Shown here: piece by piece, positions 1-64,000 of the stretch
How the letters are laid out: every line of letters starts with the position of its first letter
Position numbering within the stretch: the stretch's first letter is position 1
Assembly (NCBI RefSeq): GCF_000400505.1
Contig: NZ_CM001857.1
Location: forward strand, 2,068,439 to 2,132,438
Length of the DNA: 64,000 bases
Source: Musicola paradisiaca NCPPB 2511
GTDB taxonomy: Bacteria; Pseudomonadota; Gammaproteobacteria; Enterobacterales; Enterobacteriaceae
Reading direction: 5' to 3'
Notes under the pieces: generated by a model
What the model saw: the letters and a program-made list of their open reading frames with translations, nothing else
Told to the model about the DNA's origin: nothing
The model's database searches: none
Program-made: the position numbers and the translations under genes

Positions 1-240
1 TTTCTGGGTAGCGGCTTTCTTCTTGACTACTTTTTTCTTGGCAGCCTGGGCTTTCTGGGTAGCGGCTTTCTTCTTGACTACTTTTTTCTTGGCGGCCTGG
101 GCTTTCTGGGTAGCGGCTTTCTTCTTAGCTTACCTTTTTCTTGGCGGCCTGGGCTTTCTGGGTAGCGGCTTTCTTCTTGGCTACTTTTTTCTTGGCGGCC
201 TGCGCTTTCTGAGCAGCAGCTTTCTTCTTCACGACTTTCT
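1..240. repeat. 51-bp tandem repeats inside asr
   Basis: About four and a half copies of a 51-bp unit start near 1, 52, 103, 155 and 206; the third is 52 bp. They encode the Lys/Ala-rich repeats of Asr and continue beyond the window. Units differ by a few bases, so copy number may vary between strains or be misassembled. Confidence 0.85.
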
Positions 241-416
241 TTTTAGCGTGAGTGGCTTTTTTTCATCGGCTTTTGGGCTTGGTCTGCTTTAGCCGGAGCC
301 GCAGTGTCAGCGGTCGGAGCAGTAGCTGGAGCCGTAGTAGTGTTACCTGCAGCGAATGCTACAGAGGACAGACCCAGAGCCGCACCTGCGATCAGCACTA
401 ACAATTTTTTCATCAT
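1..416 (-). pseudogene. asr: Acid shock protein Asr, frameshifted and cut by the window edge
   Basis: The N-terminus (MMKKLLVLIAGAALGLSSVAFA) is an Asr-type signal peptide, followed by a Thr/Ala/Pro-rich stretch. Asr is a periplasmic, lysine-rich protein induced by acid. The downstream part encodes 17-residue tandem repeats of the type QKAQAAKKKVVKKKAAT with a 51-bp period, running off the left edge. As written the first frame stops at 243-245 just after a run of seven A (minus strand, 257-263). With six A the frame would run straight into the Lys/Ala repeats. A second extra base in the third repeat (about 124-137) again creates a stop. GAGG lies 5 and 8 nt before two consecutive ATG codons at 416 and 413. 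The family call is firm; whether the gene is really broken is doubtful. Confidence 0.85.
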
Positions 417-519
417 CAATTCCTCAATTATCCGGTTTAGGTGTCGGACCACGCGGTGGGCCGATGTGTGGAGAATAGGTGAAGATAAGCGACCGATCTG
501 TGAGTGTTTGGTGTCCGCG

Positions 520-533
520 TGTAACGGATTGTA
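520..533 (-). promoter_or_regulatory. Candidate RstA box upstream of asr
   Basis: TGTAACGGATTGTA matches the reverse complement of the published RstA consensus (TACATNTNGTTACA) at 10 of 12 defined bases. It lies about 105 bp upstream of the asr start, between asr and rstB. In E. coli asr is a known RstA target, which supports the call. Confidence 0.6.
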
Positions 534-589
534 CAGGTCTGGGTAGGGGGGTGTGTCATTGCATGGTTTAACGCAATGACACGTAAAAA

Positions 590-1897
590 CTACTCTGTAC
601 GACGCGGCAGGTCGGGTTTTTGGGTGATGATCGGCCAGCGGAATACAAAGCGGGCGCCGCCAAGTACGCTGCTTTCGACGAAAATCGTCCCGCCGTAGGC
701 GCGTACAATCGCCTGCACGATTGCCAACCCCAGGCCGCATCCTCCGCTGCTGTTTTCAATACCGGCTTCCAGTCGGATAAAGGGTTCGAAAATGTGTTCG
801 CGATCCGCCGGCGCAATACCGGGGCCATCGTCTTCCACCGTCAGGCAGGCCATGTCCTGTTCACGAGTCAGACTGACGCGCATCTGCTGCCGGCAGAATC
901 TCAATGCGTTATTGACCAGGTTATTCAACACACGCTCGAGCAGGCGTAAATCCACATAACCAAATTGGCTGGCAGGGTTGACTTCCAGTGTGATCTGCCG
1001 GGTGGCATTGACCAGTTGAAAATCGGCGATGCGCCCCTGCAGCCAGCCGGGTAGCGCAATCTCTTCCAGATGCAGCGTGACCTGCGGGCGATCCAGCCGG
1101 GCGTAAGTCAACAGTTCGTCGATCAGCGCTTCCAGTTGGCCCACATCCCGGTTGATGGCCTCCTCTTCGTCGCTGGTCAGGTTTTCATTCATCGCCAGAC
1201 GGTAACGCAGCCTCACCAACGGTGTGCGTAGTTCGTGGGCGATGTTGTCGATAAGCTGTTTCTTGCTGGTGATGAGCTGGTTGAGGTTATCCGCCATCCG
1301 GTTGAAAGCGACCCCAAGTCGAAACAGATTAGAGGTGTTGTCGAAGTGGGTGCGTTCTTCAAGATGACCTTCCCCCAGCCGCTGGGCAGCATTTTCTAAC
1401 TGCAGCATCGCTTTCCAGTGCGGCCGCATCCACAGAAAAACCGGCAATGCCAGCGACAGCCCAATCAACGCCAGTACCAGCAGGTTGACCAGCCGGATTT
1501 CATGCAGGAAGAACAGATACGGGATCGGGCCGACGGCCAGCACGTAGTGGCTGCGGGGAATGCGCTGGATAAACGTGTATTCATCGTCCAGTGCGACGAT
1601 CTCCCCCTGAATCAGCCGTTGCTGCGCCTGGGTGCTGAGCCGGTATTTGTTGATGGGTTCGATATGCAGCTTGAATGACAGGTTAAGATCCATCTGGTTG
1701 ATGGTTTTGTGCCATTCGCGAGGTGGGATAGAGCGCAGCTCATTACGGATCAGATACAGCGAGCTTTTCATCAGGTCATCCATGGATTGACGTCCGGCGC
1801 GCTCGGCCGTCACCTTGTAGACCAGACCGACCAGCAGAGTCATGACCAGAAAGCTGGCGAACAGCAGCAGAAAGAATTGAATAAACAGCTTCCTCAT
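590..1897 (-). CDS. rstB: Sensor histidine kinase RstB
   Basis: The 435-residue inner-membrane sensor kinase has the size and sequence pattern of E. coli RstB (433). It partners RstA in the acid/Mg-responsive system downstream of PhoP in E. coli. Visible in order: a first membrane segment at about 5-27, a periplasmic domain with the RstB-typical RIPRSHYVLAVGP, a second membrane segment at about 136-157, HAMP, an H-box (IAHELRTPLVRLRYRL, His about 221), and N, G1 (VEDDGPGIAP) and G2 (GGCGLGLAI) boxes. The start overlaps the rstA stop as ATGA, so the two are translationally coupled. Nothing is missing. Confidence 0.97.
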   Translation of the reverse strand: MRKLFIQFFLLLFASFLVMTLLVGLVYKVTAERAGRQSMDDLMKSSLYLIRNELRSIPPREWHKTINQMDLNLSFKLHIEPINKYRLSTQAQQRLIQGEIVALDDEYTFIQRIPRSHYVLAVGPIPYLFFLHEIRLVNLLVLALIGLSLALPVFLWMRPHWKAMLQLENAAQRLGEGHLEERTHFDNTSNLFRLGVAFNRMADNLNQLITSKKQLIDNIAHELRTPLVRLRYRLAMNENLTSDEEEAINRDVGQLEALIDELLTYARLDRPQVTLHLEEIALPGWLQGRIADFQLVNATRQITLEVNPASQFGYVDLRLLERVLNNLVNNALRFCRQQMRVSLTREQDMACLTVEDDGPGIAPADREHIFEPFIRLEAGIENSSGGCGLGLAIVQAIVRAYGGTIFVESSVLGGARFVFRWPIITQKPDLPRRTE

Positions 1898-2637
1898 AGT
1901 GAGGGCGTCTCCCAGGCATTGGGGGCGAACAAGTAACCCTTATTGCGGATGGTTTTGATGCGTACGGGTTCAAGCGCGTTATCACGCAGTTTTTTACGCA
2001 GACGCGAAATGGCGACGTCGATACTGCGATCCATGCCATCATAACTGACGCCGCGCAGTGCTTTGAGCAACGCATCGCGATTCATGATCTGCCCGGCGTG
2101 GGTTGCCAGCAGCCACAGCAGTTCAAAGTCGGTGGTTGATAACGTGATGCTTTCGTCCGCCAGAGTGACTTCGCGGTTGACCGGGTCGATGCACAGCAGC
2201 CCGAAATGCAAGGATTTGTGAACCTGGATCTGGGTTTGCACCGGTTCGGTGTTTTCCCGGTCTGGCTGTGGAGCGGCTGCATATTGACGAAAATGGAGGC
2301 GTAAGCGCGCCAGCAGAACCGCCGGCGGCGTCGTTTTCAAGATATAGTCGTCGGCGCCCATCTCCAGCGCCAAAATATGGTTCATATCGCTGTCCAGCGA
2401 GGTCAGCAGCACGATAGGGCCGGTGAACTGCGGGCGTAACTCGCGACAGAGGGTCATGCCGTCCTTGCCGGGCAACATGATATCGAGCAGCACCAGATCG
2501 GGCTGTTGCTCCCCGATAAACACCAGCGCGTTGTCGCCGCGTGGTTCAATCCTGACATCAATATCGTGTTTACCCAAATACGCGGCGATCAGTTTGCCGA
2601 CTTCCGGGTCATCCTCAATGAAAGCAATCTTATACAT
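1894..2637 (-). CDS. rstA: Response regulator RstA (OmpR family)
   Basis: This 247-residue regulator has a receiver domain with acidic pocket EDD at 8-10, phosphoacceptor Asp52 in LLDIMLPGKDG, and Lys in ILKT. A C-terminal winged-helix DNA-binding domain follows (RSIDVAISRLRKKL and RTIRNKGYLF-type motif near the end). It is first in the rstAB operon. The likely autoregulon includes asr next door, which carries an RstA-type box. A TATAAA-like element lies just upstream on the minus strand, with no clear PhoP box. Confidence 0.97.
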   Translation of the reverse strand: MYKIAFIEDDPEVGKLIAAYLGKHDIDVRIEPRGDNALVFIGEQQPDLVLLDIMLPGKDGMTLCRELRPQFTGPIVLLTSLDSDMNHILALEMGADDYILKTTPPAVLLARLRLHFRQYAAAPQPDRENTEPVQTQIQVHKSLHFGLLCIDPVNREVTLADESITLSTTDFELLWLLATHAGQIMNRDALLKALRGVSYDGMDRSIDVAISRLRKKLRDNALEPVRIKTIRNKGYLFAPNAWETPSL

Positions 2638-3004
2638 GACATCGAACTCACAACTTTATAAGGGCAGGTTACGCTGATGCCGTCTGCGCCGGCTCATCGT
2701 GGAAGACGCTGGCACCGCGCCGCATTTATCGGGATATCCCTTTTATATCGGTGCTACGTCGCGCGGCATTAGGCGACAGATCACGTTTTCTCCGCTTTCT
2801 CCGGTTGGGGAGATAGGGTGCGGTGGATCCCACTACGAAGAGAAAAAACGCGGCATGTTCACACCGTCTCTACAATTATGGATGACACTATACCCGATTA
2901 CGATCCTTCACGTCGTAATGGTTGACCGGCGATGGCCGGCTCGTCCGAGACGCCGTCGGTCAGGATCATACGAAAAATGACTGAGTAACGGAGAGGGGAA
3001 GAGG
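2638..3004. other. Intergenic region between rstA and a divergent small gene
   Basis: It should hold the promoters of rstA and of the gene at 3005. I see no convincing PhoP box or paired -35/-10. A short open frame at 2699-2980 has no recognisable product and is not called. Confidence 0.5.
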
Positions 3005-3433
3005 ATGAAAACGTCTCATCTTGCGATACCTGTAGGCTCCAGTGAAAAGATGTGTGTTGACTACACCGCCTGGCTTGGCGCGCTTTGCCGTAAGCATTGG
3101 CGCTTTATCGACGCCATGTATGGCGTGTTGCCGATTTTCGGCATGGTGACTAAATCGCCGCCGGGCGATGGAGTCGCTGCGCGTGAAGCGCTGCGCGAAC
3201 TGGCGTTACAGGTGATGTCCACCCAGGCCAGTGATGAAACCAATCTTTCCCGATTGATTGCTCTGGCGCAGCAGCAGGGGATGCAGGAGCTGGATATCCA
3301 ACTGCCCTATACGCTATCTGGCGAGCAGTTGGACGCGATTGACGCCAGTTGCCGTCATTATGCGTTGGCGTTGACCTTGCGGGCGGAATGCCTGTCGGTG
3401 CGCCTGCGATCAACGCGCAATGTGTTGAACTGA
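3005..3433 (+). CDS. Conserved hypothetical protein, 142 residues
   Basis: I do not recognise this protein. The frame is open from ATG at 3005, directly behind a strong purine-rich site (GAGAGGGGAAGAGG). It has no signal peptide or membrane segment, and the composition fits a soluble cytoplasmic protein. Residues 1-50 contain several aromatics and cysteines (VDYTAWLGALCRKHWRFIDAM), the middle is helical and Ala/Gln-rich, and the C-terminus is basic. It is convergent with dauA, 27 bp away. Codon use resembles its neighbours. A link to the RstA system is possible only by position. Confidence 0.7.
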   Translation: MKTSHLAIPVGSSEKMCVDYTAWLGALCRKHWRFIDAMYGVLPIFGMVTKSPPGDGVAAREALRELALQVMSTQASDETNLSRLIALAQQQGMQELDIQLPYTLSGEQLDAIDASCRHYALALTLRAECLSVRLRSTRNVLN

Positions 3434-3460
3434 GCCCGGGGAACGGGCCAGTTCAGGCGT

Positions 3461-5179
3461 TCAACTCGACGGTGTTTCTTGATGTGGCGTTGTTTCTGTC
3501 AGCGCCTGCGGCAGCGTGGCGTAGAAGCTCAATCGGTTGGCGATTGGCGCCACGTTGGCGCGTGCCAATGTTTTCAACGGCTGGAACGGAATATCGGTGA
3601 TCACCAGATGTTTTTCGGCCGGCAGCAGTTCCACAAAGCGCAAAAAGGCGCTCAAACCACCGGCATCCAGTACGGATACCGCCTCCCATTGCAGAATCAC
3701 AACCGGATATTGTTCGCTGCGTTCCATCAGCTCGCTGAAAATTCGCTCGGCGGCAGCGAAAAACAGCGGGCCGTTGATGCGTAGCACCAGTCTCTCGCCG
3801 GGGAGAGTACCTGGTAGCTCGATGATGCGGGTCATACGCGCCACATTGCGCATGAACAGTATTGACGCCAGCACAATACCCACCGTGATGGCGATGACCA
3901 TATCGAACAACACGGTCAGCGACATGCAGAGCAACAGCACCAAAATGTCGTCCCGTGGGGCGCGTCTCAGTAGATAAACGACTTTATGCGCTTCGCTCAT
4001 ATTCCAGGCCACCAGCAGCAGCAGCGACGCCATCGCCGACAACGGTAGATAGGATAACCAGGGCGCCAGCACCAACAGAGAGAGCAATACCAGCAGTGCG
4101 TGGATCACGGCGGAGATCGGCGAACTGGCGCCGGCCCGCACATTGGCGGCGGAGCGGGCGATGGCGGCGGTAGCGGTGATCCCACCAAAGAACGGCGCCA
4201 CCATGTTACCGATACCCTGACCCAGCAATTCGCTGCTTGGATGATGTTTGCGGCCGGTCATACCGTCCAGCACCACGGCGCATAACAATGACTCGATCGC
4301 GCCGAGCATGGCCATGGAAAAGGCGGCGGGCAACAGTGCCGAGAGACTTTTCCAGGTCAGCGGCAGGGTCTGCCCGTCCGACGAGGGAATGTTCCAGGGA
4401 AATTCGAAGCGGGGCAGGATGGCGGGAATGCCCTGCCCACGGGTGCCGTCATCCAGCAGGTAGCTGAAACGTGAACCGATGGTGGCGACATCCATATGGA
4501 AAAAATGCCCTATCACCGCCATCACGGCGACGCCGGCCAGCAATGCAGGTAGATGTCCTGGCAGGCGAATGCCCAACCGTGGCCAGATGATCAACACGAA
4601 TAGCGTGGTCGCCCCGACCAGCGTATCGGCAAGATTCAGTGTCGGCAGCGCCTGGATCAGCGCCACGACCTTTTCCGTATAGTGTTCCGGCACCGTCGTC
4701 ATGGTCAGCCCGAAGAAGTCTTTGACCTGCATCGTGGCGATAGTGATGGCAATCCCGGAGGTGAAGCCGAGCGTAACCGGCAACGGAATGTATTCGATCA
4801 AGCGGCCGAAACGACATAGCCCCATCAACAGCAGAAACAGACCGGAAAGCAGCGTCGCCATCAGCAGCCCGGAAAGCCCGAACTGTTGGGAAACCGGGTA
4901 GAGGATGACGACGAACGCCGCCGTCGGGCCGGATACGCTGAAACGGGAACCGCCGCAGATAGCAATAATAATCCCGGCGATGGCAGAGGTATAAAGCCCG
5001 TACTGCGGTGGTACACCGCTGGCAATCGCCAGCGCCATGGCCAACGGGATGGCGATAATGCCGACGGTGATCCCGGCGATGACATCATGAGTAAAACGCG
5101 ACAGTGTGTATTTTTCCCGCCAGCAAGCTTCAATGAGCGCACTGAACGGTTTAATACCGTTAATTCGGTGTAATTTCAT
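3461..5179 (-). CDS. dauA: C4-dicarboxylate/anion transporter of the SulP family (DauA/YchM type)
   Basis: The protein is 572 residues from the ATG at 5179. In E. coli DauA is an aerobic C4-dicarboxylate (succinate) transporter. The N-terminus ([27 protein letters not shown]), the SulP signature around [17 protein letters not shown] and [19 protein letters not shown], and the long hydrophobic core match YchM. A cytoplasmic STAS domain occupies about the last 120 residues ([16 protein letters not shown], then [11 protein letters not shown]). The frame stays open upstream to 5410, but that part does not look like family sequence. The chosen ATG lacks a good ribosome site, so the start is the weak point. 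Confidence 0.93.
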
Positions 5180-5200
5180 GGGGAATAGACAACCAAAAAT

Positions 5201-5225
5201 AAAAAAAGGCGGGTCGAGGGGCCCG
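5201..5225 (-). terminator. Terminator-like hairpin in the dauA leader
   Basis: On the minus strand a short CGGG/CCCG stem is followed by CC and seven T, ending 22 nt before the dauA ATG. It could be an attenuator or the end of an upstream transcript, but the stem is only four pairs. Confidence 0.3.
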
Positions 5226-5456
5226 TCGCGAGAGTGGCAATACGATACGCCTCTTTTTTGCTTTAAATCCAGAACTATATCAACAGAAGCGTTATTTTCG
5301 CACCGATAATGCCACGGTTCGGCCACTTTGATGCCAGGTTTTGCCTGAGTTCTGTAAACGTCAAAACGCCCACCCGCGGCATGTGACACCCTGGTCGGGC
5401 ATTTTTTCACTCGGAAAAGGAGGGAGGGCGAGCATGAGTGCCCGCCGTCGCTTCAG

Positions 5457-6557
5457 TTACAGCATGATGGTCATCAGATAGGCGATGAACAACGCCAGAT
5501 GCGCGCTGCCGTTCAGGACGTTGGTGCGACCGGTGGAAAAAGAAATGTGGCACAGCACCAGCACGGTGAGCATAACCACGATGTGCGGCAGCCCCAGCGC
5601 GAACAACAGCGTTTTACCGGTCAGCGTGGCGATAAGCGTCACCGCCGGTACGGTGAGTGAAATCGTGGCCAAAACGGATCCGAAAAACAGATTCATGGCG
5701 CGTTGCACCTGGTTGCGCAGTACAGCGGTAATCGCGCCTAACCCTTCCGGCGAGAGGATCAACAGCGCTACCAGAAAACCGGTGAACTGCGGCGGTGCAT
5801 TCAGCGTATCCAGCAAGGCTTCCAGCAATGGGGAATCCATTTTGGTAACGCCAATGACGGCGATCAGATGAACCAGCAGCCAGACGGCATGCCACGGTGA
5901 ACTGTGGGCTGAGGGTTTGCCGTGATGCGGGTCGGCATCGTCGCCGTCATCTTCGTGTTCGTAAACAAACAGGTTCTGATGGGTGCGGGTTTGAATCAGC
6001 AGGAATACGCCGTACATCATGGCGGAGATCAGCGCAATAATGATGGACTGCGCGACGGAGAAGTTTCCCTGCGGCAGCGCAGCGGGAAAGACCAGCACCA
6101 GTATCGAAAGCGGAAAAATCGCCATCAAATACTGTTTTATGCCCCCCAGATTGACATATTGGGTCGCGAATTTTCTGCCGCCCAGCAACAGAGCGAAGCC
6201 GACCAGGCCGCCGCTGACGATCATGATGATGGAATAGAGGGTATCGCGCATCAGCGTCGGGCTGGCGTCGCCGGTGGCCATCAGGGCGGAAATCAGGCTG
6301 ACTTCCAGTATCACTACCGACAGGCTGAGGATCAGCGAGCCATAGGGTTCGCCCAGCCGGTGCGCCAGCACATCCGCATGTCGCACTACGCTGAATGCGC
6401 TGGCAAGAATCCCGGCCAGCGCCAGCAAATTTATGGCGATCATGCCTGTCAGGCTGCGGGTATCACCCCATTGCAACAGCGTTAGCAGCGCGATTAGCGG
6501 AATAAGCAGCGTGTATTCATGGTGACGGGTTTTTACGGTTTCGGCTGACGACGTCAT
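5457..6557 (-). CDS. chaA: Calcium/sodium-proton antiporter ChaA
   Basis: The 366-residue protein has the same length as E. coli ChaA and near-identical blocks, for example HRLGEPYGSLILSLSVVILE and LCHISFSTGRTNVLNG. It is an inner-membrane cation/proton exchanger with about eleven membrane segments. Residues around 205-222 form the acidic/His cytoplasmic loop (EHEDDGDDADPHHGKPSAHS) typical of ChaA. The Cha helper gene chaB is not adjacent. chaC lies on the other strand 580 bp away, so the E. coli chaBC layout is not kept. Confidence 0.97.
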   Translation of the reverse strand: MTSSAETVKTRHHEYTLLIPLIALLTLLQWGDTRSLTGMIAINLLALAGILASAFSVVRHADVLAHRLGEPYGSLILSLSVVILEVSLISALMATGDASPTLMRDTLYSIIMIVSGGLVGFALLLGGRKFATQYVNLGGIKQYLMAIFPLSILVLVFPAALPQGNFSVAQSIIIALISAMMYGVFLLIQTRTHQNLFVYEHEDDGDDADPHHGKPSAHSSPWHAVWLLVHLIAVIGVTKMDSPLLEALLDTLNAPPQFTGFLVALLILSPEGLGAITAVLRNQVQRAMNLFFGSVLATISLTVPAVTLIATLTGKTLLFALGLPHIVVMLTVLVLCHISFSTGRTNVLNGSAHLALFIAYLMTIML

Positions 6558-7137
6558 GTGTAGCGGCTCCTGTCTATGGGGCGATCCGGCATGGGTTTTC
6601 TGTGGCTGTCCCTACATTGCCTGAATGAGTGATGGGTATTAAATCATAGAAAATAGGATAATTTCATCGAAATGTCCTATTTGTGTTTTTTCTATTTTAT
6701 CTTATTAATAATAAATTAATTTATAAAAACAAAAAATCAATATTGTTGGTTTTAACGGATGTTTTCATGACTTTACATTATTGGTTTTGATGCTAATGGG
6801 GAGTAAATAAGAAATTACTCATATTTTTTAGGGTATTCCTTCATATCTAACGACAGTGACCGCAAGAAGGGAGCGGTTGTCGCGGCCAGGCACGGTTAGG
6901 GGGTTGACTCGCAACGTTTCAGCGCGCCGCCGGCGGGCACTATCCGGTGTCGCCACCGGCGCAGTTTGTCGGCGCATGGCAACGTTAAGGCAACGGTAGA
7001 GGGTAGGTCAGCTTACCCATGCTTTTGCTGTGAAATTAACCAATTCACTCGTTGATTACGGGGTTGTTATTCAGTCAAAATAGGCAATAGCCGTGCCATC
7101 GTGGATTGGTTTTTTTGGGTGTGAGGGTTAGTAAGTC
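6558..7137. other. Divergent intergenic region chaA-chaC with an AT-rich tract
   Basis: About 6640-6840 is strikingly AT-rich compared with the surroundings, with runs such as ATAAATTAATTTATAAAAAC. No open frame, hairpin with T-tract or clear operator was seen. It probably holds both promoters and possibly nucleoid-protein (H-NS type) sites. Confidence 0.5.
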
Positions 7138-7818
7138 GTGTTGACGCGAGATTTTTTGCAAAAAGCGGATTGTGGGACATCGTTTGGACAGATTGATGAA
7201 CAGTTGTTACTGACCCCGCAGCAACGCGCCGCCTCTCTGGATGATACATTAGCGCGTCGACCGGATCGGAGTTCGGTTTGGATCTTCGGTTATGGTTCGT
7301 TGATGTGGAATCCGGTATTTGATGCCGAAGAGGTCTGCCTGGCGACGTTGAGTGGCTGGCATCGGGCATTTTGCCTGCGGCTTACTGCCGGTCGAGGTAC
7401 CGTCAATCAACCTGGGCGGATGCTGGGTCTTAAACCCGGTGGCGAGACCACCGGTCTGGCTTATCGGCTACCGGAAGTCACTTTGCGTGAAGAGCTGGAG
7501 TTGCTGTGGAAACGCGAGATGTTGACGGGCTGCTATTGCCCACTGTGGTCTGAGTTACAGTGTCACAACGGAAGGCGGTTAACTGCGCTGGTCTTCGTTA
7601 CCAATCAGGAACATCCGTTGCTTGAGCCGGATACCTGCATTCATAGCGTAGCGCCGTTGATCGCACGCGCCAGTGGGCCGTTGGGCACCAATGCCCAGTA
7701 TCTGTTTGCGCTGGAACAGGAATTGAACCATCATGGCATGGCGGATGAAAACTTGACGGAACTGGCGTGCAAAGTACGTGAACTGCAACAGTGCCCGCCT
7801 TCAGACTCTGATGCATGA
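7138..7818 (+). CDS. chaC: Glutathione-specific gamma-glutamylcyclotransferase ChaC
   Basis: The 226-residue cytosolic enzyme releases 5-oxoproline and Cys-Gly from glutathione. The ChaC signature VWIFGYGSLMWNP near residue 47 forms the substrate-binding YGSL motif. LSGWHRAFCLRLTAGRGT, PGRMLGL and the acidic region containing the catalytic Glu (LELLWKREMLTG) follow. The start codon is GTG; the next residues (LTRDFL..ADC) align with the E. coli N-terminus, which supports it. The C-terminus is slightly shorter than in E. coli. Confidence 0.95.
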   Translation: MLTRDFLQKADCGTSFGQIDEQLLLTPQQRAASLDDTLARRPDRSSVWIFGYGSLMWNPVFDAEEVCLATLSGWHRAFCLRLTAGRGTVNQPGRMLGLKPGGETTGLAYRLPEVTLREELELLWKREMLTGCYCPLWSELQCHNGRRLTALVFVTNQEHPLLEPDTCIHSVAPLIARASGPLGTNAQYLFALEQELNHHGMADENLTELACKVRELQQCPPSDSDA

Positions 7819-7938
7819 GCGGTCGCGCCGGGCCGTGCGGATACGTAACCAGGCGCACCGTTGTTGATTTTATAACCCTGTATCGTTGGGATAGAGATAC
7901 AGGCTAAAACCTTCCCCCCGGCAACAGGGATTGTGCCA

Positions 7939-8982
7939 ATGAGTGTGTTTCATCAGTATGCGAGAAGCTCACTGACACTGACAGGGAACCTCCTGAGTCG
8001 GTTTCTTTCGCTATTCCTCACCTTATTAAGCCTACTGTTTTTTACTTTTCTGTTGACGCATATCGCAGCCATCGACCCGACGTTGTCGGTCGTCGGTGAA
8101 TACGCCAACGATGCGACCTACGAGCAGGCCCGGCGGCAGTTAGGGCTGGATCAACCGCTCTGGCGGCAATTCTTTCACTATCTGGCAGCGTTGCTGCATG
8201 GCGATTTAGGGATATCCCGCACCACCTCCCAACCGGTGTTGCAGGACTTGCTGCGCACATTCCCCGCGACTGTCGAACTGGCTACGTGCGCCATGGTGAT
8301 CGGTGTTGTCGGCGGGGTGTTGTTGGCGTTGATTTCGGCGCTAAAACCGGGTGGATGGGTCGATTACCTGATCCGACTGATTTGCCTGATGGGATATTCG
8401 GTTCCCGTCTTCTGGTTAGGGTTGCTAAGCCTGATGCTGTTTTACGCCGGGCTGCATTGGGCGCCCGGCGGTGGGCGGCTTGATGCGTTTTCCCCGCATG
8501 TGCAAGAGACGTGGCGCGGTTTCCTGCTGGTGGGTAGCGTGTTGACCGGTGACTATCCCCGGTTTTGCGATGCGCTAAGCCATCTATGGCTGCCCTCCGG
8601 CGTACTGGGGCTGCTATCCATGGCGGGCATCGCACGGATGTTACGCGCCGCTATGCTGGAAGAGTGCGGCAAGGAGTATGTCACTCAGGCCAGGGCGATC
8701 GGCGCAGGACAGATGCGAATTCTGTTTTTCCATATTTTGCCGAATATTCAGGCTGTGCTGGTAACGGTAACGTTGCTGGCATACGCTGGGCTGCTGGAAG
8801 GGGCGGTACTGACGGAAAGCATTTTTTCCTGGCCTGGCGTAGGACGGTATTTGACTACGGCGCTGTTCAGTGCGGATGTTCCCGCCGTGTTGGGGGCGAC
8901 GTTATTGATTGGCATTTGTTTCATCCTGATGAATGCGCTGGCCGACGCCCTGCTTTTTCTGCTGGATCCCCGAACACGATGA
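7939..8982 (+). CDS. Peptide/nickel-type ABC importer, inner-membrane permease (OppB/DppB family)
   Basis: The 347-residue permease heads a five-gene operon: permease, permease, ATPase, ATPase, binding protein. It has an N-terminal membrane segment, a periplasmic region with GLDQPLWRQFFHYLAALLHGDLG typical of OppB, and an EAA loop near the end (GKEYVTQARAIGAGQMRILFFHILPN). An in-frame GTG lies 6 nt upstream. The ATG at 7939 is chosen because AGGGA is 8 nt before it. The next gene overlaps by ATGA. The substrate cannot be read from the sequence; the size fits NikB, SapB or DppB. Confidence 0.92.
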   Translation: MSVFHQYARSSLTLTGNLLSRFLSLFLTLLSLLFFTFLLTHIAAIDPTLSVVGEYANDATYEQARRQLGLDQPLWRQFFHYLAALLHGDLGISRTTSQPVLQDLLRTFPATVELATCAMVIGVVGGVLLALISALKPGGWVDYLIRLICLMGYSVPVFWLGLLSLMLFYAGLHWAPGGGRLDAFSPHVQETWRGFLLVGSVLTGDYPRFCDALSHLWLPSGVLGLLSMAGIARMLRAAMLEECGKEYVTQARAIGAGQMRILFFHILPNIQAVLVTVTLLAYAGLLEGAVLTESIFSWPGVGRYLTTALFSADVPAVLGATLLIGICFILMNALADALLFLLDPRTR

Positions 8983-9854
8983 TGCCTACGTCATTTTATC
9001 GCCCTCGACCGGGTCAGCGCTCATGGCGGCGCAACCCGTTGCCCAGCGTGTCGCCTAACCTTGTTATCAGCGCTTCATTGTGTCTGATGCTGTTGGTAAC
9101 GGCCATCCTGGCGCCCTGTCTGGCGCCGTTCGACCCCAATATTCAGAACCTGACGCAGCGGCTTTGCCCGCCGTCCGCTTTGCACTGGTTCGGAACCGAC
9201 GGTTTCGGGCGCGACGTGCTGTCGCGGGTGATTTACGGTACGCGGCCGGCCATGATCATGCTGGCGATGATTGTGACGTTAACGATGCCGCTTGGGCTGC
9301 TGGTGGGAATCAGCGCCGGTTATCTCGGCGGGTGGGGCGATCGGGCGCTGATGCGGTTGACGGATATCGTACTGGCTTTACCTGGGTTGGTGATTGCGTT
9401 GGCGTTGGTGGCGGTACTGGGCGCGGGATTAATGAACAACGTGCTGGCGCTGGCCTTGACGTCCTGGCCGCACTTTGCCCGTCAGGCACGGGCTGAAACA
9501 CTGGCGTTGAAAAATAGCGACTTTTTGATGGCGGCGCGGATGCAGGGTATCGGCGGCTGGCGATTGATGTACGGGCATATCCTGCCGTTTTGTCTGCCGG
9601 GCGCCGTGGTTCGCGCGGCGATGACGCTGGCGCATGCAATTCTGGCTATCGCCGGGTTGGGGTTCCTGGGCGTGGGGGCGCAGCCGCCCATGTCGGAGTG
9701 GGGGAAAATGGTGGCGGACGGCAGTACGGTCATGGCCGAACAATGGTGGGTGGCGACGGCGCCGGGCGTGGCGATCTTTCTGACCAGTCTGATCTTCAAT
9801 CTACTGGGAAACGGGCTGCGCGACAGATTGGATCCGCGACATGGGAACAGATGA
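8979..9854 (+). CDS. Peptide/nickel-type ABC importer, inner-membrane permease (OppC/DppC family)
   Basis: This 291-residue second permease starts in an ATGA overlap with the first, with a second ATG right after. OppC features are a first membrane segment at about 30-50 (CLMLLVTAILAPCLAPFDP), FGTDGFGRDVLSRVIYGTR, an EAA loop (FLMAARMQGIGGWRLMYGHILPF) and the family ending GLGFLGVGAQPPMSEWGKMV and FNLLGNGLRDRLDPR. It overlaps the following ATPase gene by 14 bp. Confidence 0.92.
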   Translation: MMPTSFYRPRPGQRSWRRNPLPSVSPNLVISASLCLMLLVTAILAPCLAPFDPNIQNLTQRLCPPSALHWFGTDGFGRDVLSRVIYGTRPAMIMLAMIVTLTMPLGLLVGISAGYLGGWGDRALMRLTDIVLALPGLVIALALVAVLGAGLMNNVLALALTSWPHFARQARAETLALKNSDFLMAARMQGIGGWRLMYGHILPFCLPGAVVRAAMTLAHAILAIAGLGFLGVGAQPPMSEWGKMVADGSTVMAEQWWVATAPGVAIFLTSLIFNLLGNGLRDRLDPRHGNR

Positions 9855-10665
9855 CGTACTGCTTGATGTCGGCAACCTTTCCGTCACTCTGGCGTCGCCT
9901 GCGGCGGAGGTGCTGGTGAAATCGCTGTCTTTCACCATGGGACGTGAACGGGTGGCGTTGGTGGGAGAGTCTGGCTCCGGTAAGTCGTTACTGGCATGGG
10001 CGTTGCTGGGGCTGCTGCCGCAGGGGTGTTGTATGCAGGCCGATCGCGTCTGGTTTGCCGGCCAGGATTTGATGCAGTTGGATGAACGGCAATGGTGCCG
10101 CTGGCGCGGGCAGCGCATCGCGATGGTGATGCAGGGCCCCAGATATGCGCTTAATCCGATGCGACGTATCGGCTGGCTGGTGGAGGAACCGCTGCGTCTG
10201 CATACGTCGCTGGGGCGGCGGGCGCGTCGTGAACGGGTGCTGGAACATCTGAATGCGGTTGGACTGCCCGCTTCGACCGAATTGCTGGAGCGCTACCCTC
10301 ACCAGATTTCCAGCGGAATGGCGCAACGAGTCATGCTGGCGATGGCGCTGATTTGTCGGCCGGATCTGCTGATTATCGATGAACGGGCGTTTGCGCTTGA
10401 TCGCGAAACCCGTGTTCAGGTGCTGTCGTTGCTCGATCATCAGGCCGCCGGGCACAACATGGGCGTGTTGTTGATAAGCCATGACCTGGCGCTGGTTGAG
10501 CGCCATAGCGAGCGGGTTCTGGTGATGCGACAAGGGGAACTGCTGGACGAACTGCCCGCCAGGCAATTGCCGCACGCGACGCATCCCTACACGCAGGCGT
10601 TGTGGCGCTGTCGCCCTGGGCTACAGACGAAAGGGACAATGTTGCCGGTTGATGAGGTGCTATGA
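9841..10665 (+). CDS. ABC importer ATPase 1 (OppD/DppD family) with altered motifs
   Basis: This 274-residue nucleotide-binding subunit has Walker A GESGSGKS at 42-49. The signature reads ISSGM at 156-160 instead of (L/F)SGGM, and Walker B reads LLIIDERAFALD (Asp180, Glu181), where family members usually have DEPTTALD. The Mg-binding Asp and catalytic Glu are kept. The usual C-terminal OppD extension with Cys is short. It overlaps ATPase 2 by ATGA, consistent with a heterodimeric motor. Confidence 0.9.
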   Translation: MGTDDVLLDVGNLSVTLASPAAEVLVKSLSFTMGRERVALVGESGSGKSLLAWALLGLLPQGCCMQADRVWFAGQDLMQLDERQWCRWRGQRIAMVMQGPRYALNPMRRIGWLVEEPLRLHTSLGRRARRERVLEHLNAVGLPASTELLERYPHQISSGMAQRVMLAMALICRPDLLIIDERAFALDRETRVQVLSLLDHQAAGHNMGVLLISHDLALVERHSERVLVMRQGELLDELPARQLPHATHPYTQALWRCRPGLQTKGTMLPVDEVL

Positions 10666-11363
10666 ACGCGGAAAGGGCGAAGAACCACACGGCGGTGATG
10701 TTGCGGCATTTTACCGTCATGCACCGACAGGGGCGACAATGCCGCGACATCGTGAGTGATGTCGGGCTGAGGGTGGCGAGCGGGGAATGCTTTGGTTTGT
10801 CCGGCCCATCGGGCAGCGGCAAAACCGCTTTGCTATGGGCGCTGGCCGGGCTAAACCCGTACTGGTCCGGGCAGATGACGTTGCTCGGCCGGTCGATGGC
10901 GCCCGGGCGGGCGTTCACCGGCGAACTGCGCCATCAGGTACAGATGGTGTTTCAGGATGCCTATGCGTCGCTGCATCCGCGTCATAACGTGCGCCGGGCG
11001 TTGACTGAACCGTTGCGTCGGCGGCATCAGACCCATCTCGATGAGCGCATCGCTCAGGGTATTGCGCAGGTCGGCTTGTCGCCGGCGGTGCTGGCGCGTT
11101 ATCCGCATCAGCTTTCCGACGGCCAGCGTCAGTGCGTGGCATTGATCCGCGCCCTGTTGCAGGAGCCGGCGCTGCTGCTGCTTGATGACCCGACGTATAC
11201 GCTGGATATGGCGTCTCAGGCGCGGGTGTTGAATCTGTTGAACGTCTGGCGTCGGGAGGCATCGTTGACCATTATGCTGGTCAGTCACGATAAGGACGTT
11301 ATGGCGCACATGTGCGATCGTTCGGCCGTGATGATGGAGGGGCGGCTATTGTCCGGCGGTTAG
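10662..11363 (+). CDS. ABC importer ATPase 2 (OppF/DppF family), degenerate site
   Basis: At 233 residues this is short for the OppF/NikE family (about 260-330). Walker A GPSGSGKT is intact at 48-55 and the Q-loop (MVFQDAYASLHPR) is present. The signature is LSDGQ at 151-155 rather than LSGGQ. Walker B is LLLLDDPTYTLD, so the catalytic Glu position (176) is Asp. This is what degenerate sites of asymmetric ABC motors look like. The gene is followed by the binding-protein gene, about 56 bp downstream. Confidence 0.9.
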   Translation: MNAERAKNHTAVMLRHFTVMHRQGRQCRDIVSDVGLRVASGECFGLSGPSGSGKTALLWALAGLNPYWSGQMTLLGRSMAPGRAFTGELRHQVQMVFQDAYASLHPRHNVRRALTEPLRRRHQTHLDERIAQGIAQVGLSPAVLARYPHQLSDGQRQCVALIRALLQEPALLLLDDPTYTLDMASQARVLNLLNVWRREASLTIMLVSHDKDVMAHMCDRSAVMMEGRLLSGG

Positions 11364-11419
11364 GTCGACGGCCCGCCGGGTATTCCTGGACGGAGAGACA
11401 CGGAGTAAGGATGGGCATC

Positions 11420-13020
11420 ATGAGGTCATGGATTACTGGGGTGTTAGCCTTAATGCTGACGATGTGTCCGCCGGCGCGGTCGTCAACGCCGGATGATGAC
11501 GTGGTGGTGGCGATTTCATTGAACAGCATCATCAGTTTCGATCCGGCGGAAAGTTTTGAAACGGTCAGTACCAGTTGTCTGGCTTTCCTTTATCAGACGT
11601 TGGTGAAGAGCGACCGGGAGGATGCCACGCAACTGAGACCGGATCTGGCGCTATCCTGGCGTGAGGGCAAGGCGGGGCGCAGTCTGATTTTCCAGCTCGA
11701 TCCGGGGGCGACTTTCGCGTCCGGCGCGCCGGTTCTGGCCGATGACGTGATCTTTTCGCTGTCGCGGGCGGTGAAACTGAACCGCACGCCAGTGTTTATT
11801 CTCAATGAGTTGGGCTGGGAGCCTGGCAATATCGACCGCCAATTCCGAAAAATCGATGACCATCAGCTGGAAATTCGCTGGAGTAACGAGATCAGCAGTG
11901 AACTGGCGCTCCGGTTGCTCTCATCCAGTGTGGCGTCCGTAGTGGACAGCAAGCGGGTTTTGGCGTTTAGCGAGTCAGGCGACTTCGGTAATCGCTGGTT
12001 GAAAACCCGTTCGGCCGGCAGCGGCGGTTATCAGATTCGCCACTATATTCCCCAGCAGTCGCTGTTGCTTGAAACCAATCCCTATGCACAACGCATGCCC
12101 CGGCTCAGGCGAGTTATCCTCAAAGATGTGGTCGACCCCAGCGTGCGCCGATTGTTGTTGCTGCAAGGGGATGTGGACGCGGCATACAGCTTGAGCGCCG
12201 ATCAATTCAGTGCACTGATGGGGCAACCGGGGATTCGGGTTGAGATGATCCCTGGCAACAAAGTCTATTATCTGGGGTTTAATACCGCCGCTTCTGATGC
12301 CGAATTTTTGGGGAATCCCGCTTTCTGGCAGGCGGCGCGCTGGCTGGTTGACTATGAGGGGCTGGCGTCTGGATTGCTGAAAACCAGTTCACAGTCCATC
12401 AGAACTTCCTGCCGCAAGGTATTGACGGCGCAGTCACGGAAGCGCCATTCCGGTTAGATGTGGAGAAAGCCAAAGCCATACTGGCCCAGGCGGGGATTCC
12501 CGCTGGCAGTCGTTTTTCGCTGATGGTGATCAATCAACCTCCCTATACCGATATTGCTCAGGCACTGCAGGCCAGCTTCGCGCTGGCCGACATTCGGATT
12601 GATGTGCAGCCGCTGTTGGAAAGCGAGCTGTGGAGCCGTATGCGAGCGCGTCGTTTTCAGGCGGTTTTTGTGTATTGGGGGCCGGACTATGCCGATCCGA
12701 ACAGCAATGCCGGTGCGTTCGCCTTCAATATGCCGGGCCGGCCGCAGACGCTGGCCTCTCGTCTGAGCTGGCGGATCCCGGCGCTGAGCCAACTGACGCA
12801 CTTGGCTGCGGCGGAGCGCGATCCGCGTCAGCGGCGTGAGGATTACCGGGTTTTGCAACAAGCGGTGAGGGAGAATTCGCCGTTTGTCGTGATGATGCAG
12901 GGGAAACTACTGGTGGCGGTGCGGGATAATCTGCTGAACGTCAGGATGGGAATGAGCAATTCCGTACTCTATTTTGACGAGATCGACAAAATGGCGGCCG
13001 CCGCGCCATCGGCCCGATAA
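11420..13020 (+). pseudogene. Peptide/nickel-type ABC importer, periplasmic binding protein, frameshifted
   Basis: SBP family 5 (DppA/OppA/NikA type), about 533 residues if repaired. The ATG at 11420 has AAGG 9 nt upstream and begins a signal peptide (MRSWITGVLALMLTMCPPARS). Family blocks are visible (SFDPAESFETVSTSCLAFLYQTLV, LRPDLALSW, FASGAPVLADDVIFSLSRA). At 12380-12383 the run AAAA ends the frame at 12457; with five A it continues directly into NQFTVHQNFLPQGIDGAV and on to 13020. The product is plausible, and the break is probably a one-base deletion artefact. The binding protein is last in this operon rather than first, as it often is. Confidence 0.88.
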
Positions 13021-13152
13021 AGGCGTGTCTGCGGTTGGCGGAGTGCGCGTGTAATACATAAGGGCGTTGAGAACGCGCGACGGAGGGATGAGCCAGACGG
13101 CGTTATTCTTATGCGGTACGCTCGCCGGGCACGCGGGCCCGACGTTGATGCC

Positions 13153-13190
13153 GAGCGCCGGCCCGGTCGTGTGATTCCGGGCCGGCGCTC
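13153..13190 (+). terminator. Perfect 14-bp hairpin between convergent transcripts
   Basis: A GAGCGCCGGCCCGG stem (13153-13166), 10-nt loop and complementary arm (13177-13190). The T-tract is weak on both sides. The position between the importer operon and the convergent DUF481 gene suggests a bidirectional terminator. Confidence 0.6.
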
Positions 13191-13194
13191 AGGT

Positions 13195-14250
13195 TTACCA
13201 GCCTACACCCAGACCCAGCGTATACAGGGTGTCGTTGACGTTACCCTGAGTGCTTTCAGTACGGTTGCGGGTGACTTTCATACTGACGGAAGACCAGTCC
13301 GTCACTTTGAAGCGCAGACCGGCGCCAGCCTTGATGTACAACGGCGTGGTACTGTCGAAGGAGCGGCCGACTTCACCGTCGGTGAACAATTCGGTGCGTT
13401 TACCAAACAGGAAACGATCGTAGCTCCATTTCAGACCGCTGGAATAGAAGTTATCTTCGCTATTGTTCTGGTAAACGAACTCCTGGGAGTTGACCAGTGT
13501 CGCCAGCGAGAAGGATCCCAGATCGTTATCCCAGAACTGATAACCCGGACCGGTACCGACGGAACGGGTGATCTTGATGTTTTCTATCCAATCGCGTTTG
13601 TATTCATAGCGGCCCTGCCAGAACCAATGTTCGCTCATGAATTTGTCCAGCGCATATTCGCCGGCGGCGTTTTTGGTGCTCTCTACCTCGTCTTCCTTGG
13701 CCATGTGGTAGCTGGCATCCAGATTATGACGCCAAGTGCCATGACGCAGTTTCGAGTCGAGGGTGACATCGTGATTGTCGGTCTCAGTGGAGCTTTTCTT
13801 GCGTGCCAGACTGACGTCAACGTTGCCTTTCCATGAGAAATCTTCCACCCAGCGGTGCGGCACCACCATGGTGTTGATATCGGACAGCGGCAGCGTTTCC
13901 TGACCGGCGCTTACCTGCTGGCCGTCAACGGTGGCTGGCTGAGCGAGAATCGCGCGCTGGGAATCCATCGCTTTGATAGACGGATAAAGCACGCCTTTTT
14001 CATAGCGTTGTCCCTGAATCACCATGCCGTGGTCGGTCTGGAAGGTTTTGACCTTGTCCCAAGAGAGGGAAACCGTATCGGCATAGTCGGTCTTGATGAA
14101 CAGCTTACCGCTGTCCAACAGCGTAATCTGGCCGCTGATTTTATCGCCATTGGTCAGCCAGACGGTATCGGCGTGGCTGGAAGAAATGCCTGCGGCACTG
14201 AGAGCGATAAACAGGCTCAGTGACGAAAGTGCATGTTTGGTATGTGTCAT
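13195..14250 (-). CDS. DUF481 family outer-membrane-type protein
   Basis: The protein is 351 residues from the ATG at 14250, which gives a good signal peptide (MTHTKHALSSLSLFIALSAAGISSSHA). The N-terminal domain (DTVWLTNGDKISGQITLLDSG) is the small beta domain often placed before DUF481. The rest has alternating polar/aromatic strands and ends in LGLGVGW, with a final aromatic as in outer-membrane beta-barrels. DUF481 proteins, including E. coli YdiY, are poorly characterised. An in-frame extension to 14346 exists, but it does not start a better signal. It ends 5 bp from the hairpin at 13153-13190. Confidence 0.85.
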   Translation of the reverse strand: MTHTKHALSSLSLFIALSAAGISSSHADTVWLTNGDKISGQITLLDSGKLFIKTDYADTVSLSWDKVKTFQTDHGMVIQGQRYEKGVLYPSIKAMDSQRAILAQPATVDGQQVSAGQETLPLSDINTMVVPHRWVEDFSWKGNVDVSLARKKSSTETDNHDVTLDSKLRHGTWRHNLDASYHMAKEDEVESTKNAAGEYALDKFMSEHWFWQGRYEYKRDWIENIKITRSVGTGPGYQFWDNDLGSFSLATLVNSQEFVYQNNSEDNFYSSGLKWSYDRFLFGKRTELFTDGEVGRSFDSTTPLYIKAGAGLRFKVTDWSSVSMKVTRNRTESTQGNVNDTLYTLGLGVGW

Positions 14251-14436
14251 GTTGTCAGATAAACAGTGGTAGCTGGGAGTGAAGGACGCCATTTGGACGT
14301 TCAACCGGTTGAATAACATGCCGGTATGGATCGGCGATGCAAACATTAACAGGAATCGCTCTGCGTCTCTAGGTATAAGTCACCACTAATTAGAACGTAA
14401 ATTGTTATAAACGACGACAGTAATGATTAACGGCTA

Positions 14437-14465
14437 TAACGGTGACGACGATCACATCACCGTTA
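14437..14465 (-). terminator. 9-bp inverted repeat after the acyltransferase gene
   Basis: TAACGGTGA (14437-14445) and TCACCGTTA (14457-14465) can form a stem 14 bp past the acyltransferase stop. No T-tract follows, so a protein-binding palindrome is also possible. Confidence 0.35.
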
Positions 14466-14478
14466 CAACCTTGTACAT

Positions 14479-15747
14479 TCAGGCGGGGCTGCGGGATTGG
14501 GTAAAACGACGCGCCAGAAAGCGTTCCGTGAGATAGAGACGCAGCCGGACGACGAACCGCTCCTGAAACAGTACGCACAGAGCGATGGTCGCCAGCAGGA
14601 AAACACCGTATCCGATGACAGACAGTTGCACCTGACTTGCGGCATCCACGCACGCGCGCCAGTTGCTGAAACACTGGAGCGGATCGCCGCGCAGCAACTG
14701 CTCCAGGGTGCGGAACAGATTAAACAACGGGACATGCAGCGCGAAGATGGACAGCGAGGCGGCGCCCAGCCGTCCGGCCCAGATTTTAACCTGTTCGCTC
14801 GCCGGGTCGCGGATACCGGCGCTCAAACAAACCAGTGCGACCTGCGCCGGCAGCAGCAGGCCGTTGTGCAGCAGAAAATACCAGTAGGGTTTGCCGTGAG
14901 TGAACAACCAGGTGCCGACCAGAAAGCTGGCGCCGATAAAGGCCAGCAGCGCATTACGCCGCCAGAATGAGAGCGGCGGAAACGTACCCTCCCGGTATTG
15001 CCGGAAAATCGCGTACCCTAAAATGCCCGCCAGAAACTCGGGCAGCCGGAGCAGCGGGCCACGTTGCAGCATGCCGGTGTAGGGAACCCCGTACAGACCG
15101 TGTCCGATCATCCATAACGGCGGCAGCAGATACAGCAAGGCCATCAGGCTCAGCCACCGCCGTGGATGCCGACTCGCCAGCAGCCGGGGCGCCACGATGG
15201 GAAACAACAGGTAGAAGAAAAACAGCGTGGAGACCGACCAGAGCGGCGCGTTGAAGGTCAGAAAATAGGGATTCCAGGCCTGCAACAGCAGTAATTGCAG
15301 TAAGCCGTTGAGGGCCAACTGGCTATTGCTCATGTAGTGGTGCAGGGCATCAGGACTGACGCTGGGATCGTTGCTGTCGTAGATGACAAAGCGCGGGCTG
15401 GCGAGCTGGCCATCAGGCGCTATCGCCAGCCAATGCATCAGACTGAGCACCAGGATGGAGGCGACCAGACCGACGATATGCACAGGGTAGAGATTGAACA
15501 GGCGTTTGGCGAGAAAGTGACGCGCCGGTTCGCGCAACTGGCCGTTACGAATATAAACGTGGGCCAGTAAAAAACCGGACAGCACGAAAAACGTGCTGGT
15601 AGCGAAGAAACCCATGCTGGTCAGTTCGCTGAGAAAAGGAATTTTTTCACGCTGCGGATAGACATGCACCGTATGGTAGATCATGACATAGCATCCCAGC
15701 AGGAAGCGGAGCCATTCAAGGCCAATGAATCGTTCTCTGGCTTGCAT
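14479..15747 (-). CDS. Membrane acyltransferase of the acyltransferase-3 (OafA/YrhL) family
   Basis: The 422-residue integral membrane protein has about ten hydrophobic segments. Family motifs are GLEWLRFLLGCYVMIYH near the N-terminus, with the conserved Arg/His pair (R14, H25), and STFFVLSGFLLAHVY, followed by RLFNLYPVHI. Such enzymes O-acylate surface glycans or other extracytoplasmic targets, but the acceptor cannot be told. The start has GGAGG about 8 nt upstream. No glycan synthesis genes are nearby, so it stands as a single-gene unit. Confidence 0.9.
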   Translation of the reverse strand: MQARERFIGLEWLRFLLGCYVMIYHTVHVYPQREKIPFLSELTSMGFFATSTFFVLSGFLLAHVYIRNGQLREPARHFLAKRLFNLYPVHIVGLVASILVLSLMHWLAIAPDGQLASPRFVIYDSNDPSVSPDALHHYMSNSQLALNGLLQLLLLQAWNPYFLTFNAPLWSVSTLFFFYLLFPIVAPRLLASRHPRRWLSLMALLYLLPPLWMIGHGLYGVPYTGMLQRGPLLRLPEFLAGILGYAIFRQYREGTFPPLSFWRRNALLAFIGASFLVGTWLFTHGKPYWYFLLHNGLLLPAQVALVCLSAGIRDPASEQVKIWAGRLGAASLSIFALHVPLFNLFRTLEQLLRGDPLQCFSNWRACVDAASQVQLSVIGYGVFLLATIALCVLFQERFVVRLRLYLTERFLARRFTQSRSPA

Positions 15748-16164
15748 CTCTTTTTCCTCCGGAGTTTCTGGTGAAACGGCGCTGTCGAGCCGCTATAGGC
15801 CAGTCTAGGAAAGGAATGTGGGGAAATATTTAGGAAAATGGCGAGAAATTAAGTAGAAGCATTCAAAGCCTTTACTATATAGGGGGTTATGAAAATAAAC
15901 GTGTAGAAGTGTATAGGCGTGTATTTAAATATTTTTATATTTTAATCAATGAATTAAAAAGCAATTCCTTTGAAGAGACCATAATCTGATTATGGTTAAT
16001 TATCAATATTGTTTCATGGTCGACGGGCGATGCAGCATGAAAAAACACGCTAGCCCATTGATGAAAAAGGAGTCCGGCGGCGTTTTACCCTACCGCGCAT
16101 GGGGCATTATCTGTGCAGTCGCGCTGCGTTGATCATGGCGTATCGATGGCCGCATCCGCGGCCG
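15748..16164. other. Intergenic region upstream of the acyltransferase and downstream of narL
   Basis: About 15830-16020 is AT-rich and likely holds the acyltransferase promoter. A 6-bp GGCCGC/GCGGCC hairpin at 16148-16163 touches the narL end and may help termination. A 31-codon frame at 16037-16132 (MKKHASPLMKKESGG...) has no ribosome site and no recognised family, so it is not called. Confidence 0.45.
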
Positions 16165-16815
16165 TTACAAACTTTTCTCCTGCAATACCCAGACGGCGGC
16201 TTCTACGCGGGAGCGCAGTTTCATCTTTTTCAGCAGGTGCTTGACATGGACTTTCACCGTGCTTTCGGTGATGTTGAGCTTACGGGCGATAACTTTATTG
16301 GGCAGCCCCTGGGCGATCAGTTTCAAAATGTCTTTTTCTCTCGGCGTCAGCTGCTGGATATCTCGATCGCCCGGATGTCGGTTTTCCCGCAGGCTGGCGG
16401 CGAGAATGGGCGTCAGCGTGTCGCTGAGCACCATTTTCCCGGCGGCCGCCTGTTGTAGAGCCGCCAGCAGGTCTTCGGGCTCCATGTCCTTCAACAGATA
16501 ACCATCGGCGCCGTTTTTCAGGGCGCTGACCACATCATCCTCGTGGTTGGAGACGCTAAACACCACAATACGGCCGGAAAGCGGTTTCTCACGCAGGCGA
16601 GCCAGTGTTTCCAGCCCGTTCATGCCCGGCATATTCAGGTCGAGCAGGATCAAATCGGGATCCCAGCGTTCCGCCATTTCCACGCCTTGTTCGCCGTGGC
16701 TGGCCTCATCGATGACCCGCAAATCCGCGGTCATGCCGATAAGTTGTTTTACGCCGTTACGCAGCATGGGGTGGTCATCAATCAGCAGTACGGTGGCGGG
16801 TTCTTCATTGGTCAT
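16165..16815 (-). CDS. narL: Nitrate/nitrite response regulator NarL
   Basis: The 216-residue regulator has the same length as in E. coli. The receiver domain has IDDHP at 12-16, phosphoacceptor Asp59 ([13 protein letters not shown]) and Lys in [11 protein letters not shown]. The LuxR-type helix-turn-helix covers about 148-208 ([31 protein letters not shown]). It acts with NarX, whose gene overlaps its start by 11 bp. It binds heptamer pairs like those seen here before narK and narG, activating nitrate respiration and repressing alternatives. Confidence 0.98.
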
Positions 16816-18620
16816 GGTTCTCTCCTGATATCACAAATGGCTGGTGGTAATCCGCCTGAAAACTGACATACACCTCTGTACCGCCGGCATCGCGGCGTCG
16901 GACGGCGCAGTCGCCGTGCAGGCTGCGAGCACGATCGCGCATGATAATAAGCCCGTAATGGTTGGCGCGCAGGGCGTTGTCGCTGATGCCGACGCCGTTG
17001 TCGCACACGCTCAGCACAATTTGCTGCTGGTGTTGGCGCAAGGTGATGCTGACGTCGGTGGCGTGGGCATGTTTATAAATATTGCTCAACGCCTCACGCA
17101 CGATTTGCAGCAGATGGATACCCTGGTGGGCGGAAACCGCCTGCAAAGGCAATTGATAATGCAGCTGAATCGGATACCCCAGACGTTTACCGAATTCATC
17201 CGCCGTAGCACGCAGCGCGGCAGGCAGGCCGGATTCAGACAGTTTCAGGCGGAAGGTCGTCAGCAGCTCCCGTAATTGCCGATAAGCGGTATTGATTTCG
17301 TCGCGCATGGCGGATAACTGCTGCTGCATGTCCGGCGTCAGCGTGTCGTGCTGCATTTGTAAACAACTGACCTGAATCTTCAGGCAGGAGAGCGATTGGG
17401 CGATTGAGTCGTGCAACTCTCTGGCGATGGTGGCGCGCTCTTCCATCAGCATCAACTGTTGCTGGTGGCTGGACTGGCGCTCCAGCGCCAGTGTGCTGGT
17501 CAACTGTTCCAGCAGCGTGTTCAACAACTGGTGCTGGTCTGCGTCAAGCCGGCCTCCGGCGGGCAGGCAGGCAAGCACCATGCCGTAATGTCCGTGCTTA
17601 TCGTGCAGATCCCAACAGCGACTGTCGCCGGTTGGCGCCGACGTGAGGGGATGTTGGTAGCAGCGCCGCAGGCAATGGCGATCAGGACAGCGGTCAGGGT
17701 CGGGAAGCTGTGTCAGGGCCGCGGGATGGGATTGCGCCTGATGGTTATCCTCAAACAACTGGAGGCGGATGTCGTGCAGCGGCATCAATTGCGCCAGTTC
17801 ATCCAGCACCGGCAGCAGGCGGCTGCACAAGGGGGGAACTGGTGTGCAGCCGTCGGCTGGAGCGGTATAGAAACTCCAGCGTATCGTTTTTCTGCTGCAG
17901 GTCGGCGGTCTTTTCCGCGACCCGATGCGCCAAATCGCGGTAGATGGCGGAAAGCTCGTCCGACATTCGGTTGAGGGTTTGCGCCAGCGTACTCATTTCA
18001 TCCTGGCCGGGCAGCGTGACCCGCTGGTCAAAATCGCCGCGACCGATGGCTTGCGCCATGAAAATCAGCTTGCGCCATGGGGTCAGCAGACGGTGACGCA
18101 GGTAAAAGAACGTGGCGAGCAGCAACAGCAGCATGCTGGCGATAAACCCCTGTTGCACCCACGTCACTCGCTGCAGGCGCGTTTCGGTTTTCTGATCGAT
18201 GGCGGAAACCAGCGCATCCAACTGGCGGACGAAACCGGCCACCTCCGTCGCCGCATCGGCGGCGCTGCCGGCCTGGCGTAAGCGCGGTTTCAACTGGGAA
18301 GACCAGTAATGCCGCAAACTGTCGAATTGTTCCCCCAACCCTTCCCGGCGCACCGCCTGTTGCAGATCGCTGCTGTTTTCGTCCCGCTCCAGCTCCTGAA
18401 AGTAGATCTCATGTCCGGCGTTTAACGGCACCAGCGATAACAACCGGTAACTCTGCATACGCAACGATCCCGCTTTATTGATGGCGTGCGCATTGCCCTG
18501 AATGCTCTGCGACAGCCAGCCGGAGACCGCCATACCGGCGATGCCCAGCAGGCCAAGCAACAGCATCAGGATGGCAACCTGATTGACCAACGACAGCGGA
18601 AGCAGGAATCGTTTGAACAT
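16805..18620 (-). pseudogene. narX: Nitrate/nitrite sensor kinase NarX, frameshifted
   Basis: About 604 residues if repaired (E. coli NarX 598). The start at 18620 gives MFKRFLLPLS. The P-box nitrate-binding motif lies at about 45-64 (AINKAGSLRMQSYRLLSLV), with a periplasmic domain, a second membrane segment, HAMP and a Cys-rich central region. The HPK-7 H-box is ATIARELHDSIAQSLSCLK, and the ATPase domain ends in RRRDAGGTEVYVSF. At 17831-17836 a run of six G (C on the coding strand) breaks the frame; with five, SSPL runs directly into CSRLLPVLDELAQL as in the family. All catalytic parts are present on either side, so I suspect a sequencing error. Confidence 0.9.
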
Positions 18621-18703
18621 ATCACCGCCTTTTCTGGCTAGGGGTTCCAGCGGGATACCGCCAGACGAATACGTATTTTTTCCCATTCTGGCGGATAACC
18701 CCA

Positions 18704-18719
18704 TACTCCTAAATGAGTA
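18704..18719. promoter_or_regulatory. NarL/NarP 7-2-7 binding site
   Basis: TACTCCTAAATGAGTA fits the consensus TACYYMT-N2-AKRRGTA at every defined position. It lies in the divergent narX-narK region, as in E. coli. Confidence 0.85.
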
Positions 18720-18813
18720 CCCCGAAATTTCCGTCGGGGGCGATGGCCATGACCCGCGGGTGATACCCCAGAGTAACCGTATGAAATAGAATGATTAACG
18801 TCGGCGGGTATTT

Positions 18814-18829
18814 TACTCCCAAAGGAGTG
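18814..18829. promoter_or_regulatory. Second NarL/NarP-type 7-2-7 site
   Basis: TACTCCC-AA-AGGAGTG is an inverted heptamer pair with only the outer or inner base of each heptamer off consensus. It is centred about 52 bp upstream of the FNR site. Confidence 0.65.
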
Positions 18830-18866
18830 CGTCACGGCCAGTGTGGTTTTCCTACCCGACAACCCG

Positions 18867-18880
18867 TTGATATGCGTCAA
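18867..18880 (+). promoter_or_regulatory. FNR site of the narK promoter
   Basis: TTGATATGCGTCAA matches TTGAT-N4-ATCAA with one change. A TAATGT -10 candidate at 18902-18907 puts the transcription start near 18915, giving the class II -41.5 spacing. The rest of the 328-bp region (18621-18948) holds the NarL sites and further single heptamer-like sequences (TACCCCG near 18718, TACCCCA near 18764). Confidence 0.75.
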
Positions 18881-18948
18881 CTTTCACGGCGGCATAACCC
18901 CTAATGTTGCGCCTGATGATAGGGCTACTCTTACTGACCGAGGTTTTT

Positions 18949-20355
18949 ATGACGCAGTCGACAACCACGCCAGATGTTTCGCGTGAAACGGTGATCCGGG
19001 AATGGCACCCCGAAGTTCCTCAATTCTGGCAATCACAAGGGCGACACATCGCCCAACGCAACCTGTGGATCTCTATCCCCTGCTTGTTACTGGCTTTCTG
19101 TGTATGGATGCTGTTCAGTACCGTGGCGGTCAACCTGAATAAGGTCGGCTTTCACTTTTCCACCGATGAGTTGTTCATGCTGACGGCGTTGCCGTCGGTC
19201 TCCGGCGCGCTGTTGCGGGTGCCGTATTCTTTCATTATTCCGCTGGCGGGCGGGCGCCGCTGGACGACGTTCAGTACGCTGATCCTGGTGATCCCCTGTC
19301 TGTGGCTGGGCTTCGCGGTGCAGGATCCGCAAACGCCGTATGGGGTGTTTATCATCATCTCGCTGCTGTGCGGTTTTGCCGGCGCCAATTTTGCTTCCAG
19401 TATGGCCAACATCAGCTTCTTTTTCCCGAAAGCGAAGCAGGGCGGCGCGTTGGGGATGAATGGCGGTTTCGGCAACCTGGGGGTGAGCGTGATGCAATTG
19501 CTGGTGCCGGTGGTGATCTTTCTGCCGGTGCTGAGTTTTACCGGCAAGGGCGTCAGCCAACCGGACGGCAGTATGGTCTGGCTGCAGAATGCGCCCTGGG
19601 TTTGGGTGCCGCTGCTGCTTATCGCCGCTGTGGCCGCCTGGTTCGGCATGAACGATCTCTCGACCGCCAGAGCGTCGATACGTCAACAACTGCCGGTGCT
19701 GAAACGCGGGAATTTATGGATCCTCGGCGTGCTGTATCTGTCGGCGTTCGGCTCCTTCATCGGCTTTTCCGCCGGTTTCGCCATGTTGTCGCGAACCCAG
19801 TTTCCAGACATCGTCATCTTGCACTATGCCTTCTTCGGCCCGTTGCTGGGGGCGCTGGCCCGTCCGGTCGGCGGTATGTTGTCAGATCGTTTCGGCGGCG
19901 TGCGGGTGACGTTGATTAACTTTATGTGCATGGCCGTCTTGTCGTTACTGTTGTTCACGGCATTGCCTGGCTCGGGGCAGCCCGGCTCATTCCTGCTGTT
20001 TTTCGGCGTCTTTATGTTGCTGTTCCTGACTGCCGGGCTGGGCAGCGGGTCGACGTTCCAGATGATAGCGGTCATCTTCCGCGGGCTGACGGTCGCGCGG
20101 GTTAAAGCGGCGGGCGGCAGCGATGAAGAGGCTCAACGCAGTGCGGTGACAGATACCGCCGCCGCGCTGGGGTTTATTTCCGCGATGGGGGCCATCGGCG
20201 GGTTCTTCATTCCCAAAGCGTTCGGCACGTCGCTGGCACTGACGGGCTCGCCGGCCGGTGCGATGAAGGTCTTCGTCCTGTTCTATGTGGTCTGCGTAGT
20301 GATCACCTGGCTGTGTTACGGGCGTAAAACACGCACCGGAAGGACGGAGGCCTGA
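18949..20355 (+). CDS. narK: Nitrate/nitrite transporter NarK
   Basis: The 468-residue major-facilitator nitrate/nitrite antiporter (E. coli 463) has twelve membrane segments. The nitrate signatures are GFAGANFASSMANISFFFP and GMNGGFGNLGV. Substrate-binding Arg equivalents lie in GALLRVPYSFI and LARPVGGMLSDRFGG. ATG 18949 is chosen over an upstream in-frame start because GAGG lies about 7 nt before it. The promoter has FNR and NarL sites. Unlike E. coli, narGHJI does not follow directly; a TetR gene and a reductase gene intervene. Confidence 0.97.
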   Translation: MTQSTTTPDVSRETVIREWHPEVPQFWQSQGRHIAQRNLWISIPCLLLAFCVWMLFSTVAVNLNKVGFHFSTDELFMLTALPSVSGALLRVPYSFIIPLAGGRRWTTFSTLILVIPCLWLGFAVQDPQTPYGVFIIISLLCGFAGANFASSMANISFFFPKAKQGGALGMNGGFGNLGVSVMQLLVPVVIFLPVLSFTGKGVSQPDGSMVWLQNAPWVWVPLLLIAAVAAWFGMNDLSTARASIRQQLPVLKRGNLWILGVLYLSAFGSFIGFSAGFAMLSRTQFPDIVILHYAFFGPLLGALARPVGGMLSDRFGGVRVTLINFMCMAVLSLLLFTALPGSGQPGSFLLFFGVFMLLFLTAGLGSGSTFQMIAVIFRGLTVARVKAAGGSDEEAQRSAVTDTAAALGFISAMGAIGGFFIPKAFGTSLALTGSPAGAMKVFVLFYVVCVVITWLCYGRKTRTGRTEA

Positions 20356-20501
20356 ACCTAGAGTGGCGAGCGGCGGCATGGTATAACGCTGGTCGGTAAT
20401 AGACTCGTCATAGTTCACGTTGCAGGAGCGTTGGTCTTTCGGTGGGGGTATGATTCTTCCCGGTCGCCGCCTTCCTGCGACGTGAATGATTTGGGATAAC
20501 G

Positions 20502-21099
20502 ATGACAACAGCAAAATTAACGACGCGGCAGCGAAGAAACATCACGACGCGAAAGAAACTCTATGAAAGCGCGCTGATGCTGATGGAGGATACCGCGATT
20601 GAAGATATCACCATCAGCCATATCTGTACCCATGCCGGTGTGTCCGTCGGGTCGTTTTTATCGTCATTTTAAAACCAAAACCGATATTTTCGTCGAAATG
20701 TACGAGCAGGCGGATACCTATTTTCTGGACAAATACCAGGTTCAACATCTGAACGCGACCGCGTTGGATAAGATCCTGGAATTTTTCGACACCTATTCTA
20801 CGTATCACTTAAAGATTGGGTTGCAAACCGTCAAGCAACTTTATACCTGCAATAATAAGCTGTTCATCATGAAAGGCCGGAATATGCAGAAGATGTTGCA
20901 GCTTATTATTGAAGCCGGTCAGGTCAGCGGGGAAATAGATAATACGGATTCCGCAGAGGAGATTACGCAATACCTTTTTATTTCAGCACGCGGTTTGATT
21001 TATAACTGGTGCCTGCATGATGGCGGTTTTGATCTGCGGGAAGGAATGCGCCATTACATGAACAGACTGATTATCTCCATTAAAAGCTTATCCCATTAG
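20502..21099 (+). pseudogene. TetR/AcrR family regulator, frameshifted
   Basis: About 198 residues if repaired. The N-terminus (MTTAKLTTRQRRNITTRKKLYESALMLMED) and helix-turn-helix (ITISHICTHAGVSVGSFYRHFKTKTD) are TetR-typical. At 20655-20659 five T break the frame right at GSFYRHF; four T restore the canonical motif. The C-terminal ligand domain (about 60-198) matches no subfamily I know. It is convergent with the Fe-S reductase gene, whose promoter has TetR-like palindromes, so it is the natural candidate repressor. The coding region is more AT-rich than narK. Confidence 0.85.
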
Positions 21100-21142
21100 G
21101 GCTATTTCATGTGCCATTCTGGCCCTGGGCCGTGCTCGAAAT

Positions 21143-21175
21143 CCGCCTGTTCCCCTTTATAGCGAAAACAGGCGG
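21143..21175. terminator. 9-bp hairpin between convergent tetR and reductase genes
   Basis: CCGCCTGTT (21143-21151) pairs with AACAGGCGG (21167-21175) across a 15-nt loop. T-tracts are weak on both sides. A shared terminator is the likely role. Confidence 0.5.
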
Positions 21176-21195
21176 TGAAATAACGCTGACGGTCG

Positions 21196-23196
21196 TTAAA
21201 TATTTTTGGCTACTTCATACGCATCCCAAATGGCGTACATGATATTTTGCACTTGCTTGGCGTCGCCCAATAAATAAGTTTCCGGCAGTTCATTCCTGAC
21301 TGATTCGAATAATTCTCGCTGAGGTGTGTAACCGATCGCCAATATGGCGGAATCCGCTGCTAATACCCTTTCTTCATTGGCGGCATTTTTCAGCATAAAT
21401 CCGTTTGCCGTGGCGCCGGAAACAACCGTATCGGTTAACAAGCGGATATGTTTAAACGCCACCAAATCGCGCAGCATATCTTCATTGGCATGACACAGCG
21501 GGCCGCCAATCGTCAGGATGTCATCCTGCATTTCGACCAACGTCACCTGCTTGCCCTGATTAACCAGCCAAAGCGCGGTTTCACAGCCGACCAGCCCGCC
21601 GCCGATGATCAAGGTGCTTTGGCCGGGATCCTTCTTGCCGAGCAACACCTCCTCGGCGGTATAGACGTTGTCGGCGCCGCCGAGCGCCAGGGTGCGCGGC
21701 GATGAGCCGGTGGCGAAAACAACCGCGTCAGCCTCACTGGATAACAGCATGTCCTGCGTGACCGTGCTGGAGAAACGGATATCGACGTTCAAGTCCCGCA
21801 GGGTGTCCTGATACCAGGCGGCCAGCAGATGGTCGTCTTCCTTGAAGCTGGGAACACCGCCGGGGATCAGGTTGCCGCCCAGACGGTCGGTCTTCTCATG
21901 CAGAACCACACTATGGCCGCGTAATGCCGCTACGCGCGCCGCCTCGCAGCCTGCCGGGCCGCCGCCGATAATCAGCACGTTTTTAGCGTGATCGGCTTTG
22001 CCGATGGCATAGTCTTTTTCCCGACCGCAGGCCGGGTTCACGGCGCAGGAGATGGCCGCAAATTTAGCCAGCCGCCCCATGCATCCCTCCTGACAGGATA
22101 AGCACGGGCGCACTTTATGAAACTTCCCTGCTTTGATTTTATTGGGGATTTCCGCATCGGCCAGCAAAGGGCGGCCTAACGCGATCATATCCGTCTGGCC
22201 GTTGAGGATTGCCGCGCTTGCCAGATCAGGGTTTTCCATGCGACCCGCGGTAATCACCGGTACGTTCAGGATTCGCTTCAGAATTTCGTTATAGGGCAGG
22301 TATAAACCTTTGTCCTGATACATCGGCGGATGGGCCCAGTACCAGGAATCATAGGAGCCGACGTCGCCGTTGAAGGCGTCATACCCGGCTTCTTCCAGAA
22401 TTTTGGCCGCCTCGATGCCTTCTTCGATATCACGCCCTTGTTCGGCGAAGGTTTCTCCCGGCAAGCCGCCTTGTCGCCAGTCTTTAATAAAACTTTTAAT
22501 GCTGTAGCGTAGCGATACCGGGTAATCCTGGCCGCATTCGGCCTTGATCGCCTGAACGATTTCAATCGCAAAGCGCAGACGGTTTCTCAGGCTGCCGCCG
22601 TATTCATCCGTGCGTTGGTTAAAGAAGGATATGGCGAACTGATCCAACAGATATCCCTCGTGTACCGCGTGTATCTCAATACCGTCAAAACCGGCTTTCT
22701 TGGCGATGGCGGCTGATTCGGCAAATTTTCGCACATAGGTGTGAATTTCCTCCCGGGTCAGTTCCCGGCAGGTGACGTCAGGCAACCAACGATGCGGGAT
22801 CGGCGACGGCGCGACAGCCGTGCGGCCGACAATAGACGGAATACTGACACGGCCAAACCCGGCGGAGAGCTGTAACAAGATTTTGGCGCCGTAGGCATGG
22901 ATCCGTTCGGTCATCATTTTGGCGGTTTTAATAAAGTTGAGCGGATTCAACGTTGGGCAGGGCATGGAGGGCAAGGCGCATTTTTCGATGTCGTTCTCCA
23001 CCATGGTCACGCCGGTGATGATGAGGCCGGTTCCCCCTCGGGCGCGTTCGATGTAATACTCAGCGCCTCTTTCGTTGAAACAGCCATCCGCATCGCATAA
23101 CCCGCCTGGCCCCATCGGGGCCATAACGAATCGGTTTTTGATCTCCAGTTTCCCGATATTAAACGGTTCAAACAGGATCTTATGGTTCGGTTGCAT
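21196..23196 (-). CDS. Fe-S flavoenzyme of the old yellow enzyme/2,4-dienoyl-CoA reductase (enoate reductase-like) family
   Basis: The 666-residue cytosolic enzyme has an N-terminal OYE-type TIM barrel (NRFVMAPMG at 21; HAVHEGYLLDQF at 176-187; NQRTDEYGGSLRNRLRF). A 4Fe-4S ligand set follows (Cys365, 368, 372, 384: CLSCQEGCMGR then C). The C-terminal half is an FAD/NAD(P)H domain (LIIGGGPAGCEAA near 409, second Rossmann LIIGGGLVGCETALW). The layout matches 2,4-dienoyl-CoA reductase FadH and clostridial enoate reductases; the barrel start (HKILFEPFNIGKLEIKNRF) resembles the latter. It reduces activated C=C bonds, but the true substrate is unknown. Its promoter carries TetR-like palindromes. 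Confidence 0.9.
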   Translation of the reverse strand: MQPNHKILFEPFNIGKLEIKNRFVMAPMGPGGLCDADGCFNERGAEYYIERARGGTGLIITGVTMVENDIEKCALPSMPCPTLNPLNFIKTAKMMTERIHAYGAKILLQLSAGFGRVSIPSIVGRTAVAPSPIPHRWLPDVTCRELTREEIHTYVRKFAESAAIAKKAGFDGIEIHAVHEGYLLDQFAISFFNQRTDEYGGSLRNRLRFAIEIVQAIKAECGQDYPVSLRYSIKSFIKDWRQGGLPGETFAEQGRDIEEGIEAAKILEEAGYDAFNGDVGSYDSWYWAHPPMYQDKGLYLPYNEILKRILNVPVITAGRMENPDLASAAILNGQTDMIALGRPLLADAEIPNKIKAGKFHKVRPCLSCQEGCMGRLAKFAAISCAVNPACGREKDYAIGKADHAKNVLIIGGGPAGCEAARVAALRGHSVVLHEKTDRLGGNLIPGGVPSFKEDDHLLAAWYQDTLRDLNVDIRFSSTVTQDMLLSSEADAVVFATGSSPRTLALGGADNVYTAEEVLLGKKDPGQSTLIIGGGLVGCETALWLVNQGKQVTLVEMQDDILTIGGPLCHANEDMLRDLVAFKHIRLLTDTVVSGATANGFMLKNAANEERVLAADSAILAIGYTPQRELFESVRNELPETYLLGDAKQVQNIMYAIWDAYEVAKNI

Positions 23197-23247
23197 GATC
23201 GACTCCTGATGCTAATGGGAAGAGGCGTGAACAGTTGAATTTAACAA

Positions 23248-23279
23248 AGTGAACGTGTTCACTGAATCGATTCATTATA
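23248..23279 (-). promoter_or_regulatory. Twin palindromes overlapping the reductase promoter
   Basis: AGTGAAC-GT-GTTCACT (23248-23263) is followed directly by the perfect palindrome TGAATCGATTCA (23263-23274). On the minus strand a perfect TATAAT ends at 23274, so the palindromes cover the start site of the reductase transcript. This is a typical TetR-repressor arrangement. The rest of 23197-23838 holds the narG control region. Confidence 0.65.
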
Positions 23280-23524
23280 AACGGCGTATCCATACAAAAT
23301 GTGATGGTTATTGAGGTTTATACATAATCAGTGAAACCCTCCCACACCCGGTATACCCGCCATCTCCCAGGTTGCCGCTGCGTTGGCTTGATGACTCAAC
23401 CCGTTTCTGGGCCTGGTCTTTGTCGCGCCGCGCCCGCTGCGTTCCAATCTGCCCCCGGCAGACGGGTCGTTCATCCGAATGGCTTAGCGCCGTCAGGGCA
23501 TCGGACGGTTTATCTGCATCCCCC

Positions 23525-23540
23525 TACCTCTAAATAGTCA
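23525..23540 (+). promoter_or_regulatory. NarL-type site upstream of narG
   Basis: TACCTCT is a perfect heptamer, followed after AA by the weaker half ATAGTCA. It lies about 150 bp upstream of the FNR site, similar to the remote NarL sites of E. coli narG. Confidence 0.5.
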
Positions 23541-23632
23541 CTGGGGTAAATCGTTTACCACCGCTTTCATGGCGAATGATTTAATTTGTTTACTATTCAA
23601 TGGATTATCTTGTTTTTTCGCGTTAACCCTTT

Positions 23633-23667
23633 GGGGGTATTTCGTCGATAGGCGAGCAATACCCCCC
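23633..23667 (+). promoter_or_regulatory. Inverted repeat of NarL-like heptamers before narG
   Basis: GGGGGTATT (23633-23641) and AATACCCCC (23659-23667) are 9-bp inverted arms 17 bp apart. Each contains TACCCCC, one base off the NarL heptamer. They sit just upstream of the FNR site. Confidence 0.5.
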
Positions 23668-23676
23668 CGGCGGAGC

Positions 23677-23690
23677 TTGATCGCTGTCAA
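23677..23690 (+). promoter_or_regulatory. FNR site of the narGHJI promoter
   Basis: TTGATCGCTGTCAA has one mismatch to the FNR consensus and resembles the E. coli narG site. The predicted start of transcription is near 23725, leaving about a 110-nt leader. Confidence 0.75.
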
Positions 23691-23838
23691 TTTTGGTCTG
23701 GGGTCTGCTGGCTAAGCTGCGCTCCATAGTGAGCGAAGCATCAGGCTGTTTTCCGGATAACGCCGCACGTCGCCGGCGATCGGCCTGACCCTTTCAATAA
23801 CGACAGGAACCCACAGGTTCCGCAGCAGGAGAGCCCGG

Positions 23839-26800
23839 ATGAGCAAGTTTCTTGACCGGTTACGTTATTTCAGGCAACTGGCCGAGCCGTTTTCCGGCGA
23901 CCATGGTCAGACACTCAATACCAACCGTGACTGGGAAGATGGCTACCGCAGCCGCTGGCAGCACGACAACGTGGTGCGTTCGACACACGGCGTCAACTGT
24001 ACCGGCTCGTGCAGCTGGAAGATTTACGTCAAAAACGGATTAGTCACCTGGGAAACCCAGCAGACCGATTACCCGCGCACCCGCCCGGATTTACCGAACC
24101 ACGAACCGCGCGGCTGCCCGCGCGGCGCCAGTTACTCCTGGTATCTGTACAGCGCCAACCGTCTGAAATACCCGATGGTACGCAAGCGGCTGTTGAAACT
24201 GTGGCGCGCGGTGCGCGCTGAGCATCGCGACCCGGTAGACGCCTGGGGCGCCATCGTCAACGACGTGGAAAAAACGCAGGAGTACAAACGGGCACGCGGT
24301 CGCGGCGGGTTCGTGCGTTCCAACTGGCAAGAAGTGAACGAACTTATCGCCGCCGCCAACGTCTATACCGCCAAAACCTTCGGGCCGGATCGCATTATCG
24401 GCTTTTCGCCGATCCCGGCGATGTCGATGGTGTCTTACGCGGCGGGCGCGCGCTATTTGTCACTGATGGGCGGGGTATGTCTGAGTTTTTACGACTGGTA
24501 CTGCGATCTGCCGCCCGCATCGCCGCAGACCTGGGGCGAACAGACCGACGTGCCGGAATCCGCCGACTGGTATAACTCGTCCTACATCATCGCCTGGGGT
24601 TCCAACGTACCGCAAACCCGCACCCCGGACGCGCACTTCTTCGCCGAGGTGCGCTATAAAGGCACCAAAACCGTGGCGATTACCCCGGACTACGCCGAAA
24701 TCGCCAAGCTGTGCGATCAGTGGCTGAACCCGAAACAGGGCACCGACAGCGCGCTGGCGCTGGCGATGGGGCATGTGATCCTCAACGAATTCCACCTCAA
24801 ACAACCCCGCCACTATTTTACCGACTATGTGCGCCGCTACACCGACATGCCGATGTTGGTGCTGCTGGAGCCGCGTGCGGAGGGGTATTACGCCGCCGGG
24901 CGTTTGCTGCGCGCCGCCGATCTGGTGGACAATCTGGGCCAGCAGAACAATCCGGAGTGGAAAACCATCGCCATCGACGACCCCAGTGGGGATCTGGTGG
25001 CGCCGCAGGGTGCCATTGGGTATCGCTGGGGAGAAAAGGGCAAATGGAACCTGGAGCAACGTGACGGTGTCACGCAACAGGACATCAACCTGCGTCTGAG
25101 CCTGCACGGGCACCATGATGAGGTGGTTTCGGTGGGGTTCCCGTACTTTGGCGGGGCGCCGAGCGAACACTTCGCCGGCGTCAAACTGGATGAGGTGCTG
25201 GTGCATCAACTGCCGGTCAAGCGTTTGCGGCTGGCGGACGGCAGCGAAGCGCTGGTGACGAGCGTGTTTGACTTGACGCTCGCCAACTATGGCGTGGATC
25301 GTGGCCTCAACGATGCCAACTGCGCGACGGATTACGATCAGGTGAAGGCCTACTCCCCGGCGTGGGCGGAGCAGATCACCGGCGTGTCGCGGCAGAACAT
25401 TATCCGCATCGCCCGCGAATTCGCGGAAAATGCCGACAAAACCCACGGCCGCTCGATGATCATCGTCGGCGCCGGGATGAACCACTGGTATCACCTCGAC
25501 ATGAACTACCGCGGGATTATCAACATGCTGATCTTCTGCGGCTGTGTCGGCCAGAGCGGCGGCGGCTGGGCGCACTATGTCGGCCAGGAAAAACTGCGGC
25601 CGCAAACCGGTTGGCTGCCGCTGGCCTTCGGGCTGGATTGGCAACGTCCGCCGCGCCATATGAACAGCACCTCGTTTTTTTACAATCACACCAATCAATG
25701 GCGTTACGAGACGGTCGCGCCGCAGGAATTTTTGTCGCCGCTGGCGGATCGCGCCCGGTTCGACGGCAGCATGATCGATTTCAACGTGCGGGCGGAGCGG
25801 ATGGGCTGGCTGCCGTCCGCGCCGCAACTGGGCGCAAACCCGCTGCGGATCGCCGCACAGGCGCAGGCTGCCGGCATGACGCCGCAGGACTATACCGTCG
25901 CGTCCCTGAAAGACGGCTCGTTGCGTTTTGCCGCCGAACAGCCGGACAACCCGCAGAACTTTCCGCGCAACCTGTTTATCTGGCGTTCCAACCTGCTGGG
26001 CTCATCCGGCAAAGGCCATGAGTACATGCTCAAATACCTGCTGGGCACCGAACACGGTATTCAGGGGCAGGATCTGGGCGCGCAGGGCGGCGTGAAGCCG
26101 CAAGAAGTGGAATGGCGCGAGCAGGGCGGAGAAGGCAAGGTGGATCTGGTGGTGACGCTGGATTTCCGCATGTCCAGCACCTGTCTCTACTCCGATATCG
26201 TGCTGCCGACCGCCACCTGGTATGAAAAGGACGATATGAACACCTCGGACATGCATCCGTTCATTCATCCGTTATCCGCCGCCGTTGACCCGGTCTGGGA
26301 GTCGAAAACCGACTGGGAGATCTACAAAGGGTTAGCGAAAACCTTCTCTCGCGTTTGTCAGGGGCATCTGGGGGTGGAAACCGATGTGGTGACGTTGCCG
26401 ATCCAGCACGACTCCGCTGCCGAACTGGCGCAACCGCTGGGGGTAAAGGACTGGAAAAAAGGCGAATGCGATCTGATCCCAGGCAAAACTGCGCCGCACA
26501 TCATGACGGTGGAGCGCGACTATCCCCAACTGTACGCTCGCTTTACCTCGCTGGGGCCGCTACTGGACAAACTCGGCAACGGCGGCAAAGGCATCAGCTG
26601 GAATACCGAGTCGGAGGTTGCGCTGCTCAAACGGCTGAACCGCACGCAGGATGCCGGCGTGGCCGCCGGCCGGCCGCGCATCGAGACGGCGATCGACGCC
26701 GCCGAGGTGATTCTGTCGCTGGCGCCGGAAACCAACGGCCAGGTGGCGGTGAAAGCGTGGGCGGCGCTCAGTCAGGTCACGGGGCGCGACCATACCCATC

Positions 26801-27606
26801 TGGCGCAGCCGAAAGCGGATGAGAAGATCCGCTTCCGGGATATTCAGGCGCAGCCGCGCAAAATCATCTCCAGCCCGACCTGGTCAGGTCTGGAGGATGA
26901 GCATGTGTCCTACAACGCCTGTTACACCAACGTGCATGAGCTGATCCCGTGGCGCACCCTCTCCGGTCGGCAGCAGTTGTACCAGGATCATGAATGGATG
27001 CGCGCCTTCGGCGAAAGCTTGCTGGTGTATCGCCCGCCGGTGGATACCCGCGCCGCCGCGCCGTTACTGAACAGCAAGCCGAACGGCCATCGGGAAAAGG
27101 CGCTCAACTTCCTGACGCCGCACCAGAAATGGGGGATCCACTCCACCTACAGCGACAACCTGTTGATGCTGACGCTGGGGCGCGGCGGCCCGGTCATCTG
27201 GCTGAGCGAGGAAGACGCCCGCGAATTGGGCATTGCCGATAACGACTGGGTGGAAGCGTTTAACGCCAATGGCGCGCTGACCGCCCGGGCGGTGGTCAGC
27301 CAGCGTGTACCGGCCGGGATGACCATGATGTACCACGCGCAGGAACGACTGGTGAATCTGCCCGGTTCGGAAGTGACCGGGCAACGCGGCGGTATTCATA
27401 ACTCGGTGACACGTATCTGCCCGAAACCGACGCACATGATCGGCGGTTACGCCCAGCTGGCGTATGGCTTTAACTATTACGGCACCGTGGGATCGAACCG
27501 GGATGAGTTCGTGGTGGTGCGCAAGATGAACCGTATCGACTGGCTGGATGCCGACAGCCATGACCTTGACCACCACCAGCAATATCGCCAGCAGGAGAAA
27601 GCCTGA
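23839..27606 (+). CDS. narG: Respiratory nitrate reductase alpha subunit NarG
   Basis: The 1255-residue catalytic subunit (E. coli 1247) carries Mo-bisMGD and the FS0 cluster. It reduces nitrate to nitrite on the cytoplasmic face of the membrane, taking electrons from quinol through NarI and NarH. FS0 ligands are in HGVNCTGSCSW (near 55), with further Mo-bisMGD motifs such as IIAWGSNVPQTRTPDAHFF and MRSSTCLYSDIVLPTATWYEKDD-type sequence. There is no twin-Arg signal, as expected for cytoplasm-facing Nar. The stop overlaps the narH start (TGATG). FNR and NarL sites precede it. Confidence 0.98.
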   Translation: MSKFLDRLRYFRQLAEPFSGDHGQTLNTNRDWEDGYRSRWQHDNVVRSTHGVNCTGSCSWKIYVKNGLVTWETQQTDYPRTRPDLPNHEPRGCPRGASYSWYLYSANRLKYPMVRKRLLKLWRAVRAEHRDPVDAWGAIVNDVEKTQEYKRARGRGGFVRSNWQEVNELIAAANVYTAKTFGPDRIIGFSPIPAMSMVSYAAGARYLSLMGGVCLSFYDWYCDLPPASPQTWGEQTDVPESADWYNSSYIIAWGSNVPQTRTPDAHFFAEVRYKGTKTVAITPDYAEIAKLCDQWLNPKQGTDSALALAMGHVILNEFHLKQPRHYFTDYVRRYTDMPMLVLLEPRAEGYYAAGRLLRAADLVDNLGQQNNPEWKTIAIDDPSGDLVAPQGAIGYRWGEKGKWNLEQRDGVTQQDINLRLSLHGHHDEVVSVGFPYFGGAPSEHFAGVKLDEVLVHQLPVKRLRLADGSEALVTSVFDLTLANYGVDRGLNDANCATDYDQVKAYSPAWAEQITGVSRQNIIRIAREFAENADKTHGRSMIIVGAGMNHWYHLDMNYRGIINMLIFCGCVGQSGGGWAHYVGQEKLRPQTGWLPLAFGLDWQRPPRHMNSTSFFYNHTNQWRYETVAPQEFLSPLADRARFDGSMIDFNVRAERMGWLPSAPQLGANPLRIAAQAQAAGMTPQDYTVASLKDGSLRFAAEQPDNPQNFPRNLFIWRSNLLGSSGKGHEYMLKYLLGTEHGIQGQDLGAQGGVKPQEVEWREQGGEGKVDLVVTLDFRMSSTCLYSDIVLPTATWYEKDDMNTSDMHPFIHPLSAAVDPVWESKTDWEIYKGLAKTFSRVCQGHLGVETDVVTLPIQHDSAAELAQPLGVKDWKKGECDLIPGKTAPHIMTVERDYPQLYARFTSLGPLLDKLGNGGKGISWNTESEVALLKRLNRTQDAGVAAGRPRIETAIDAAEVILSLAPETNGQVAVKAWAALSQVTGRDHTHLAQPKADEKIRFRDIQAQPRKIISSPTWSGLEDEHVSYNACYTNVHELIPWRTLSGRQQLYQDHEWMRAFGESLLVYRPPVDTRAAAPLLNSKPNGHREKALNFLTPHQKWGIHSTYSDNLLMLTLGRGGPVIWLSEEDARELGIADNDWVEAFNANGALTARAVVSQRVPAGMTMMYHAQERLVNLPGSEVTGQRGGIHNSVTRICPKPTHMIGGYAQLAYGFNYYGTVGSNRDEFVVVRKMNRIDWLDADSHDLDHHQQYRQQEKA

Positions 27607-29167
27607 TGAAAATTCGTTCGCAAGTCGGCATGGTGCTGAACCTGGATAAATGCATCGGCTGCCATACCTGTTCAGTGACCTGTAAAAACGTCTGGACCAG
27701 CCGCGAAGGGGTGGAGTACGCCTGGTTTAATAATGTAGAAACCAAACCCGGCACCGGCTATCCCCATGCGTGGGAAGATCAGGACAAATGGCAAGGCGGC
27801 TGGATCCGTAAAATCAACGGCCGACTGGCGCCGCGCATGGGCAACCGTGTCGGGGTGCTGTCGAAGATTTTCGCCAACCCGGACGTCCCGGCGCTGGACG
27901 ACTACTACGAACCGTTCGACTACGACTACGGCCATCTGCAACGCGCCGGGGAGAGCCGGCACCAGCCGGTGGCGCGCCCACGCTCGTTAATCACCGGCCA
28001 GCGCATGAACTCCATCGAAAACGGCCCCAACTGGGAGGACGATCTGGGGGGCGAATTCAGCAAGCGCTCACAGGATAAGAACTTCGACGACATGCAGAAA
28101 GCCATGTACGGGCAGTTCGAGCACACCTTCATGATGTACCTGCCGAGACTGTGTGAGCACTGCCTCAACCCGGCGTGCGTCGCGACCTGTCCGAGTGGTG
28201 CGATTTACAAACGGGCGGAAGACGGCATTGTGCTGATCGACCAGGATAAATGCCGCGGTTGGCGCATGTGCCTGACCGGTTGCCCGTACAAAAAAATCTA
28301 CTTCAACTGGAAGAGCGGCAAATCGGAAAAGTGCATTTTCTGCTACCCGCGCATCGAATCCGGCATGCCGACGCTGTGCTCGGAAACCTGCGTCGGGCGT
28401 ATCCGCTATCTGGGGGTGCTCTGTACGACGCCGACCGCATTGAACAGGCGGCATCGGTGGAAAGCGAAACCGACCTGTACCGCCGCCAGCGGGAGATTTT
28501 CCTCGACCCGCACGACCCTGAGGTGATCGCCCAGGCGCAGCGCGACGGTATTCCGCTCAGCGTGATTGAGGCGGCGCAACAGTCGCCGGTGTACAAACTG
28601 GCGGTGGAGTGGCAACTGGCGTTGCCGCTGCACCCGGAATACCGCACGCTGCCGATGGTGTGGTACGTGCCGCCCCTGTCGCCGATCCAATCCGCCGCCG
28701 ATGCCGGCCAGCTGGCGCACAGCGGCGTGCTGCCGGACGTGGAGAGCCTGCGCATTCCGGTGCAGTATCTGGCCAATCTGCTGACGGCGGGCGATGTCGA
28801 GCCGGTACTGCTGGCGTTGCGTCGCATGCTGGCGATGCGCCATTACAAGCGGGCGCAGACCGTCGACCAGCTTGACGATACGCGCGCGCTGGAGCAGGTC
28901 GGGCTGACGCCGGCACAGGCCGAGGACATGTACCGCTATCTGGCGATCGCCAACTATGAAGACCGCTTTGTAGTGCCCTCCAGCCACCGTGAACTGGCGC
29001 GGGACGCCTTCCCGGAAGCGCATGGTTGTGGTTTCAGTTTCGGCGACGGTTGTCATGGCAGCGATTCGTCATTCAACCTGTTCAATAGCCGCCGTATCGA
29101 CGCCATCGACGTGACCAGCCAGACCCAGACCATGAGCCGCCGCCGGATGCAGGAGAACAAGTCATGA
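27606..29167 (+). pseudogene. narH: Respiratory nitrate reductase beta subunit NarH, frameshifted
   Basis: 519 residues if repaired (E. coli 512). The electron-transfer subunit has four Cys groups: CIGCHTCSVTCKNVW (near 16), CEHCLNPACVATCP, CRGWRMCLTGCP with the Nar-typical Trp in place of a Cys, and CIFCYPRIESGMPTLCSETC. At 28418-28423 the sequence GTGCTCTGTACGAC has two bases more than GTGCTGTACGAC. Without them the reading is LGVLYDADRIEQAASVESE and continues to 29167. As written, the product would lose about 240 residues and narGHJI would be inactive. A dinucleotide duplication error is more likely. narJ overlaps the end by ATGA. Confidence 0.92.
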
Positions 29168-29883
29168 TCAGTCTTCGCATTATCGCCCGGTTGCTGGAGT
29201 ATCCAGATGCGGATCTGTGGCAACAGCGCCAGGACATGCTGGATGCGCTGGAGCAAGCCGACGAGCTGCCGCTGCGCCAAAGCGCGCAACTGATGGCGTT
29301 TATCGGTGACTTCTGGCAGAGCGAGTTGCTGGATCGTCAGGAGCAATACACCGAGCTGTTCGATCGCGGCCGTTCGTTATCGCTGCTGCTGTTCGAACAT
29401 GTTCACGGCGAATCACGCGATCGCGGTCAGGCGATGGTGGACTTGCTGGCGCAATACCGCGAAGTCGGTCTGGCGTTGGACTGCCGTGAACTGCCGGATT
29501 TCCTGCCGCTGTATCTGGAGTATTTGACGTTGCGTGAACCACCGGCGGCGCGTGATGGGCTGCGAGATATTGCGCCGATCCTGACGCTGCTGGCGGCGCG
29601 TTTACGTCAGCGCGGCAGCGACTATGCCCTGTTGCTGGAGTTGTTGCTGACGCTGGCGGCGTGTGAGCCGTCAAGCGCCGCAGTGGCGGCGAAGGTGGCG
29701 GAAGAAGCACGCGACGATACGCCGCAGGCGCTGGATGCCGTCTGGGAAGAGGAGCAAGTCCGTTTCCTCGCCGATAAAGGGTGCGCCCCGGCGGCGCAGG
29801 CGGCGCATCAGCGTCGTTTTGCCGGCGCCGTCGCCCCTCAATACCTCAACCTTGACGCCGCGCGGGCGAAAGGAGAGCGTTAA
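29164..29883 (+). CDS. narJ: Nitrate reductase assembly chaperone NarJ
   Basis: The 239-residue soluble chaperone (E. coli 236) helps insert the Mo cofactor and mature NarGH before membrane docking; it is not part of the final enzyme. Family features are [16 protein letters not shown] at the N-terminus, [21 protein letters not shown] near 75-95 and [12 protein letters not shown]. It is translationally coupled to narH (ATGA) and to narI (TAATG). Confidence 0.96.
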
Positions 29884-30560
29884 TGCACTATATCAATCTA
29901 TTTTTCTTCGATATTTATCCCTATATCGCCGGCGTGGTGTTTCTGGTCGGCAGTTGGCTGCGTTATGACTACGGTCAGTATTCCTGGCGGGCCGGCTCCA
30001 GCCAGATGCTGGATAAAAAGGGCATGCGGCTGGCGTCGAACCTATTCCACCTCGGCATTCTGGGGGTGCTGGGCGGTCACTTTGTCGGCATGATGACGCC
30101 ACATTGGGTGTACGAATCCTTTTTATCGCTGGCGGTGAAGCAAAAGATGGCGATGCTCGGCGGCGGAACCTGCGGTGTTATGACGCTGGTGGGCGGTGCG
30201 ATGCTGCTGAAACGCCGTTTGACCAACCCGCGGGTACGCGCCACCTCGACCACCGGCGATATTCTGATCATGGCGTTGTTGGTGATTCAGGCGGCGCTGG
30301 GGTTGTTGACCATTCCCTTCTCCGCGCAGCATATGGATGGCAGTGAAATGATGAAGCTGGTGGATTGGGCACAGTCGGTAGTGACCTTCCGCGGCGGCGC
30401 ATCAGCGTATCTGGATGAGGTGGCGCTGGTGTTCAAACTGCATTTGGTGTTGGGCATGACGCTGTTTGTGCTGTTCCCGTTTTGCCGGTTGGTGCATATC
30501 TGGAGCGCGCCGGTGGAGTATCTCACCCGCCGCTATCAACTGGTGCGTAACCGTCACTAA
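29883..30560 (+). CDS. narI: Respiratory nitrate reductase gamma subunit NarI
   Basis: The 225-residue cytochrome b subunit has the same length as in E. coli. Five membrane segments carry two haem b groups and the quinol site. Histidines sit in [16 protein letters not shown] (near 55-70) and, toward the end, in [24 protein letters not shown]. It anchors NarGH and passes electrons from quinol. It is the last gene of the operon, with a hairpin 9 bp after the stop. Confidence 0.97.
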
Positions 30561-30568
30561 CGGTTGCC

Positions 30569-30592
30569 GGGGACAGGCATCGGCCTGTCCCC
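30569..30592 (+). terminator. 10-bp hairpin after narI
   Basis: GGGGACAGGC / GCCTGTCCCC around a 4-nt loop, between convergent narI and the Nudix gene. No T-tract. Confidence 0.6.
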
Positions 30593-30602
30593 AACGCGCG
30601 AT

Positions 30603-31058
30603 TCAAACGTGAATATCCCGCCAATAGTGCCGTAGCGCATTCATGACGTAAGGGATCACCTGCAGATGCTCAATCTGCTCCGGTGTCAGAAAGGCGAACC
30701 CCGAACCTTCGTTGAGGACGATCTCGCTGGGCGATATCTCCGCCGTGTAAGAAAAAAAGTAAATACGGGCGCAACGTGGCGCATCGGCGAGGGTGACGTA
30801 GTGCGGGAGCAGCCGTCGGCGATCGACAATCAGGCCGATTTCCTCCGCCAGCTCCCGGGCGGCGGCCTGCGCGGGGGATTCTCCTGGCTCCAGCCCGCCG
30901 CCAAACAAAGACCAGTATCCGGGGTAGACGATATCTTTGTCGGCATCCCGCAGTTGCATCAGCACGTTGCCGTTGAGATCGCGCACGATAACCAGCGCGC
31001 CCTGATAGTCACCGGGCTGACTGATGTCGCCCAGCGCAGTAAAAGTGGTATCCATCAT
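30603..31058 (-). CDS. Nudix hydrolase
   Basis: The protein is 151 residues from the first of two consecutive ATG codons (31058, 31055); an in-frame extension to 31103 does not look like family sequence. The Nudix box GX5EX7REUXEEXGU is complete (GGLEPGESPAQAAARELAEEIGL, about residues 55-77 of the chosen product). Such enzymes cleave nucleoside-diphosphate-linked substrates. The N-terminus (GALVIVRDLNGNVLMQLRD, YPGYWSLFGGGLEP) suggests an NTP/NDP-sugar type, but the substrate is unknown. No clear ribosome site was seen, so the start is uncertain. Confidence 0.88.
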   Translation of the reverse strand: MMDTTFTALGDISQPGDYQGALVIVRDLNGNVLMQLRDADKDIVYPGYWSLFGGGLEPGESPAQAAARELAEEIGLIVDRRRLLPHYVTLADAPRCARIYFFSYTAEISPSEIVLNEGSGFAFLTPEQIEHLQVIPYVMNALRHYWRDIHV

Positions 31059-31424
31059 GATGAGAAGAAGAGATATATCCGTCGTTTTATGTACGCCTAG
31101 CATAGGGCAGAACGGCGGCAGGCACTATATTTCGCTTGCCCGATAAACAGTAACGCACCGGTATAATCGTTAAGCCGCGCTTTTGAATGGCGGGCCGTTG
31201 GCGTTCTCAATGGCACGGAGTTTGAAGCGTCCTTCGATGTAAAAACCGGGTGCGATATTTTTTTAGTAAAAATTCCAGAAAGTTACCAGACATGATGTGG
31301 CTCAAGATTCATTTTGTAAGACAATGCTTCACGGTTGTAAAAATTGTCTCACATCAAATTTCACGATAAATGCAAATGCTAGGATAACGTCAGGTTAAAG
31401 CTCTGTAACACAAATGGACGGTGA
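31059..31424. other. Divergent region before yiaY with an FNR-like site
   Basis: TTGTCTCACATCAA (31344-31357) has two mismatches to the FNR consensus, and a weaker similar sequence lies about 50 bp upstream on the other strand. Anaerobic control of the alcohol dehydrogenase is plausible but unproven. Nothing else was recognised. Confidence 0.35.
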
Positions 31425-32576
31425 ATGATGAGCAGTGCATTTTATATTCCGGCATTAAACCTGATGGGCGAAGGTGCATTAACAGAAGCAGCAAAACAGA
31501 TTCAACAACAGGGTTTCAAACATGCCCTCATTGTGACTGACGGCGTGTTGAATAAGATTGGCGTCGCCGCGTCGGTACAAAACCTGTTGAAAGAATTCCA
31601 GGTGGACAGCGCCATTTATGATGGCGTGCAACCCAACCCTACGGTTGCCAATGTCGATGCCGGGTTGAAAATTCTCAGCGCGAATAACAGCGACTGTGTG
31701 ATCTCGCTAGGCGGCGGTTCTTCGCACGATTGTGCCAAGGGGATTGCGCTGCTGGCGACCAACGGCGGCAACATTGAAGATTACGAGGGGGTGGATGTTT
31801 CCGCTAAACCTCAGTTACCGCTGATCGGCATCAATACCACGGCGGGCACTGCATCGGAAATGACCCGTTTTTGCATCATTACGGATGAAGCCCGCCATGT
31901 GAAAATGGCGATCGTCGATAAAAACGTTACGCCGCTGATCTCGGTGAACGACCCGGCGCTGATGGAAGGCATGCCGCCTTCGCTGACGGCGGCGACCGGG
32001 ATGGACGCATTAACCCATGCGATTGAGGCTTACGTTTCTACGGCGGCGACGCCGATTACCGACGCCGTCGCCATCAAAGCCATCGAGCTGATTCGTGATC
32101 ATTTGCGTGATGCGGTCAGCAACGGCAAGAACAAGGTAGCGCGCGAACAAATGGCGTATGCCCAGTTTATGGCGGGAATGGCATTCAATAATGCATCGTT
32201 AGGGTATGTTCACGCGATGGCGCACCAGTTGGGCGGTTTCTACAATTTGCCGCACGGGGTTTGCAACGCCGTACTGCTGCCGCATGTAGAACGCTATAAC
32301 GCCCAGGTGGCCTCGGCTCGCCTGAAAGTGGTGGCGCAGGCGTTGGGAGTGAATGTCAGTGCGATGAGCGACAGCGAAGGTGCGGAAGCCGCCATCGTCG
32401 CCATCAATCAGTTGGCGCGCGATGTCGGTATCCCGGCAGGGCTGAAAGATCTGGGTGTGAAAGAAGAAGACTTCAACATTCTGGCCGACAACGCGCTGAA
32501 AGACGCCTGCGGCGTCACCAACCCGAAACAGGCCACACACGCTGAGATTGTGTCCATTTTTGCCGCCGCATTCTGA
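31425..32576 (+). CDS. yiaY: Iron-containing alcohol dehydrogenase YiaY
   Basis: The 383-residue cytosolic group III NAD-dependent alcohol dehydrogenase has the same length as E. coli YiaY and long near-identical stretches ([62 protein letters not shown]). The cofactor motif is [11 protein letters not shown] near 95. Metal ligands are Asp and His in the central helices plus His in HAMAHQLGG and LPHGVCN. The ATG at 31425 is followed by a second ATG. The probable terminator is split by an insertion downstream. Confidence 0.95.
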
Positions 32577-32600
32577 TCGAATGTGAATGTGAGTATCGAA

Positions 32601-32626
32601 AAGCCCCTGACCTGATGGTTGGGGGC
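32601..32626 (+). terminator. First copy of the yiaY terminator stem, without T-tract
   Basis: AAGCCCCTGACC / GGTTGGGGGCT can pair with G-U and minor mismatches around TGAT. It is followed by CTGAGG instead of T residues, unlike the second copy at 32984. Confidence 0.55.
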
Positions 32627-33003
32627 TGAGGCTGTTGACAAACAGCTTATGTTGTCTTGTGAATGGTGAAATTTGTACGGTCAGTGAATAATTTCGTGCG
32701 GGATAAGCGGTGTCATTTCTTTTCTGCTTCGTCGCACACACGACAAGGCGAGGTTCAAACGCCACCTCCCCTTGACCACTGGCTGGTGGCTAAACTGTGC
32801 CGCTGACGCGGTTCCTTCGGCGTTCGCCTTCGCTGTTCGGGCCGCCCGTGACGCGCTCCAGACGCGGCACGGGCTTTCGCGACGTCCTGTCGCTCACCCG
32901 GCGAAGTCGCCCAACTCAGCACAGTTTTTGACGCCGTAAAAATGCTTCATCTTGTGCTTAAGGATTTTGTTAGCAGTCTGAGTCCCTGACCTGATGGTTG
33001 GGG
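32605..33003. mobile_element. Probable small non-coding insertion flanked by 20-bp direct repeats
   Basis: CCCTGACCTGATGGTTGGGG occurs exactly at 32605-32624 and 32984-33003. The 359 bp between have related ends: CTGAGGCTGTTGAC on the left and, read inward from the right, CTCAGACTGCTAAC (10 of 14 alike). Joining left flank to right flank restores an ordinary terminator (AAAAGCCCC...GGGG plus T7). The interior codes for nothing I recognise, is GC-rich in the middle and looks like a dispersed repeat. A MITE-like insertion or a recombination remnant would both fit. Confidence 0.45.
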
Positions 33004-33010
33004 TTTTTTT
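32984..33010 (+). terminator. Second copy of the yiaY terminator, with T7
   Basis: CCCTGACC-TGAT-GGTTGGGG pairs over eight positions (two G-U) and is followed by seven T. This is a good intrinsic terminator. Confidence 0.8.
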
Positions 33011-33050
33011 ATGGCATAAACAAGGGCAGTAGTGGTCTGTTGTACTAATC

Positions 33051-33075
33051 AGATGTGCCCTTAAGATGCACATCT
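33051..33075. promoter_or_regulatory. 8-bp inverted repeat before a small ORF
   Basis: AGATGTGC (33051-33058) and GCACATCT (33068-33075), 9 bp apart, end 13 bp before the ATG at 33089. The placement fits an autoregulatory operator such as those of antitoxin genes. Confidence 0.45.
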
Positions 33076-33088
33076 TGAGGGGGGGAAA

Positions 33089-33211
33089 ATGAAAACGTAC
33101 ACCATTACTGAAGCCCGAAAAAACATTGCGACGGTCATCGATACGGCGGCCCCGTTTATTTCCTCGGCCGCCGGTGGTGCAGGTTATTTGGCGATTGATC
33201 AGATCGCCTGA
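33089..33211 (+). CDS. Small ORF, 40 codons, antitoxin-like N-terminus
   Basis: The product starts MKTYTITEARKNIATVIDTA, which resembles the first helix and strand of Phd/YefM antitoxins (TxxEARxNLxxxID). It then continues with APFISSAAGGAGYLAIDQIA, which does not belong to that fold. A GAGGGGGGG run lies 5 nt before the ATG. It may be a recombined remnant of a toxin-antitoxin gene or a genuine short peptide. No toxin gene is near. Confidence 0.35.
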   Translation: MKTYTITEARKNIATVIDTAAPFISSAAGGAGYLAIDQIA

Positions 33212-33250
33212 CACGGACTGAGTTTTTTAGTGATCGACAATGTAACGGTG

Positions 33251-34282
33251 TTATTTAGCAGAAAGCTCTCTACGGATAATGTCTGCACCTGCGCTTAACG
33301 CATTGAGTTTGCCTGTGGCTACCCGCCGGGATAAGGGCGCCATACCGCAGTTGGTCGAAGGGTAGAGCTTGTCGGCATCGACGAATTGAAGCGCTTTTCG
33401 TAGCGTATCGGCGACTTCTTCTGGTGTCTCTATGGCATTGGTTGCCACATCAATGGCCCCTACCATGACTTTTTTACCGCGAATCAGCTCAAGCAGATCC
33501 ATCGGAACACGCGAGTTATGGCATTCCAGCGAGATGATATCGATAGCCGATGTTTGCAGTTTGGGAAATGCTTCTTCGTATTGCCGCCACTCTGACCCCA
33601 GCGTTTTTTTCCAATCGGTATTGGCTTTGATGCCATAGCCATAGCAAATATGCACCGCCGTTTCACATTTCAGCCCTTCAATGGCTTTTTCTAACGTGGC
33701 GATCCCCCAGTCATTCACCTCATCAAAGAAAACATTAAAGGCTGGCTCGTCAAACTGGATGATATCGACACCCGCGGCCTCTAATTCTTTCGCTTCCTGA
33801 TTGAGTATTTTTGCAAATTCCCAGGCGAGTTTTTCGCGGCTTTTATAGTGGTTATCATAGAGCGTATCAATCATCGTCATCGGCCCCGGCAACGCCCATT
33901 TAATCGGCTGTTTGGTGAGTTGACGTAAGAATTTGGCATCTTCAACAAACACGGGTTTTTGACGCGCCACGGCACCGACCACCGTCGGTACACTTGCGTC
34001 ATAGCGATTACGAATTTTAACCACTTCTCGTTTTTCAAAATCCACACCGCTCAGGTGTTCAATAAACGTGGTGACAAAGTGTTGGCGTGTTTGTTCGCCA
34101 TCGCTGACGATATCGATACCTGCACGCAGTTGGTCAAACAGCGACAAGCTCAAGGCATCTTTTTTCCCTTCAACTAACTCGTCGTTTTGCAATTTCCAGG
34201 GAGACCACAGCTTCTCAGGCTCGGCGAGCCAGGAGGGTTTGGGTAAACTGCCCGCAGTGGATGTGGGTAATAATGTTTTCAT
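33251..34282 (-). CDS. mesD: Folate-independent methionine synthase core enzyme, MesD type
   Basis: The 343-residue protein equals the C-terminal catalytic half of cobalamin-independent MetE, without the folate-binding N-terminal half. Zinc ligands are visible in HICYGYG (His/Cys) and STNCGMAPLSRR (Cys), and homocysteine-binding sequence in DEPAFNVFF. Short MetE-like proteins paired with a DUF1852 protein were described as MesD-MesX, an oxygen-dependent, folate-independent route to methionine. Pairing with mesX (27 bp upstream, same strand) makes this assignment strong. AAGG lies about 9 nt before the ATG. Confidence 0.88.
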   Translation of the reverse strand: MKTLLPTSTAGSLPKPSWLAEPEKLWSPWKLQNDELVEGKKDALSLSLFDQLRAGIDIVSDGEQTRQHFVTTFIEHLSGVDFEKREVVKIRNRYDASVPTVVGAVARQKPVFVEDAKFLRQLTKQPIKWALPGPMTMIDTLYDNHYKSREKLAWEFAKILNQEAKELEAAGVDIIQFDEPAFNVFFDEVNDWGIATLEKAIEGLKCETAVHICYGYGIKANTDWKKTLGSEWRQYEEAFPKLQTSAIDIISLECHNSRVPMDLLELIRGKKVMVGAIDVATNAIETPEEVADTLRKALQFVDADKLYPSTNCGMAPLSRRVATGKLNALSAGADIIRRELSAK

Positions 34283-34309
34283 CGCAAGTGACCTTATATT
34301 TTTGGTGAA

Positions 34310-35287
34310 TCAGCGCGCGTAATGAGCAGACCATTGCTCAAGAATATTTTTATACGGTTTGATGAAGTGCTCTTCAGTAAACTTCCCTTGCTTAATGGCT
34401 AACTGGCTGCGCTCTTCCCGATCATAAACAATTTTTGTTAATGAATGATCCTGGTGATTTAGGTTGGGTTGATAATATTGCCCTGCTGCGGAGTTCGCAT
34501 TGTAAATCTCAGGTCGGTAAATTTTTTGGAAAGTCTCCATCGTACTGATGGTACTGATCAGCTCAAGATCGGTGTAATCACTCAGTAAATCACCAGAAAA
34601 ATAAAAAGCCAAAGGAGCGACACTATTTTGCGGCATAAAATAGCGAACCTGTAGCCCCATTTTTTCGAAATACTTTTCAGTCAAAGACGAACCGTTTGGC
34701 TGGTATTCGATGCCCAATACAGGATGCCGGTTTCCCGTTCGATGATAGGTGTCTTTACTGGACACACTTAAACAAATCACGGGCGATTTGCTAAAGTTGT
34801 CTTTGTATTCTTGTGAGTTGACGAAATATTTAAATATATTCCCATGCAAGTCGCCAAAGTTATCGGGAATGCTAAATTGGGGTTGGTTATTATTATGTTC
34901 TAACAGCAAGACACTAAAATCATAATCTCGCACGTAAGAAGAAAAATTATTTCCTACAATGCCTTCAATACGGGCATTGTATTTTTTATCAATGATGTTG
35001 GTTTTTAAAATTTCGATGGCCGGGAAGGTGGCGTTATTATCGGCAATATGCATATCAACAGAAATGATTTCAAGTTCGACCGAATAACGATCCCCGTTGG
35101 GATTATCCCAATACGCCAATGTATTGAAGCGATTGTCAATCATCACTAAGGTATTGCGTAAATTCTCCTGGCGGCTCGCGCCTCTGGCCAGATTCGCAAA
35201 GTTAGTCGTGATACGTGTATTTTCGGAAGGGTTATAGTTCTCATCGAAGCAACTGCTTTTAATTGTAAAGGTAAAATTCTTAGTCAT
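34310..35287 (-). CDS. mesX: DUF1852 protein MesX, partner of MesD
   Basis: The 325-residue soluble protein belongs to DUF1852 by overall sequence (for example FTIKSSCFDENYNPSENTRITTNFANLARG at the N-terminus and YYQPNLNHQDHSLTKIVYDREER near the C-terminus). In bacteria where it was studied, MesX is needed for MesD activity, possibly for making the methyl donor or its oxygen-dependent step. It is first of the two-gene unit. Base composition is clearly more AT-rich than the flanking core genes, which suggests acquisition. I see no MetJ box upstream. Confidence 0.88.
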   Translation of the reverse strand: MTKNFTFTIKSSCFDENYNPSENTRITTNFANLARGASRQENLRNTLVMIDNRFNTLAYWDNPNGDRYSVELEIISVDMHIADNNATFPAIEILKTNIIDKKYNARIEGIVGNNFSSYVRDYDFSVLLLEHNNNQPQFSIPDNFGDLHGNIFKYFVNSQEYKDNFSKSPVICLSVSSKDTYHRTGNRHPVLGIEYQPNGSSLTEKYFEKMGLQVRYFMPQNSVAPLAFYFSGDLLSDYTDLELISTISTMETFQKIYRPEIYNANSAAGQYYQPNLNHQDHSLTKIVYDREERSQLAIKQGKFTEEHFIKPYKNILEQWSAHYAR

Positions 35288-35528
35288 CGTGTTGTTTTTT
35301 CCTGATGCTTGAGATGAAAACCTGGTTAATATGTTGATATTAAATGACTTTAATTTATCAATAGGTGGTCTTCATGTTGCCGTTAAGTTAATTAAGCATA
35401 TTTTATGCCAGAGCCGATGGGGGAGGGAAAGAGACTTAATTTCATTACAACATGAGCCATATTCATGGTCGGGGATACGGCTAGATTAGGGAGGGTTGCA
35501 AACGTCGATCAACGTCCTATTGTGTAGC

Positions 35529-35557
35529 AGGACAAGGCTCATCATAAGCCTTGTCCT
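35529..35557 (-). terminator. 11-bp hairpin after pptA
   Basis: AGGACAAGGCT (35529-35539) and AGCCTTGTCCT (35547-35557) form a perfect stem 13 bp past the pptA stop. No T-tract. Confidence 0.55.
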
Positions 35558-35569
35558 AAAGAGCCAGCG

Positions 35570-35800
35570 TTACAGGGTGTATCCCGGCTTTTTGGTGAGA
35601 TTTTCCAGTTCCGGCCCGATTTCCACGTCGTAAACCTCTTCTTTCCAGCGCTCAGGCGCCACTTCCGTCAACGCGACTGAAAGCGCTCTATCTTCGGAAT
35701 GCAGATATTTTTTGATAACATCGCAAATCTCGTTTGCCAGCGCCTGTTTAACGTCTTCAGACAGATTCCGTGGGTAATATTTGACAGCAACGTGTGGCAT
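35570..35800 (-). CDS. pptA: 4-oxalocrotonate tautomerase family protein PptA
   Basis: The 76-residue protein is similar in length and pattern to E. coli PptA/YdcE (77 residues): MPHVAVKYYPRNL, the central SEDRALSVALTEV and the C-terminal LTKKPGYTL. After Met removal Pro1 is the catalytic base in this superfamily. The natural substrate is unknown; it is probably a keto-enol tautomerase. It is a single-gene unit with its own hairpin. Confidence 0.92.
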   Translation of the reverse strand: MPHVAVKYYPRNLSEDVKQALANEICDVIKKYLHSEDRALSVALTEVAPERWKEEVYDVEIGPELENLTKKPGYTL

Positions 35801-36001
35801 AGCATGCTCCGTGAGTGAGGTATTGCACCGGAAATACGGGTGTCAGCGGCAAGCCGCGAGGCGAAATATGTTGGCACATTCTGGTGGTATTGCCTACGAC
35901 GGCTTGCTGCTACACGCTGTTTTCGGTTTAGCGTACCGTCCCGACGGATTGCCCGGTGCCGATGCGACCGCTCCTTTTTAATTGGATGGTGTTATTGATT
36001 G

Positions 36002-36765
36002 ATGAATATGTTGTTTTTGAGTGATGCGCTGTTATGTGTGTCGTTGGGGATAGGGCTTGGTATTTGCGGCGGTATGTTGGGCATCGGCGGCGGGCTGATC
36101 GCCATTCCGGTGTTGGGCATGTTGTTCGGCATGAATCAACATATCGCACAGGGAACCGCGCTGATAATGATCACGCCCAATGTCCTGATCGGGTTTCTGC
36201 GTTATCGGCAGCGCAACCGCATTGATACCCGCATGACATTGATATTGTGTGGTTTTGCGACGGTATCCTCTTATCTGGCGGCGCATGTCGCTTCGCTGAT
36301 ACCCGTCGACAATCTGCAAAAAGCCTTTGCCGTATTTCTGCTGGTGCTGGCGGTCTACTACATCGGGCAGTGGTTCAAAAGCCGGCATCACCATCGTGCG
36401 GCCACGGCGTTGTTGTCCCCCCGTTACCTTCCGGTGTTGGGGTGGCGAGCGGTTTTATGTCCGGGATTTTCACCGTCGGCGGCGGGTTGGTGGTGGTGCC
36501 GGCGCTGGTGACGCTGTTCGGTTTTACCCAAACACAGGCGCAGGGCATTGCGCTGGCGCTGGTGGTGCCCGGCGCGTTAGCGGCGTTGGCCTCCTATGCG
36601 CAGGCCGGCAATGTGGATTGGGCGACCGGTCTCCCATTGGCGCTGGGCGGTATCCTGAGTGTGTCATGGGGCGTGGCACTGGCGCACCGGCTGCCGGTAT
36701 CCTTTCTGCGGCTGGCATTCTGCCTGGTGCTGCTCGGGGTAGCGCTGACGATGCTGTGGAAATAA
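36002..36765 (+). pseudogene. TauE/SafE family sulfite/sulfoacetate-type exporter, frameshifted
   Basis: About 254 residues if repaired. The repeated family motif appears twice: GICGGMLGIGGGLIAIPVL near the start and SGIFTVGGGLVVVPALVTLFG after the break, as expected for the two halves of this eight-helix membrane protein. At 36439-36442 GTTGGGGTGGCG has four G; five would read PVLGVASGFMSGIF. Transport of sulfur-containing or related anions is known for some members, but the substrate here is unknown. The start could be ATG 36002 or 36008, and neither has a strong ribosome site. Confidence 0.88.
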
Positions 36766-36886
36766 TCCACCCATAAACATCCTTCGTATCGCTAAACGAG
36801 TTATTGCGCTGGCAGGTCGATTCCCGACAATACGCCGGGAGTCGATTCGCAACATGCGCGGCTGTGCTGCGGCAAGATGTGATGCG

Positions 36887-37981
36887 TTAGTGTTCTACCA
36901 CCACGTCCAACGCACGCAGATGTTCCGGCATCCAGGAGAGTTGAATCTCCGATCCCTCGTGCCAGTTCGGGTCGACCTCGCTGGCGGGCAGTTTCACCAT
37001 AAACTGAGGTTGTCCAGCCACTTCAGTCATCATCCGGACATGATCACCCAGATAGATAAACTGCTGAATACGGGCACTGACTTGTTGCGCGCCGGTGGGG
37101 AGCGCCTGGAGATTCACTCGGACCCGCTCCGGGCGGATACAACAGGCGATTTTTTTGCCGGGGGAGCTTGGCCGTACTTTCAATGCACGTAACGAGGTGC
37201 CGTTATCCAGATTGACGTGGTAGTAATCGCCGTCGCTGCCTGCCTGCGTTCCCACCAACGTGTTGTTTTCGCCAATGAATTGCGCCACAAAAGTATTTTG
37301 CGGGCGTTCATAGATGTCGTTCGGGCTGTCCATCTGCTGAATAATACCGTCGTTGAAGACCGCCACACGGTTGGACATGGTCATGGCTTCGCTCTGATCG
37401 TGGGTGACGTAGACTACCGTTAACTCCAGTGCCCGATGCAGTTCCTTGATTTCCAACTGCATATGTTCACGCAGTTGCTTATCCAGCGCGCCCAGCGGCT
37501 CATCCATCAGCACCAGCCTGGGTTCAAACACCAGCGCACGCGCCAGCGCCACACGCTGTTGTTGGCCGCCGGACATCTGGGCCGGATAACGATCCGCCAG
37601 GTTTTTCAGCTTCACCCGATCCAGTACGCGATCGACTTTCTCTTTAATATCGCTGCGGTTCATGCGCCGAATCGAGAGCGGGAACGCCAGGTTCTCCGCC
37701 ACCGTCATGTGGGGGAATAGCGCGTAGTTCTGGAACACCATGCCGATGCCGCGTTGATGCGGCGGCAGGTTATGCAGCGGCGTGTCGCGCAACAGGATCT
37801 CGCCTTGCGTTGGGGTTTCAAACCCGGCCAGCATCATCAGACTGGTGGTTTTACCGGAGCCGGACGGGCCCAGCATAGTCAGGAATTCGCCTTCCTGAAT
37901 ATCCAGATTCAGGTTTTTGACCACCAGACGATCGCCATCATAGGTTTTTTGGATGTTCTTGAAGCTGACGTAGGTTTTCAT
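36887..37981 (-). CDS. PotA-type ABC transporter ATPase (GABA/polyamine uptake)
   Basis: The 364-residue nucleotide-binding subunit of a spermidine/putrescine-type importer has Walker A GPSGSGKTT at 38-46, the Q-loop in VFQNYALFPHMTV, signature MSGGQQQR, Walker B LVLMDEPLGALD and the H-loop in VTHDQSEA. A C-terminal TOBE domain starts around residue 270. The gene is separated from its likely partners (binding protein and permeases at 43150-46331) by a regulator and gabTD. A sigma-54-like promoter and an NtrC-like site precede it, matching those of the partner operon. Confidence 0.92.
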   Translation of the reverse strand: MKTYVSFKNIQKTYDGDRLVVKNLNLDIQEGEFLTMLGPSGSGKTTSLMMLAGFETPTQGEILLRDTPLHNLPPHQRGIGMVFQNYALFPHMTVAENLAFPLSIRRMNRSDIKEKVDRVLDRVKLKNLADRYPAQMSGGQQQRVALARALVFEPRLVLMDEPLGALDKQLREHMQLEIKELHRALELTVVYVTHDQSEAMTMSNRVAVFNDGIIQQMDSPNDIYERPQNTFVAQFIGENNTLVGTQAGSDGDYYHVNLDNGTSLRALKVRPSSPGKKIACCIRPERVRVNLQALPTGAQQVSARIQQFIYLGDHVRMMTEVAGQPQFMVKLPASEVDPNWHEGSEIQLSWMPEHLRALDVVVEH

Positions 37982-38022
37982 TCTTCCATTTCTCTCAGTG
38001 TCTCTGTCTCACTAAAGGAAAT

Positions 38023-38036
38023 GCACAAATCATGCC
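38023..38036 (-). promoter_or_regulatory. Candidate sigma-54 promoter of the PotA-type gene
   Basis: On the minus strand GGGCAT-GATTT-GTGCA keeps the invariant GG (38036-38035) and GC (38024-38023) with the exact 10-bp gap. Eight of eleven consensus bases agree. The start of transcription would be near 38011, about 30 nt before the ATG. Confidence 0.5.
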
Positions 38037-38246
38037 CAGAGAATGACATGTAAATAATATTTATGTTTACGTGGGGGCTGATGTCACAAATCGCCAACGG
38101 AACCATAACAAAATCTACTGTCTGCGCGGATAAAGAGTCATAGAGTGAAAAAGAAAATCGTGCAGAGTGAAGGGGCATGGTTAAGTATTGCTGCCCATAA
38201 AGAGCATTGCCATGCATCAAAATGGGGGATGGGTGTCTGGCTGTGA

Positions 38247-38263
38247 CGCACCATTATTGTGCA
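38247..38263 (-). promoter_or_regulatory. NtrC-type enhancer site upstream of the PotA-type gene
   Basis: CGCACCATTATTGTGCA agrees with TGCACYA-N3-TGGTGCA at 12 of 14 defined bases. It lies about 220 bp upstream of the candidate sigma-54 promoter, an acceptable enhancer distance. The remaining part of 37982-38376 shows nothing else. Confidence 0.6.
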
Positions 38264-38376
38264 TTATCGTCCGAGGCGAAACGCGCCCACACAACGGTGT
38301 TTTGAGCCGGTCGGCGCGGGTAAAAACGGGCGCCCGGCAGCGCCCGTCCGTGATGTATTTGCCGGGATAAAGCCCC

Positions 38377-39882
38377 TCAGCGCACGACGATAGGGTCGTG
38401 ACTCTGCGTGCGAAGTGTTTTTATACAATCAACAATAACATCAAAGGCTTGCGCCATATCCAACTCATCAACGCCGGCGTAGCCTAACAGTAACCCACGC
38501 TGCCCGGCGGGCAGCAGGTAGTAGCTGGATAGCGGTTTGACCAAAACCCCGCGCTGCATAATCCGGGCGCTCAACACCACATCGTCAAGATGGTGCGGCA
38601 GACGCAGGATCAGGTGCAGCCCGGCATTGCTGTTATGCCCCAGATAGGCCTCTCCCAGGTGCTGAACGATCAGGTCGCTCAGCAGCGCCCGGCGGCGGGC
38701 GTACAGCAGCCGCATACGGCGGATATGGGCGGCATAGTGCCCTTCGCGGATGAACTGGCTCAACGTCAGTTGCGTCAGCAGATGACCGCCGCGGTACAGT
38801 TCGGCATGGGCGGTTTTCAGCTCTCGCGCCAGGTGGGGCGGCAGCACCATGTAACTGACGCGCAGGCCGGGGTAGAGGGTTTTGCTGAAGGTGCCGATGT
38901 AAATCACCGGCGGTTCCGTTTGCAGACCCTGTAACGCCGGGATCGGGCTGCCGGAGAAGCGAAACTCGCTGTCGTAATCGTCTTCGATCACCCAGCCGCC
39001 GTGTTCTTGCGCCAGCGCCAGCAAGCGCTGGCGTCGCGCCAAACTCATCACCGCGCCCAGCGGGTATTGATGCGACGGCGTGACGCAAATCAGCCGCGGC
39101 ACCCGCTGCGGCGAAATGTCTTCCGGCGGCACCATGCCCTGTTCGTCCACCTCAATGGGCGCTACTCGTAATCCGTTGATGGTCAAGACGTTGCGCATGC
39201 CCCAGTAGCAGGGGTCTTCGATCCAGGCCACATCGCCGGGGTTGCATAGCATCTTGGCCAGCAGATCCATCGCCTGGTGGGTGCCTTCGGTAATCAGGAT
39301 CTGTTCCGGCGCACACGTCACCGAACGGGCCACCCGCAGATAGTCCACCAGCGCCTGTTGCAGTTCCGGACAACCGCCGATCGGCGAGTAGGAGAGCTGT
39401 TCCGGTTTGAGCCGCCGGGATATCCGGCTTTGCAAGCGGCGCCAGAGGTCGTGGGGAAAGCTGGCGATATCGGGAATGCCAGGCATGAACGCGCCCCACT
39501 GGCGGGATGATGCGCCGGCATAGCCCAACAGGTGCTGGCCGCGGTGGGAAATTTCCTGCACGGACGGGCGGACGCTGGGTTGGGTATCGTCCCGAAGATC
39601 GGGCGGCAGGGTGTCCGGTAACTGTTCCGTGACGTAGCTGCCGCTGCCGGTACGGGTCTCGATATAGCCCTCCGCCAGCAGTTGTTCAAAGGCGGCGATC
39701 ACCGTATTACGCGACAGCGAGAGCTGTTGCGCCAGGTCGCGCGATGAAGGCAGACGCCGTCCCGGCGCAATATCGCCCGTCAGAATCGCCAGCCGGATAG
39801 CGTCATACAACCGTTTGTTCAACGTGCCTGCTTGCTGTTGTTCCATGCCGGCAAGCAGCAGGTCTGTCAGTAACGAACGCAA
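38377..39882 (-). CDS. MocR/GabR-type regulator (GntR helix-turn-helix fused to aminotransferase fold)
   Basis: The protein is 501 residues. The N-terminal winged helix (RLYDAIRLAILTGDIAPGRRLPSSRDLAQQLSLSRNTVIAAFEQL) is followed by a linker and a fold-type I aminotransferase-like domain with PLP lysine in GTFSKTLYPGLRVSY. GabR of Bacillus, the model of the group, uses PLP and GABA to activate gabTD, and here the gene is divergent from gabT. The start is taken as TTG 39882 because GAGGG lies 7 nt before it and LRSLLTDLLL is the usual beginning. ATG 39846 is the alternative. Confidence 0.88.
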   Translation of the reverse strand: MRSLLTDLLLAGMEQQQAGTLNKRLYDAIRLAILTGDIAPGRRLPSSRDLAQQLSLSRNTVIAAFEQLLAEGYIETRTGSGSYVTEQLPDTLPPDLRDDTQPSVRPSVQEISHRGQHLLGYAGASSRQWGAFMPGIPDIASFPHDLWRRLQSRISRRLKPEQLSYSPIGGCPELQQALVDYLRVARSVTCAPEQILITEGTHQAMDLLAKMLCNPGDVAWIEDPCYWGMRNVLTINGLRVAPIEVDEQGMVPPEDISPQRVPRLICVTPSHQYPLGAVMSLARRQRLLALAQEHGGWVIEDDYDSEFRFSGSPIPALQGLQTEPPVIYIGTFSKTLYPGLRVSYMVLPPHLARELKTAHAELYRGGHLLTQLTLSQFIREGHYAAHIRRMRLLYARRRALLSDLIVQHLGEAYLGHNSNAGLHLILRLPHHLDDVVLSARIMQRGVLVKPLSSYYLLPAGQRGLLLGYAGVDELDMAQAFDVIVDCIKTLRTQSHDPIVVR

Positions 39883-40008
39883 AGTGGATCCCTCAAATAA
39901 TAAAAACTGGTTCTGGATTGTGGGGCCATACAAGAGATAAATAACAACACAGACGTAACATCGTCAACCGCCGTCAGGTCGGGTGTGTTTATCGAATCGG
40001 AGCAAAAA

Positions 40009-41274
40009 ATGAAGAATAGCGAATTGAATCAACGCCGTTTGGCCGCCACGCCCCGTGGTGTGGGAGTGATGTGTGATTTCTTTGCTGCCAAAGCGGAGAA
40101 TGCCACGCTGTGGGATGAGGAAGGGCGTGAATATATTGATTTTGCTGCCGGTATCGCGGTACTGAACACCGGGCACCGCCACCCGAAACTGCTGGCCGCG
40201 GTACGCGAACAGTTGGAAAAATTTACCCATACCGCTTATCAGGTGGTGCCTTACGGCAGCTATATCGAACTGGCGGAACGTATTAACGCGCTGGCGCCGA
40301 TCGACGGCCCGGCGAAGACCACCTTCTTCACCACGGGTGCCGAAGCGGTTGAGAATGCAGTAAAAATCGCCCGCGCGCATACCAAACGCCCCGGCGTGAT
40401 CGCCTTTGGCGCCGCCTTTCACGGCCGCACCCTGTTGACGCTGACGCTGACCGGTAAAGTGGCTCCTTATTCCACCGGTTTTGGTCCGTTCCCCGGATCC
40501 ATTTTCCATGCGCTGTATCCGAATGCGCTGCACGGTGTGAGCGTCGAACAGGCGCTGGACAGCATTGACCGTCTGTTCCACACCGACATCGCCGCCGATC
40601 AGGTCGCCGCGATTCTGCTGGAGCCAGTGCAGGGGGAAGGCGGGTTTAACGTGGCGCCGCCGGAGTTTATCAGCGGCCTGCGTAAACTGTGCGACAAACA
40701 CGGCATGTTGCTGATCGCCGATGAAGTACAGACCGGGTTTGCCCGTACCGGCAAGCTGTTCGCGATGGAATATTACGAAGACAAAGCGGATCTGATCACC
40801 ATGGCGAAAAGCCTGGGCGGCGGTTTCCCGATTTCCGGTGTCGTCGGCCGCGCCGACGTGATGGACGCACCGAACCCCGGCGGCCTGGGCGGCACCTATG
40901 CCGGCAACCCGCTGGCGGTGGCGTCGGCGCTGGCGGTGCTGGATGTGATCGCCGAGGAAAAACTGTGCCAGCGGGCGCAGCAACTGGGCGCTACACTGGT
41001 GGAAGCGCTGGAAAACGCGAAAGCGACCTGTCCGGCGATTGTCGACATCCGTGCCCGCGGTTCCATGGTGGCGGTCGAATTCAATGACCCGCAGACCGGC
41101 AAGCCCAGCGCGGACATCACCAAAAAATATCAGAAAGCCGCGCTGGAACAGGGGCTGCTGCTGCTGACCTGCGGAACACACGGCAACGTGATCCGTTTCC
41201 TGTATCCGCTGACCATTCCTGACGCCCAGTTCAGCAACGCGCTGTCCATCCTGTCCGGCGTTCTGGCGAAGTAA
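40009..41274 (+). CDS. gabT: 4-aminobutyrate aminotransferase GabT
   Basis: The 421-residue PLP enzyme (E. coli GabT 426) converts GABA and 2-oxoglutarate to succinate semialdehyde and glutamate. Motifs: YIDFAAGIAVLNTGHRHPK, FFTTGAEAVENAVKIARAHT, ADEVQTGFARTGK and the PLP-lysine region TMAKSLGGGFPISG. ATG 40009 has GGAG 6-9 nt upstream and matches the family start; an earlier in-frame start at 39985 is not favoured. It forms an operon with gabD (15-bp gap). The divergent GabR-like gene is the likely activator. The enzyme could also act on 5-aminovalerate. Confidence 0.96.
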   Translation: MKNSELNQRRLAATPRGVGVMCDFFAAKAENATLWDEEGREYIDFAAGIAVLNTGHRHPKLLAAVREQLEKFTHTAYQVVPYGSYIELAERINALAPIDGPAKTTFFTTGAEAVENAVKIARAHTKRPGVIAFGAAFHGRTLLTLTLTGKVAPYSTGFGPFPGSIFHALYPNALHGVSVEQALDSIDRLFHTDIAADQVAAILLEPVQGEGGFNVAPPEFISGLRKLCDKHGMLLIADEVQTGFARTGKLFAMEYYEDKADLITMAKSLGGGFPISGVVGRADVMDAPNPGGLGGTYAGNPLAVASALAVLDVIAEEKLCQRAQQLGATLVEALENAKATCPAIVDIRARGSMVAVEFNDPQTGKPSADITKKYQKAALEQGLLLLTCGTHGNVIRFLYPLTIPDAQFSNALSILSGVLAK

Positions 41275-41289
41275 GTGAAAAGGGTAGCT

Positions 41290-42750
41290 ATGCAACTGAA
41301 ACAGAAAGCATTATTCCGCCAGCAGTGCCTGATTAACGGTGAATGGCTGGAGAGCGAAAGCGGGGAACACCTGAGCGTGAATAACCCCGCTACCGACGCG
41401 GTGCTGGGCACGATTCCGCTGATTACCGCGGCTCAGACGCAGCTGGCGATTGCGGCGGCGGAACAGGCGCTGGCCGCATGGCGTCAGCGCACCGGCAAGG
41501 AACGCGCGGCGCTGCTACAGGCTTGGGCGCGGTTGATCCGCGACAATCAGGATGACCTGGCGGCCATCCTGACCGCCGAGCAAGGTAAACCGCTGGCGGA
41601 AGCCAGTGGCGAGATCGCCTATGCCACCTCGTTCATTGACTGGTTTGCCGAAGAGGCTAAACGGGTGGAAGGCAGTGTGCTGCAGTCACCGCAGGCCCAC
41701 CAGCGTTTGTTGGTGATCAAGCAGGGCATCGGCGTGTGCGCAGCGATTACACCGTGGAACTTCCCGGCGGCGATGATCACCCGCAAAGCCGCGCCGGCGC
41801 TGGCGGCGGGCTGCACCATGATCGTCAAACCGGCGGAGCAAACGCCGTTTACCGCGCTGGCATTGGCGGAGCTGGCTCAGCAGGCCGGTATCCCGGCCGG
41901 CGTACTGCAGGTCGTCACCGGCGATGCGCCGTCGGTGGGCAAAGTGCTGTGCGACAGCCCGGTCGTCCGCAAACTGAGCTTTACCGGATCAACGGAAGTC
42001 GGCCGCATCCTGATGGCGCAGAGCGCGCCGACGGTGAAAAAACTGTCGCTGGAGTTGGGGGGCAACGCGCCGTTTATCGTGTTCGACGATGCCGATCTGA
42101 CGCAGGCGATCAAGGGCATCATGGCCTCGAAATTCCGCAACAGCGGGCAGACTTGCGTGTGCGCCAACCGCATCTACGTGCAGCGCGGCATCTATCCGGC
42201 GTTGGTCGAGCGGCTGGTGGCGGAAGTCGAAAAACTCAAGGTGGGCGACGGTACTGAACCCGGCGTTACCCAAGGGCCGCTGATTGACGGCGATGCCATC
42301 GGCAAGGTTCAGCAGCACATCGACGATGCGCTGAGCAAAGGCGCCACGTTGTTGACCGGCGGCAAACTGCATGCGCTAGGCGGCACGTTCTTCACCCCGA
42401 CGGTGATTGGCGATGTGACCCGCGAAATGCGTTTTGCCCGCGAAGAAACTTTCGGCCCGGTTGCGCCGTTGTTTCCGTTCGACGACGAAGCCGAGGTGGT
42501 GGCGATGGCCAACGATACCGAATTCGGTCTGGCCGCGTATGTTTACACCCGCGATGCCGCCCGTCAGTGGCGGGTGCCGGAAGCACTGGAGTACGGCATG
42601 GTGGGCATTAACACCGGCCTCATCTCTAACGAAGTCGCCCCGTTCGGCGGGGTGAAACAATCCGGACTTGGACGCGAAGGATCGCGTTTCGGTATCGAGG
42701 AATACCTGGAGATGAAATATCTCTGCGTTGACCTCTCGCCCTCCGCCTGA
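41290..42750 (+). CDS. gabD: Succinate-semialdehyde dehydrogenase (NADP) GabD
   Basis: The 486-residue aldehyde dehydrogenase (E. coli GabD 482) completes GABA breakdown to succinate. Visible are the NADP-binding and catalytic Asn region (ITPWNFPAAMITRKAAPALAAG), the catalytic Glu region (LELGGNAPFIVFDDADL) and catalytic Cys in NSGQTCVCANR near residue 285. The C-terminus has NEVAPFGGVKQSGLGREGS as in GabD. ATG 41290 lies behind AGGG; an in-frame GTG at 41275 is less likely. Confidence 0.96.
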   Translation: MQLKQKALFRQQCLINGEWLESESGEHLSVNNPATDAVLGTIPLITAAQTQLAIAAAEQALAAWRQRTGKERAALLQAWARLIRDNQDDLAAILTAEQGKPLAEASGEIAYATSFIDWFAEEAKRVEGSVLQSPQAHQRLLVIKQGIGVCAAITPWNFPAAMITRKAAPALAAGCTMIVKPAEQTPFTALALAELAQQAGIPAGVLQVVTGDAPSVGKVLCDSPVVRKLSFTGSTEVGRILMAQSAPTVKKLSLELGGNAPFIVFDDADLTQAIKGIMASKFRNSGQTCVCANRIYVQRGIYPALVERLVAEVEKLKVGDGTEPGVTQGPLIDGDAIGKVQQHIDDALSKGATLLTGGKLHALGGTFFTPTVIGDVTREMRFAREETFGPVAPLFPFDDEAEVVAMANDTEFGLAAYVYTRDAARQWRVPEALEYGMVGINTGLISNEVAPFGGVKQSGLGREGSRFGIEEYLEMKYLCVDLSPSA

Positions 42751-42819
42751 GGAACCAGGCTGAACAGGGACGTTCATCTCGCCTATCGCCGGTTTTCATT
42801 TTTCAGTCCGACTATTTTT

Positions 42820-42840
42820 ACGTGCGCCCAGGGCGCGCGT
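42820..42840 (+). terminator. Hairpin after gabTD
   Basis: ACGTGCGCC-CAG-GGCGCGCGT pairs over nine positions with one G-U and is followed by GAAAATTT. Confidence 0.45.
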
Positions 42841-42900
42841 GAAAATTTGCGCCCGCGATTCCGGTGGACGCAAGGGGGCTGCGATGCGGCATCCGGGCTG

Positions 42901-42935
42901 TCATGGTGCAATCAATTTTTCACATTGCACCATGA
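42901..42935 (+). promoter_or_regulatory. 12-bp perfect inverted repeat with NtrC-like half-sites
   Basis: TCATGGTGCAAT and ATTGCACCATGA are separated by 11 bp. Each arm holds one strong NtrC half-site (TGGTGCA / TGCACCA) whose second half (toward 42892 or 42944) is degenerate. It is about 130 bp upstream of a sigma-54-like promoter. It may bind NtrC as two dimers or belong to another regulator. Confidence 0.5.
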
Positions 42936-43048
42936 TAAGGCGAAATGAGCGGTCGATTTATTGATGAAAGAACAGGGCAGATTGAACAGTTTACGGAATA
43001 CCTCATTTGCTGGTCTTCTAGGTCAATTTCCGCTGACTCATCAGAAAG

Positions 43049-43065
43049 TGGCACGAAAACTGCTT
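43049..43065 (+). promoter_or_regulatory. Sigma-54 promoter of the GABA/polyamine importer operon
   Basis: TGGCAC-GAAAA-CTGCT matches TGGCAC-N5-TTGCW with one mismatch and the exact GG-N10-GC spacing. The predicted start is near 43077, about 70 nt before the ATG. The rest of 42751-43149 shows only the hairpin and the inverted repeat listed. Confidence 0.7.
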
Positions 43066-43149
43066 TACACAGTGATGCGTATGCATCAGGAAAATTTAAG
43101 CGTTTTGCCGTTTCGGCATTGCGTTGACTAACTCTCCAGGAGCCAGACT

Positions 43150-44181
43150 ATGTTGAAGAAATTTGCCTTATCCGCATTGCTCGTCGCCATGGCGTCACAG
43201 AGCTGGGCTGAAAACCTGACCGTGATTTCGTTTGGCGGCACCAACAAGGACGCGCAGGATAAAGCGTTTTATAAACCGTTCCAGGCCACCGGCAAAGGGA
43301 CGATCGAGGCCGGCGAATACAACGGCGAAATGGCTCGGATCCGCGCCATGGTGGAAACCGGTCAGATCGGCTGGGATGTGGTGGAAGTGGAAGGCCCGGA
43401 GTTGATGCGCGGCTGCAACGAAGGGCTGTTCGAACCGCTGGACTGGAAAAAACTGGGTAATGAATCCGAATTCGTTAACGGGGCGGTATCCGAGTGCGGC
43501 GCCGGGATTTTCGTGTGGTCTACCGTGCTGACCTACAATGCCAACAAACTGCAGAAAGCGCCGACCAGTTGGGCTGACTTCTGGGATGTGAAAGATTTCC
43601 CCGGTAAGCGCGCGCTGCGCAAAAGCGCCAAATTCACACTGGAGATAGCGCTGCTGGCGGACGGTGTGAAACGTGAAGACGTGTACAAAGTCCTGGCGAC
43701 GAAAGAGGGCGTTGATCGCGCATTCAAGAAACTCGACCAGATCAAACCCAATATCCAGTGGTGGGAATCCGGCGCGCAGCCGTTGCAGTGGCTGGTGTCC
43801 GGCGACGTGGTCATGACGTCCGCCTATAACGGCCGCGTGGCGGTGGCGCAGAAAGAGAAGCCGGGCATCAATATTGTCTGGAGCGGCGCGCTCTATGACC
43901 TCGATAGCTGGGCGATCGTTAAAGGTTCCAAACACAAAGCGCTGGCTGAGCAGTTCATCGCCTTCGCCAACAAACCGGAAAACCAGAAGATCTTCGCGGA
44001 AAACATCGCTTACGGCCCGACCAACAACAACACTACCGCGCTGTTAGCGCCGGCTGTCAGCGTCAACTTGCCGACCGCACCGGATAACCTGTCCCAGTCG
44101 GTACAGGTGGATACCGAGTTCTGGATCGATCATGGCGAAGAGCTGGAGCAGCGCTTCAACGCCTGGGCTGCCCAGCACTAA
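43150..44181 (+). CDS. Periplasmic binding protein of a GABA/polyamine-type ABC importer
   Basis: The 343-residue PotD-family protein has signal peptide MLKKFALSALLVAMASQSWA. The mature start ENLTVISFGGTNKDAQDKAF and the region WDVVEVEGPELMRGCNEGLFEPLDW are family-typical. Aromatics that bind cationic ligands are present (IQWWESGAQPLQWLVSGDVVMTSAYNGR). AGGAG precedes the ATG by 8-9 nt. Position next to gabTD suggests GABA or putrescine-like ligands, in the manner of E. coli YdcS. Expression is probably under sigma-54 and NtrC. Confidence 0.92.
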   Translation: MLKKFALSALLVAMASQSWAENLTVISFGGTNKDAQDKAFYKPFQATGKGTIEAGEYNGEMARIRAMVETGQIGWDVVEVEGPELMRGCNEGLFEPLDWKKLGNESEFVNGAVSECGAGIFVWSTVLTYNANKLQKAPTSWADFWDVKDFPGKRALRKSAKFTLEIALLADGVKREDVYKVLATKEGVDRAFKKLDQIKPNIQWWESGAQPLQWLVSGDVVMTSAYNGRVAVAQKEKPGINIVWSGALYDLDSWAIVKGSKHKALAEQFIAFANKPENQKIFAENIAYGPTNNNTTALLAPAVSVNLPTAPDNLSQSVQVDTEFWIDHGEELEQRFNAWAAQH

Positions 44182-44216
44182 GTTCGGTTCGGCCTGCAAT
44201 CACAAGGAGATAGACT

Positions 44217-45488
44217 ATGTCCCAGAACGATATGTTGGCGGTGGACACCTCCCCCGGCAATCCACCGCCCCGCACCACCCTGAAGCAGCAGCTGCGTCAG
44301 GCGCAGGCCCGTTATCAGAAGCGTTCGTTGTTGCTGATAGCGCCGCTGTTCCTGTTTATTTTGGTCAGTTTTCTGTTTCCGATCCTGTCGATTCTGGGCA
44401 AAAGCGTTTCCAACCCCGATTTGCGCGTGAACATGCCGTTGACTATTGAGGCGATGCGGCAATGGCCCGGCAAAGACGTACCTGATGAATCGGTATTCAA
44501 AGCACTGGTGACGGATCTACGTACCGCGCGGAATACCGGGCAGGTTGCCGCCATCACCAAACGGCTGGGGTATGAAGACGGGCAGTACCGCACGCTGATT
44601 ACCCGGACGTTGCGTAAACTGCCTTCGGATGACAGCCCGGATCTCCGCGGGCAGTTGATCGCTGAACAGCCGCTGTGGGGGGAATTAGCCACCTGGAAGA
44701 CCCTCGATCGCGCGTCGCGGCCGTTCACCAGCTATTACCTGCTGGCGGTATTCGACCATAAGGTGGATCCGCAACGCGGTGAAGTGGTGATGCAACCTGC
44801 CGATCAAGCGCTGTATATCGATGTGCTGCTGCGCACCTTGGTGATGGCGGGCATGGTGACGCTGCTGTGTGTTGCGTTGGGGTATCCGCTTTCCTATTGG
44901 TTGGCGAAGCAGCCCAATAATCGCGCCAATATGCTGATGATTCTGGTGTTGCTACCGTTCTGGACGTCGTTGATCGTGCGAACCGCCAGTTGGATCGTGC
45001 TGCTGCAATCTGGCGGCCTGATCAACCGCTCGCTGATCAATCTGGGCATTATCGACCAGCCGTTGGAACTGGTGTTCAACCGGTTGGGGGTCTACATCTC
45101 CATGACCCATATTTTGCTGCCGTTTTTTGTGCTGCCGCTGTATGCGGTGATGAAGGGTATTTCGCCTAACTATGTGCGGGCGGCGATTTCGCTGGGGGCG
45201 CATCCGTTTGTGGCCTTCTGGCGGGTGTATGTACCGCAAACTTACGCGGGCGTGACTGCCGGTGCGCTGCTGGTGTTCATGATGGCGATCGGCTACTACA
45301 TTACGCCGGCATTGTTAGGTGGGCCGGGCGATCAGATGATCAGTTACTTTGTGGCGTTCTTCACTAACACCACCATGAACTGGGGGATGGCGGCGGCGCT
45401 GGGGACGCAACTGCTGGTGATCGTGGTGTTGCTGTACGTGGTCTATATCCGTGTTACCCGTACCGGGGCCGAAGCGGCCGCGCGTTAA
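44217..45488 (+). CDS. GABA/polyamine-type ABC importer permease 1 (PotB family)
   Basis: At 423 residues this is longer than PotB (about 285) because of a roughly 130-residue periplasmic stretch between the first membrane segment (about 40-62) and the second (about 200). The transport core has PFWTSLIVRTASWIVLLQSGG and an EAA-like loop (ISPNYVRAAISLGAHPFVAFWRVYVPQTYAG). A good AAGGAG precedes the ATG. The long insert is a feature of one branch of polyamine/GABA permeases rather than a fusion with a known domain. Confidence 0.92.
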   Translation: MSQNDMLAVDTSPGNPPPRTTLKQQLRQAQARYQKRSLLLIAPLFLFILVSFLFPILSILGKSVSNPDLRVNMPLTIEAMRQWPGKDVPDESVFKALVTDLRTARNTGQVAAITKRLGYEDGQYRTLITRTLRKLPSDDSPDLRGQLIAEQPLWGELATWKTLDRASRPFTSYYLLAVFDHKVDPQRGEVVMQPADQALYIDVLLRTLVMAGMVTLLCVALGYPLSYWLAKQPNNRANMLMILVLLPFWTSLIVRTASWIVLLQSGGLINRSLINLGIIDQPLELVFNRLGVYISMTHILLPFFVLPLYAVMKGISPNYVRAAISLGAHPFVAFWRVYVPQTYAGVTAGALLVFMMAIGYYITPALLGGPGDQMISYFVAFFTNTTMNWGMAAALGTQLLVIVVLLYVVYIRVTRTGAEAAAR

Positions 45489-45503
45489 CAGAAGGAGAAA
45501 CTG

Positions 45504-46331
45504 ATGAAGGAAATGAGACAACAGGGTTCGCAGCTTCTCCGGTTGTGGAATGCGTTTTTTAACTTTTACGGCGCGGCGATGCTGCTGTTTCTGGTGGTGC
45601 CGGTGTTGGTGATCGTGCCGTTGTCTTTCAATGCCGGCTCGTTCCTCAGCTACCCGCTGGCGGGGTTTTCCCTGCGCTGGTATCGCGAGTTTTTCCACTC
45701 CAGCGAATGGTTGAGCGCGCTGGGCAATAGCCTGCTGATCGCGCCGTTGGCGACGTTGCTGGCGACGGGGTTGGGCGTGCTGGCCTCGGTGGGGCTGGTG
45801 CGCGGCGAATTTCGCGGTAAATCGCTGGTGATGGCGGTGCTGATCTCGCCGATGATTGCGCCGGTGGTGATCGTCGCGGTGGGGATGTTCTTTTTCTTTG
45901 CCAAACTGTCGCTGCTGAACAGCTATTTCGGTTTGGTGCTGGCGCATGCGGTGCTCGGGGTGCCGTTCGTGGTGATCACCGTGACCGCCGTCTTGAAGAA
46001 TTACGATCAGAACTTGAACCGGGCCGCCGCCAGCCTTGGCGCGCCGCCGTTGCTGACGTTTCGTAAAGTGACGCTGCCGCTGATCGCGCCCGGTGTGTTT
46101 TCCGGCGCGCTGTTCGCGTTCGCTACGTCGTTTGATGAAGTGATCGTCACGCTGTTTCTGGCCAGCCCGCGCCAGCGCACGTTGCCGCTGCAAATGTTCG
46201 CCGGGATTCGCGAGAACCTGGATCCGACCATCGCCGCCGCCGCATCTATGATGGTGGCCGCCGCGCTGGCACTGTTGATTGTGATGGAAGTCTTGCGCCG
46301 TCGCGCGGAGAAATTGCGCGGCGGTCATTGA
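45504..46331 (+). CDS. GABA/polyamine-type ABC importer permease 2 (PotC family)
   Basis: The 275-residue permease has about six membrane segments. It carries PotC-type FSLRWYREFFHSSEWLSALGNSLLIAPLAT and an EAA loop (NLNRAAASLGAPPLLTFRKVTLPLIAPGVFSG), followed by FDEVIVTLFLASPRQRTLPLQMF. It starts 15 bp after permease 1 with GAAGGAG upstream. It is last in the operon and a strong terminator follows. The ATPase is encoded elsewhere (36887-37981). Confidence 0.93.
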   Translation: MKEMRQQGSQLLRLWNAFFNFYGAAMLLFLVVPVLVIVPLSFNAGSFLSYPLAGFSLRWYREFFHSSEWLSALGNSLLIAPLATLLATGLGVLASVGLVRGEFRGKSLVMAVLISPMIAPVVIVAVGMFFFFAKLSLLNSYFGLVLAHAVLGVPFVVITVTAVLKNYDQNLNRAAASLGAPPLLTFRKVTLPLIAPGVFSGALFAFATSFDEVIVTLFLASPRQRTLPLQMFAGIRENLDPTIAAAASMMVAAALALLIVMEVLRRRAEKLRGGH

Positions 46332-46357
46332 CCTTCGCGTCAGTACCTTGTCGTGGT

Positions 46358-46400
46358 ATAGCCCTTGCCGGTGTTCCCGATGCTGGCGAGGGCTATTTTT
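46358..46400 (+). terminator. Intrinsic terminator of the importer operon
   Basis: ATAGCCCTTGCC (46358-46369) pairs with GGCGAGGGCTAT (46385-46396) with one G-U, followed by T5. Confidence 0.85.
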
Positions 46401-46421
46401 ATCGTGAAGGTGGGATGTGCG

Positions 46422-47996
46422 TTAGATGTGATCGCCGATGAACGGTATGTCGTGGTGACGGGGGGGACTATTCTCGGCGATGACGGTGATCAGTTGTTCG
46501 TTGCGCATGGCTTTATAGAATAACCAACCTTGGCCGTAGACATTTTGAGTATTCTTCAGGATAAAATCGGACTGGTACTGTTCTTCAATACCCTCGAAAA
46601 CAATGCGTTTATGATGGCTCTCAACCATTCGGATAATGGAATAGATGATATCCATCCATAATTTGTCATTGTTTAAATGATGCAGGAACATTTTATCGAT
46701 TTTAACCGTATCAAACTGTAAGTCGACCAGGGATGACAGATTGCTGGAGCCGGTGCCAAAATCATCCAGGCTGATGCTGTGGCCCATACTCATCAATTTT
46801 TTTATCTGCGAGGATAATAGCTCAGCATCCAGATTGATGTGTTCCGTAATTTCAAAAGCGATCTGATGCGCATGGATACGGTACGTTTTCATGTTTTCCT
46901 GAATTTGGGTGAAAAAAGTTTTCGAGCAGAGGTCGCCGCTACTCAGGTTGAAACTGATAAAAAAATCCTGGCTGTGGGTGAGAATGCTTTGGCACTCGTC
47001 AAGCGATTTATCAATAACAAGTTTGGTGATCTCATGGGTGATCCCCAATTTCTCGGCAAGTTGAATGAAGAGATCCGGTGATACTTGCCCATAAATGTCA
47101 TCTCGCCAGCGCACCAATGCCTCGGCGCCTACAATAGCGCGGCTTTTTAGCTCCACAATCGGTTGGTATTCGACATACAGCGCTTTGTTTTTGATTGCGC
47201 GTTTTAGTCGGTTGGAAATCGTATTACGCCATCCGGAAATAAAATAGGCTAGCAAAGCAATCATCAGGCCGAAAATAAAACCGAGAGCAGCGATAAATAT
47301 AATGACCGTGGCGGAGAGATTTGATATCCCGGCGCCATAATGCGTGATGCGTATGCAGAGGTTTTTCTCGCTGTCGCAACGAACATAATTAATCGTTTGA
47401 AATGGCAGAATAGGGGTGGGGGCGTTGAATGAATTATGGTGTAACACTTGCGTTTCATCGAGCGTAGTAACCTTAATATCACTCTGATCTAACACACCAT
47501 CCAACATATTCATGGGTATCTGAGTGGGAATGATCGCGACATTATTTTTGAGTGATATATTAACTTTGTGATTTTCCATAAGAGGGAAATTAAAATCTGT
47601 GATTTTTTTTAGCCCATCTTTGTAATCAATGGTCGTGTTGGGAATATTTATCGGGGTGGGCAATATTCCCCAGGCGCCGGAGCAAATAATAGCATTATCC
47701 TGGACGATGCCGATATCGTTAATATAACTCGTATCCCAGATGATGGTTCTTAACTTATTAATGCTATCCGGCTGGCAATTATTAATATGATTATTCGTTA
47801 CGTTAGTGGCTACGGTTTGTATTTCCCTTGCCATGTCGGTGGACAATTTTATTATTCGGTTTGCCTGTGTTTCTGTACTCGCTCGCGATAATAGAGACAT
47901 CGTCAGCTGGGCGATGGAAAGCAACACCACCGCCCCGATGAAACCCAGCAGCAACATACCAGAGAGTTTAGGAATGCGTTTTTGAATAGAATTCAT
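46422..47996 (-). CDS. Membrane c-di-GMP phosphodiesterase, CSS-motif plus EAL domain
   Basis: The 524-residue protein has two membrane segments (about 12-35 and 232-258). They bracket a periplasmic CSS-like sensor domain with two cysteines that could form a redox-sensitive disulfide (IICSGAWG near 105 and VRCDSEKNLC near 205). The first reads CSG rather than CSS. The cytoplasmic EAL domain starts near 275. Catalytic motifs are intact: EAL (GAEALVRW), the Asn motif (FISFNLSSGDL), DDFGTGSSNLS, and EGIEE with the QGWLF ending. This is likely an active phosphodiesterase that lowers c-di-GMP. The gene is notably more AT-rich than its neighbours. Confidence 0.92.
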   Translation of the reverse strand: MNSIQKRIPKLSGMLLLGFIGAVVLLSIAQLTMSLLSRASTETQANRIIKLSTDMAREIQTVATNVTNNHINNCQPDSINKLRTIIWDTSYINDIGIVQDNAIICSGAWGILPTPINIPNTTIDYKDGLKKITDFNFPLMENHKVNISLKNNVAIIPTQIPMNMLDGVLDQSDIKVTTLDETQVLHHNSFNAPTPILPFQTINYVRCDSEKNLCIRITHYGAGISNLSATVIIFIAALGFIFGLMIALLAYFISGWRNTISNRLKRAIKNKALYVEYQPIVELKSRAIVGAEALVRWRDDIYGQVSPDLFIQLAEKLGITHEITKLVIDKSLDECQSILTHSQDFFISFNLSSGDLCSKTFFTQIQENMKTYRIHAHQIAFEITEHINLDAELLSSQIKKLMSMGHSISLDDFGTGSSNLSSLVDLQFDTVKIDKMFLHHLNNDKLWMDIIYSIIRMVESHHKRIVFEGIEEQYQSDFILKNTQNVYGQGWLFYKAMRNEQLITVIAENSPPRHHDIPFIGDHI

Positions 47997-48438
47997 ACAC
48001 TTCCCTTAATTTATGCCATCAGACGGGAATGTTACGCGATGCCATGGTTTATATCCGGCATATTTCAGGCTGCCGGTGCGGTGGCGTATCCTTGGGGTTC
48101 GCCTCTTTGGGGGCGCCGCTCGAATAATTCAGGGTATATCCGCAATTTTATTGTGTTAGTGACTATAAGTGATCCCCTCAAAAACACCAGAAAATGCCCA
48201 TTTTCATCAGGATTATTTATCGATATCCCGGCGTTGATCGTGTGACCTGTTCACCGTGGCCCGAATTCCCGTTGAACCACCCCCCCATGTCTTCCCGGTA
48301 AATGCCAGTATGGATTGGCGGCGGCGGCGGGCGGGCTAAGTGTGCCGAACCGGCTGGATTAGGGCCGCGCCAGGCGGTGGACAACCACTGGCTGCCGGAA
48401 ATACCCACGCGCAGCGCGCAGAGGAAGAACGGCGGTTT
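47997..48438. other. Intergenic region between the phosphodiesterase gene and the deoR-type gene
   Basis: It contains the phosphodiesterase promoter. An 8-bp word TATATCCG occurs twice about 90 bp apart around a GC-rich block (about 48048-48140) that looks like a worn dispersed repeat. No gene, tRNA or terminator was recognised. Confidence 0.35.
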
Positions 48439-49218
48439 TCATTGCCTGGCAGTGAACTGGATATTAAGGGCTTTGCCGACGAATCCCGCCAGTTTATCCA
48501 GCGACAGATCCTGTTCTACCACCAGCGTGGTGATATCGCTGCAGTCGGCAACGCGATAGCGGGCGACAGCGGGAATTTTTTCCGAGGTGATGGCAATGAT
48601 CACTTCATTGCTCTGGCGCACTGCCGCCTGCTTGAGCTCTGCATCCTGAAAGTTAAACACCGTGACGCCCGCTTCGGCATCCAATGCGCAGGCGCCCAGC
48701 ACACATTGATCGAAATAGATTGCTGCAAGCTGTTGCTGCGCGGTGGCCCCCAGTGAACCACCGCTCAATGTATCGAGGCGGCCTCCCAACATAATCACTT
48801 CGACGTTGGGATGATTGATCAACGCCAGCGCAATGGCTGGCGAACCGGTCACTACCGTCAGCGCGATATCCGGCGCCAGCGCTTTGGCCACCTCCAGGTT
48901 GGTAGAGCCGGAATCGATAAAGATACAGCCGCCGCTGCGGATGAGCGCGGCGGCGGTCTTTCCCAACTGGGTTTTGCCGGCGCTGCTGTCGTTAACCCGG
49001 TGGGTGAAATTGCCCGAGGACGGCGAAATGCTGACCGCGCCGCCGTACACGCGCTTGCACACGCCTTCCCGCGCCAGCTCTTGCAGATCGCGCCGGATGG
49101 TGTGTTCGGACACCTGTAGCGTTTGCGACAGCATGGCACAGACGACCCGACCTTCCTTCTGCAGTAGCTCCCGGATTAGGGATTGCCGTTGTTCCGGGAA
49201 AGAGGCATAATCGAGCAT
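48439..49218 (-). CDS. DeoR family transcriptional regulator
   Basis: The 259-residue protein has an N-terminal winged helix-turn-helix with the DeoR signature (RQSLIRELLQKEGRVVCAMLSQTLQVSEHTIRRDLQEL, about 10-47) and a sugar-phosphate-sensing domain with IFIDSGSTNLEVAKAL near 98. Family members usually repress the neighbouring catabolic genes until a phosphorylated sugar binds. It is divergent from the phosphatase/MFS/HAD cluster, which is the expected target. Three CGAGCA words lie in and near the shared promoter. Confidence 0.92.
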   Translation of the reverse strand: MLDYASFPEQRQSLIRELLQKEGRVVCAMLSQTLQVSEHTIRRDLQELAREGVCKRVYGGAVSISPSSGNFTHRVNDSSAGKTQLGKTAAALIRSGGCIFIDSGSTNLEVAKALAPDIALTVVTGSPAIALALINHPNVEVIMLGGRLDTLSGGSLGATAQQQLAAIYFDQCVLGACALDAEAGVTVFNFQDAELKQAAVRQSNEVIIAITSEKIPAVARYRVADCSDITTLVVEQDLSLDKLAGFVGKALNIQFTARQ

Positions 49219-49260
49219 AAAAAATCCTTATATTTCGGGGATAATCGAGCAAAACGAGCA
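49212..49260. promoter_or_regulatory. CGAGCA repeats in the divergent deoR-phosphatase region
   Basis: CGAGCA occurs at 49212-49217 (touching the regulator start codon), 49246-49251 and 49255-49260; the last two are spaced nine bases. They are candidate operator words for the DeoR protein. Confidence 0.35.
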
Positions 49261-49316
49261 TATTCAAGCGTTGCTTGCTGCGTTTGTCAATATCACTGCA
49301 ACCTAAAGGTGGAATA

Positions 49317-50129
49317 ATGATGCGACAGCCACTGCCAGAAATCGCTTTTTTCCATGAATTGGCCGATGCCGCCAGCCGGGAAACGTTGCCGCGCTTCCGG
49401 TCACGGCAGAATTTGCATATCGGCAGTAAACCTAAAGAGGGGTTTCGTTTTGATCCGGTGACGGATGCGGATCGGGAAGCGGAACGGGTGATTCGCGCGT
49501 TGATTGCTGCGCGTTACCCTGAACACGCCATGCTGGGGGAGGAGTTCGGCGCCACCGGCAGCGGCGATCTTCAATGGATACTGGATCCGGTGGACGGTAC
49601 CCGCCCATTCCTGTGCGGTCTGCCGGTATGGGGCACGTTGATCGGCTTGTTGGATAGCGGCCGGGCAGTGATGGGCATGATGAGCCAGCCGTTTACCGGC
49701 GAGCGTTTCTGGGCTGACGGCGAGAAGGCATGGTATGGCGGGCCGCAGGGGGAAATACGTCAACTGGAGACTCGTCAGCATGTGTCGCTCGATCAGGCCA
49801 TCGTGCATACCACCTCACCGGAGCCGATCAGCCGTTATCCGCATGTGCATTTCCACGAGTTGACCGAACGCACGTTGATGACGCGCTACGGTGGTGAGTG
49901 CTACGCCATGGCGATGCTGGCTGCCGGGCAGATCGACATTTGTCTGGAATATGCCTTGCAGCCTTATGATATTGCGGCGTTTATCCCCATTGTCGAGCAG
50001 GCGGGCGGCAGAGTGACCACGTTAGCGGGGGCACCGGCTGAGGCCGGCGGGACAGTGCTGGCCTGCGGTTGTCCACCGCTGCACGATGAGGTGCTCCGGG
50101 TGCTCAACGGTGGATACGCCGTCGGGTGA
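49317..50129 (+). CDS. Inositol-monophosphatase family phosphatase (HisN/SuhB-like)
   Basis: The 270-residue Mg-dependent phosphatase has the metal-binding Glu in MLGEEFG (near 68) and the signature WILDPVDGTRPFLCGLPVWGT (near 82-102). It lacks the usual second signature in full, but keeps YDIAAFIPIVEQAGG in the place of WDxAAG. The close resemblance to histidinol-phosphatase HisN types is suggestive, but the context (DeoR regulator, MFS carrier, HAD phosphatase) points to a sugar-phosphate or polyol phosphate. ATG 49317 follows AAGGTGGA. Confidence 0.88.
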   Translation: MMRQPLPEIAFFHELADAASRETLPRFRSRQNLHIGSKPKEGFRFDPVTDADREAERVIRALIAARYPEHAMLGEEFGATGSGDLQWILDPVDGTRPFLCGLPVWGTLIGLLDSGRAVMGMMSQPFTGERFWADGEKAWYGGPQGEIRQLETRQHVSLDQAIVHTTSPEPISRYPHVHFHELTERTLMTRYGGECYAMAMLAAGQIDICLEYALQPYDIAAFIPIVEQAGGRVTTLAGAPAEAGGTVLACGCPPLHDEVLRVLNGGYAVG

Positions 50130-50175
50130 ACAGCGCGCTTGTTGAATAAATAACAGTCAGGATGGATGAGGGCAG

Positions 50176-51336
50176 ATGAGCGTGTTGACCAATGCAATGC
50201 GGCAGGATGATGCCTTGCTCGCCCGGCGCGAACAATCGGCGACGCGGGCGATGTTTTTTCTGGCCGGGTTCGCCACGGCGGCGTGGGGGGCGCTGGTGCC
50301 TTTCGCCAAGCTCAATACCGGTGTTAACGACGGTATGCTGGGCGTTCTGTTGTTGTGCCTCGGCGGCGGCGCGCTGGCGGCGATGCCGACCAGCGGCCTG
50401 CTGACCACCCGCTTCGGCTGCCGGCGGGTATTGGTTGTCGCGGTGCTGGCGTTTTGTCTGGTGCTGCCGCTGCTGGCGGTGATTTCCCACGTCGGGGCAT
50501 TGGCCGTCGCGCTGCTGTTCTTCGGCGTCGGCGTCGGTATCACCGACTGCGCGATGAACATCCAGGCGATTCTGGTGGAGAAGGCGGCGGGGCGGCCGAT
50601 GATGTCCGGCTTCCACGGGTTTTACAGCGTCGGCGGCATCGCGGGCGCGGTGGCCATGAGCGGCATGATGTCGGGCGGTATGTCGGCATTAGCCGCCAGT
50701 GCAGCCGTCGCATTGCTGGTGCTGGCACTGTTGGTGAAGCACCGCCGTGGCTTGTTGACCTACGCCAATCCGCCGGAAGGCCCGGCATTCGCCATCCCGC
50801 GCGGCGCAGTGTTGTTGCTTGGCGGTATCTGCTTCGCCCTGTTTCTGGCGGAGGGATCGGTACTGGACTGGAGCGCGGTCTTCCTCACCGAATACCGTGG
50901 TATGCCGGATACATTGGGGGCGCTGGGGTTCGCCTGTTTCGCCGCCGCGATGACGCTGGGGCGGCTGACCGGCGATCGCGTCGTCAGCCGTCTGGGGCCG
51001 CACCGGGTGGTTACTGTGGGCGGCGTGCTGGCGGCGTTCGGCTTGTTGATCGCGGTGATGATCCCTGCCTGGCCTCTGACGCTGCTGGGTTACGCGCTGG
51101 TCGGCATGGGATGCGCCAACATCGTACCGGTGATGTTTACCGCCATCGGCCGCCAGACCAGCATGCCGCAGGCCGCAGCGGTGCCGGCCGTGACTACGCT
51201 GGGATACGTGGGCGTGCTGGCAGGGCCTGCCGGCGTAGGCTTTATCGCGCATCACAGCGGTTTGCCCGCCGCATTTCTGGTGGTCAGCGCGTTATTGGCG
51301 ACGGTAGCGTTGGTGTCCCGAGCCGTGACCATGTAA
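50176..51336 (+). CDS. MFS transporter, YbjJ-like
   Basis: The 386-residue, twelve-helix carrier of the inner membrane resembles E. coli YbjJ (402) in family features: TRAMFFLAGFATAAWGALVPFAK, GITDCAMNIQAILVEKAAGRPMMSGFHGFYSVGG and LTGDRVVSRLG. In E. coli ybjJ lies next to ybjI (HAD phosphatase), and the same pairing is found here. The substrate is unknown. It is 46 bp after the phosphatase gene and 30 bp before the HAD gene, so operon membership is likely. Confidence 0.9.
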   Translation: MSVLTNAMRQDDALLARREQSATRAMFFLAGFATAAWGALVPFAKLNTGVNDGMLGVLLLCLGGGALAAMPTSGLLTTRFGCRRVLVVAVLAFCLVLPLLAVISHVGALAVALLFFGVGVGITDCAMNIQAILVEKAAGRPMMSGFHGFYSVGGIAGAVAMSGMMSGGMSALAASAAVALLVLALLVKHRRGLLTYANPPEGPAFAIPRGAVLLLGGICFALFLAEGSVLDWSAVFLTEYRGMPDTLGALGFACFAAAMTLGRLTGDRVVSRLGPHRVVTVGGVLAAFGLLIAVMIPAWPLTLLGYALVGMGCANIVPVMFTAIGRQTSMPQAAAVPAVTTLGYVGVLAGPAGVGFIAHHSGLPAAFLVVSALLATVALVSRAVTM

Positions 51337-51366
51337 CGGGGGCGAGTACGCCTTACGGAGACAGTG

Positions 51367-52176
51367 ATGATCAAATTGATAATTACCGATCTTGATGGAA
51401 CCTTCTTGAACAGCGCCGGCGATTTCAACCGCATGTTGTTTCCCGACGTTAACGCGCTGATGCAGCGTAAAGGCGTGCATTTCGCACCCTGTACCGGCAA
51501 GCAGTGCGACCGGGTGGAAGAACTGTTCGGCGCGTCGGCGGCGGATTTCTGGATCCTGGGCGACAGCGCCACCCGCATCAAACACCGGGGGCGGTATGCC
51601 TACCAGTCGCTAATCGATAATGCGCTCGGCCGGGAGATGATCGCGACGCTAGAAGCCGTTAATCAGGAGCCGGTGATCATCGCCTGTACCCCCAACGGCG
51701 CGGTGCTGAAAGATTCGCTGGCGCCGGCGATGATCGAAAAAGTCAAAAAATCCTATGCCACTGTCCGGCTGGTGCCGGATTTCAACGCCGTAACGGATGA
51801 TTTTGTCAAAATCTCCCTGTTCGATGAAAACGGACGTTGCCATCAGACCCGTACTCATCTCGCACCTTATGACGATCGCGCTTATATCGTGGTGTCCGAA
51901 GCGGCCTGGATCGATATCGCCGATGCCGGGGTACATAAAGGCAGCACCGTGGCCCGGTTGCAGGACATGTTGCAGGTAACGCCGCAAGAAACCGCGGTTT
52001 TTGGTGACGGGTTAAACGACATCGAGTTGATGCGTTGCGGCGATTACAGCTTCGCCATGCGCAATGCGTTTGAGGAAACCAAAGCCGCCGCCCGTTTTAT
52101 CACGCGCTCCAACGACGACGACGCAGTGATGCACACCATCATCCAACTGCTGAACCTGCAACCGGACGCGGCGTAG
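51367..52176 (+). CDS. HAD-superfamily Cof-type phosphatase, YbjI-like
   Basis: The 269-residue type II HAD phosphatase has motif I DLDGTFLNS (nucleophile Asp9), motif II near CTGKQ, and motif III/IV VFGDGLNDIELM (about 213-224) after Lys in GVHKGSTVARL. It is similar to YbjI, which acts on flavin mononucleotide and sugar phosphates. ATG 51367 has GGAG 6 nt upstream; a GTG directly before it is less likely. The stop lies only 6 bp from the stop of the convergent dehydrogenase gene. Confidence 0.92.
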   Translation: MIKLIITDLDGTFLNSAGDFNRMLFPDVNALMQRKGVHFAPCTGKQCDRVEELFGASAADFWILGDSATRIKHRGRYAYQSLIDNALGREMIATLEAVNQEPVIIACTPNGAVLKDSLAPAMIEKVKKSYATVRLVPDFNAVTDDFVKISLFDENGRCHQTRTHLAPYDDRAYIVVSEAAWIDIADAGVHKGSTVARLQDMLQVTPQETAVFGDGLNDIELMRCGDYSFAMRNAFEETKAAARFITRSNDDDAVMHTIIQLLNLQPDAA

Positions 52177-52182
52177 CGCAGA

Positions 52183-53263
52183 TCAGGCGTAGCCCTGGCG
52201 GATGCGTCGCCGGAAGGCGTCCGGCGGCAGGGTATCCAGCGCCAGTGCGGGCAGGATGTTGTTTTGCTCGCGCAGATCCTGCCCCCCAGATGGCGCTGGC
52301 GACATGGATGGCGGCGGTGTGCAACGGCAGCGGCAGCCCGGCGTAACGGGCGATCGCCTCGGCGAACACCAGCCCGTAGGGGGTATCTTCCAGAATAAAC
52401 CGGGTGTCCAGCGTTTGCGGCCCCGCCGGGCCGCCGCGGCGGCGGTGCAGCTCGGCGGCGATATCCGCCAGTTCTTGTTGCGGCAGGTCGAATGACTGCC
52501 GAAAGTGCTCTTCAATACTGTGCAACGACAGACCGAACGCCGCCGCCAATTGCTGCCGCTCCTGCTCCAGCGCGCCAATCAGCCGCGCCACGCCGTCGGT
52601 CAGGTAGTGATACTGCGGCCAGCTTTCATGGCGCTCCATGCGGGTCACATTACAGAGCGCCAGCCCGAGGTGGGCAATCGGGTTGATATTGATGAGCGAT
52701 GTCGCCAGGACGTCGGATTGCGCCCGGAAGCGCGCGCCGAACAGCCCGGCGCACAGCGCGATGCTCTGCGCGTTGTGGGTTATCGGCAGGGTGGCGACAT
52801 CCACGAACTGGCGGGCCGCCATGATGGCGACGGAGTGGCCATCCGGTTGGCGCCGGGCGGTCAGCAGCGTGGTGCCCCAGGTGATGATCGGCAGCGTAAG
52901 GCCGCGTGTCGCCAGCTGCTCCGCCAGATAGAGCGCGCTGAGCGAGCAGGCGCTGTTGATGATAACCGACTGGCCCGGCTGCAAATGGGGCGCCAGCGCG
53001 TCCATCACCGCCCGGTGGCCATAGCCGGGCACGCACAGCAGGACGACCGGCGCATCCGCCACCGCCTGCGCGATATCCGGCGTGACCGCCAGCCGGTACT
53101 GCCCGGCGAGGATCCCCGTACAGGTCAGCGCGCCTGCGTCTTGCAACGCCAGCAGTTCGTCCGCCACGGCCGACCACAACACTGGCGTATGCCCGGCGTG
53201 CGCCAGCCAGCCCGCGCTGGCCAGGCCGATATTGCCGGCTCCCAGAATAGTGACTTTCATCAT
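52183..53263 (-). pseudogene. Octopine/nopaline dehydrogenase-family NAD(P) oxidoreductase, frameshifted
   Basis: 359 residues if repaired. The N-terminal Rossmann motif is VTILGAGNIGLASAGWLAHAGH. The C-terminal opine-dehydrogenase domain contains the catalytic-type His/Asp region (NINPIAHLGLALCN) and HRRRGGPAGPQTLDTRFILEDTPYG. The family condenses an amino acid with a 2-oxo acid, or does the reverse oxidation. At about 52283-52288 six G (coding strand) break the frame; five give AIWGQDLREQNNILPALAL and a stop at 52183. As written the frame drifts to 52139, into the neighbouring gene. No opine transport gene is fused to it. Confidence 0.87.
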
Positions 53264-53686
53264 TGAGTCCTTACCACGAATCGGATGTCGTCCGGGTTAT
53301 CTTTGCTCTGGTTATATTTGCGATAGCGTATTCCGCCCGGCGGGCATGAATAATTCCCCTCGGTGGATGGAAATAACGGAATGATGCTCCAGCACCGCCC
53401 GGCAGGCGCGCTCAGATAGCGCGAGGCCTGAAACCAGTGCGCACGAAGCCCGTCCCGCCAGCGGCGGTAATGTATCTTCGTCGGTAGCCGACGGTATTTT
53501 TATGCTTTACGCGCATGATTCATTCATTAATTGCCGATGAATGAATAGGGCGGAAATCTCTTTGTCCTGCGCGATATACCCGGATAAGCGATGTTTAATT
53601 CCGGTGATGATTATCGCTATCTCCCGGAATTTACGCCGCGCCGTTTGATCCCTGTGGTCGCCCCGCGTGCCTCGATGCCTGGCTGC
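53264..53686. other. Intergenic region upstream of the odh-like gene
   Basis: It holds the odh promoter and the end of the LysR gene. About 53500-53630 is moderately AT-rich. AAGGA before the odh start is the only site I can point to. Confidence 0.4.
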
Positions 53687-54652
53687 CTAGTTATTCAGCG
53701 TGGTCATGATGCGGTGATGATCGTCTGAATGAAACAGGGCAAACGCCGGCAAGCGTTCCCGGGCGCTGGCCTCCAGCGCGTCGATCAGTTGCAGCACCGG
53801 GGTTCTTGGCGTTCGGGACTGCGGCGTCACCACGCCGAAGTGGTAGGGAATGTCCGTATCCAGTTCCCGAATCGCCAGCCCGTCCAGCGGCAGGCCGTAG
53901 GCCGTCACCGGCTCGGTAATCGCCGCGCCCAATCCGGCGCGCACGCAGGACAGAATGGTGGCGGAAGAATTGGTTTCGATCACGTACCGGGGTTTGATGC
54001 CCGCTTTTTTCAGCACCTGTTCAAAGCGGTTGCGCAGCCGGTACGGGTTGTACAGCGTAATCAGCCGACGACTGGCCAGCGCCTGCAACGCCACCACCGG
54101 CGCCTGCGCCAGCGGATCGTTATCGTTGAGCACTACCACGCAGCGGGATTGGCCAATCCAGTGGCGATTCACATTCTGATGCTCCAGCGGCAGGCTGCTG
54201 ATGGCCAGGTCGGCATGTCCTGCAATCACCGCCTGCAACGTTTGCTCGGCGGATTGGCTGAGCAGTTGTAACGGTGCGGTCAGCGTCAGCCGCGCCAGCG
54301 CCTGCGGCAGCAGGCCGACCGACATCGCCGGGGTGGCGGCCACCACCAGCGGTTTCTCTTCGTCGTCGGCGATCTCCCGTACCCGGACTTGCACCTGCCG
54401 CAGCGAGATCAGCGCATGCTCTACCGATTCGTGCAACTGATACGCCTGCTCGGTCGGGGTAATGCGCGGCCCGTTGCGCTGAAACAGCGGATAACCGATT
54501 TTGCTTTCGAATTCCTGAATCAGACGGGTCACAGCCGGTTGGGAACGATGCAGCAGCTTGGCCGCCGCGGTAATGCTGCCGGCGGAAATCACCGTGGCGA
54601 AGGCTTCCAACTGGCGTAAATCCAGATCGTCCAACAGGGGGGTATGGGCCAT
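53687..54652 (-). CDS. LysR family transcriptional regulator
   Basis: The 321-residue protein has an N-terminal helix-turn-helix (LDLRQLEAFATVISAGSITAAAKLLHRSQPAVTRLIQEFESKIG) and a periplasmic-binding-like effector domain from about 95. The start at 54652 gives a normal LysR N-terminus; in-frame sequence upstream to 54757 is not family-like. It is divergent from the flavoprotein-hydrolase-ABC operon, which it very likely controls, with 304 bp between. Confidence 0.92.
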   Translation of the reverse strand: MAHTPLLDDLDLRQLEAFATVISAGSITAAAKLLHRSQPAVTRLIQEFESKIGYPLFQRNGPRITPTEQAYQLHESVEHALISLRQVQVRVREIADDEEKPLVVAATPAMSVGLLPQALARLTLTAPLQLLSQSAEQTLQAVIAGHADLAISSLPLEHQNVNRHWIGQSRCVVVLNDNDPLAQAPVVALQALASRRLITLYNPYRLRNRFEQVLKKAGIKPRYVIETNSSATILSCVRAGLGAAITEPVTAYGLPLDGLAIRELDTDIPYHFGVVTPQSRTPRTPVLQLIDALEASARERLPAFALFHSDDHHRIMTTLNN

Positions 54653-54956
54653 GACGCCGTCTTCCGTCCGTTGTGGTTTTTTCACAGGGTCTCCCGCATA
54701 GCTCGTTGACGCACTCCGTGTCTTCCCGACGGGAAAACGCGGCGGGATTATCACCAACGCGCGCTCTATCCATCGTGAGCCTGGTCAATTTTGGCGACAG
54801 GATGCGGCATTTTCCCCCTGATGTATATGCAATTTTCCTCATAACCTCAGCGTTTTTTATCATTAATTAAACAAATCAATACGCGATAATAATGTGTAAA
54901 ACACATATTTGGCGGATGTTCGTCCGTCGCATGATTGAACACAGGAGTTGGAATCC
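54653..54956. promoter_or_regulatory. Divergent LysR-operon control region
   Basis: ATGTGT-AAA-ACACAT (54892-54906) is a perfect short palindrome 51 bp before the flavoprotein ATG, inside an AT-rich stretch (54830-54910). It is the best candidate LysR operator. No other sites are clear. Confidence 0.45.
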
Positions 54957-56415
54957 ATGGCGTCACGACAGGGGGGCGGGTTGCTCGCGTTGGAAGCCCG
55001 ATTGAAAGAGGAACTGCAATGGCTGGAATTGCCCGCTCGGCCCTGGGTGCCGCCGCGACAAACGGCGCAGGGGCAACCGGTGCTGGATGTGGCGATTCTG
55101 GGGGCCGGCATGTGCGGATTAGCCGCCGCGGCGGCGTTGCGGCTGGCGGGGGTGGACAATGTGCGCTGCTTCGACCGGGCGGGCGCCGGGCGTGAAGGGC
55201 CGTGGAAAACCTACGCGCGCATGGCGACGCTGCGCTCGCCGAAACAACTAACCGGCCCGGCGCTGGGGTTGGCGTCGCTGACATTTCGCGCCTGGTATCA
55301 GGCACAGTTCGGCGAACACGCCTGGGATGCGCTGGACAAGATCCCCCCGCACCCAGTGGATGGATTATCTGGTCTGGTATCGTCGGGTGCTGGATCTGCC
55401 GGTGCAGAACGACACCGAAATCACCCGGATCCTGCCGGGTACGGACGGGCTGCTGGCGCTGGAAACCCGCCATCTGACCCGCGGCGAGGTGCGACGCTAC
55501 TACGCACGCCGGGTGGTGGTGGCGAGCGGGCGCGATGGATTAGGCGGGCCGTATGTGCCGGTTATCGCCGAAACGCTGGATCGGCGCTACTGGGCGCACA
55601 CCTCCGACGCCATCGACTTTGACGCTCTGCGCGGTAAACGTGTGGCGGTGATCGGCGCGGGCGCCTCGGCGATGGACAATGCCGCCGAAGCGTTGGAGCG
55701 TGGGGCAGGCGAAGTGCACCTGTTTTTCCGGCGGCAGGATATCCCGCGTATCAACAAATTCACCGGCATTGCCAGTCAGGGGGTGGTGCAGGGTTTTCTG
55801 GGGCTCAGCGACGACTGGAAGTGGAAATTTCTGCATACCACGCTGGCGGCCCAGACGCCGCCGCCGCGGGATTCCACCCTGCGGGTGTCGCGTCATGCCA
55901 ACGCCTTTTTCCATGCCGGCAGCTCGGTCGAGGCGTTGACCACGACGGATGGCGCGGTACGCCTGACGACGCCCAAAGGCGACTGGTCAGTTGATTTCGT
56001 GATTTTCGCCACCGGTTTTCAGGTGGATTTGCCGCAGCGTAGCGAACTGGCGCACTTCATTCCGGCCATCAAACAGTGGCGCGATGTGTTTACGCCGGCG
56101 GCGGGTCTGGAAAACGCGGAGCTAGCGGCGGCGCCCTATCTGGGGCCGGCGTTCGAGTTTCAGGCCAAAACGCCGGAACAAAGCCCGCTGCTGGCGCGGA
56201 TCCACTGTTTCAATTACCCCTCGACCCTTACCCACGGCAAGCTGTCCGGCGATATTCCGGCGGTGAGCGACGGCGCTCGCCGGCTGACGCAGGGCATTAT
56301 CCGCAGCCTGTTCGTGGAGGACAGAGAACAACACTACGCCGACCTGCTGGCGTTTGAGACGCCGGAGTTGTTGGGCGACGAATGGCGCGACGCCGACGAG
56401 GTGCGGCATGGCTGA
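54957..56415 (+). pseudogene. FAD/NAD(P)-binding flavin monooxygenase-like protein, frameshifted
   Basis: 485 residues if repaired. An FAD motif (VAILGAGMCGLAAAAAL, about 46-62) and a NADP-binding motif (RVAVIGAGASAMDNAAEAL) with a preceding HTSDAIDF resemble flavin-containing monooxygenases, though the classical FMO fingerprint is incomplete. Family-like text PKQLTGPALGLASLTFRAW and ARMATLRSPK follows the first motif. At 55343-55348 six C break the frame; five read DKIPRTQWMDYLVWYRRVLDLPVQND. ATG 54957 has AGGAG about 10 nt upstream. It is first gene of the operon, and its stop overlaps the hydrolase start by 8 bp. Confidence 0.87.
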
Positions 56416-57250
56416 GATGGTCGTCAACGGCGCCTCGCTGGTGTACGCGCAGGCGGGAGAATCACATCCGCAAGCCATCATTATCCTGCACGGTGGCCGC
56501 GGTATCGGCGATCACCGCGGTGACTTTCAGGCGTTTCTGCCGCTGGCGGATCGCTACCATCTTATCGCCTACGATCAGCGCGGCTGCGGGCGGTCGAGCC
56601 TGACGCCGCCGTTGACCTTCGACCAGTTGGTGGACGATCTGGACGCGGTGCGTCGGCAACTGGCCGGCGATAAGCCGGTTATCGTGATCGGCGGTTCCTT
56701 CGGCGGGATGATCGCCCTGAGCTATGCGCTGAAATATCCGCAAGGGCTATCGCATCTGATTCTGCGCGGTACCGCCCCCAGCCATCACCACGAGGCGCAG
56801 GCCATCGCCAACTTCAACGCGCGGTTGCACAAAGCGCCCAGCGCATCGCTGGCCATGATCGACAAGCTGTTTTCCGACCGCGTGACGGATGACGTCGAAC
56901 TGCGCCTGATCTGGCTGGCGTTGCAGCCGCTGTATTACGAGCAGTTTGACGCCGATGCCGCGCTGGAACGCACCCGCACGCTGTCGCTGCACGTCACAAC
57001 CCACAATGCGTTGTTCGCCGACAAAGCCTATGACCTGCGCCACCGTCTGGCGGATATCCAGGCGCCGACGCTGGTGGTGGTGGGCGGCGAAGACTGGATC
57101 TGCCCGCCGGCGCAATCCCGGCTGATCGCCGAAGGCATTCCGGGGGCGCGCTATCTGGAGATCGCCGGCGCCAATCATCCGGTGCATATCGAGCAGAACG
57201 CCCGCGTTCTGGCGGCGATCCGCGCCTTCCTGTCGCCGCAGGAGGTGTGA
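56408..57250 (+). CDS. Alpha/beta hydrolase, proline iminopeptidase-like
   Basis: The 280-residue protein has the oxyanion HGGRG (near 28), the nucleophile elbow GGSFGGM with Ser, the acid in VGGEDWICPP and His in ANHPVHIE. The region AYDQRGCGRSS is shared with proline iminopeptidases and related S33 enzymes, so an N-terminal peptidase, amidase or ester hydrolase activity is likely. Translational overlap with the flavoprotein before it and the permease after it (TGATG) ties it to substrate handling in this operon. Confidence 0.88.
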   Translation: MAEMVVNGASLVYAQAGESHPQAIIILHGGRGIGDHRGDFQAFLPLADRYHLIAYDQRGCGRSSLTPPLTFDQLVDDLDAVRRQLAGDKPVIVIGGSFGGMIALSYALKYPQGLSHLILRGTAPSHHHEAQAIANFNARLHKAPSASLAMIDKLFSDRVTDDVELRLIWLALQPLYYEQFDADAALERTRTLSLHVTTHNALFADKAYDLRHRLADIQAPTLVVVGGEDWICPPAQSRLIAEGIPGARYLEIAGANHPVHIEQNARVLAAIRAFLSPQEV

Positions 57251-58170
57251 TGGCGCGCTTTATTCTGGTTCGGCTGTTGGAGGCGCTGATCGCCGTCTGG
57301 GGCGTGGTGACACTGGTGTTTTTCATCACCCGCGTACTGGGGGATCCCACCGTGCTGCTGTTACCGGTGGGTGCCGGGCAGGCGGAGCTGGACGCCTTGC
57401 GCCATGCGCTGGGGCTGGATCTCCCGTTGTATCAACAGTACGCCCGCACGCTGTGGGCCATGCTGCACGGGGATTTCGGCGTCTCGTTTCAGTACATGCA
57501 GCCGGCGTTTGAGGTGGTGCTACGGCATATGCCCGCCACCGTGACGCTGGCGCTGACGGCGCTGCTGTTCGGGGTGCTGCTGGGCGCGGCGGCGGGTGCG
57601 GTCGCCGCCCTGATGCGCGGCACGCTGCTGGAGCTGGTGGTGATGGTGGCGGCGTTGCTGGGGCAGGCGACGCCGGTCTTCTGGCTGGGCGTGATGCTGA
57701 TCCTGCTGTTTTCGGTGCAACTGGGCTGGCTGCCCACCGGCGGCGCGGGCGGCGTGCGCCATGTGGTGCTGCCCGCCGCCACGCTGGCGGTGTTCGTCAC
57801 CGCCTCCATCGCCCGTCTGCTGCGCTCCGCCATGCTCGATACCCTGCGGGAGGACTATGTGCGTACCGCCCGCGCCAAAGGGCTGTTGCCGCATACGGTG
57901 TTTTTCTGGCACGTGGCGCGTAACGCGCTGATCCCGGTCGTCACCATGGTGGGTATTATCGCCGGCGAGCTGCTGGGCGGCTCGGTGGTGACGGAAACGG
58001 TGTTCGCCTGGCCCGGCGTCGGACGGCTGATCGTGCAGGCGATTCAGGTACACGATTTCCCGGTGATCCAGGCCGGCGTAGTGGTGGTCGCCGTGCTGTT
58101 CATCGCCATCAATGTGATGGTGGACATGTTGTACGGCGTGCTTGACCCGCGTATTTCCCATCGTCGTTAA
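57250..58170 (+). CDS. Peptide-type ABC importer permease (DppB family)
   Basis: The 306-residue permease starts at the ATG overlapping the hydrolase stop. It has the first membrane segment at about 9-30, LGLDLPLYQQYARTLWAMLHGDFGVSFQY and the EAA loop REDYVRTARAKGLLPHTVFFWHVARNALIPVVT. The C-terminus (ETVFAWPGVGRLIVQAIQVHDFPVIQA) is classical for DppB/OppB. The ligand is unknown; the enzymes encoded with it suggest a peptide-like or amide compound. Confidence 0.94.
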   Translation: MARFILVRLLEALIAVWGVVTLVFFITRVLGDPTVLLLPVGAGQAELDALRHALGLDLPLYQQYARTLWAMLHGDFGVSFQYMQPAFEVVLRHMPATVTLALTALLFGVLLGAAAGAVAALMRGTLLELVVMVAALLGQATPVFWLGVMLILLFSVQLGWLPTGGAGGVRHVVLPAATLAVFVTASIARLLRSAMLDTLREDYVRTARAKGLLPHTVFFWHVARNALIPVVTMVGIIAGELLGGSVVTETVFAWPGVGRLIVQAIQVHDFPVIQAGVVVVAVLFIAINVMVDMLYGVLDPRISHRR

Positions 58171-58182
58171 GGAGGCTACGCG

Positions 58183-59040
58183 ATGAAAACCGTTATTTGG
58201 GCGCTGAGCCGCCACCGCGGCGGCCTGTTTGGTCTGGCGATGATCCTGTTGCTGTTGGCGGCGGCGCTGGCGGCGCCCTGGTTCGGGTTGCCGTCGCCCA
58301 CCCAGTCAAACCTGCTGCTGCGCATGCAGCCGCCGAGCTGGAGTGGGCTACTGACGCCGGGGGCGCATCCGCTGGGCACCGATGAGCTGGGGCGCGACGT
58401 GTTGTCACGGCTGTTGTTCGGCAGCCGCATCACGCTGACGGTGGCGCTGAGCGCGGTGCTGCTGGGCGGTGTCGTCGGCGTGCTGCTGGGCATGCTGGCC
58501 GGGTACTACGGCGGGCTTATCGATCGTGTGCTGATGCGGCTGGTGGATATTCAACTGGCGTTGCCGCTGATGTTGTTGGCGCTACTGGTGGTGGCGGCGC
58601 TGGGGCCGTCGTTGCAGAACCTGGTGTTGGTGCTGGCGCTGACCAGTTGGATCCGCTTTGCCCGCATCATTCGCGGGCAGACGCTGTCGCTGCGCGAACG
58701 GGAGTTCATCTTGTCGGCGCAGGCCATCGGCGCGAGCGGCTGGCGCATTCTGCTGCGCCATCTTCTGCCCAACGTACTGACGCCCGCGTTGGTGGTGGCG
58801 ACGCTGGAGCTGGCGCGCATCATCATCATGGATGCGGCGCTGTCGTTTCTCGGGCTGGGGGTGCAGCCGCCTGCGCCAAGCTGGGGGCGGATGCTGGCGG
58901 ACGGGCGGGTTTACTTGTCCAGCGCCTGGTGGATCGTCACCTTTCCCGGCCTGAGCATTCTGCTCACGGTATTGAGCGTCAACCTGCTGGGCGATGGGTT
59001 GCGCGACTATTTTGACCCGACATTGAGGAACCAACGATGA
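58183..59040 (+). CDS. Peptide-type ABC importer permease (DppC family)
   Basis: The 285-residue permease has AAGGAGG 7-13 nt before the ATG. Motifs are LGTDELGRDVLSRLLFGSRITL, the EAA loop FILSAQAIGASGWRILLRHLLPNVLTP and the ending LSFLGLGVQPPAPSWGRMLADGRVYL with NLLGDGLRDYFDP. It is coupled to the creatinase-like gene by an ATGA overlap. Confidence 0.94.
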   Translation: MKTVIWALSRHRGGLFGLAMILLLLAAALAAPWFGLPSPTQSNLLLRMQPPSWSGLLTPGAHPLGTDELGRDVLSRLLFGSRITLTVALSAVLLGGVVGVLLGMLAGYYGGLIDRVLMRLVDIQLALPLMLLALLVVAALGPSLQNLVLVLALTSWIRFARIIRGQTLSLREREFILSAQAIGASGWRILLRHLLPNVLTPALVVATLELARIIIMDAALSFLGLGVQPPAPSWGRMLADGRVYLSSAWWIVTFPGLSILLTVLSVNLLGDGLRDYFDPTLRNQR

Positions 59041-60239
59041 ATTCACCGCTGCATACTTCTGCCGCGTCGCGGCTTCCGGCCCGTGTCGAGCGTGTTCGCC
59101 GCGCGATGGCGGCGCAAGGGGTCGACGTCATGGTGTGCTTCAAGCCGGAGCACAGTTTCTACCTCAGCGGGTTTAACCCGATTATCTATTCCCACCCGGT
59201 GATCGCCATTGTCGCCGTCGGGCTCGACCCGATCATGCTGGTGCACGCACTGCGCGACAACCACGGACGCGGCAGTGCCTGGGTGAGCGATGTGCGTCTG
59301 TACGGCGCTTGGTCGAACAAGGTGACGCTGGGCGCCGACTGGCAGACCGCGTTGGCGGCGATTCTGGGCGATCTCGGCCTGGCGAATAAAACCGTCGGCA
59401 TCGAAGAGGATTTTCTGTCGTTGCGACGCGCTCATGAACTGCGGCAGACGCTGCCGCAGGCGAGTTTTACCGACATTTCGGCGCTACTGGAACAGGCCCG
59501 CCTGATCAAGGACGCGGATGAAATTGCCCACGCCCGTATCGCCGCGCGTCTGGCCGACCGGGGGATGGACGCGGCGATTGCCGCGGTCGCCGCCGGCGGC
59601 AACGAACGGGACATCAGCCTGGCATCCACCACCGCCATGCAACAGTTATGGGCGCAGGATTATCCGCAGGTGGAAGTGTGCGACTTCGGCTCGCTGGAAG
59701 GCGGCGTCCAGAGCGGGCTGGCGACCTGGGCGCTGGCGGGGGAACGGCTGTTTTTCAACTGCGACAACCCGACCACGCGCCGGCCGCAGCCGGGCGAAAC
59801 CGTCGGCATCTTCATCTGGAGCATCGCCAACGGCATCCATGCGGAAAACGAGCGCACGGTGGCGCTCGGCCCGCTGGCAGGCCCGCAACGGCGGCTGTTG
59901 GATACCATCCTGACGATTCGCAGCGAGGTGGATGCGCTGATCCGCCCCGGCACGCCCTATCGGGAGCTGTTTCTGGCGGTGAAATCCCGGCTGACGGCGC
60001 ACGGGTACGGCGACTACATTCCCGGCCGCATCGGCCACGGCATCGGGTTAGGGGCGCATGAGCACGCCTCGTTGGACTCGCGATCGTCGCTGGTGCTGGC
60101 GCCGGGCATGTTGATCACCTTTGAGCCGAACCTGCGGGTGCCGGGCGTTGGGGGCACCCAGATTTCCGATACCGTGCTGATTACCGACGGGGGGCGCGAA
60201 TACTTGACGCGCACCGCCGGCGGCTACCTTGAGGTGTAA
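59037..60239 (+). CDS. M24-fold (pita-bread) hydrolase, creatinase-like
   Basis: The 400-residue protein has a creatinase/prolidase N-terminal domain (RVERVRRAMAAQGVDVMVCFKPEHSFYLSGF) and an M24 domain from about 165. His (GHGIGLGAHEH) and Glu (ITFEPNL) are kept. The two aspartates that metallo-aminopeptidases use as metal ligands are replaced: in PGETVGIFIWSIANGIHAENERTV the first position is Phe and the second Glu. That stretch with its ERT resembles creatinase (non-metal) rather than Xaa-Pro aminopeptidase. A second Glu ligand near the end (GGTQISDTVLIT) is also changed to Ser. It probably hydrolyses a C-N bond in the imported compound. Confidence 0.85.
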   Translation: MNSPLHTSAASRLPARVERVRRAMAAQGVDVMVCFKPEHSFYLSGFNPIIYSHPVIAIVAVGLDPIMLVHALRDNHGRGSAWVSDVRLYGAWSNKVTLGADWQTALAAILGDLGLANKTVGIEEDFLSLRRAHELRQTLPQASFTDISALLEQARLIKDADEIAHARIAARLADRGMDAAIAAVAAGGNERDISLASTTAMQQLWAQDYPQVEVCDFGSLEGGVQSGLATWALAGERLFFNCDNPTTRRPQPGETVGIFIWSIANGIHAENERTVALGPLAGPQRRLLDTILTIRSEVDALIRPGTPYRELFLAVKSRLTAHGYGDYIPGRIGHGIGLGAHEHASLDSRSSLVLAPGMLITFEPNLRVPGVGGTQISDTVLITDGGREYLTRTAGGYLEV

Positions 60240-60243
60240 CGTC

Positions 60244-61248
60244 ATGGCGTTGCTGGAAGTCAAAAATCTGAGCGTGGTGTTTGACGGCGCCGCCGGGCCG
60301 ATACGGGCGGTGAACGATCTGTCCTATACGCTGACGGCCGGCGAGACGCTGGGGATCGTCGGCGAGTCCGGCTCCGGTAAAAGCGTGCACGCGCTGGCGA
60401 TGGTCGGGCTGCTGGCGTCGGCGGGGCGGGTGACGGCCGGCGAGGTCTGGTTCGACGGCCGCGACCTGCTGCGGCTTTCGCGGCGAGAGCGGCGCACGGT
60501 ATGGGGCCGGGAGATCGGCTTTGTGTTTCAGGATCCGATGACCTCGCTCAACCCGGTGCTGACCATTGAGCGTCAAGTGACGGAGCCATTGCGGCGTCAT
60601 CTGGGATTGTCGGCGCGCGCGGCGCGGGAGCAGGCGGTCGATCTGCTGGATCAGGTGGGGATCGTCAATCCGCGTCAGCGCTTGGGCCAGTACCCGCACG
60701 AGTTTTCCGGCGGTATGCGCCAGCGGGTGATGATTGCCATCGGCATCGCCTGCCGTCCGAAGCTGCTGATCGCCGATGAAGCCACCACCGCGCTGGATGT
60801 CACCGTCCAGGCGCAGATTCTGGCGCTGGTGCGCGACCTGAAACGGCAAATCGGCACCACCGTTATCTGGATTACCCACGACATGGGCGTGGTGGCCGGG
60901 CTGGCGGATACCGTTCAGGTGATGTACGGCGGCCGCATCATGGAGCGCGGCCCGGTGGAGGCCATTTTCGACGCGCCGCACAGCGCCTATACCTGGGGGC
61001 TGCTGAAATCGCTGCCGACCATTGCCCGGCGCGGCGCCGGGCGGTTGTACCCGATCCCCGGCAATCCGCCGGATCCGGCCCGCCTGCCGCCGGGCGATCC
61101 GTTCGCGCCCCGCAATCCGTTCGCCACCGAGCGCTGCTTTCGGGAAGTCCCGCCGCTGCGCCAGGTCGCGGGCGGCGCGCCCGGCCATCAGGTGGCGGCC
61201 TGGTACGATTTGCCTGCGCTGCTGGCGGCGCAGGGAGGTGCGGCATGA
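60244..61248 (+). CDS. Peptide-type ABC importer ATPase (DppD family)
   Basis: The 334-residue subunit has Walker A GESGSGKS (about 41-48), the Q-loop in [13 protein letters not shown], signature FSGGMRQRV, Walker [13 protein letters not shown] and the H-loop in WITHDMG. The C-terminal extension ([29 protein letters not shown]) is the OppD/DppD region with a Cys. The ribosome site GAGGTG overlaps the stop codon of the M24 gene. Confidence 0.94.
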
Positions 61249-62168
61249 CCCATGAGACACTCAACCCGACGCCGCTGCTGCGCGTCGAAGGATTACGGAA
61301 AACCTACCGCCCGACGGGCTGGCTCCAGGGCGGCGAGACGCCGCACAAGGCGGTGGACGGCCTCAGCTTCGATATTTGGCCGGGAGAAACGCTGGGGCTG
61401 GTGGGGGAGTCCGGTTCGGGCAAAAGCACCACCGGGCGACTGGTGCTGCAACTGGAGCGGCCCGACCGCGGCGAGATTCTCTTTGACGGCCAGCGCCTGA
61501 ACGGGCTGTCGCCGCGGCAGCTCAAGCCCTATCGGCGCGATATGCAGATCATTTTTCAGGATCCCTATTCCGCGCTCAACCCGCGCATGACCGTCGGCGA
61601 CATCGTGGCGGAGCCGCTGGTGGTGCACCGGTTGGCAACCGGCGCGCAGGCGCGGCGCGAGCGGGTGGCGGAGCTGTTCCGGCTGGTGGGATTGTCGCCG
61701 GATTTCATGCGGCGCTACCCGCACGAGTTTTCCGGCGGTCAGCGTCAGCGGGTTTGCATCGCCCGGGCGATTGCGCTGCGCCCGCGCTTTATCGTCGCCG
61801 ACGAACCTATTACCGCGCTGGATGTGTCGATTCAGGCGCAAATCGTCAACCTGTTTCAGGATTTGCAGGAGCAGTTGGGCCTGACCTATCTGTTCATCGC
61901 GCACGATCTGGCGATGGTGCGCTACCTGTGTCACCGGGTGGCGGTCATGCTGCGCGGGCGGATCGTGGAGATGGGGCCGACGGAAGCCCTGTTCACGCAC
62001 CCGCGCCACCCGTATACCCAGGCGCTGCTGTCCGCCATTCCGGTGCCCGATCCGCGTATTGAGCGGCAACGACGGCCGCTGAGCGTGGATATCGCCGCCT
62101 GCCTGCCGGATGCGCCGATGCAATGGCGGGAAGCGGCGCCGCAGCACTTTGTCCTGCAACCACAATGA
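61245..62168 (+). CDS. Peptide-type ABC importer ATPase (DppF family)
   Basis: The 307-residue subunit overlaps the previous gene by ATGA. It has Walker [28 protein letters not shown], signature FSGGQRQRV, Walker [13 protein letters not shown] and the H-loop in FIAHDLAMV. All catalytic residues are normal, in contrast to the other importer of this window. The stop codon is the first TGA of a 15-bp tandem repeat. Confidence 0.94.
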
Positions 62169-62209
62169 CTTATAAATAAATGACTTATAAATAAATAATT
62201 TATAAAACA
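62165..62209 (+). repeat. Three 15-bp AT-rich tandem repeats before the binding-protein gene
   Basis: ATGACTTATAAATAA occurs twice in tandem and a third degenerate copy (ATAATTTATAAA) follows. The repeats start in the DppF stop codon and lie in a 101-bp gap otherwise free of features, in a very GC-rich operon. Confidence 0.75.
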
Positions 62210-62269
62210 ATAACCTACACCACAATGACCGACAACCACCATAAATCATGCTTCAACCAGGGGATTCAC

Positions 62270-63769
62270 ATGAAGAGAACGATAATATCGCCCAGGGCGA
62301 CCGTCGCCATCGCTGCGGCGTTGATGTTTTCCAGCGTCGCCGGGGCGCAGACCGCCCGTATTGCGCTCGGCACCACCGTCAATACGCTGGATCCGCACAT
62401 GACCGCGTCGGTCGGCACCGACCTGAGCGTGCTCAGTCACATTTACCCGGCGCTGGTGCTGCGTGGGCCGGATCTGAAACTGCATCCGGAACTGGCGACG
62501 TCGTGGCAGGCGGTGAACGATACCACCTGGCGCTTCACGCTGCGTCCGGGGGCGAAATTCGCCGACGGCGAACCGCTGGACGCAGCGGCGGTGAAGTGGA
62601 ATCTGGATCGGGTGCGCGACCCGAAAGTCAACGCCCGCATCAAAGCCTGGTTTACGCAGGTTTCCGACGTCAAGGTGATTTCCCCCACCGAGCTGGAGGT
62701 GATCACCGCGTCGCCATATCCCGGTTTTGTCGATCAGATCTCTATGTTCCTGTTGTTGCCGCCGACGTGGGCCGGCAGCCATAACCCGGCGACGGAAACC
62801 CTGTCCGGCGGCCGTTATGTGCTGGCGGAAAACGTGCCGGGCGACCACCTGACGCTGAAGGCCAACCCAGACTTTTTCGGCGCCAAACCGACGTTTGATA
62901 CCGTCGAGTTTCGCATTATTCCGGAATCGGCCAGCCGCATCGCCGCGTTACTGACCGGGGAGGTATCGCTGATTACCGGCATCCCGACGGCGGAGCTGGC
63001 GCGCATCAACCAAAGCGGCAAAGCGGAGGCCGGCGCGGTGCCGTCGATGCGCAGTGTGATGATCAAGTTCAATACCGAGCAGGCGCCGCTGGATAACAAG
63101 ACGGTGCGGCAGGCGCTCAACTACGCGGTGGACAAAAACGCGATTTCCCAGGTGCTGTTCGACGGTCAGGCGCCGGTTTCCCAGTGCCAGGTGCTGACGC
63201 CGTCCTATTTCGGTTACAACCCGGCGCTCAAGGCGTATGACTACAACCCGGACAAGGCGCGCCAACTGCTGAAGCAGTCCGGGGCCGACCTGTCCCGGAG
63301 TATTACGCTGGACGTGCCTTCCGGCACCTACCTGCAGGGCAACGAAGTCGCGCAGGTGGTGGCGGCGCAGTTGGGCGAGGTCGGGCTGAAAGTGACCATC
63401 AATCAGCTGGAGTTCAGCAGCTACATGAACAAATACCTGAAGACCCATGAGCTGGCGCCGACGTCGCTGCTGGCGCAGGCTTGGCCGACGCTGGATGCCG
63501 ACGGCTTGCTGACGCTATTTGCACCGGGCAACAACTATGCGTACTGGCACCACGCCGGCTTTGGTCAGGCACTGGCGAACGGGCGCGCGGGCATCGACCC
63601 GGCGAAGCGGCTGGCGGCCTACCGCCAGGCGACGGAAATCATGTGCGATGAAGCGCCGGTGATCTTCCTGTATGCCCAGCCCGCTACCTACGGCGTGGCA
63701 AAAAACGTCCACTGGGCCAAACGCGGTGATGACTGGGTGCGCGCTTTCGACCTGACGCCGGCGCAATAA
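62270..63769 (+). CDS. Peptide-type ABC importer periplasmic binding protein (SBP family 5)
   Basis: The 499-residue protein has signal peptide MKRTIISPRATVAIAAALMFSSVAGA. Family sequence follows: LGTTVNTLDPHMTASVGTDLSVLSHIYPALV, HPELATSWQAVNDTTWRFTLRPGAKFADG and VMIKFNTEQAPLDNKTVRQALNYAVDK. It supplies the importer genes just upstream. ATG 62270 has AGGGG about 7 nt upstream; an earlier in-frame start at 62225 would spoil the signal peptide. It is probably the last transport gene of the operon. Confidence 0.93.
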   Translation: MKRTIISPRATVAIAAALMFSSVAGAQTARIALGTTVNTLDPHMTASVGTDLSVLSHIYPALVLRGPDLKLHPELATSWQAVNDTTWRFTLRPGAKFADGEPLDAAAVKWNLDRVRDPKVNARIKAWFTQVSDVKVISPTELEVITASPYPGFVDQISMFLLLPPTWAGSHNPATETLSGGRYVLAENVPGDHLTLKANPDFFGAKPTFDTVEFRIIPESASRIAALLTGEVSLITGIPTAELARINQSGKAEAGAVPSMRSVMIKFNTEQAPLDNKTVRQALNYAVDKNAISQVLFDGQAPVSQCQVLTPSYFGYNPALKAYDYNPDKARQLLKQSGADLSRSITLDVPSGTYLQGNEVAQVVAAQLGEVGLKVTINQLEFSSYMNKYLKTHELAPTSLLAQAWPTLDADGLLTLFAPGNNYAYWHHAGFGQALANGRAGIDPAKRLAAYRQATEIMCDEAPVIFLYAQPATYGVAKNVHWAKRGDDWVRAFDLTPAQ

Positions 63770-63888
63770 CACATCTAAAGAACATCGTGTAAAGAACACC
63801 GGGCCGAACCGGCCGGTATTGATGCGGCATGCGGTTGCCGTGTCGTAGCGAGAAAGGCCGCCCGAGTGGCTGACAACAGGAGGAATGC

Positions 63889-64000
63889 ATGAAGAATGAC
63901 GATCAGGATTGTGGTGAACCGGTCTCGCCGGTCTGGATCCGCAGGGCGCGCTGTCTGCGCTGCGCCGGCGGCGCCCGGAGTGGGTCGCCGGCATTGCCGA
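63889..64000 (+). CDS. Start of a further gene cut by the window end, product unknown
   Basis: A good ribosome site (ACAGGAGG) lies 4-11 nt before ATG 63889 (MKNDDQDCGEPVSPVWIRR...), but the composition of this frame is odd (Cys/Arg-rich). A second frame, open after a TGA at 63929, reads TGLAGLDPQGALSALRRRRPEWVAGIA and looks more like real protein. Either a frame error lies between them or only one is coding. About 37 codons are visible, so no function can be given. Confidence 0.4.
   Translation, partial: MKNDDQDCGEPVSPVWIRRARCLRCAGGARSGSPALP

Follow-up and report, generated by a model that had tools for sequence, protein, structure and literature searches.

What small molecule is taken up and dismantled by an operon that joins a complete peptide-type importer to a flavoprotein, a hydrolase and an enzyme of creatinase-like fold? 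The question is posed by a gene cluster near the end of the window, by which we mean the whole stretch of 64,000 nucleotides of Musicola paradisiaca NCPPB 2511 DNA that was analysed. A first-pass annotation of these letters had recognized the cluster as an uncharacterized uptake and breakdown operon. In what follows, we consider how the cluster is built, how widely it is shared, what its M24 enzyme can and cannot be, and which substrate best accommodates these observations.

Organization of the Operon and Its Importer

Eight genes on the forward strand span positions 54957–63769, and a LysR-family regulator gene (53687–54652, reverse strand; PF00126 and PF03466) diverges from them with its start at about 54652. 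Following the regulator, the order is a frame-broken flavin monooxygenase (FMO) gene of the two-Rossmann (class B/N-hydroxylase-like) kind (54957–56415), an alpha/beta hydrolase (56408–57250), permeases of DppB type (57250–58170; PF00528 and PF19300) and DppC type (58183–59040; PF00528 and PF12911), a creatinase-like M24 (“pita-bread”) enzyme (59037–60239; PF00557 and PF01321), ATPases of DppD type (60244–61248) and DppF type (61245–62168), each with PF00005 and PF08352, and a family-5 solute-binding protein (62270–63769; PF00496, 2.5e-77). The likely start of the last reads MKRTIISPR, and its open reading frame (ORF) extends further, from 62225. Neighbouring genes overlap at 56408/56415, 57250/57250, 59037/59040 and 61245/61248, and are elsewhere separated by 12 bp (58170/58183), by 4 bp (60239/60244) and, ahead of the binding-protein gene, by 56–101 bp. 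These overlaps and short gaps bear out the first description: the cluster is a genuine, tightly coupled operon with a divergent LysR gene. In Brenneria sp. 4F2 (L007), a LysR gene of 71% identity occupies the same divergent position. A promoter scan gave results at chance level, and a terminator scan exceeded shuffled sequence yet was unspecific.

The importer is of the DppABCDF/GsiABCD type, as its family-5 binding protein, two BPD permeases and two oligo_HPY ATPases are all present, and the Pfam families confirm the full Dpp-type importer originally proposed. Its architecture resembles those of the GsiABCD glutathione importer and of DppABCDF, although none of the equivalog cut-offs for these systems is reached by the operon proteins. 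The nearest solved structures to the binding protein are 5u4o, followed by YliB/GsiB (1uqw) and DppA; against TIGR04028 it scores 110 bits, where the cut-off is 468.5. The hydrolase, at first called S33-like, has an alpha/beta fold and matches Abhydrolase_1 (PF00561, 4.8e-33) as well as the S33 model (PF12146, 5.2e-25), while remaining below every NCBIfam cut-off listed.

The Broken Flavoprotein Frame and Probable Erosion of the Local Copy

The flavoprotein had been read as an FMO-like protein, which holds for its class: both motifs of the two-Rossmann enzymes are present, GAGMCG and GAGASA. The coding sequence is nonetheless split between two frames: ORF 54948–55622 supplies the frame of the N-terminal part and ORF 55327–56415 that of the remainder, with the change at a run of six C on the forward strand (55343–55348). 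Programmed frameshifting was rejected because the gene is in frame in 30/30 relatives, each with a single open frame of about 480 amino acids. A firm verdict of pseudogene was dropped as well, since selection appears intact (dN/dS against Brenneria of 0.13 for the N-terminal and 0.20 for the C-terminal part, on par with neighbouring genes) and the same assembly holds other frame breaks. These include narH, broken at 28250–28526 between intact narG and narJI, and a GsiA-like ATPase gene at L088:528. The break may accordingly be an assembly error instead of true damage, and we give an even chance to the explanation that it arose in sequencing or assembly and that the operon works save for missing accessory genes. 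Such an explanation is compatible with the cassette reading developed below. What a base-calling error cannot yield is the large internal deletion through which the adjacent CMD/AhpD gene has decayed.

This remnant, of the TIGR04029/TIGR04030 type, begins just after the binding-protein gene (63890–64000, forward strand) and continues past the window to L076:1187. It retains a partial TIGR04029 match; roughly 260 codons have been deleted, such that 34 amino acids of CMD (71%) run straight into the AhpD C-terminus, and further frame breaks are present. No BisC-type reductase gene lies in the local cluster. Composition and distribution both speak for horizontal acquisition. The GC fraction of the cluster is 0.65 vs. 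0.57 in the rest of the window. Among 295 species sampled from the order there was no further match, and among 398 of the phylum just one, yet identity reaches 73% with Brenneria and about 69% with Neorhizobium. Our favoured reading, held with slightly less than even confidence, takes the operon for a copy of a catabolic cassette that is conserved elsewhere, a copy gained by horizontal transfer and now partly eroded; the substrate would probably be an S-substituted cysteine or a sulfoxide-type compound. With CMD/AhpD internally deleted, the reductase gene missing from the cluster and the flavoprotein frame broken, the pathway is probably impaired in this M. paradisiaca strain.

A Conserved Cassette in Other Genomes

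Loci were gathered solely by a search anchored on the M24 enzyme, which returned 33 loci from about 22 genera or groups. Among the roughly 20 genera are rhizobia as well as alphaproteobacteria from the sea and enterobacteria associated with plants. Permeases and binding protein each occur in 32 of the 33, ATPases in 31, the FMO in 30 and the alpha/beta hydrolase in 25. The set also comprises an AhpD-type protein (29), a BisC-type molybdenum S/N-oxide reductase (28), a CMD protein (26) and the L-cysteine desulfhydrase Cds1 (10). The same genes thus surround the M24 gene in 30–32 of 33 loci, an association far beyond chance, and the set is not local but scattered over many soil, plant and marine bacteria. 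The check for conserved co-occurrence that the first-pass annotation called for is thereby answered, and its proposal of import, C-N hydrolysis and oxidation by one coherent operon is strengthened. It had missed the frame break, the wide spread of the set and the downstream CMD/AhpD remnant, along with the genes of intact relatives that hint at the chemistry, namely the S/N-oxide reductase, the CMD/AhpD pair and the cysteine desulfhydrase.

The reductase of the relatives scores 732 bits with TIGR00509, and its top PDB matches are DMSO/TMAO reductases. Their CMD/AhpD proteins match TIGR04029 and TIGR04030, some under the curated cut-off, and Cds1 reaches 571 bits with NF052478, slightly below the cut-off of 600. 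In five loci a DUF885 peptidase-like gene, outside the core, adjoins the binding-protein gene. Bordetella trematum has the M24 gene near a Cds1-like gene, with neither importer nor FMO.

The closest described layout is the cassette of the TIGR04027–TIGR04030 families (KPN_01854/KPN_01858 and Avi_7169/Avi_7170), in which a single operon likewise encodes a Dpp-type importer and its family-5 binding protein together with a flavin monooxygenase and a protein of CMD/AhpD type. The M. paradisiaca genome has this cassette in intact form elsewhere (L086:6525–14112). Its oxygenase, however, is a luciferase-like FMN-dependent enzyme (TIGR04027, 561 bits), of which the M24 cluster has none, whereas the M24 operon encodes a two-Rossmann FAD protein; no M24, alpha/beta hydrolase or BisC gene was seen in the L086 copy, and CMD/AhpD, locally a deleted remnant in the M24 operon, is present in most of that operon's relatives. 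No description emerged from literature searches on the complete gene set or on the names of the KPN/Avi families.

The M24 Enzyme

Prolidases and Xaa-Pro aminopeptidases of the M24B group bind metal through a five-ligand set (D, D, H, E, E; taken from PepQ, PMC4213023). Aligned with P. furiosus prolidase, the M24 enzyme replaces three of the five (D209 by F259, D220 by E270, E327 by S377), the second conservatively, and keeps H280 as H334 and E313 as E363. Across 27 sequences, the loss is seen in all 27 at two positions and in 26 at the third, with F or L at position 259, and the site D243/E270/E272/H334/E363/S377 is invariant. Judged from these residues, the enzyme is predicted to lack the dinuclear metal site of prolidases. 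Scores with all peptidase models fell far under curated cut-offs, and plain use of prolyl peptides was rejected on the loss of the metal ligands.

In an AlphaFold2 model (pLDDT 87.9), the top PDB fold match is creatinase (1kp0), which is also nearest in sequence over the N-terminal 300 residues, while prolidases are the top sequence matches of the M24 domain. Creatinase (1chm, 1kp0) and ectoine hydrolase DoeA (6twk) share the pita-bread fold and an incomplete prolidase metal set with the M24 enzyme, at 21–24% identity. Replacement of the metal ligands “in the creatinase manner” is thus half right: the fold agrees and the guanidinium-binding Glu262 is kept as E272, but two metallopeptidase ligands remain and the catalytic His232 aligns to Asp243, invariant in the 27 sequences. 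E363 we take to be the counterpart of the guanidinium-binding Glu358, and Ser377 presumably stands where creatinase has a His close to its C-terminal motif. On this alignment, the enzyme would belong neither to the creatinases nor to the metallopeptidases. Creatine as substrate finds no support, and a creatine/sarcosine pathway was rejected given the absent catalytic His and an operon devoid of sarcosine enzymes. The ectoine pathway was likewise set aside, as DoeA models fell far short (NF038259, 83 bits against a cut-off of 575; TIGR02993, 58 against 613). The DMSP lyase DddP offers a precedent for an M24 fold acting on an organosulfur compound, but a DddP-like lyase was rejected on a weaker fold match (E about 5e-20 vs. 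1e-32 for creatinase) and 16% identity.

We suggest, tentatively, that the M24 enzyme of the cassette represents a distinct and probably metal-poor pita-bread family. Its invariant site would read Asp/Glu/Glu/His/Glu/Ser, Asp taking the place of the catalytic His of creatinase, and the enzyme would perform a C-N or C-S cleavage that is new to the literature, as part of an organosulfur (or N-oxide) catabolic pathway that is likewise undescribed and has spread horizontally.

Proposed Pathway and Alternative Substrates

In the pathway we envisage, the importer would take up a small peptide-like compound, most likely a derivative of an S-substituted cysteine or of the corresponding sulfoxide. Cutting of C-N and acyl bonds would fall to the M24 enzyme and alpha/beta hydrolase, the molybdenum enzyme and flavoprotein would act at the S (or N) oxide by interconversion or cleavage, and the CMD/AhpD cysteines might reduce an oxidized thiol or peroxide by-product; the desulfhydrase would then free sulfide from the cysteine thus formed. 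Favouring sulfur are the S/N-oxide reductase, CMD/AhpD and Cds1 of the relatives and the kinship of the binding protein to GsiB, which serves glutathione. Weighing against it, BisC-type enzymes reduce N-oxides as well, the closest fold relatives of the flavoprotein are amine N-hydroxylases, Cds1 occurs in only 10 of 33 loci, the TIGR04027–TIGR04030 families carry no assigned function, and the local LysR scores best with models other than CysB.

The closest known chemistry, alike in function only, is S-alkylcysteine salvage by CmoO/CmoJ in Bacillus subtilis, which in the excerpts used of PMC10863075 combines flavin-dependent oxidation with C-S cleavage of cysteine derivatives, passes through a sulfoxide and a sulfenic acid, and proceeds via N-acetylation and deacetylation, CmoJ being a YxeK/DszA homologue. 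Those excerpts include no creatinase-like enzyme or molybdenum reductase, and among the cluster genes there is no luciferase-like monooxygenase, acetyltransferase or deacetylase. An organosulfur cluster of Advenella includes an AhpD-family gene (PMC5373536), and cysteine metabolism has been linked to YciW (PMC10821248).

Alternatively, the cassette could degrade an N-rich small molecule such as an amidine, guanidine, N-oxide or N-hydroxy compound, with the flavoprotein N-hydroxylating an amine and the molybdenum enzyme reducing N-oxides or N-hydroxy forms. The M24 enzyme would act in the way of creatinase and ectoine hydrolase, hydrolysing a C-N bond of amidine-like character. The closest folds to the Brenneria flavoprotein copy are the ornithine/diamine N-hydroxylases SidA, PvdA and DfoA, although TM-scores are just 0.62–0.66 (approximate, on query), and the creatinase-like fold, N-terminal sequence and E272 of the M24 enzyme point the same way. 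Given the exchange of His232 for Asp and the low DoeA scores, and with the association of cysteine desulfhydrase and CMD/AhpD left unexplained, we consider this account unlikely. An ordinary oligopeptide operon, with the M24 enzyme a Xaa-Pro peptidase, the hydrolase a proline iminopeptidase and the flavoprotein an unrelated neighbour, would suit the prolidase and S33/proline iminopeptidase matches but is improbable in view of the replaced ligands, the low peptidase scores and the constant company of FMO, BisC and CMD/AhpD.

Implications

The eroded copy of M. paradisiaca is poorly suited to testing, and because the operon is damaged, growth experiments with M. paradisiaca itself might give a misleading answer; intact relatives are preferable. 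If our reading is correct, the cassette would constitute a defined set of 10–12 genes whose substrate and chemistry are directly testable. Moreover, the TIGR04029 and TIGR04030 families would be tied to a second importer-oxygenase cassette, and the M24 fold would gain a new catalytic-site variant.

Organization and integrity of the cluster

The M. paradisiaca genome is a single contig of 4.63 Mb, the one genome representing its genus in the collection searched. ORF and Pfam analysis bore out the gene content proposed by the first-pass annotation in several respects: a divergent LysR gene lies at the front and, on the + strand, there are genes for a flavoprotein, an alpha/beta hydrolase, an importer (two BPD permeases, a family-5 binding protein and a pair of ATPases with oligo_HPY domains) and an M24 protein with Creatinase_N and Peptidase_M24 domains. 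Because several neighbouring genes overlap by a few bases, the cluster is likely a single operon. An octopine/nopaline dehydrogenase-family gene (52139-53263, -) adjoins the LysR gene on the same strand; the counterpart position in Brenneria sp. 4F2, our intact comparator, holds a TctABC-type transporter instead.

Directly 3' of the binding-protein gene lies a remnant (window 63890 to position 1187 of L076, the locus continuing past the window end) in which a CMD gene of TIGR04029 type begins and then passes straight into the C-terminal end of an AhpD-type gene; roughly 260 codons have been lost. This is a deletion rather than base-calling noise, and is different in kind from the flavoprotein break described below. 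A Glyoxalase_3-domain (VOC) gene (L076:1189-1977) follows at once, and occurs near the M24 gene in no relative. The host locus also lacks a BisC-type gene (molybdenum S/N-oxide reductase) at the position occupied in Brenneria, and its closest counterpart at any other site in the genome shares only 43% identity.

The flavoprotein

The ORFs show that the flavoprotein gene is not a single open frame: its N-terminal part and remainder lie in different frames, switching at a six-C run (55343-55348). The gene is in frame and stop-free in all 30 relatives that carry it. Against Brenneria, dN/dS is 0.13 and 0.20 for the two parts, similar to the intact neighbours (0.14-0.23), and any inactivation is therefore recent. 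A sequencing error and a true pseudogene are roughly equally likely, because the assembly carries other mid-gene frame breaks, in narH (28250-28526) and a GsiA-like ATPase (L088:528), and several of its breaks seem to be of a single base. narH (respiratory nitrate reductase beta, 27606-29167) is split into a pair of ORFs that overlap but differ in frame, while narG and narJI on either side look intact; the split reflects either assembly error or recent loss. The L088 regions concerned (1-1700 and 2524-3960) hold the GsiA-like double ATPase and an ornithine-cyclodeaminase-like ORF that appears out of frame in its first half. A DMSO/selenate-reductase-like gene on the host contig (G000:C1:2630046-2632118) contains one internal TAA; an adjacent second copy is stop-free.

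The intact Brenneria protein has a two-Rossmann flavin monooxygenase fold, nearest among solved folds to the ornithine/diamine N-hydroxylases SidA, PvdA and DfoA (TM about 0.65), and no NCBIfam equivalog fits it. Such a protein could carry out S-oxygenation or N-oxygenation.

The M24 enzyme

Among solved structures, prolidases are nearest by sequence to the C-terminal domain and creatinase to the N-terminal 300 residues; the AlphaFold2 model (pLDDT 87.9) is nearest in fold to creatinase 1kp0 (E 1.4e-32). The five prolidase ligand positions read F/L259, E270, H334, E363 and S377. The claimed replacement of metal ligands thus holds for three (F/L259, E270, S377), while H334 and E363 are kept. 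Likeness to creatinase extends to the fold and to Glu262 (here E272) but not to the catalytic His232, replaced by Asp243, on which an assignment as creatinase failed. The site residues are invariant across 27 sequences except at position 259, which is Asp in one. Judged by these residues, the chemistry looks like that of the fold's non-peptidase branch, and a mononuclear metal site is possible.

Conservation and spread

With the M24 protein as sole query, a search of 84,980 species genomes yielded 33 close loci. Their identity to the query is 53-73%, and they are spread over about 22 named genera or groups, including Brenneria, Neorhizobium, Rhizobium, Bosea, Pelagibacterium, Pseudooceanicola, Stappia, Labrenzia, Brevundimonas, Xanthomonas, Rhodoferax and Bordetella. 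Within 8 kb flanks, permeases and binding protein accompany the M24 gene at 32 of the 33 loci, ATPases at 31, the flavoprotein at 30 and the hydrolase at 25. Relatives carry three extras absent or broken in the window: the BisC-type reductase (28/33; absent from the host cluster), CMD and AhpD (26/33 and 29/33; broken in the host) and an L-cysteine desulfhydrase-like PLP enzyme (10/33). Several rhizobial loci (L008, L010, L012, L013, L039) have a metallopeptidase-like DUF885 protein joined to the cassette downstream of the binding protein. Bordetella trematum has the M24 gene near a desulfhydrase-like (Cds1-like) gene, without importer or flavoprotein (L036:2828-9173). Two TctC-like receptors are encoded there too, as is a protein resembling methyltransferases of the MtaA/CmuA family; this is a distinct cluster that may share the M24 chemistry.

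The cassette is rare and scattered, occurring in 1 of 398 species in a phylum sample and, elsewhere in the order, in none of 295 sampled species. GC is 0.65 in the cluster vs 0.57 in the rest of the window; narG GC3 is nearly as high. Horizontal spread would be the natural explanation of this distribution.

Candidate substrates and affinities

By profile search the binding protein is nearest 5u4o, then GsiB (YliB) and DppA, which suggests a small, peptide-like ligand. We inferred the substrate from the genes accompanying the M24 gene: the BisC-type reductase, CMD/AhpD and L-cysteine desulfhydrase would act on an S-substituted cysteine or a sulfoxide and release sulfide, a reading that we hold tentatively, at a little under an even chance. 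The CmoO/CmoJ flavoenzymes dealkylate S-alkylcysteine via sulfoxide and sulfenic acid (PMC10863075), an Advenella organosulfur cluster contains an AhpD-family gene (PMC5373536), and YciW of E. coli influences cysteine metabolism (PMC10821248); a weak model match hints faintly at kinship between YciW and the CMD/AhpD proteins. Action on a nitrogen compound is the less likely reading but keeps real weight because of the N-hydroxylase-like flavoprotein fold and the creatinase likeness of the M24 enzyme.

The host also carries an intact TIGR04027-TIGR04030 cassette (L086:6525-14112; G000:C1 about 32.5-40.1 kb), comprising an LLM monooxygenase (TIGR04027, 561 bits), a CMD-AhpD fusion (TIGR04030, 313 bits), an importer and a TIGR04028 binding protein (877 bits). 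The window operon follows its plan of importer and flavin monooxygenase, with CMD/AhpD present as the deleted remnant. It is set apart by the type of oxygenase and by the M24 enzyme, the hydrolase and the reductase, and its binding protein falls under the TIGR04028 cut-off. For these reasons the window operon would be a variant of the TIGR04027-TIGR04030 kind, both being known from genes alone, and one that appears new relative to the open-access literature.
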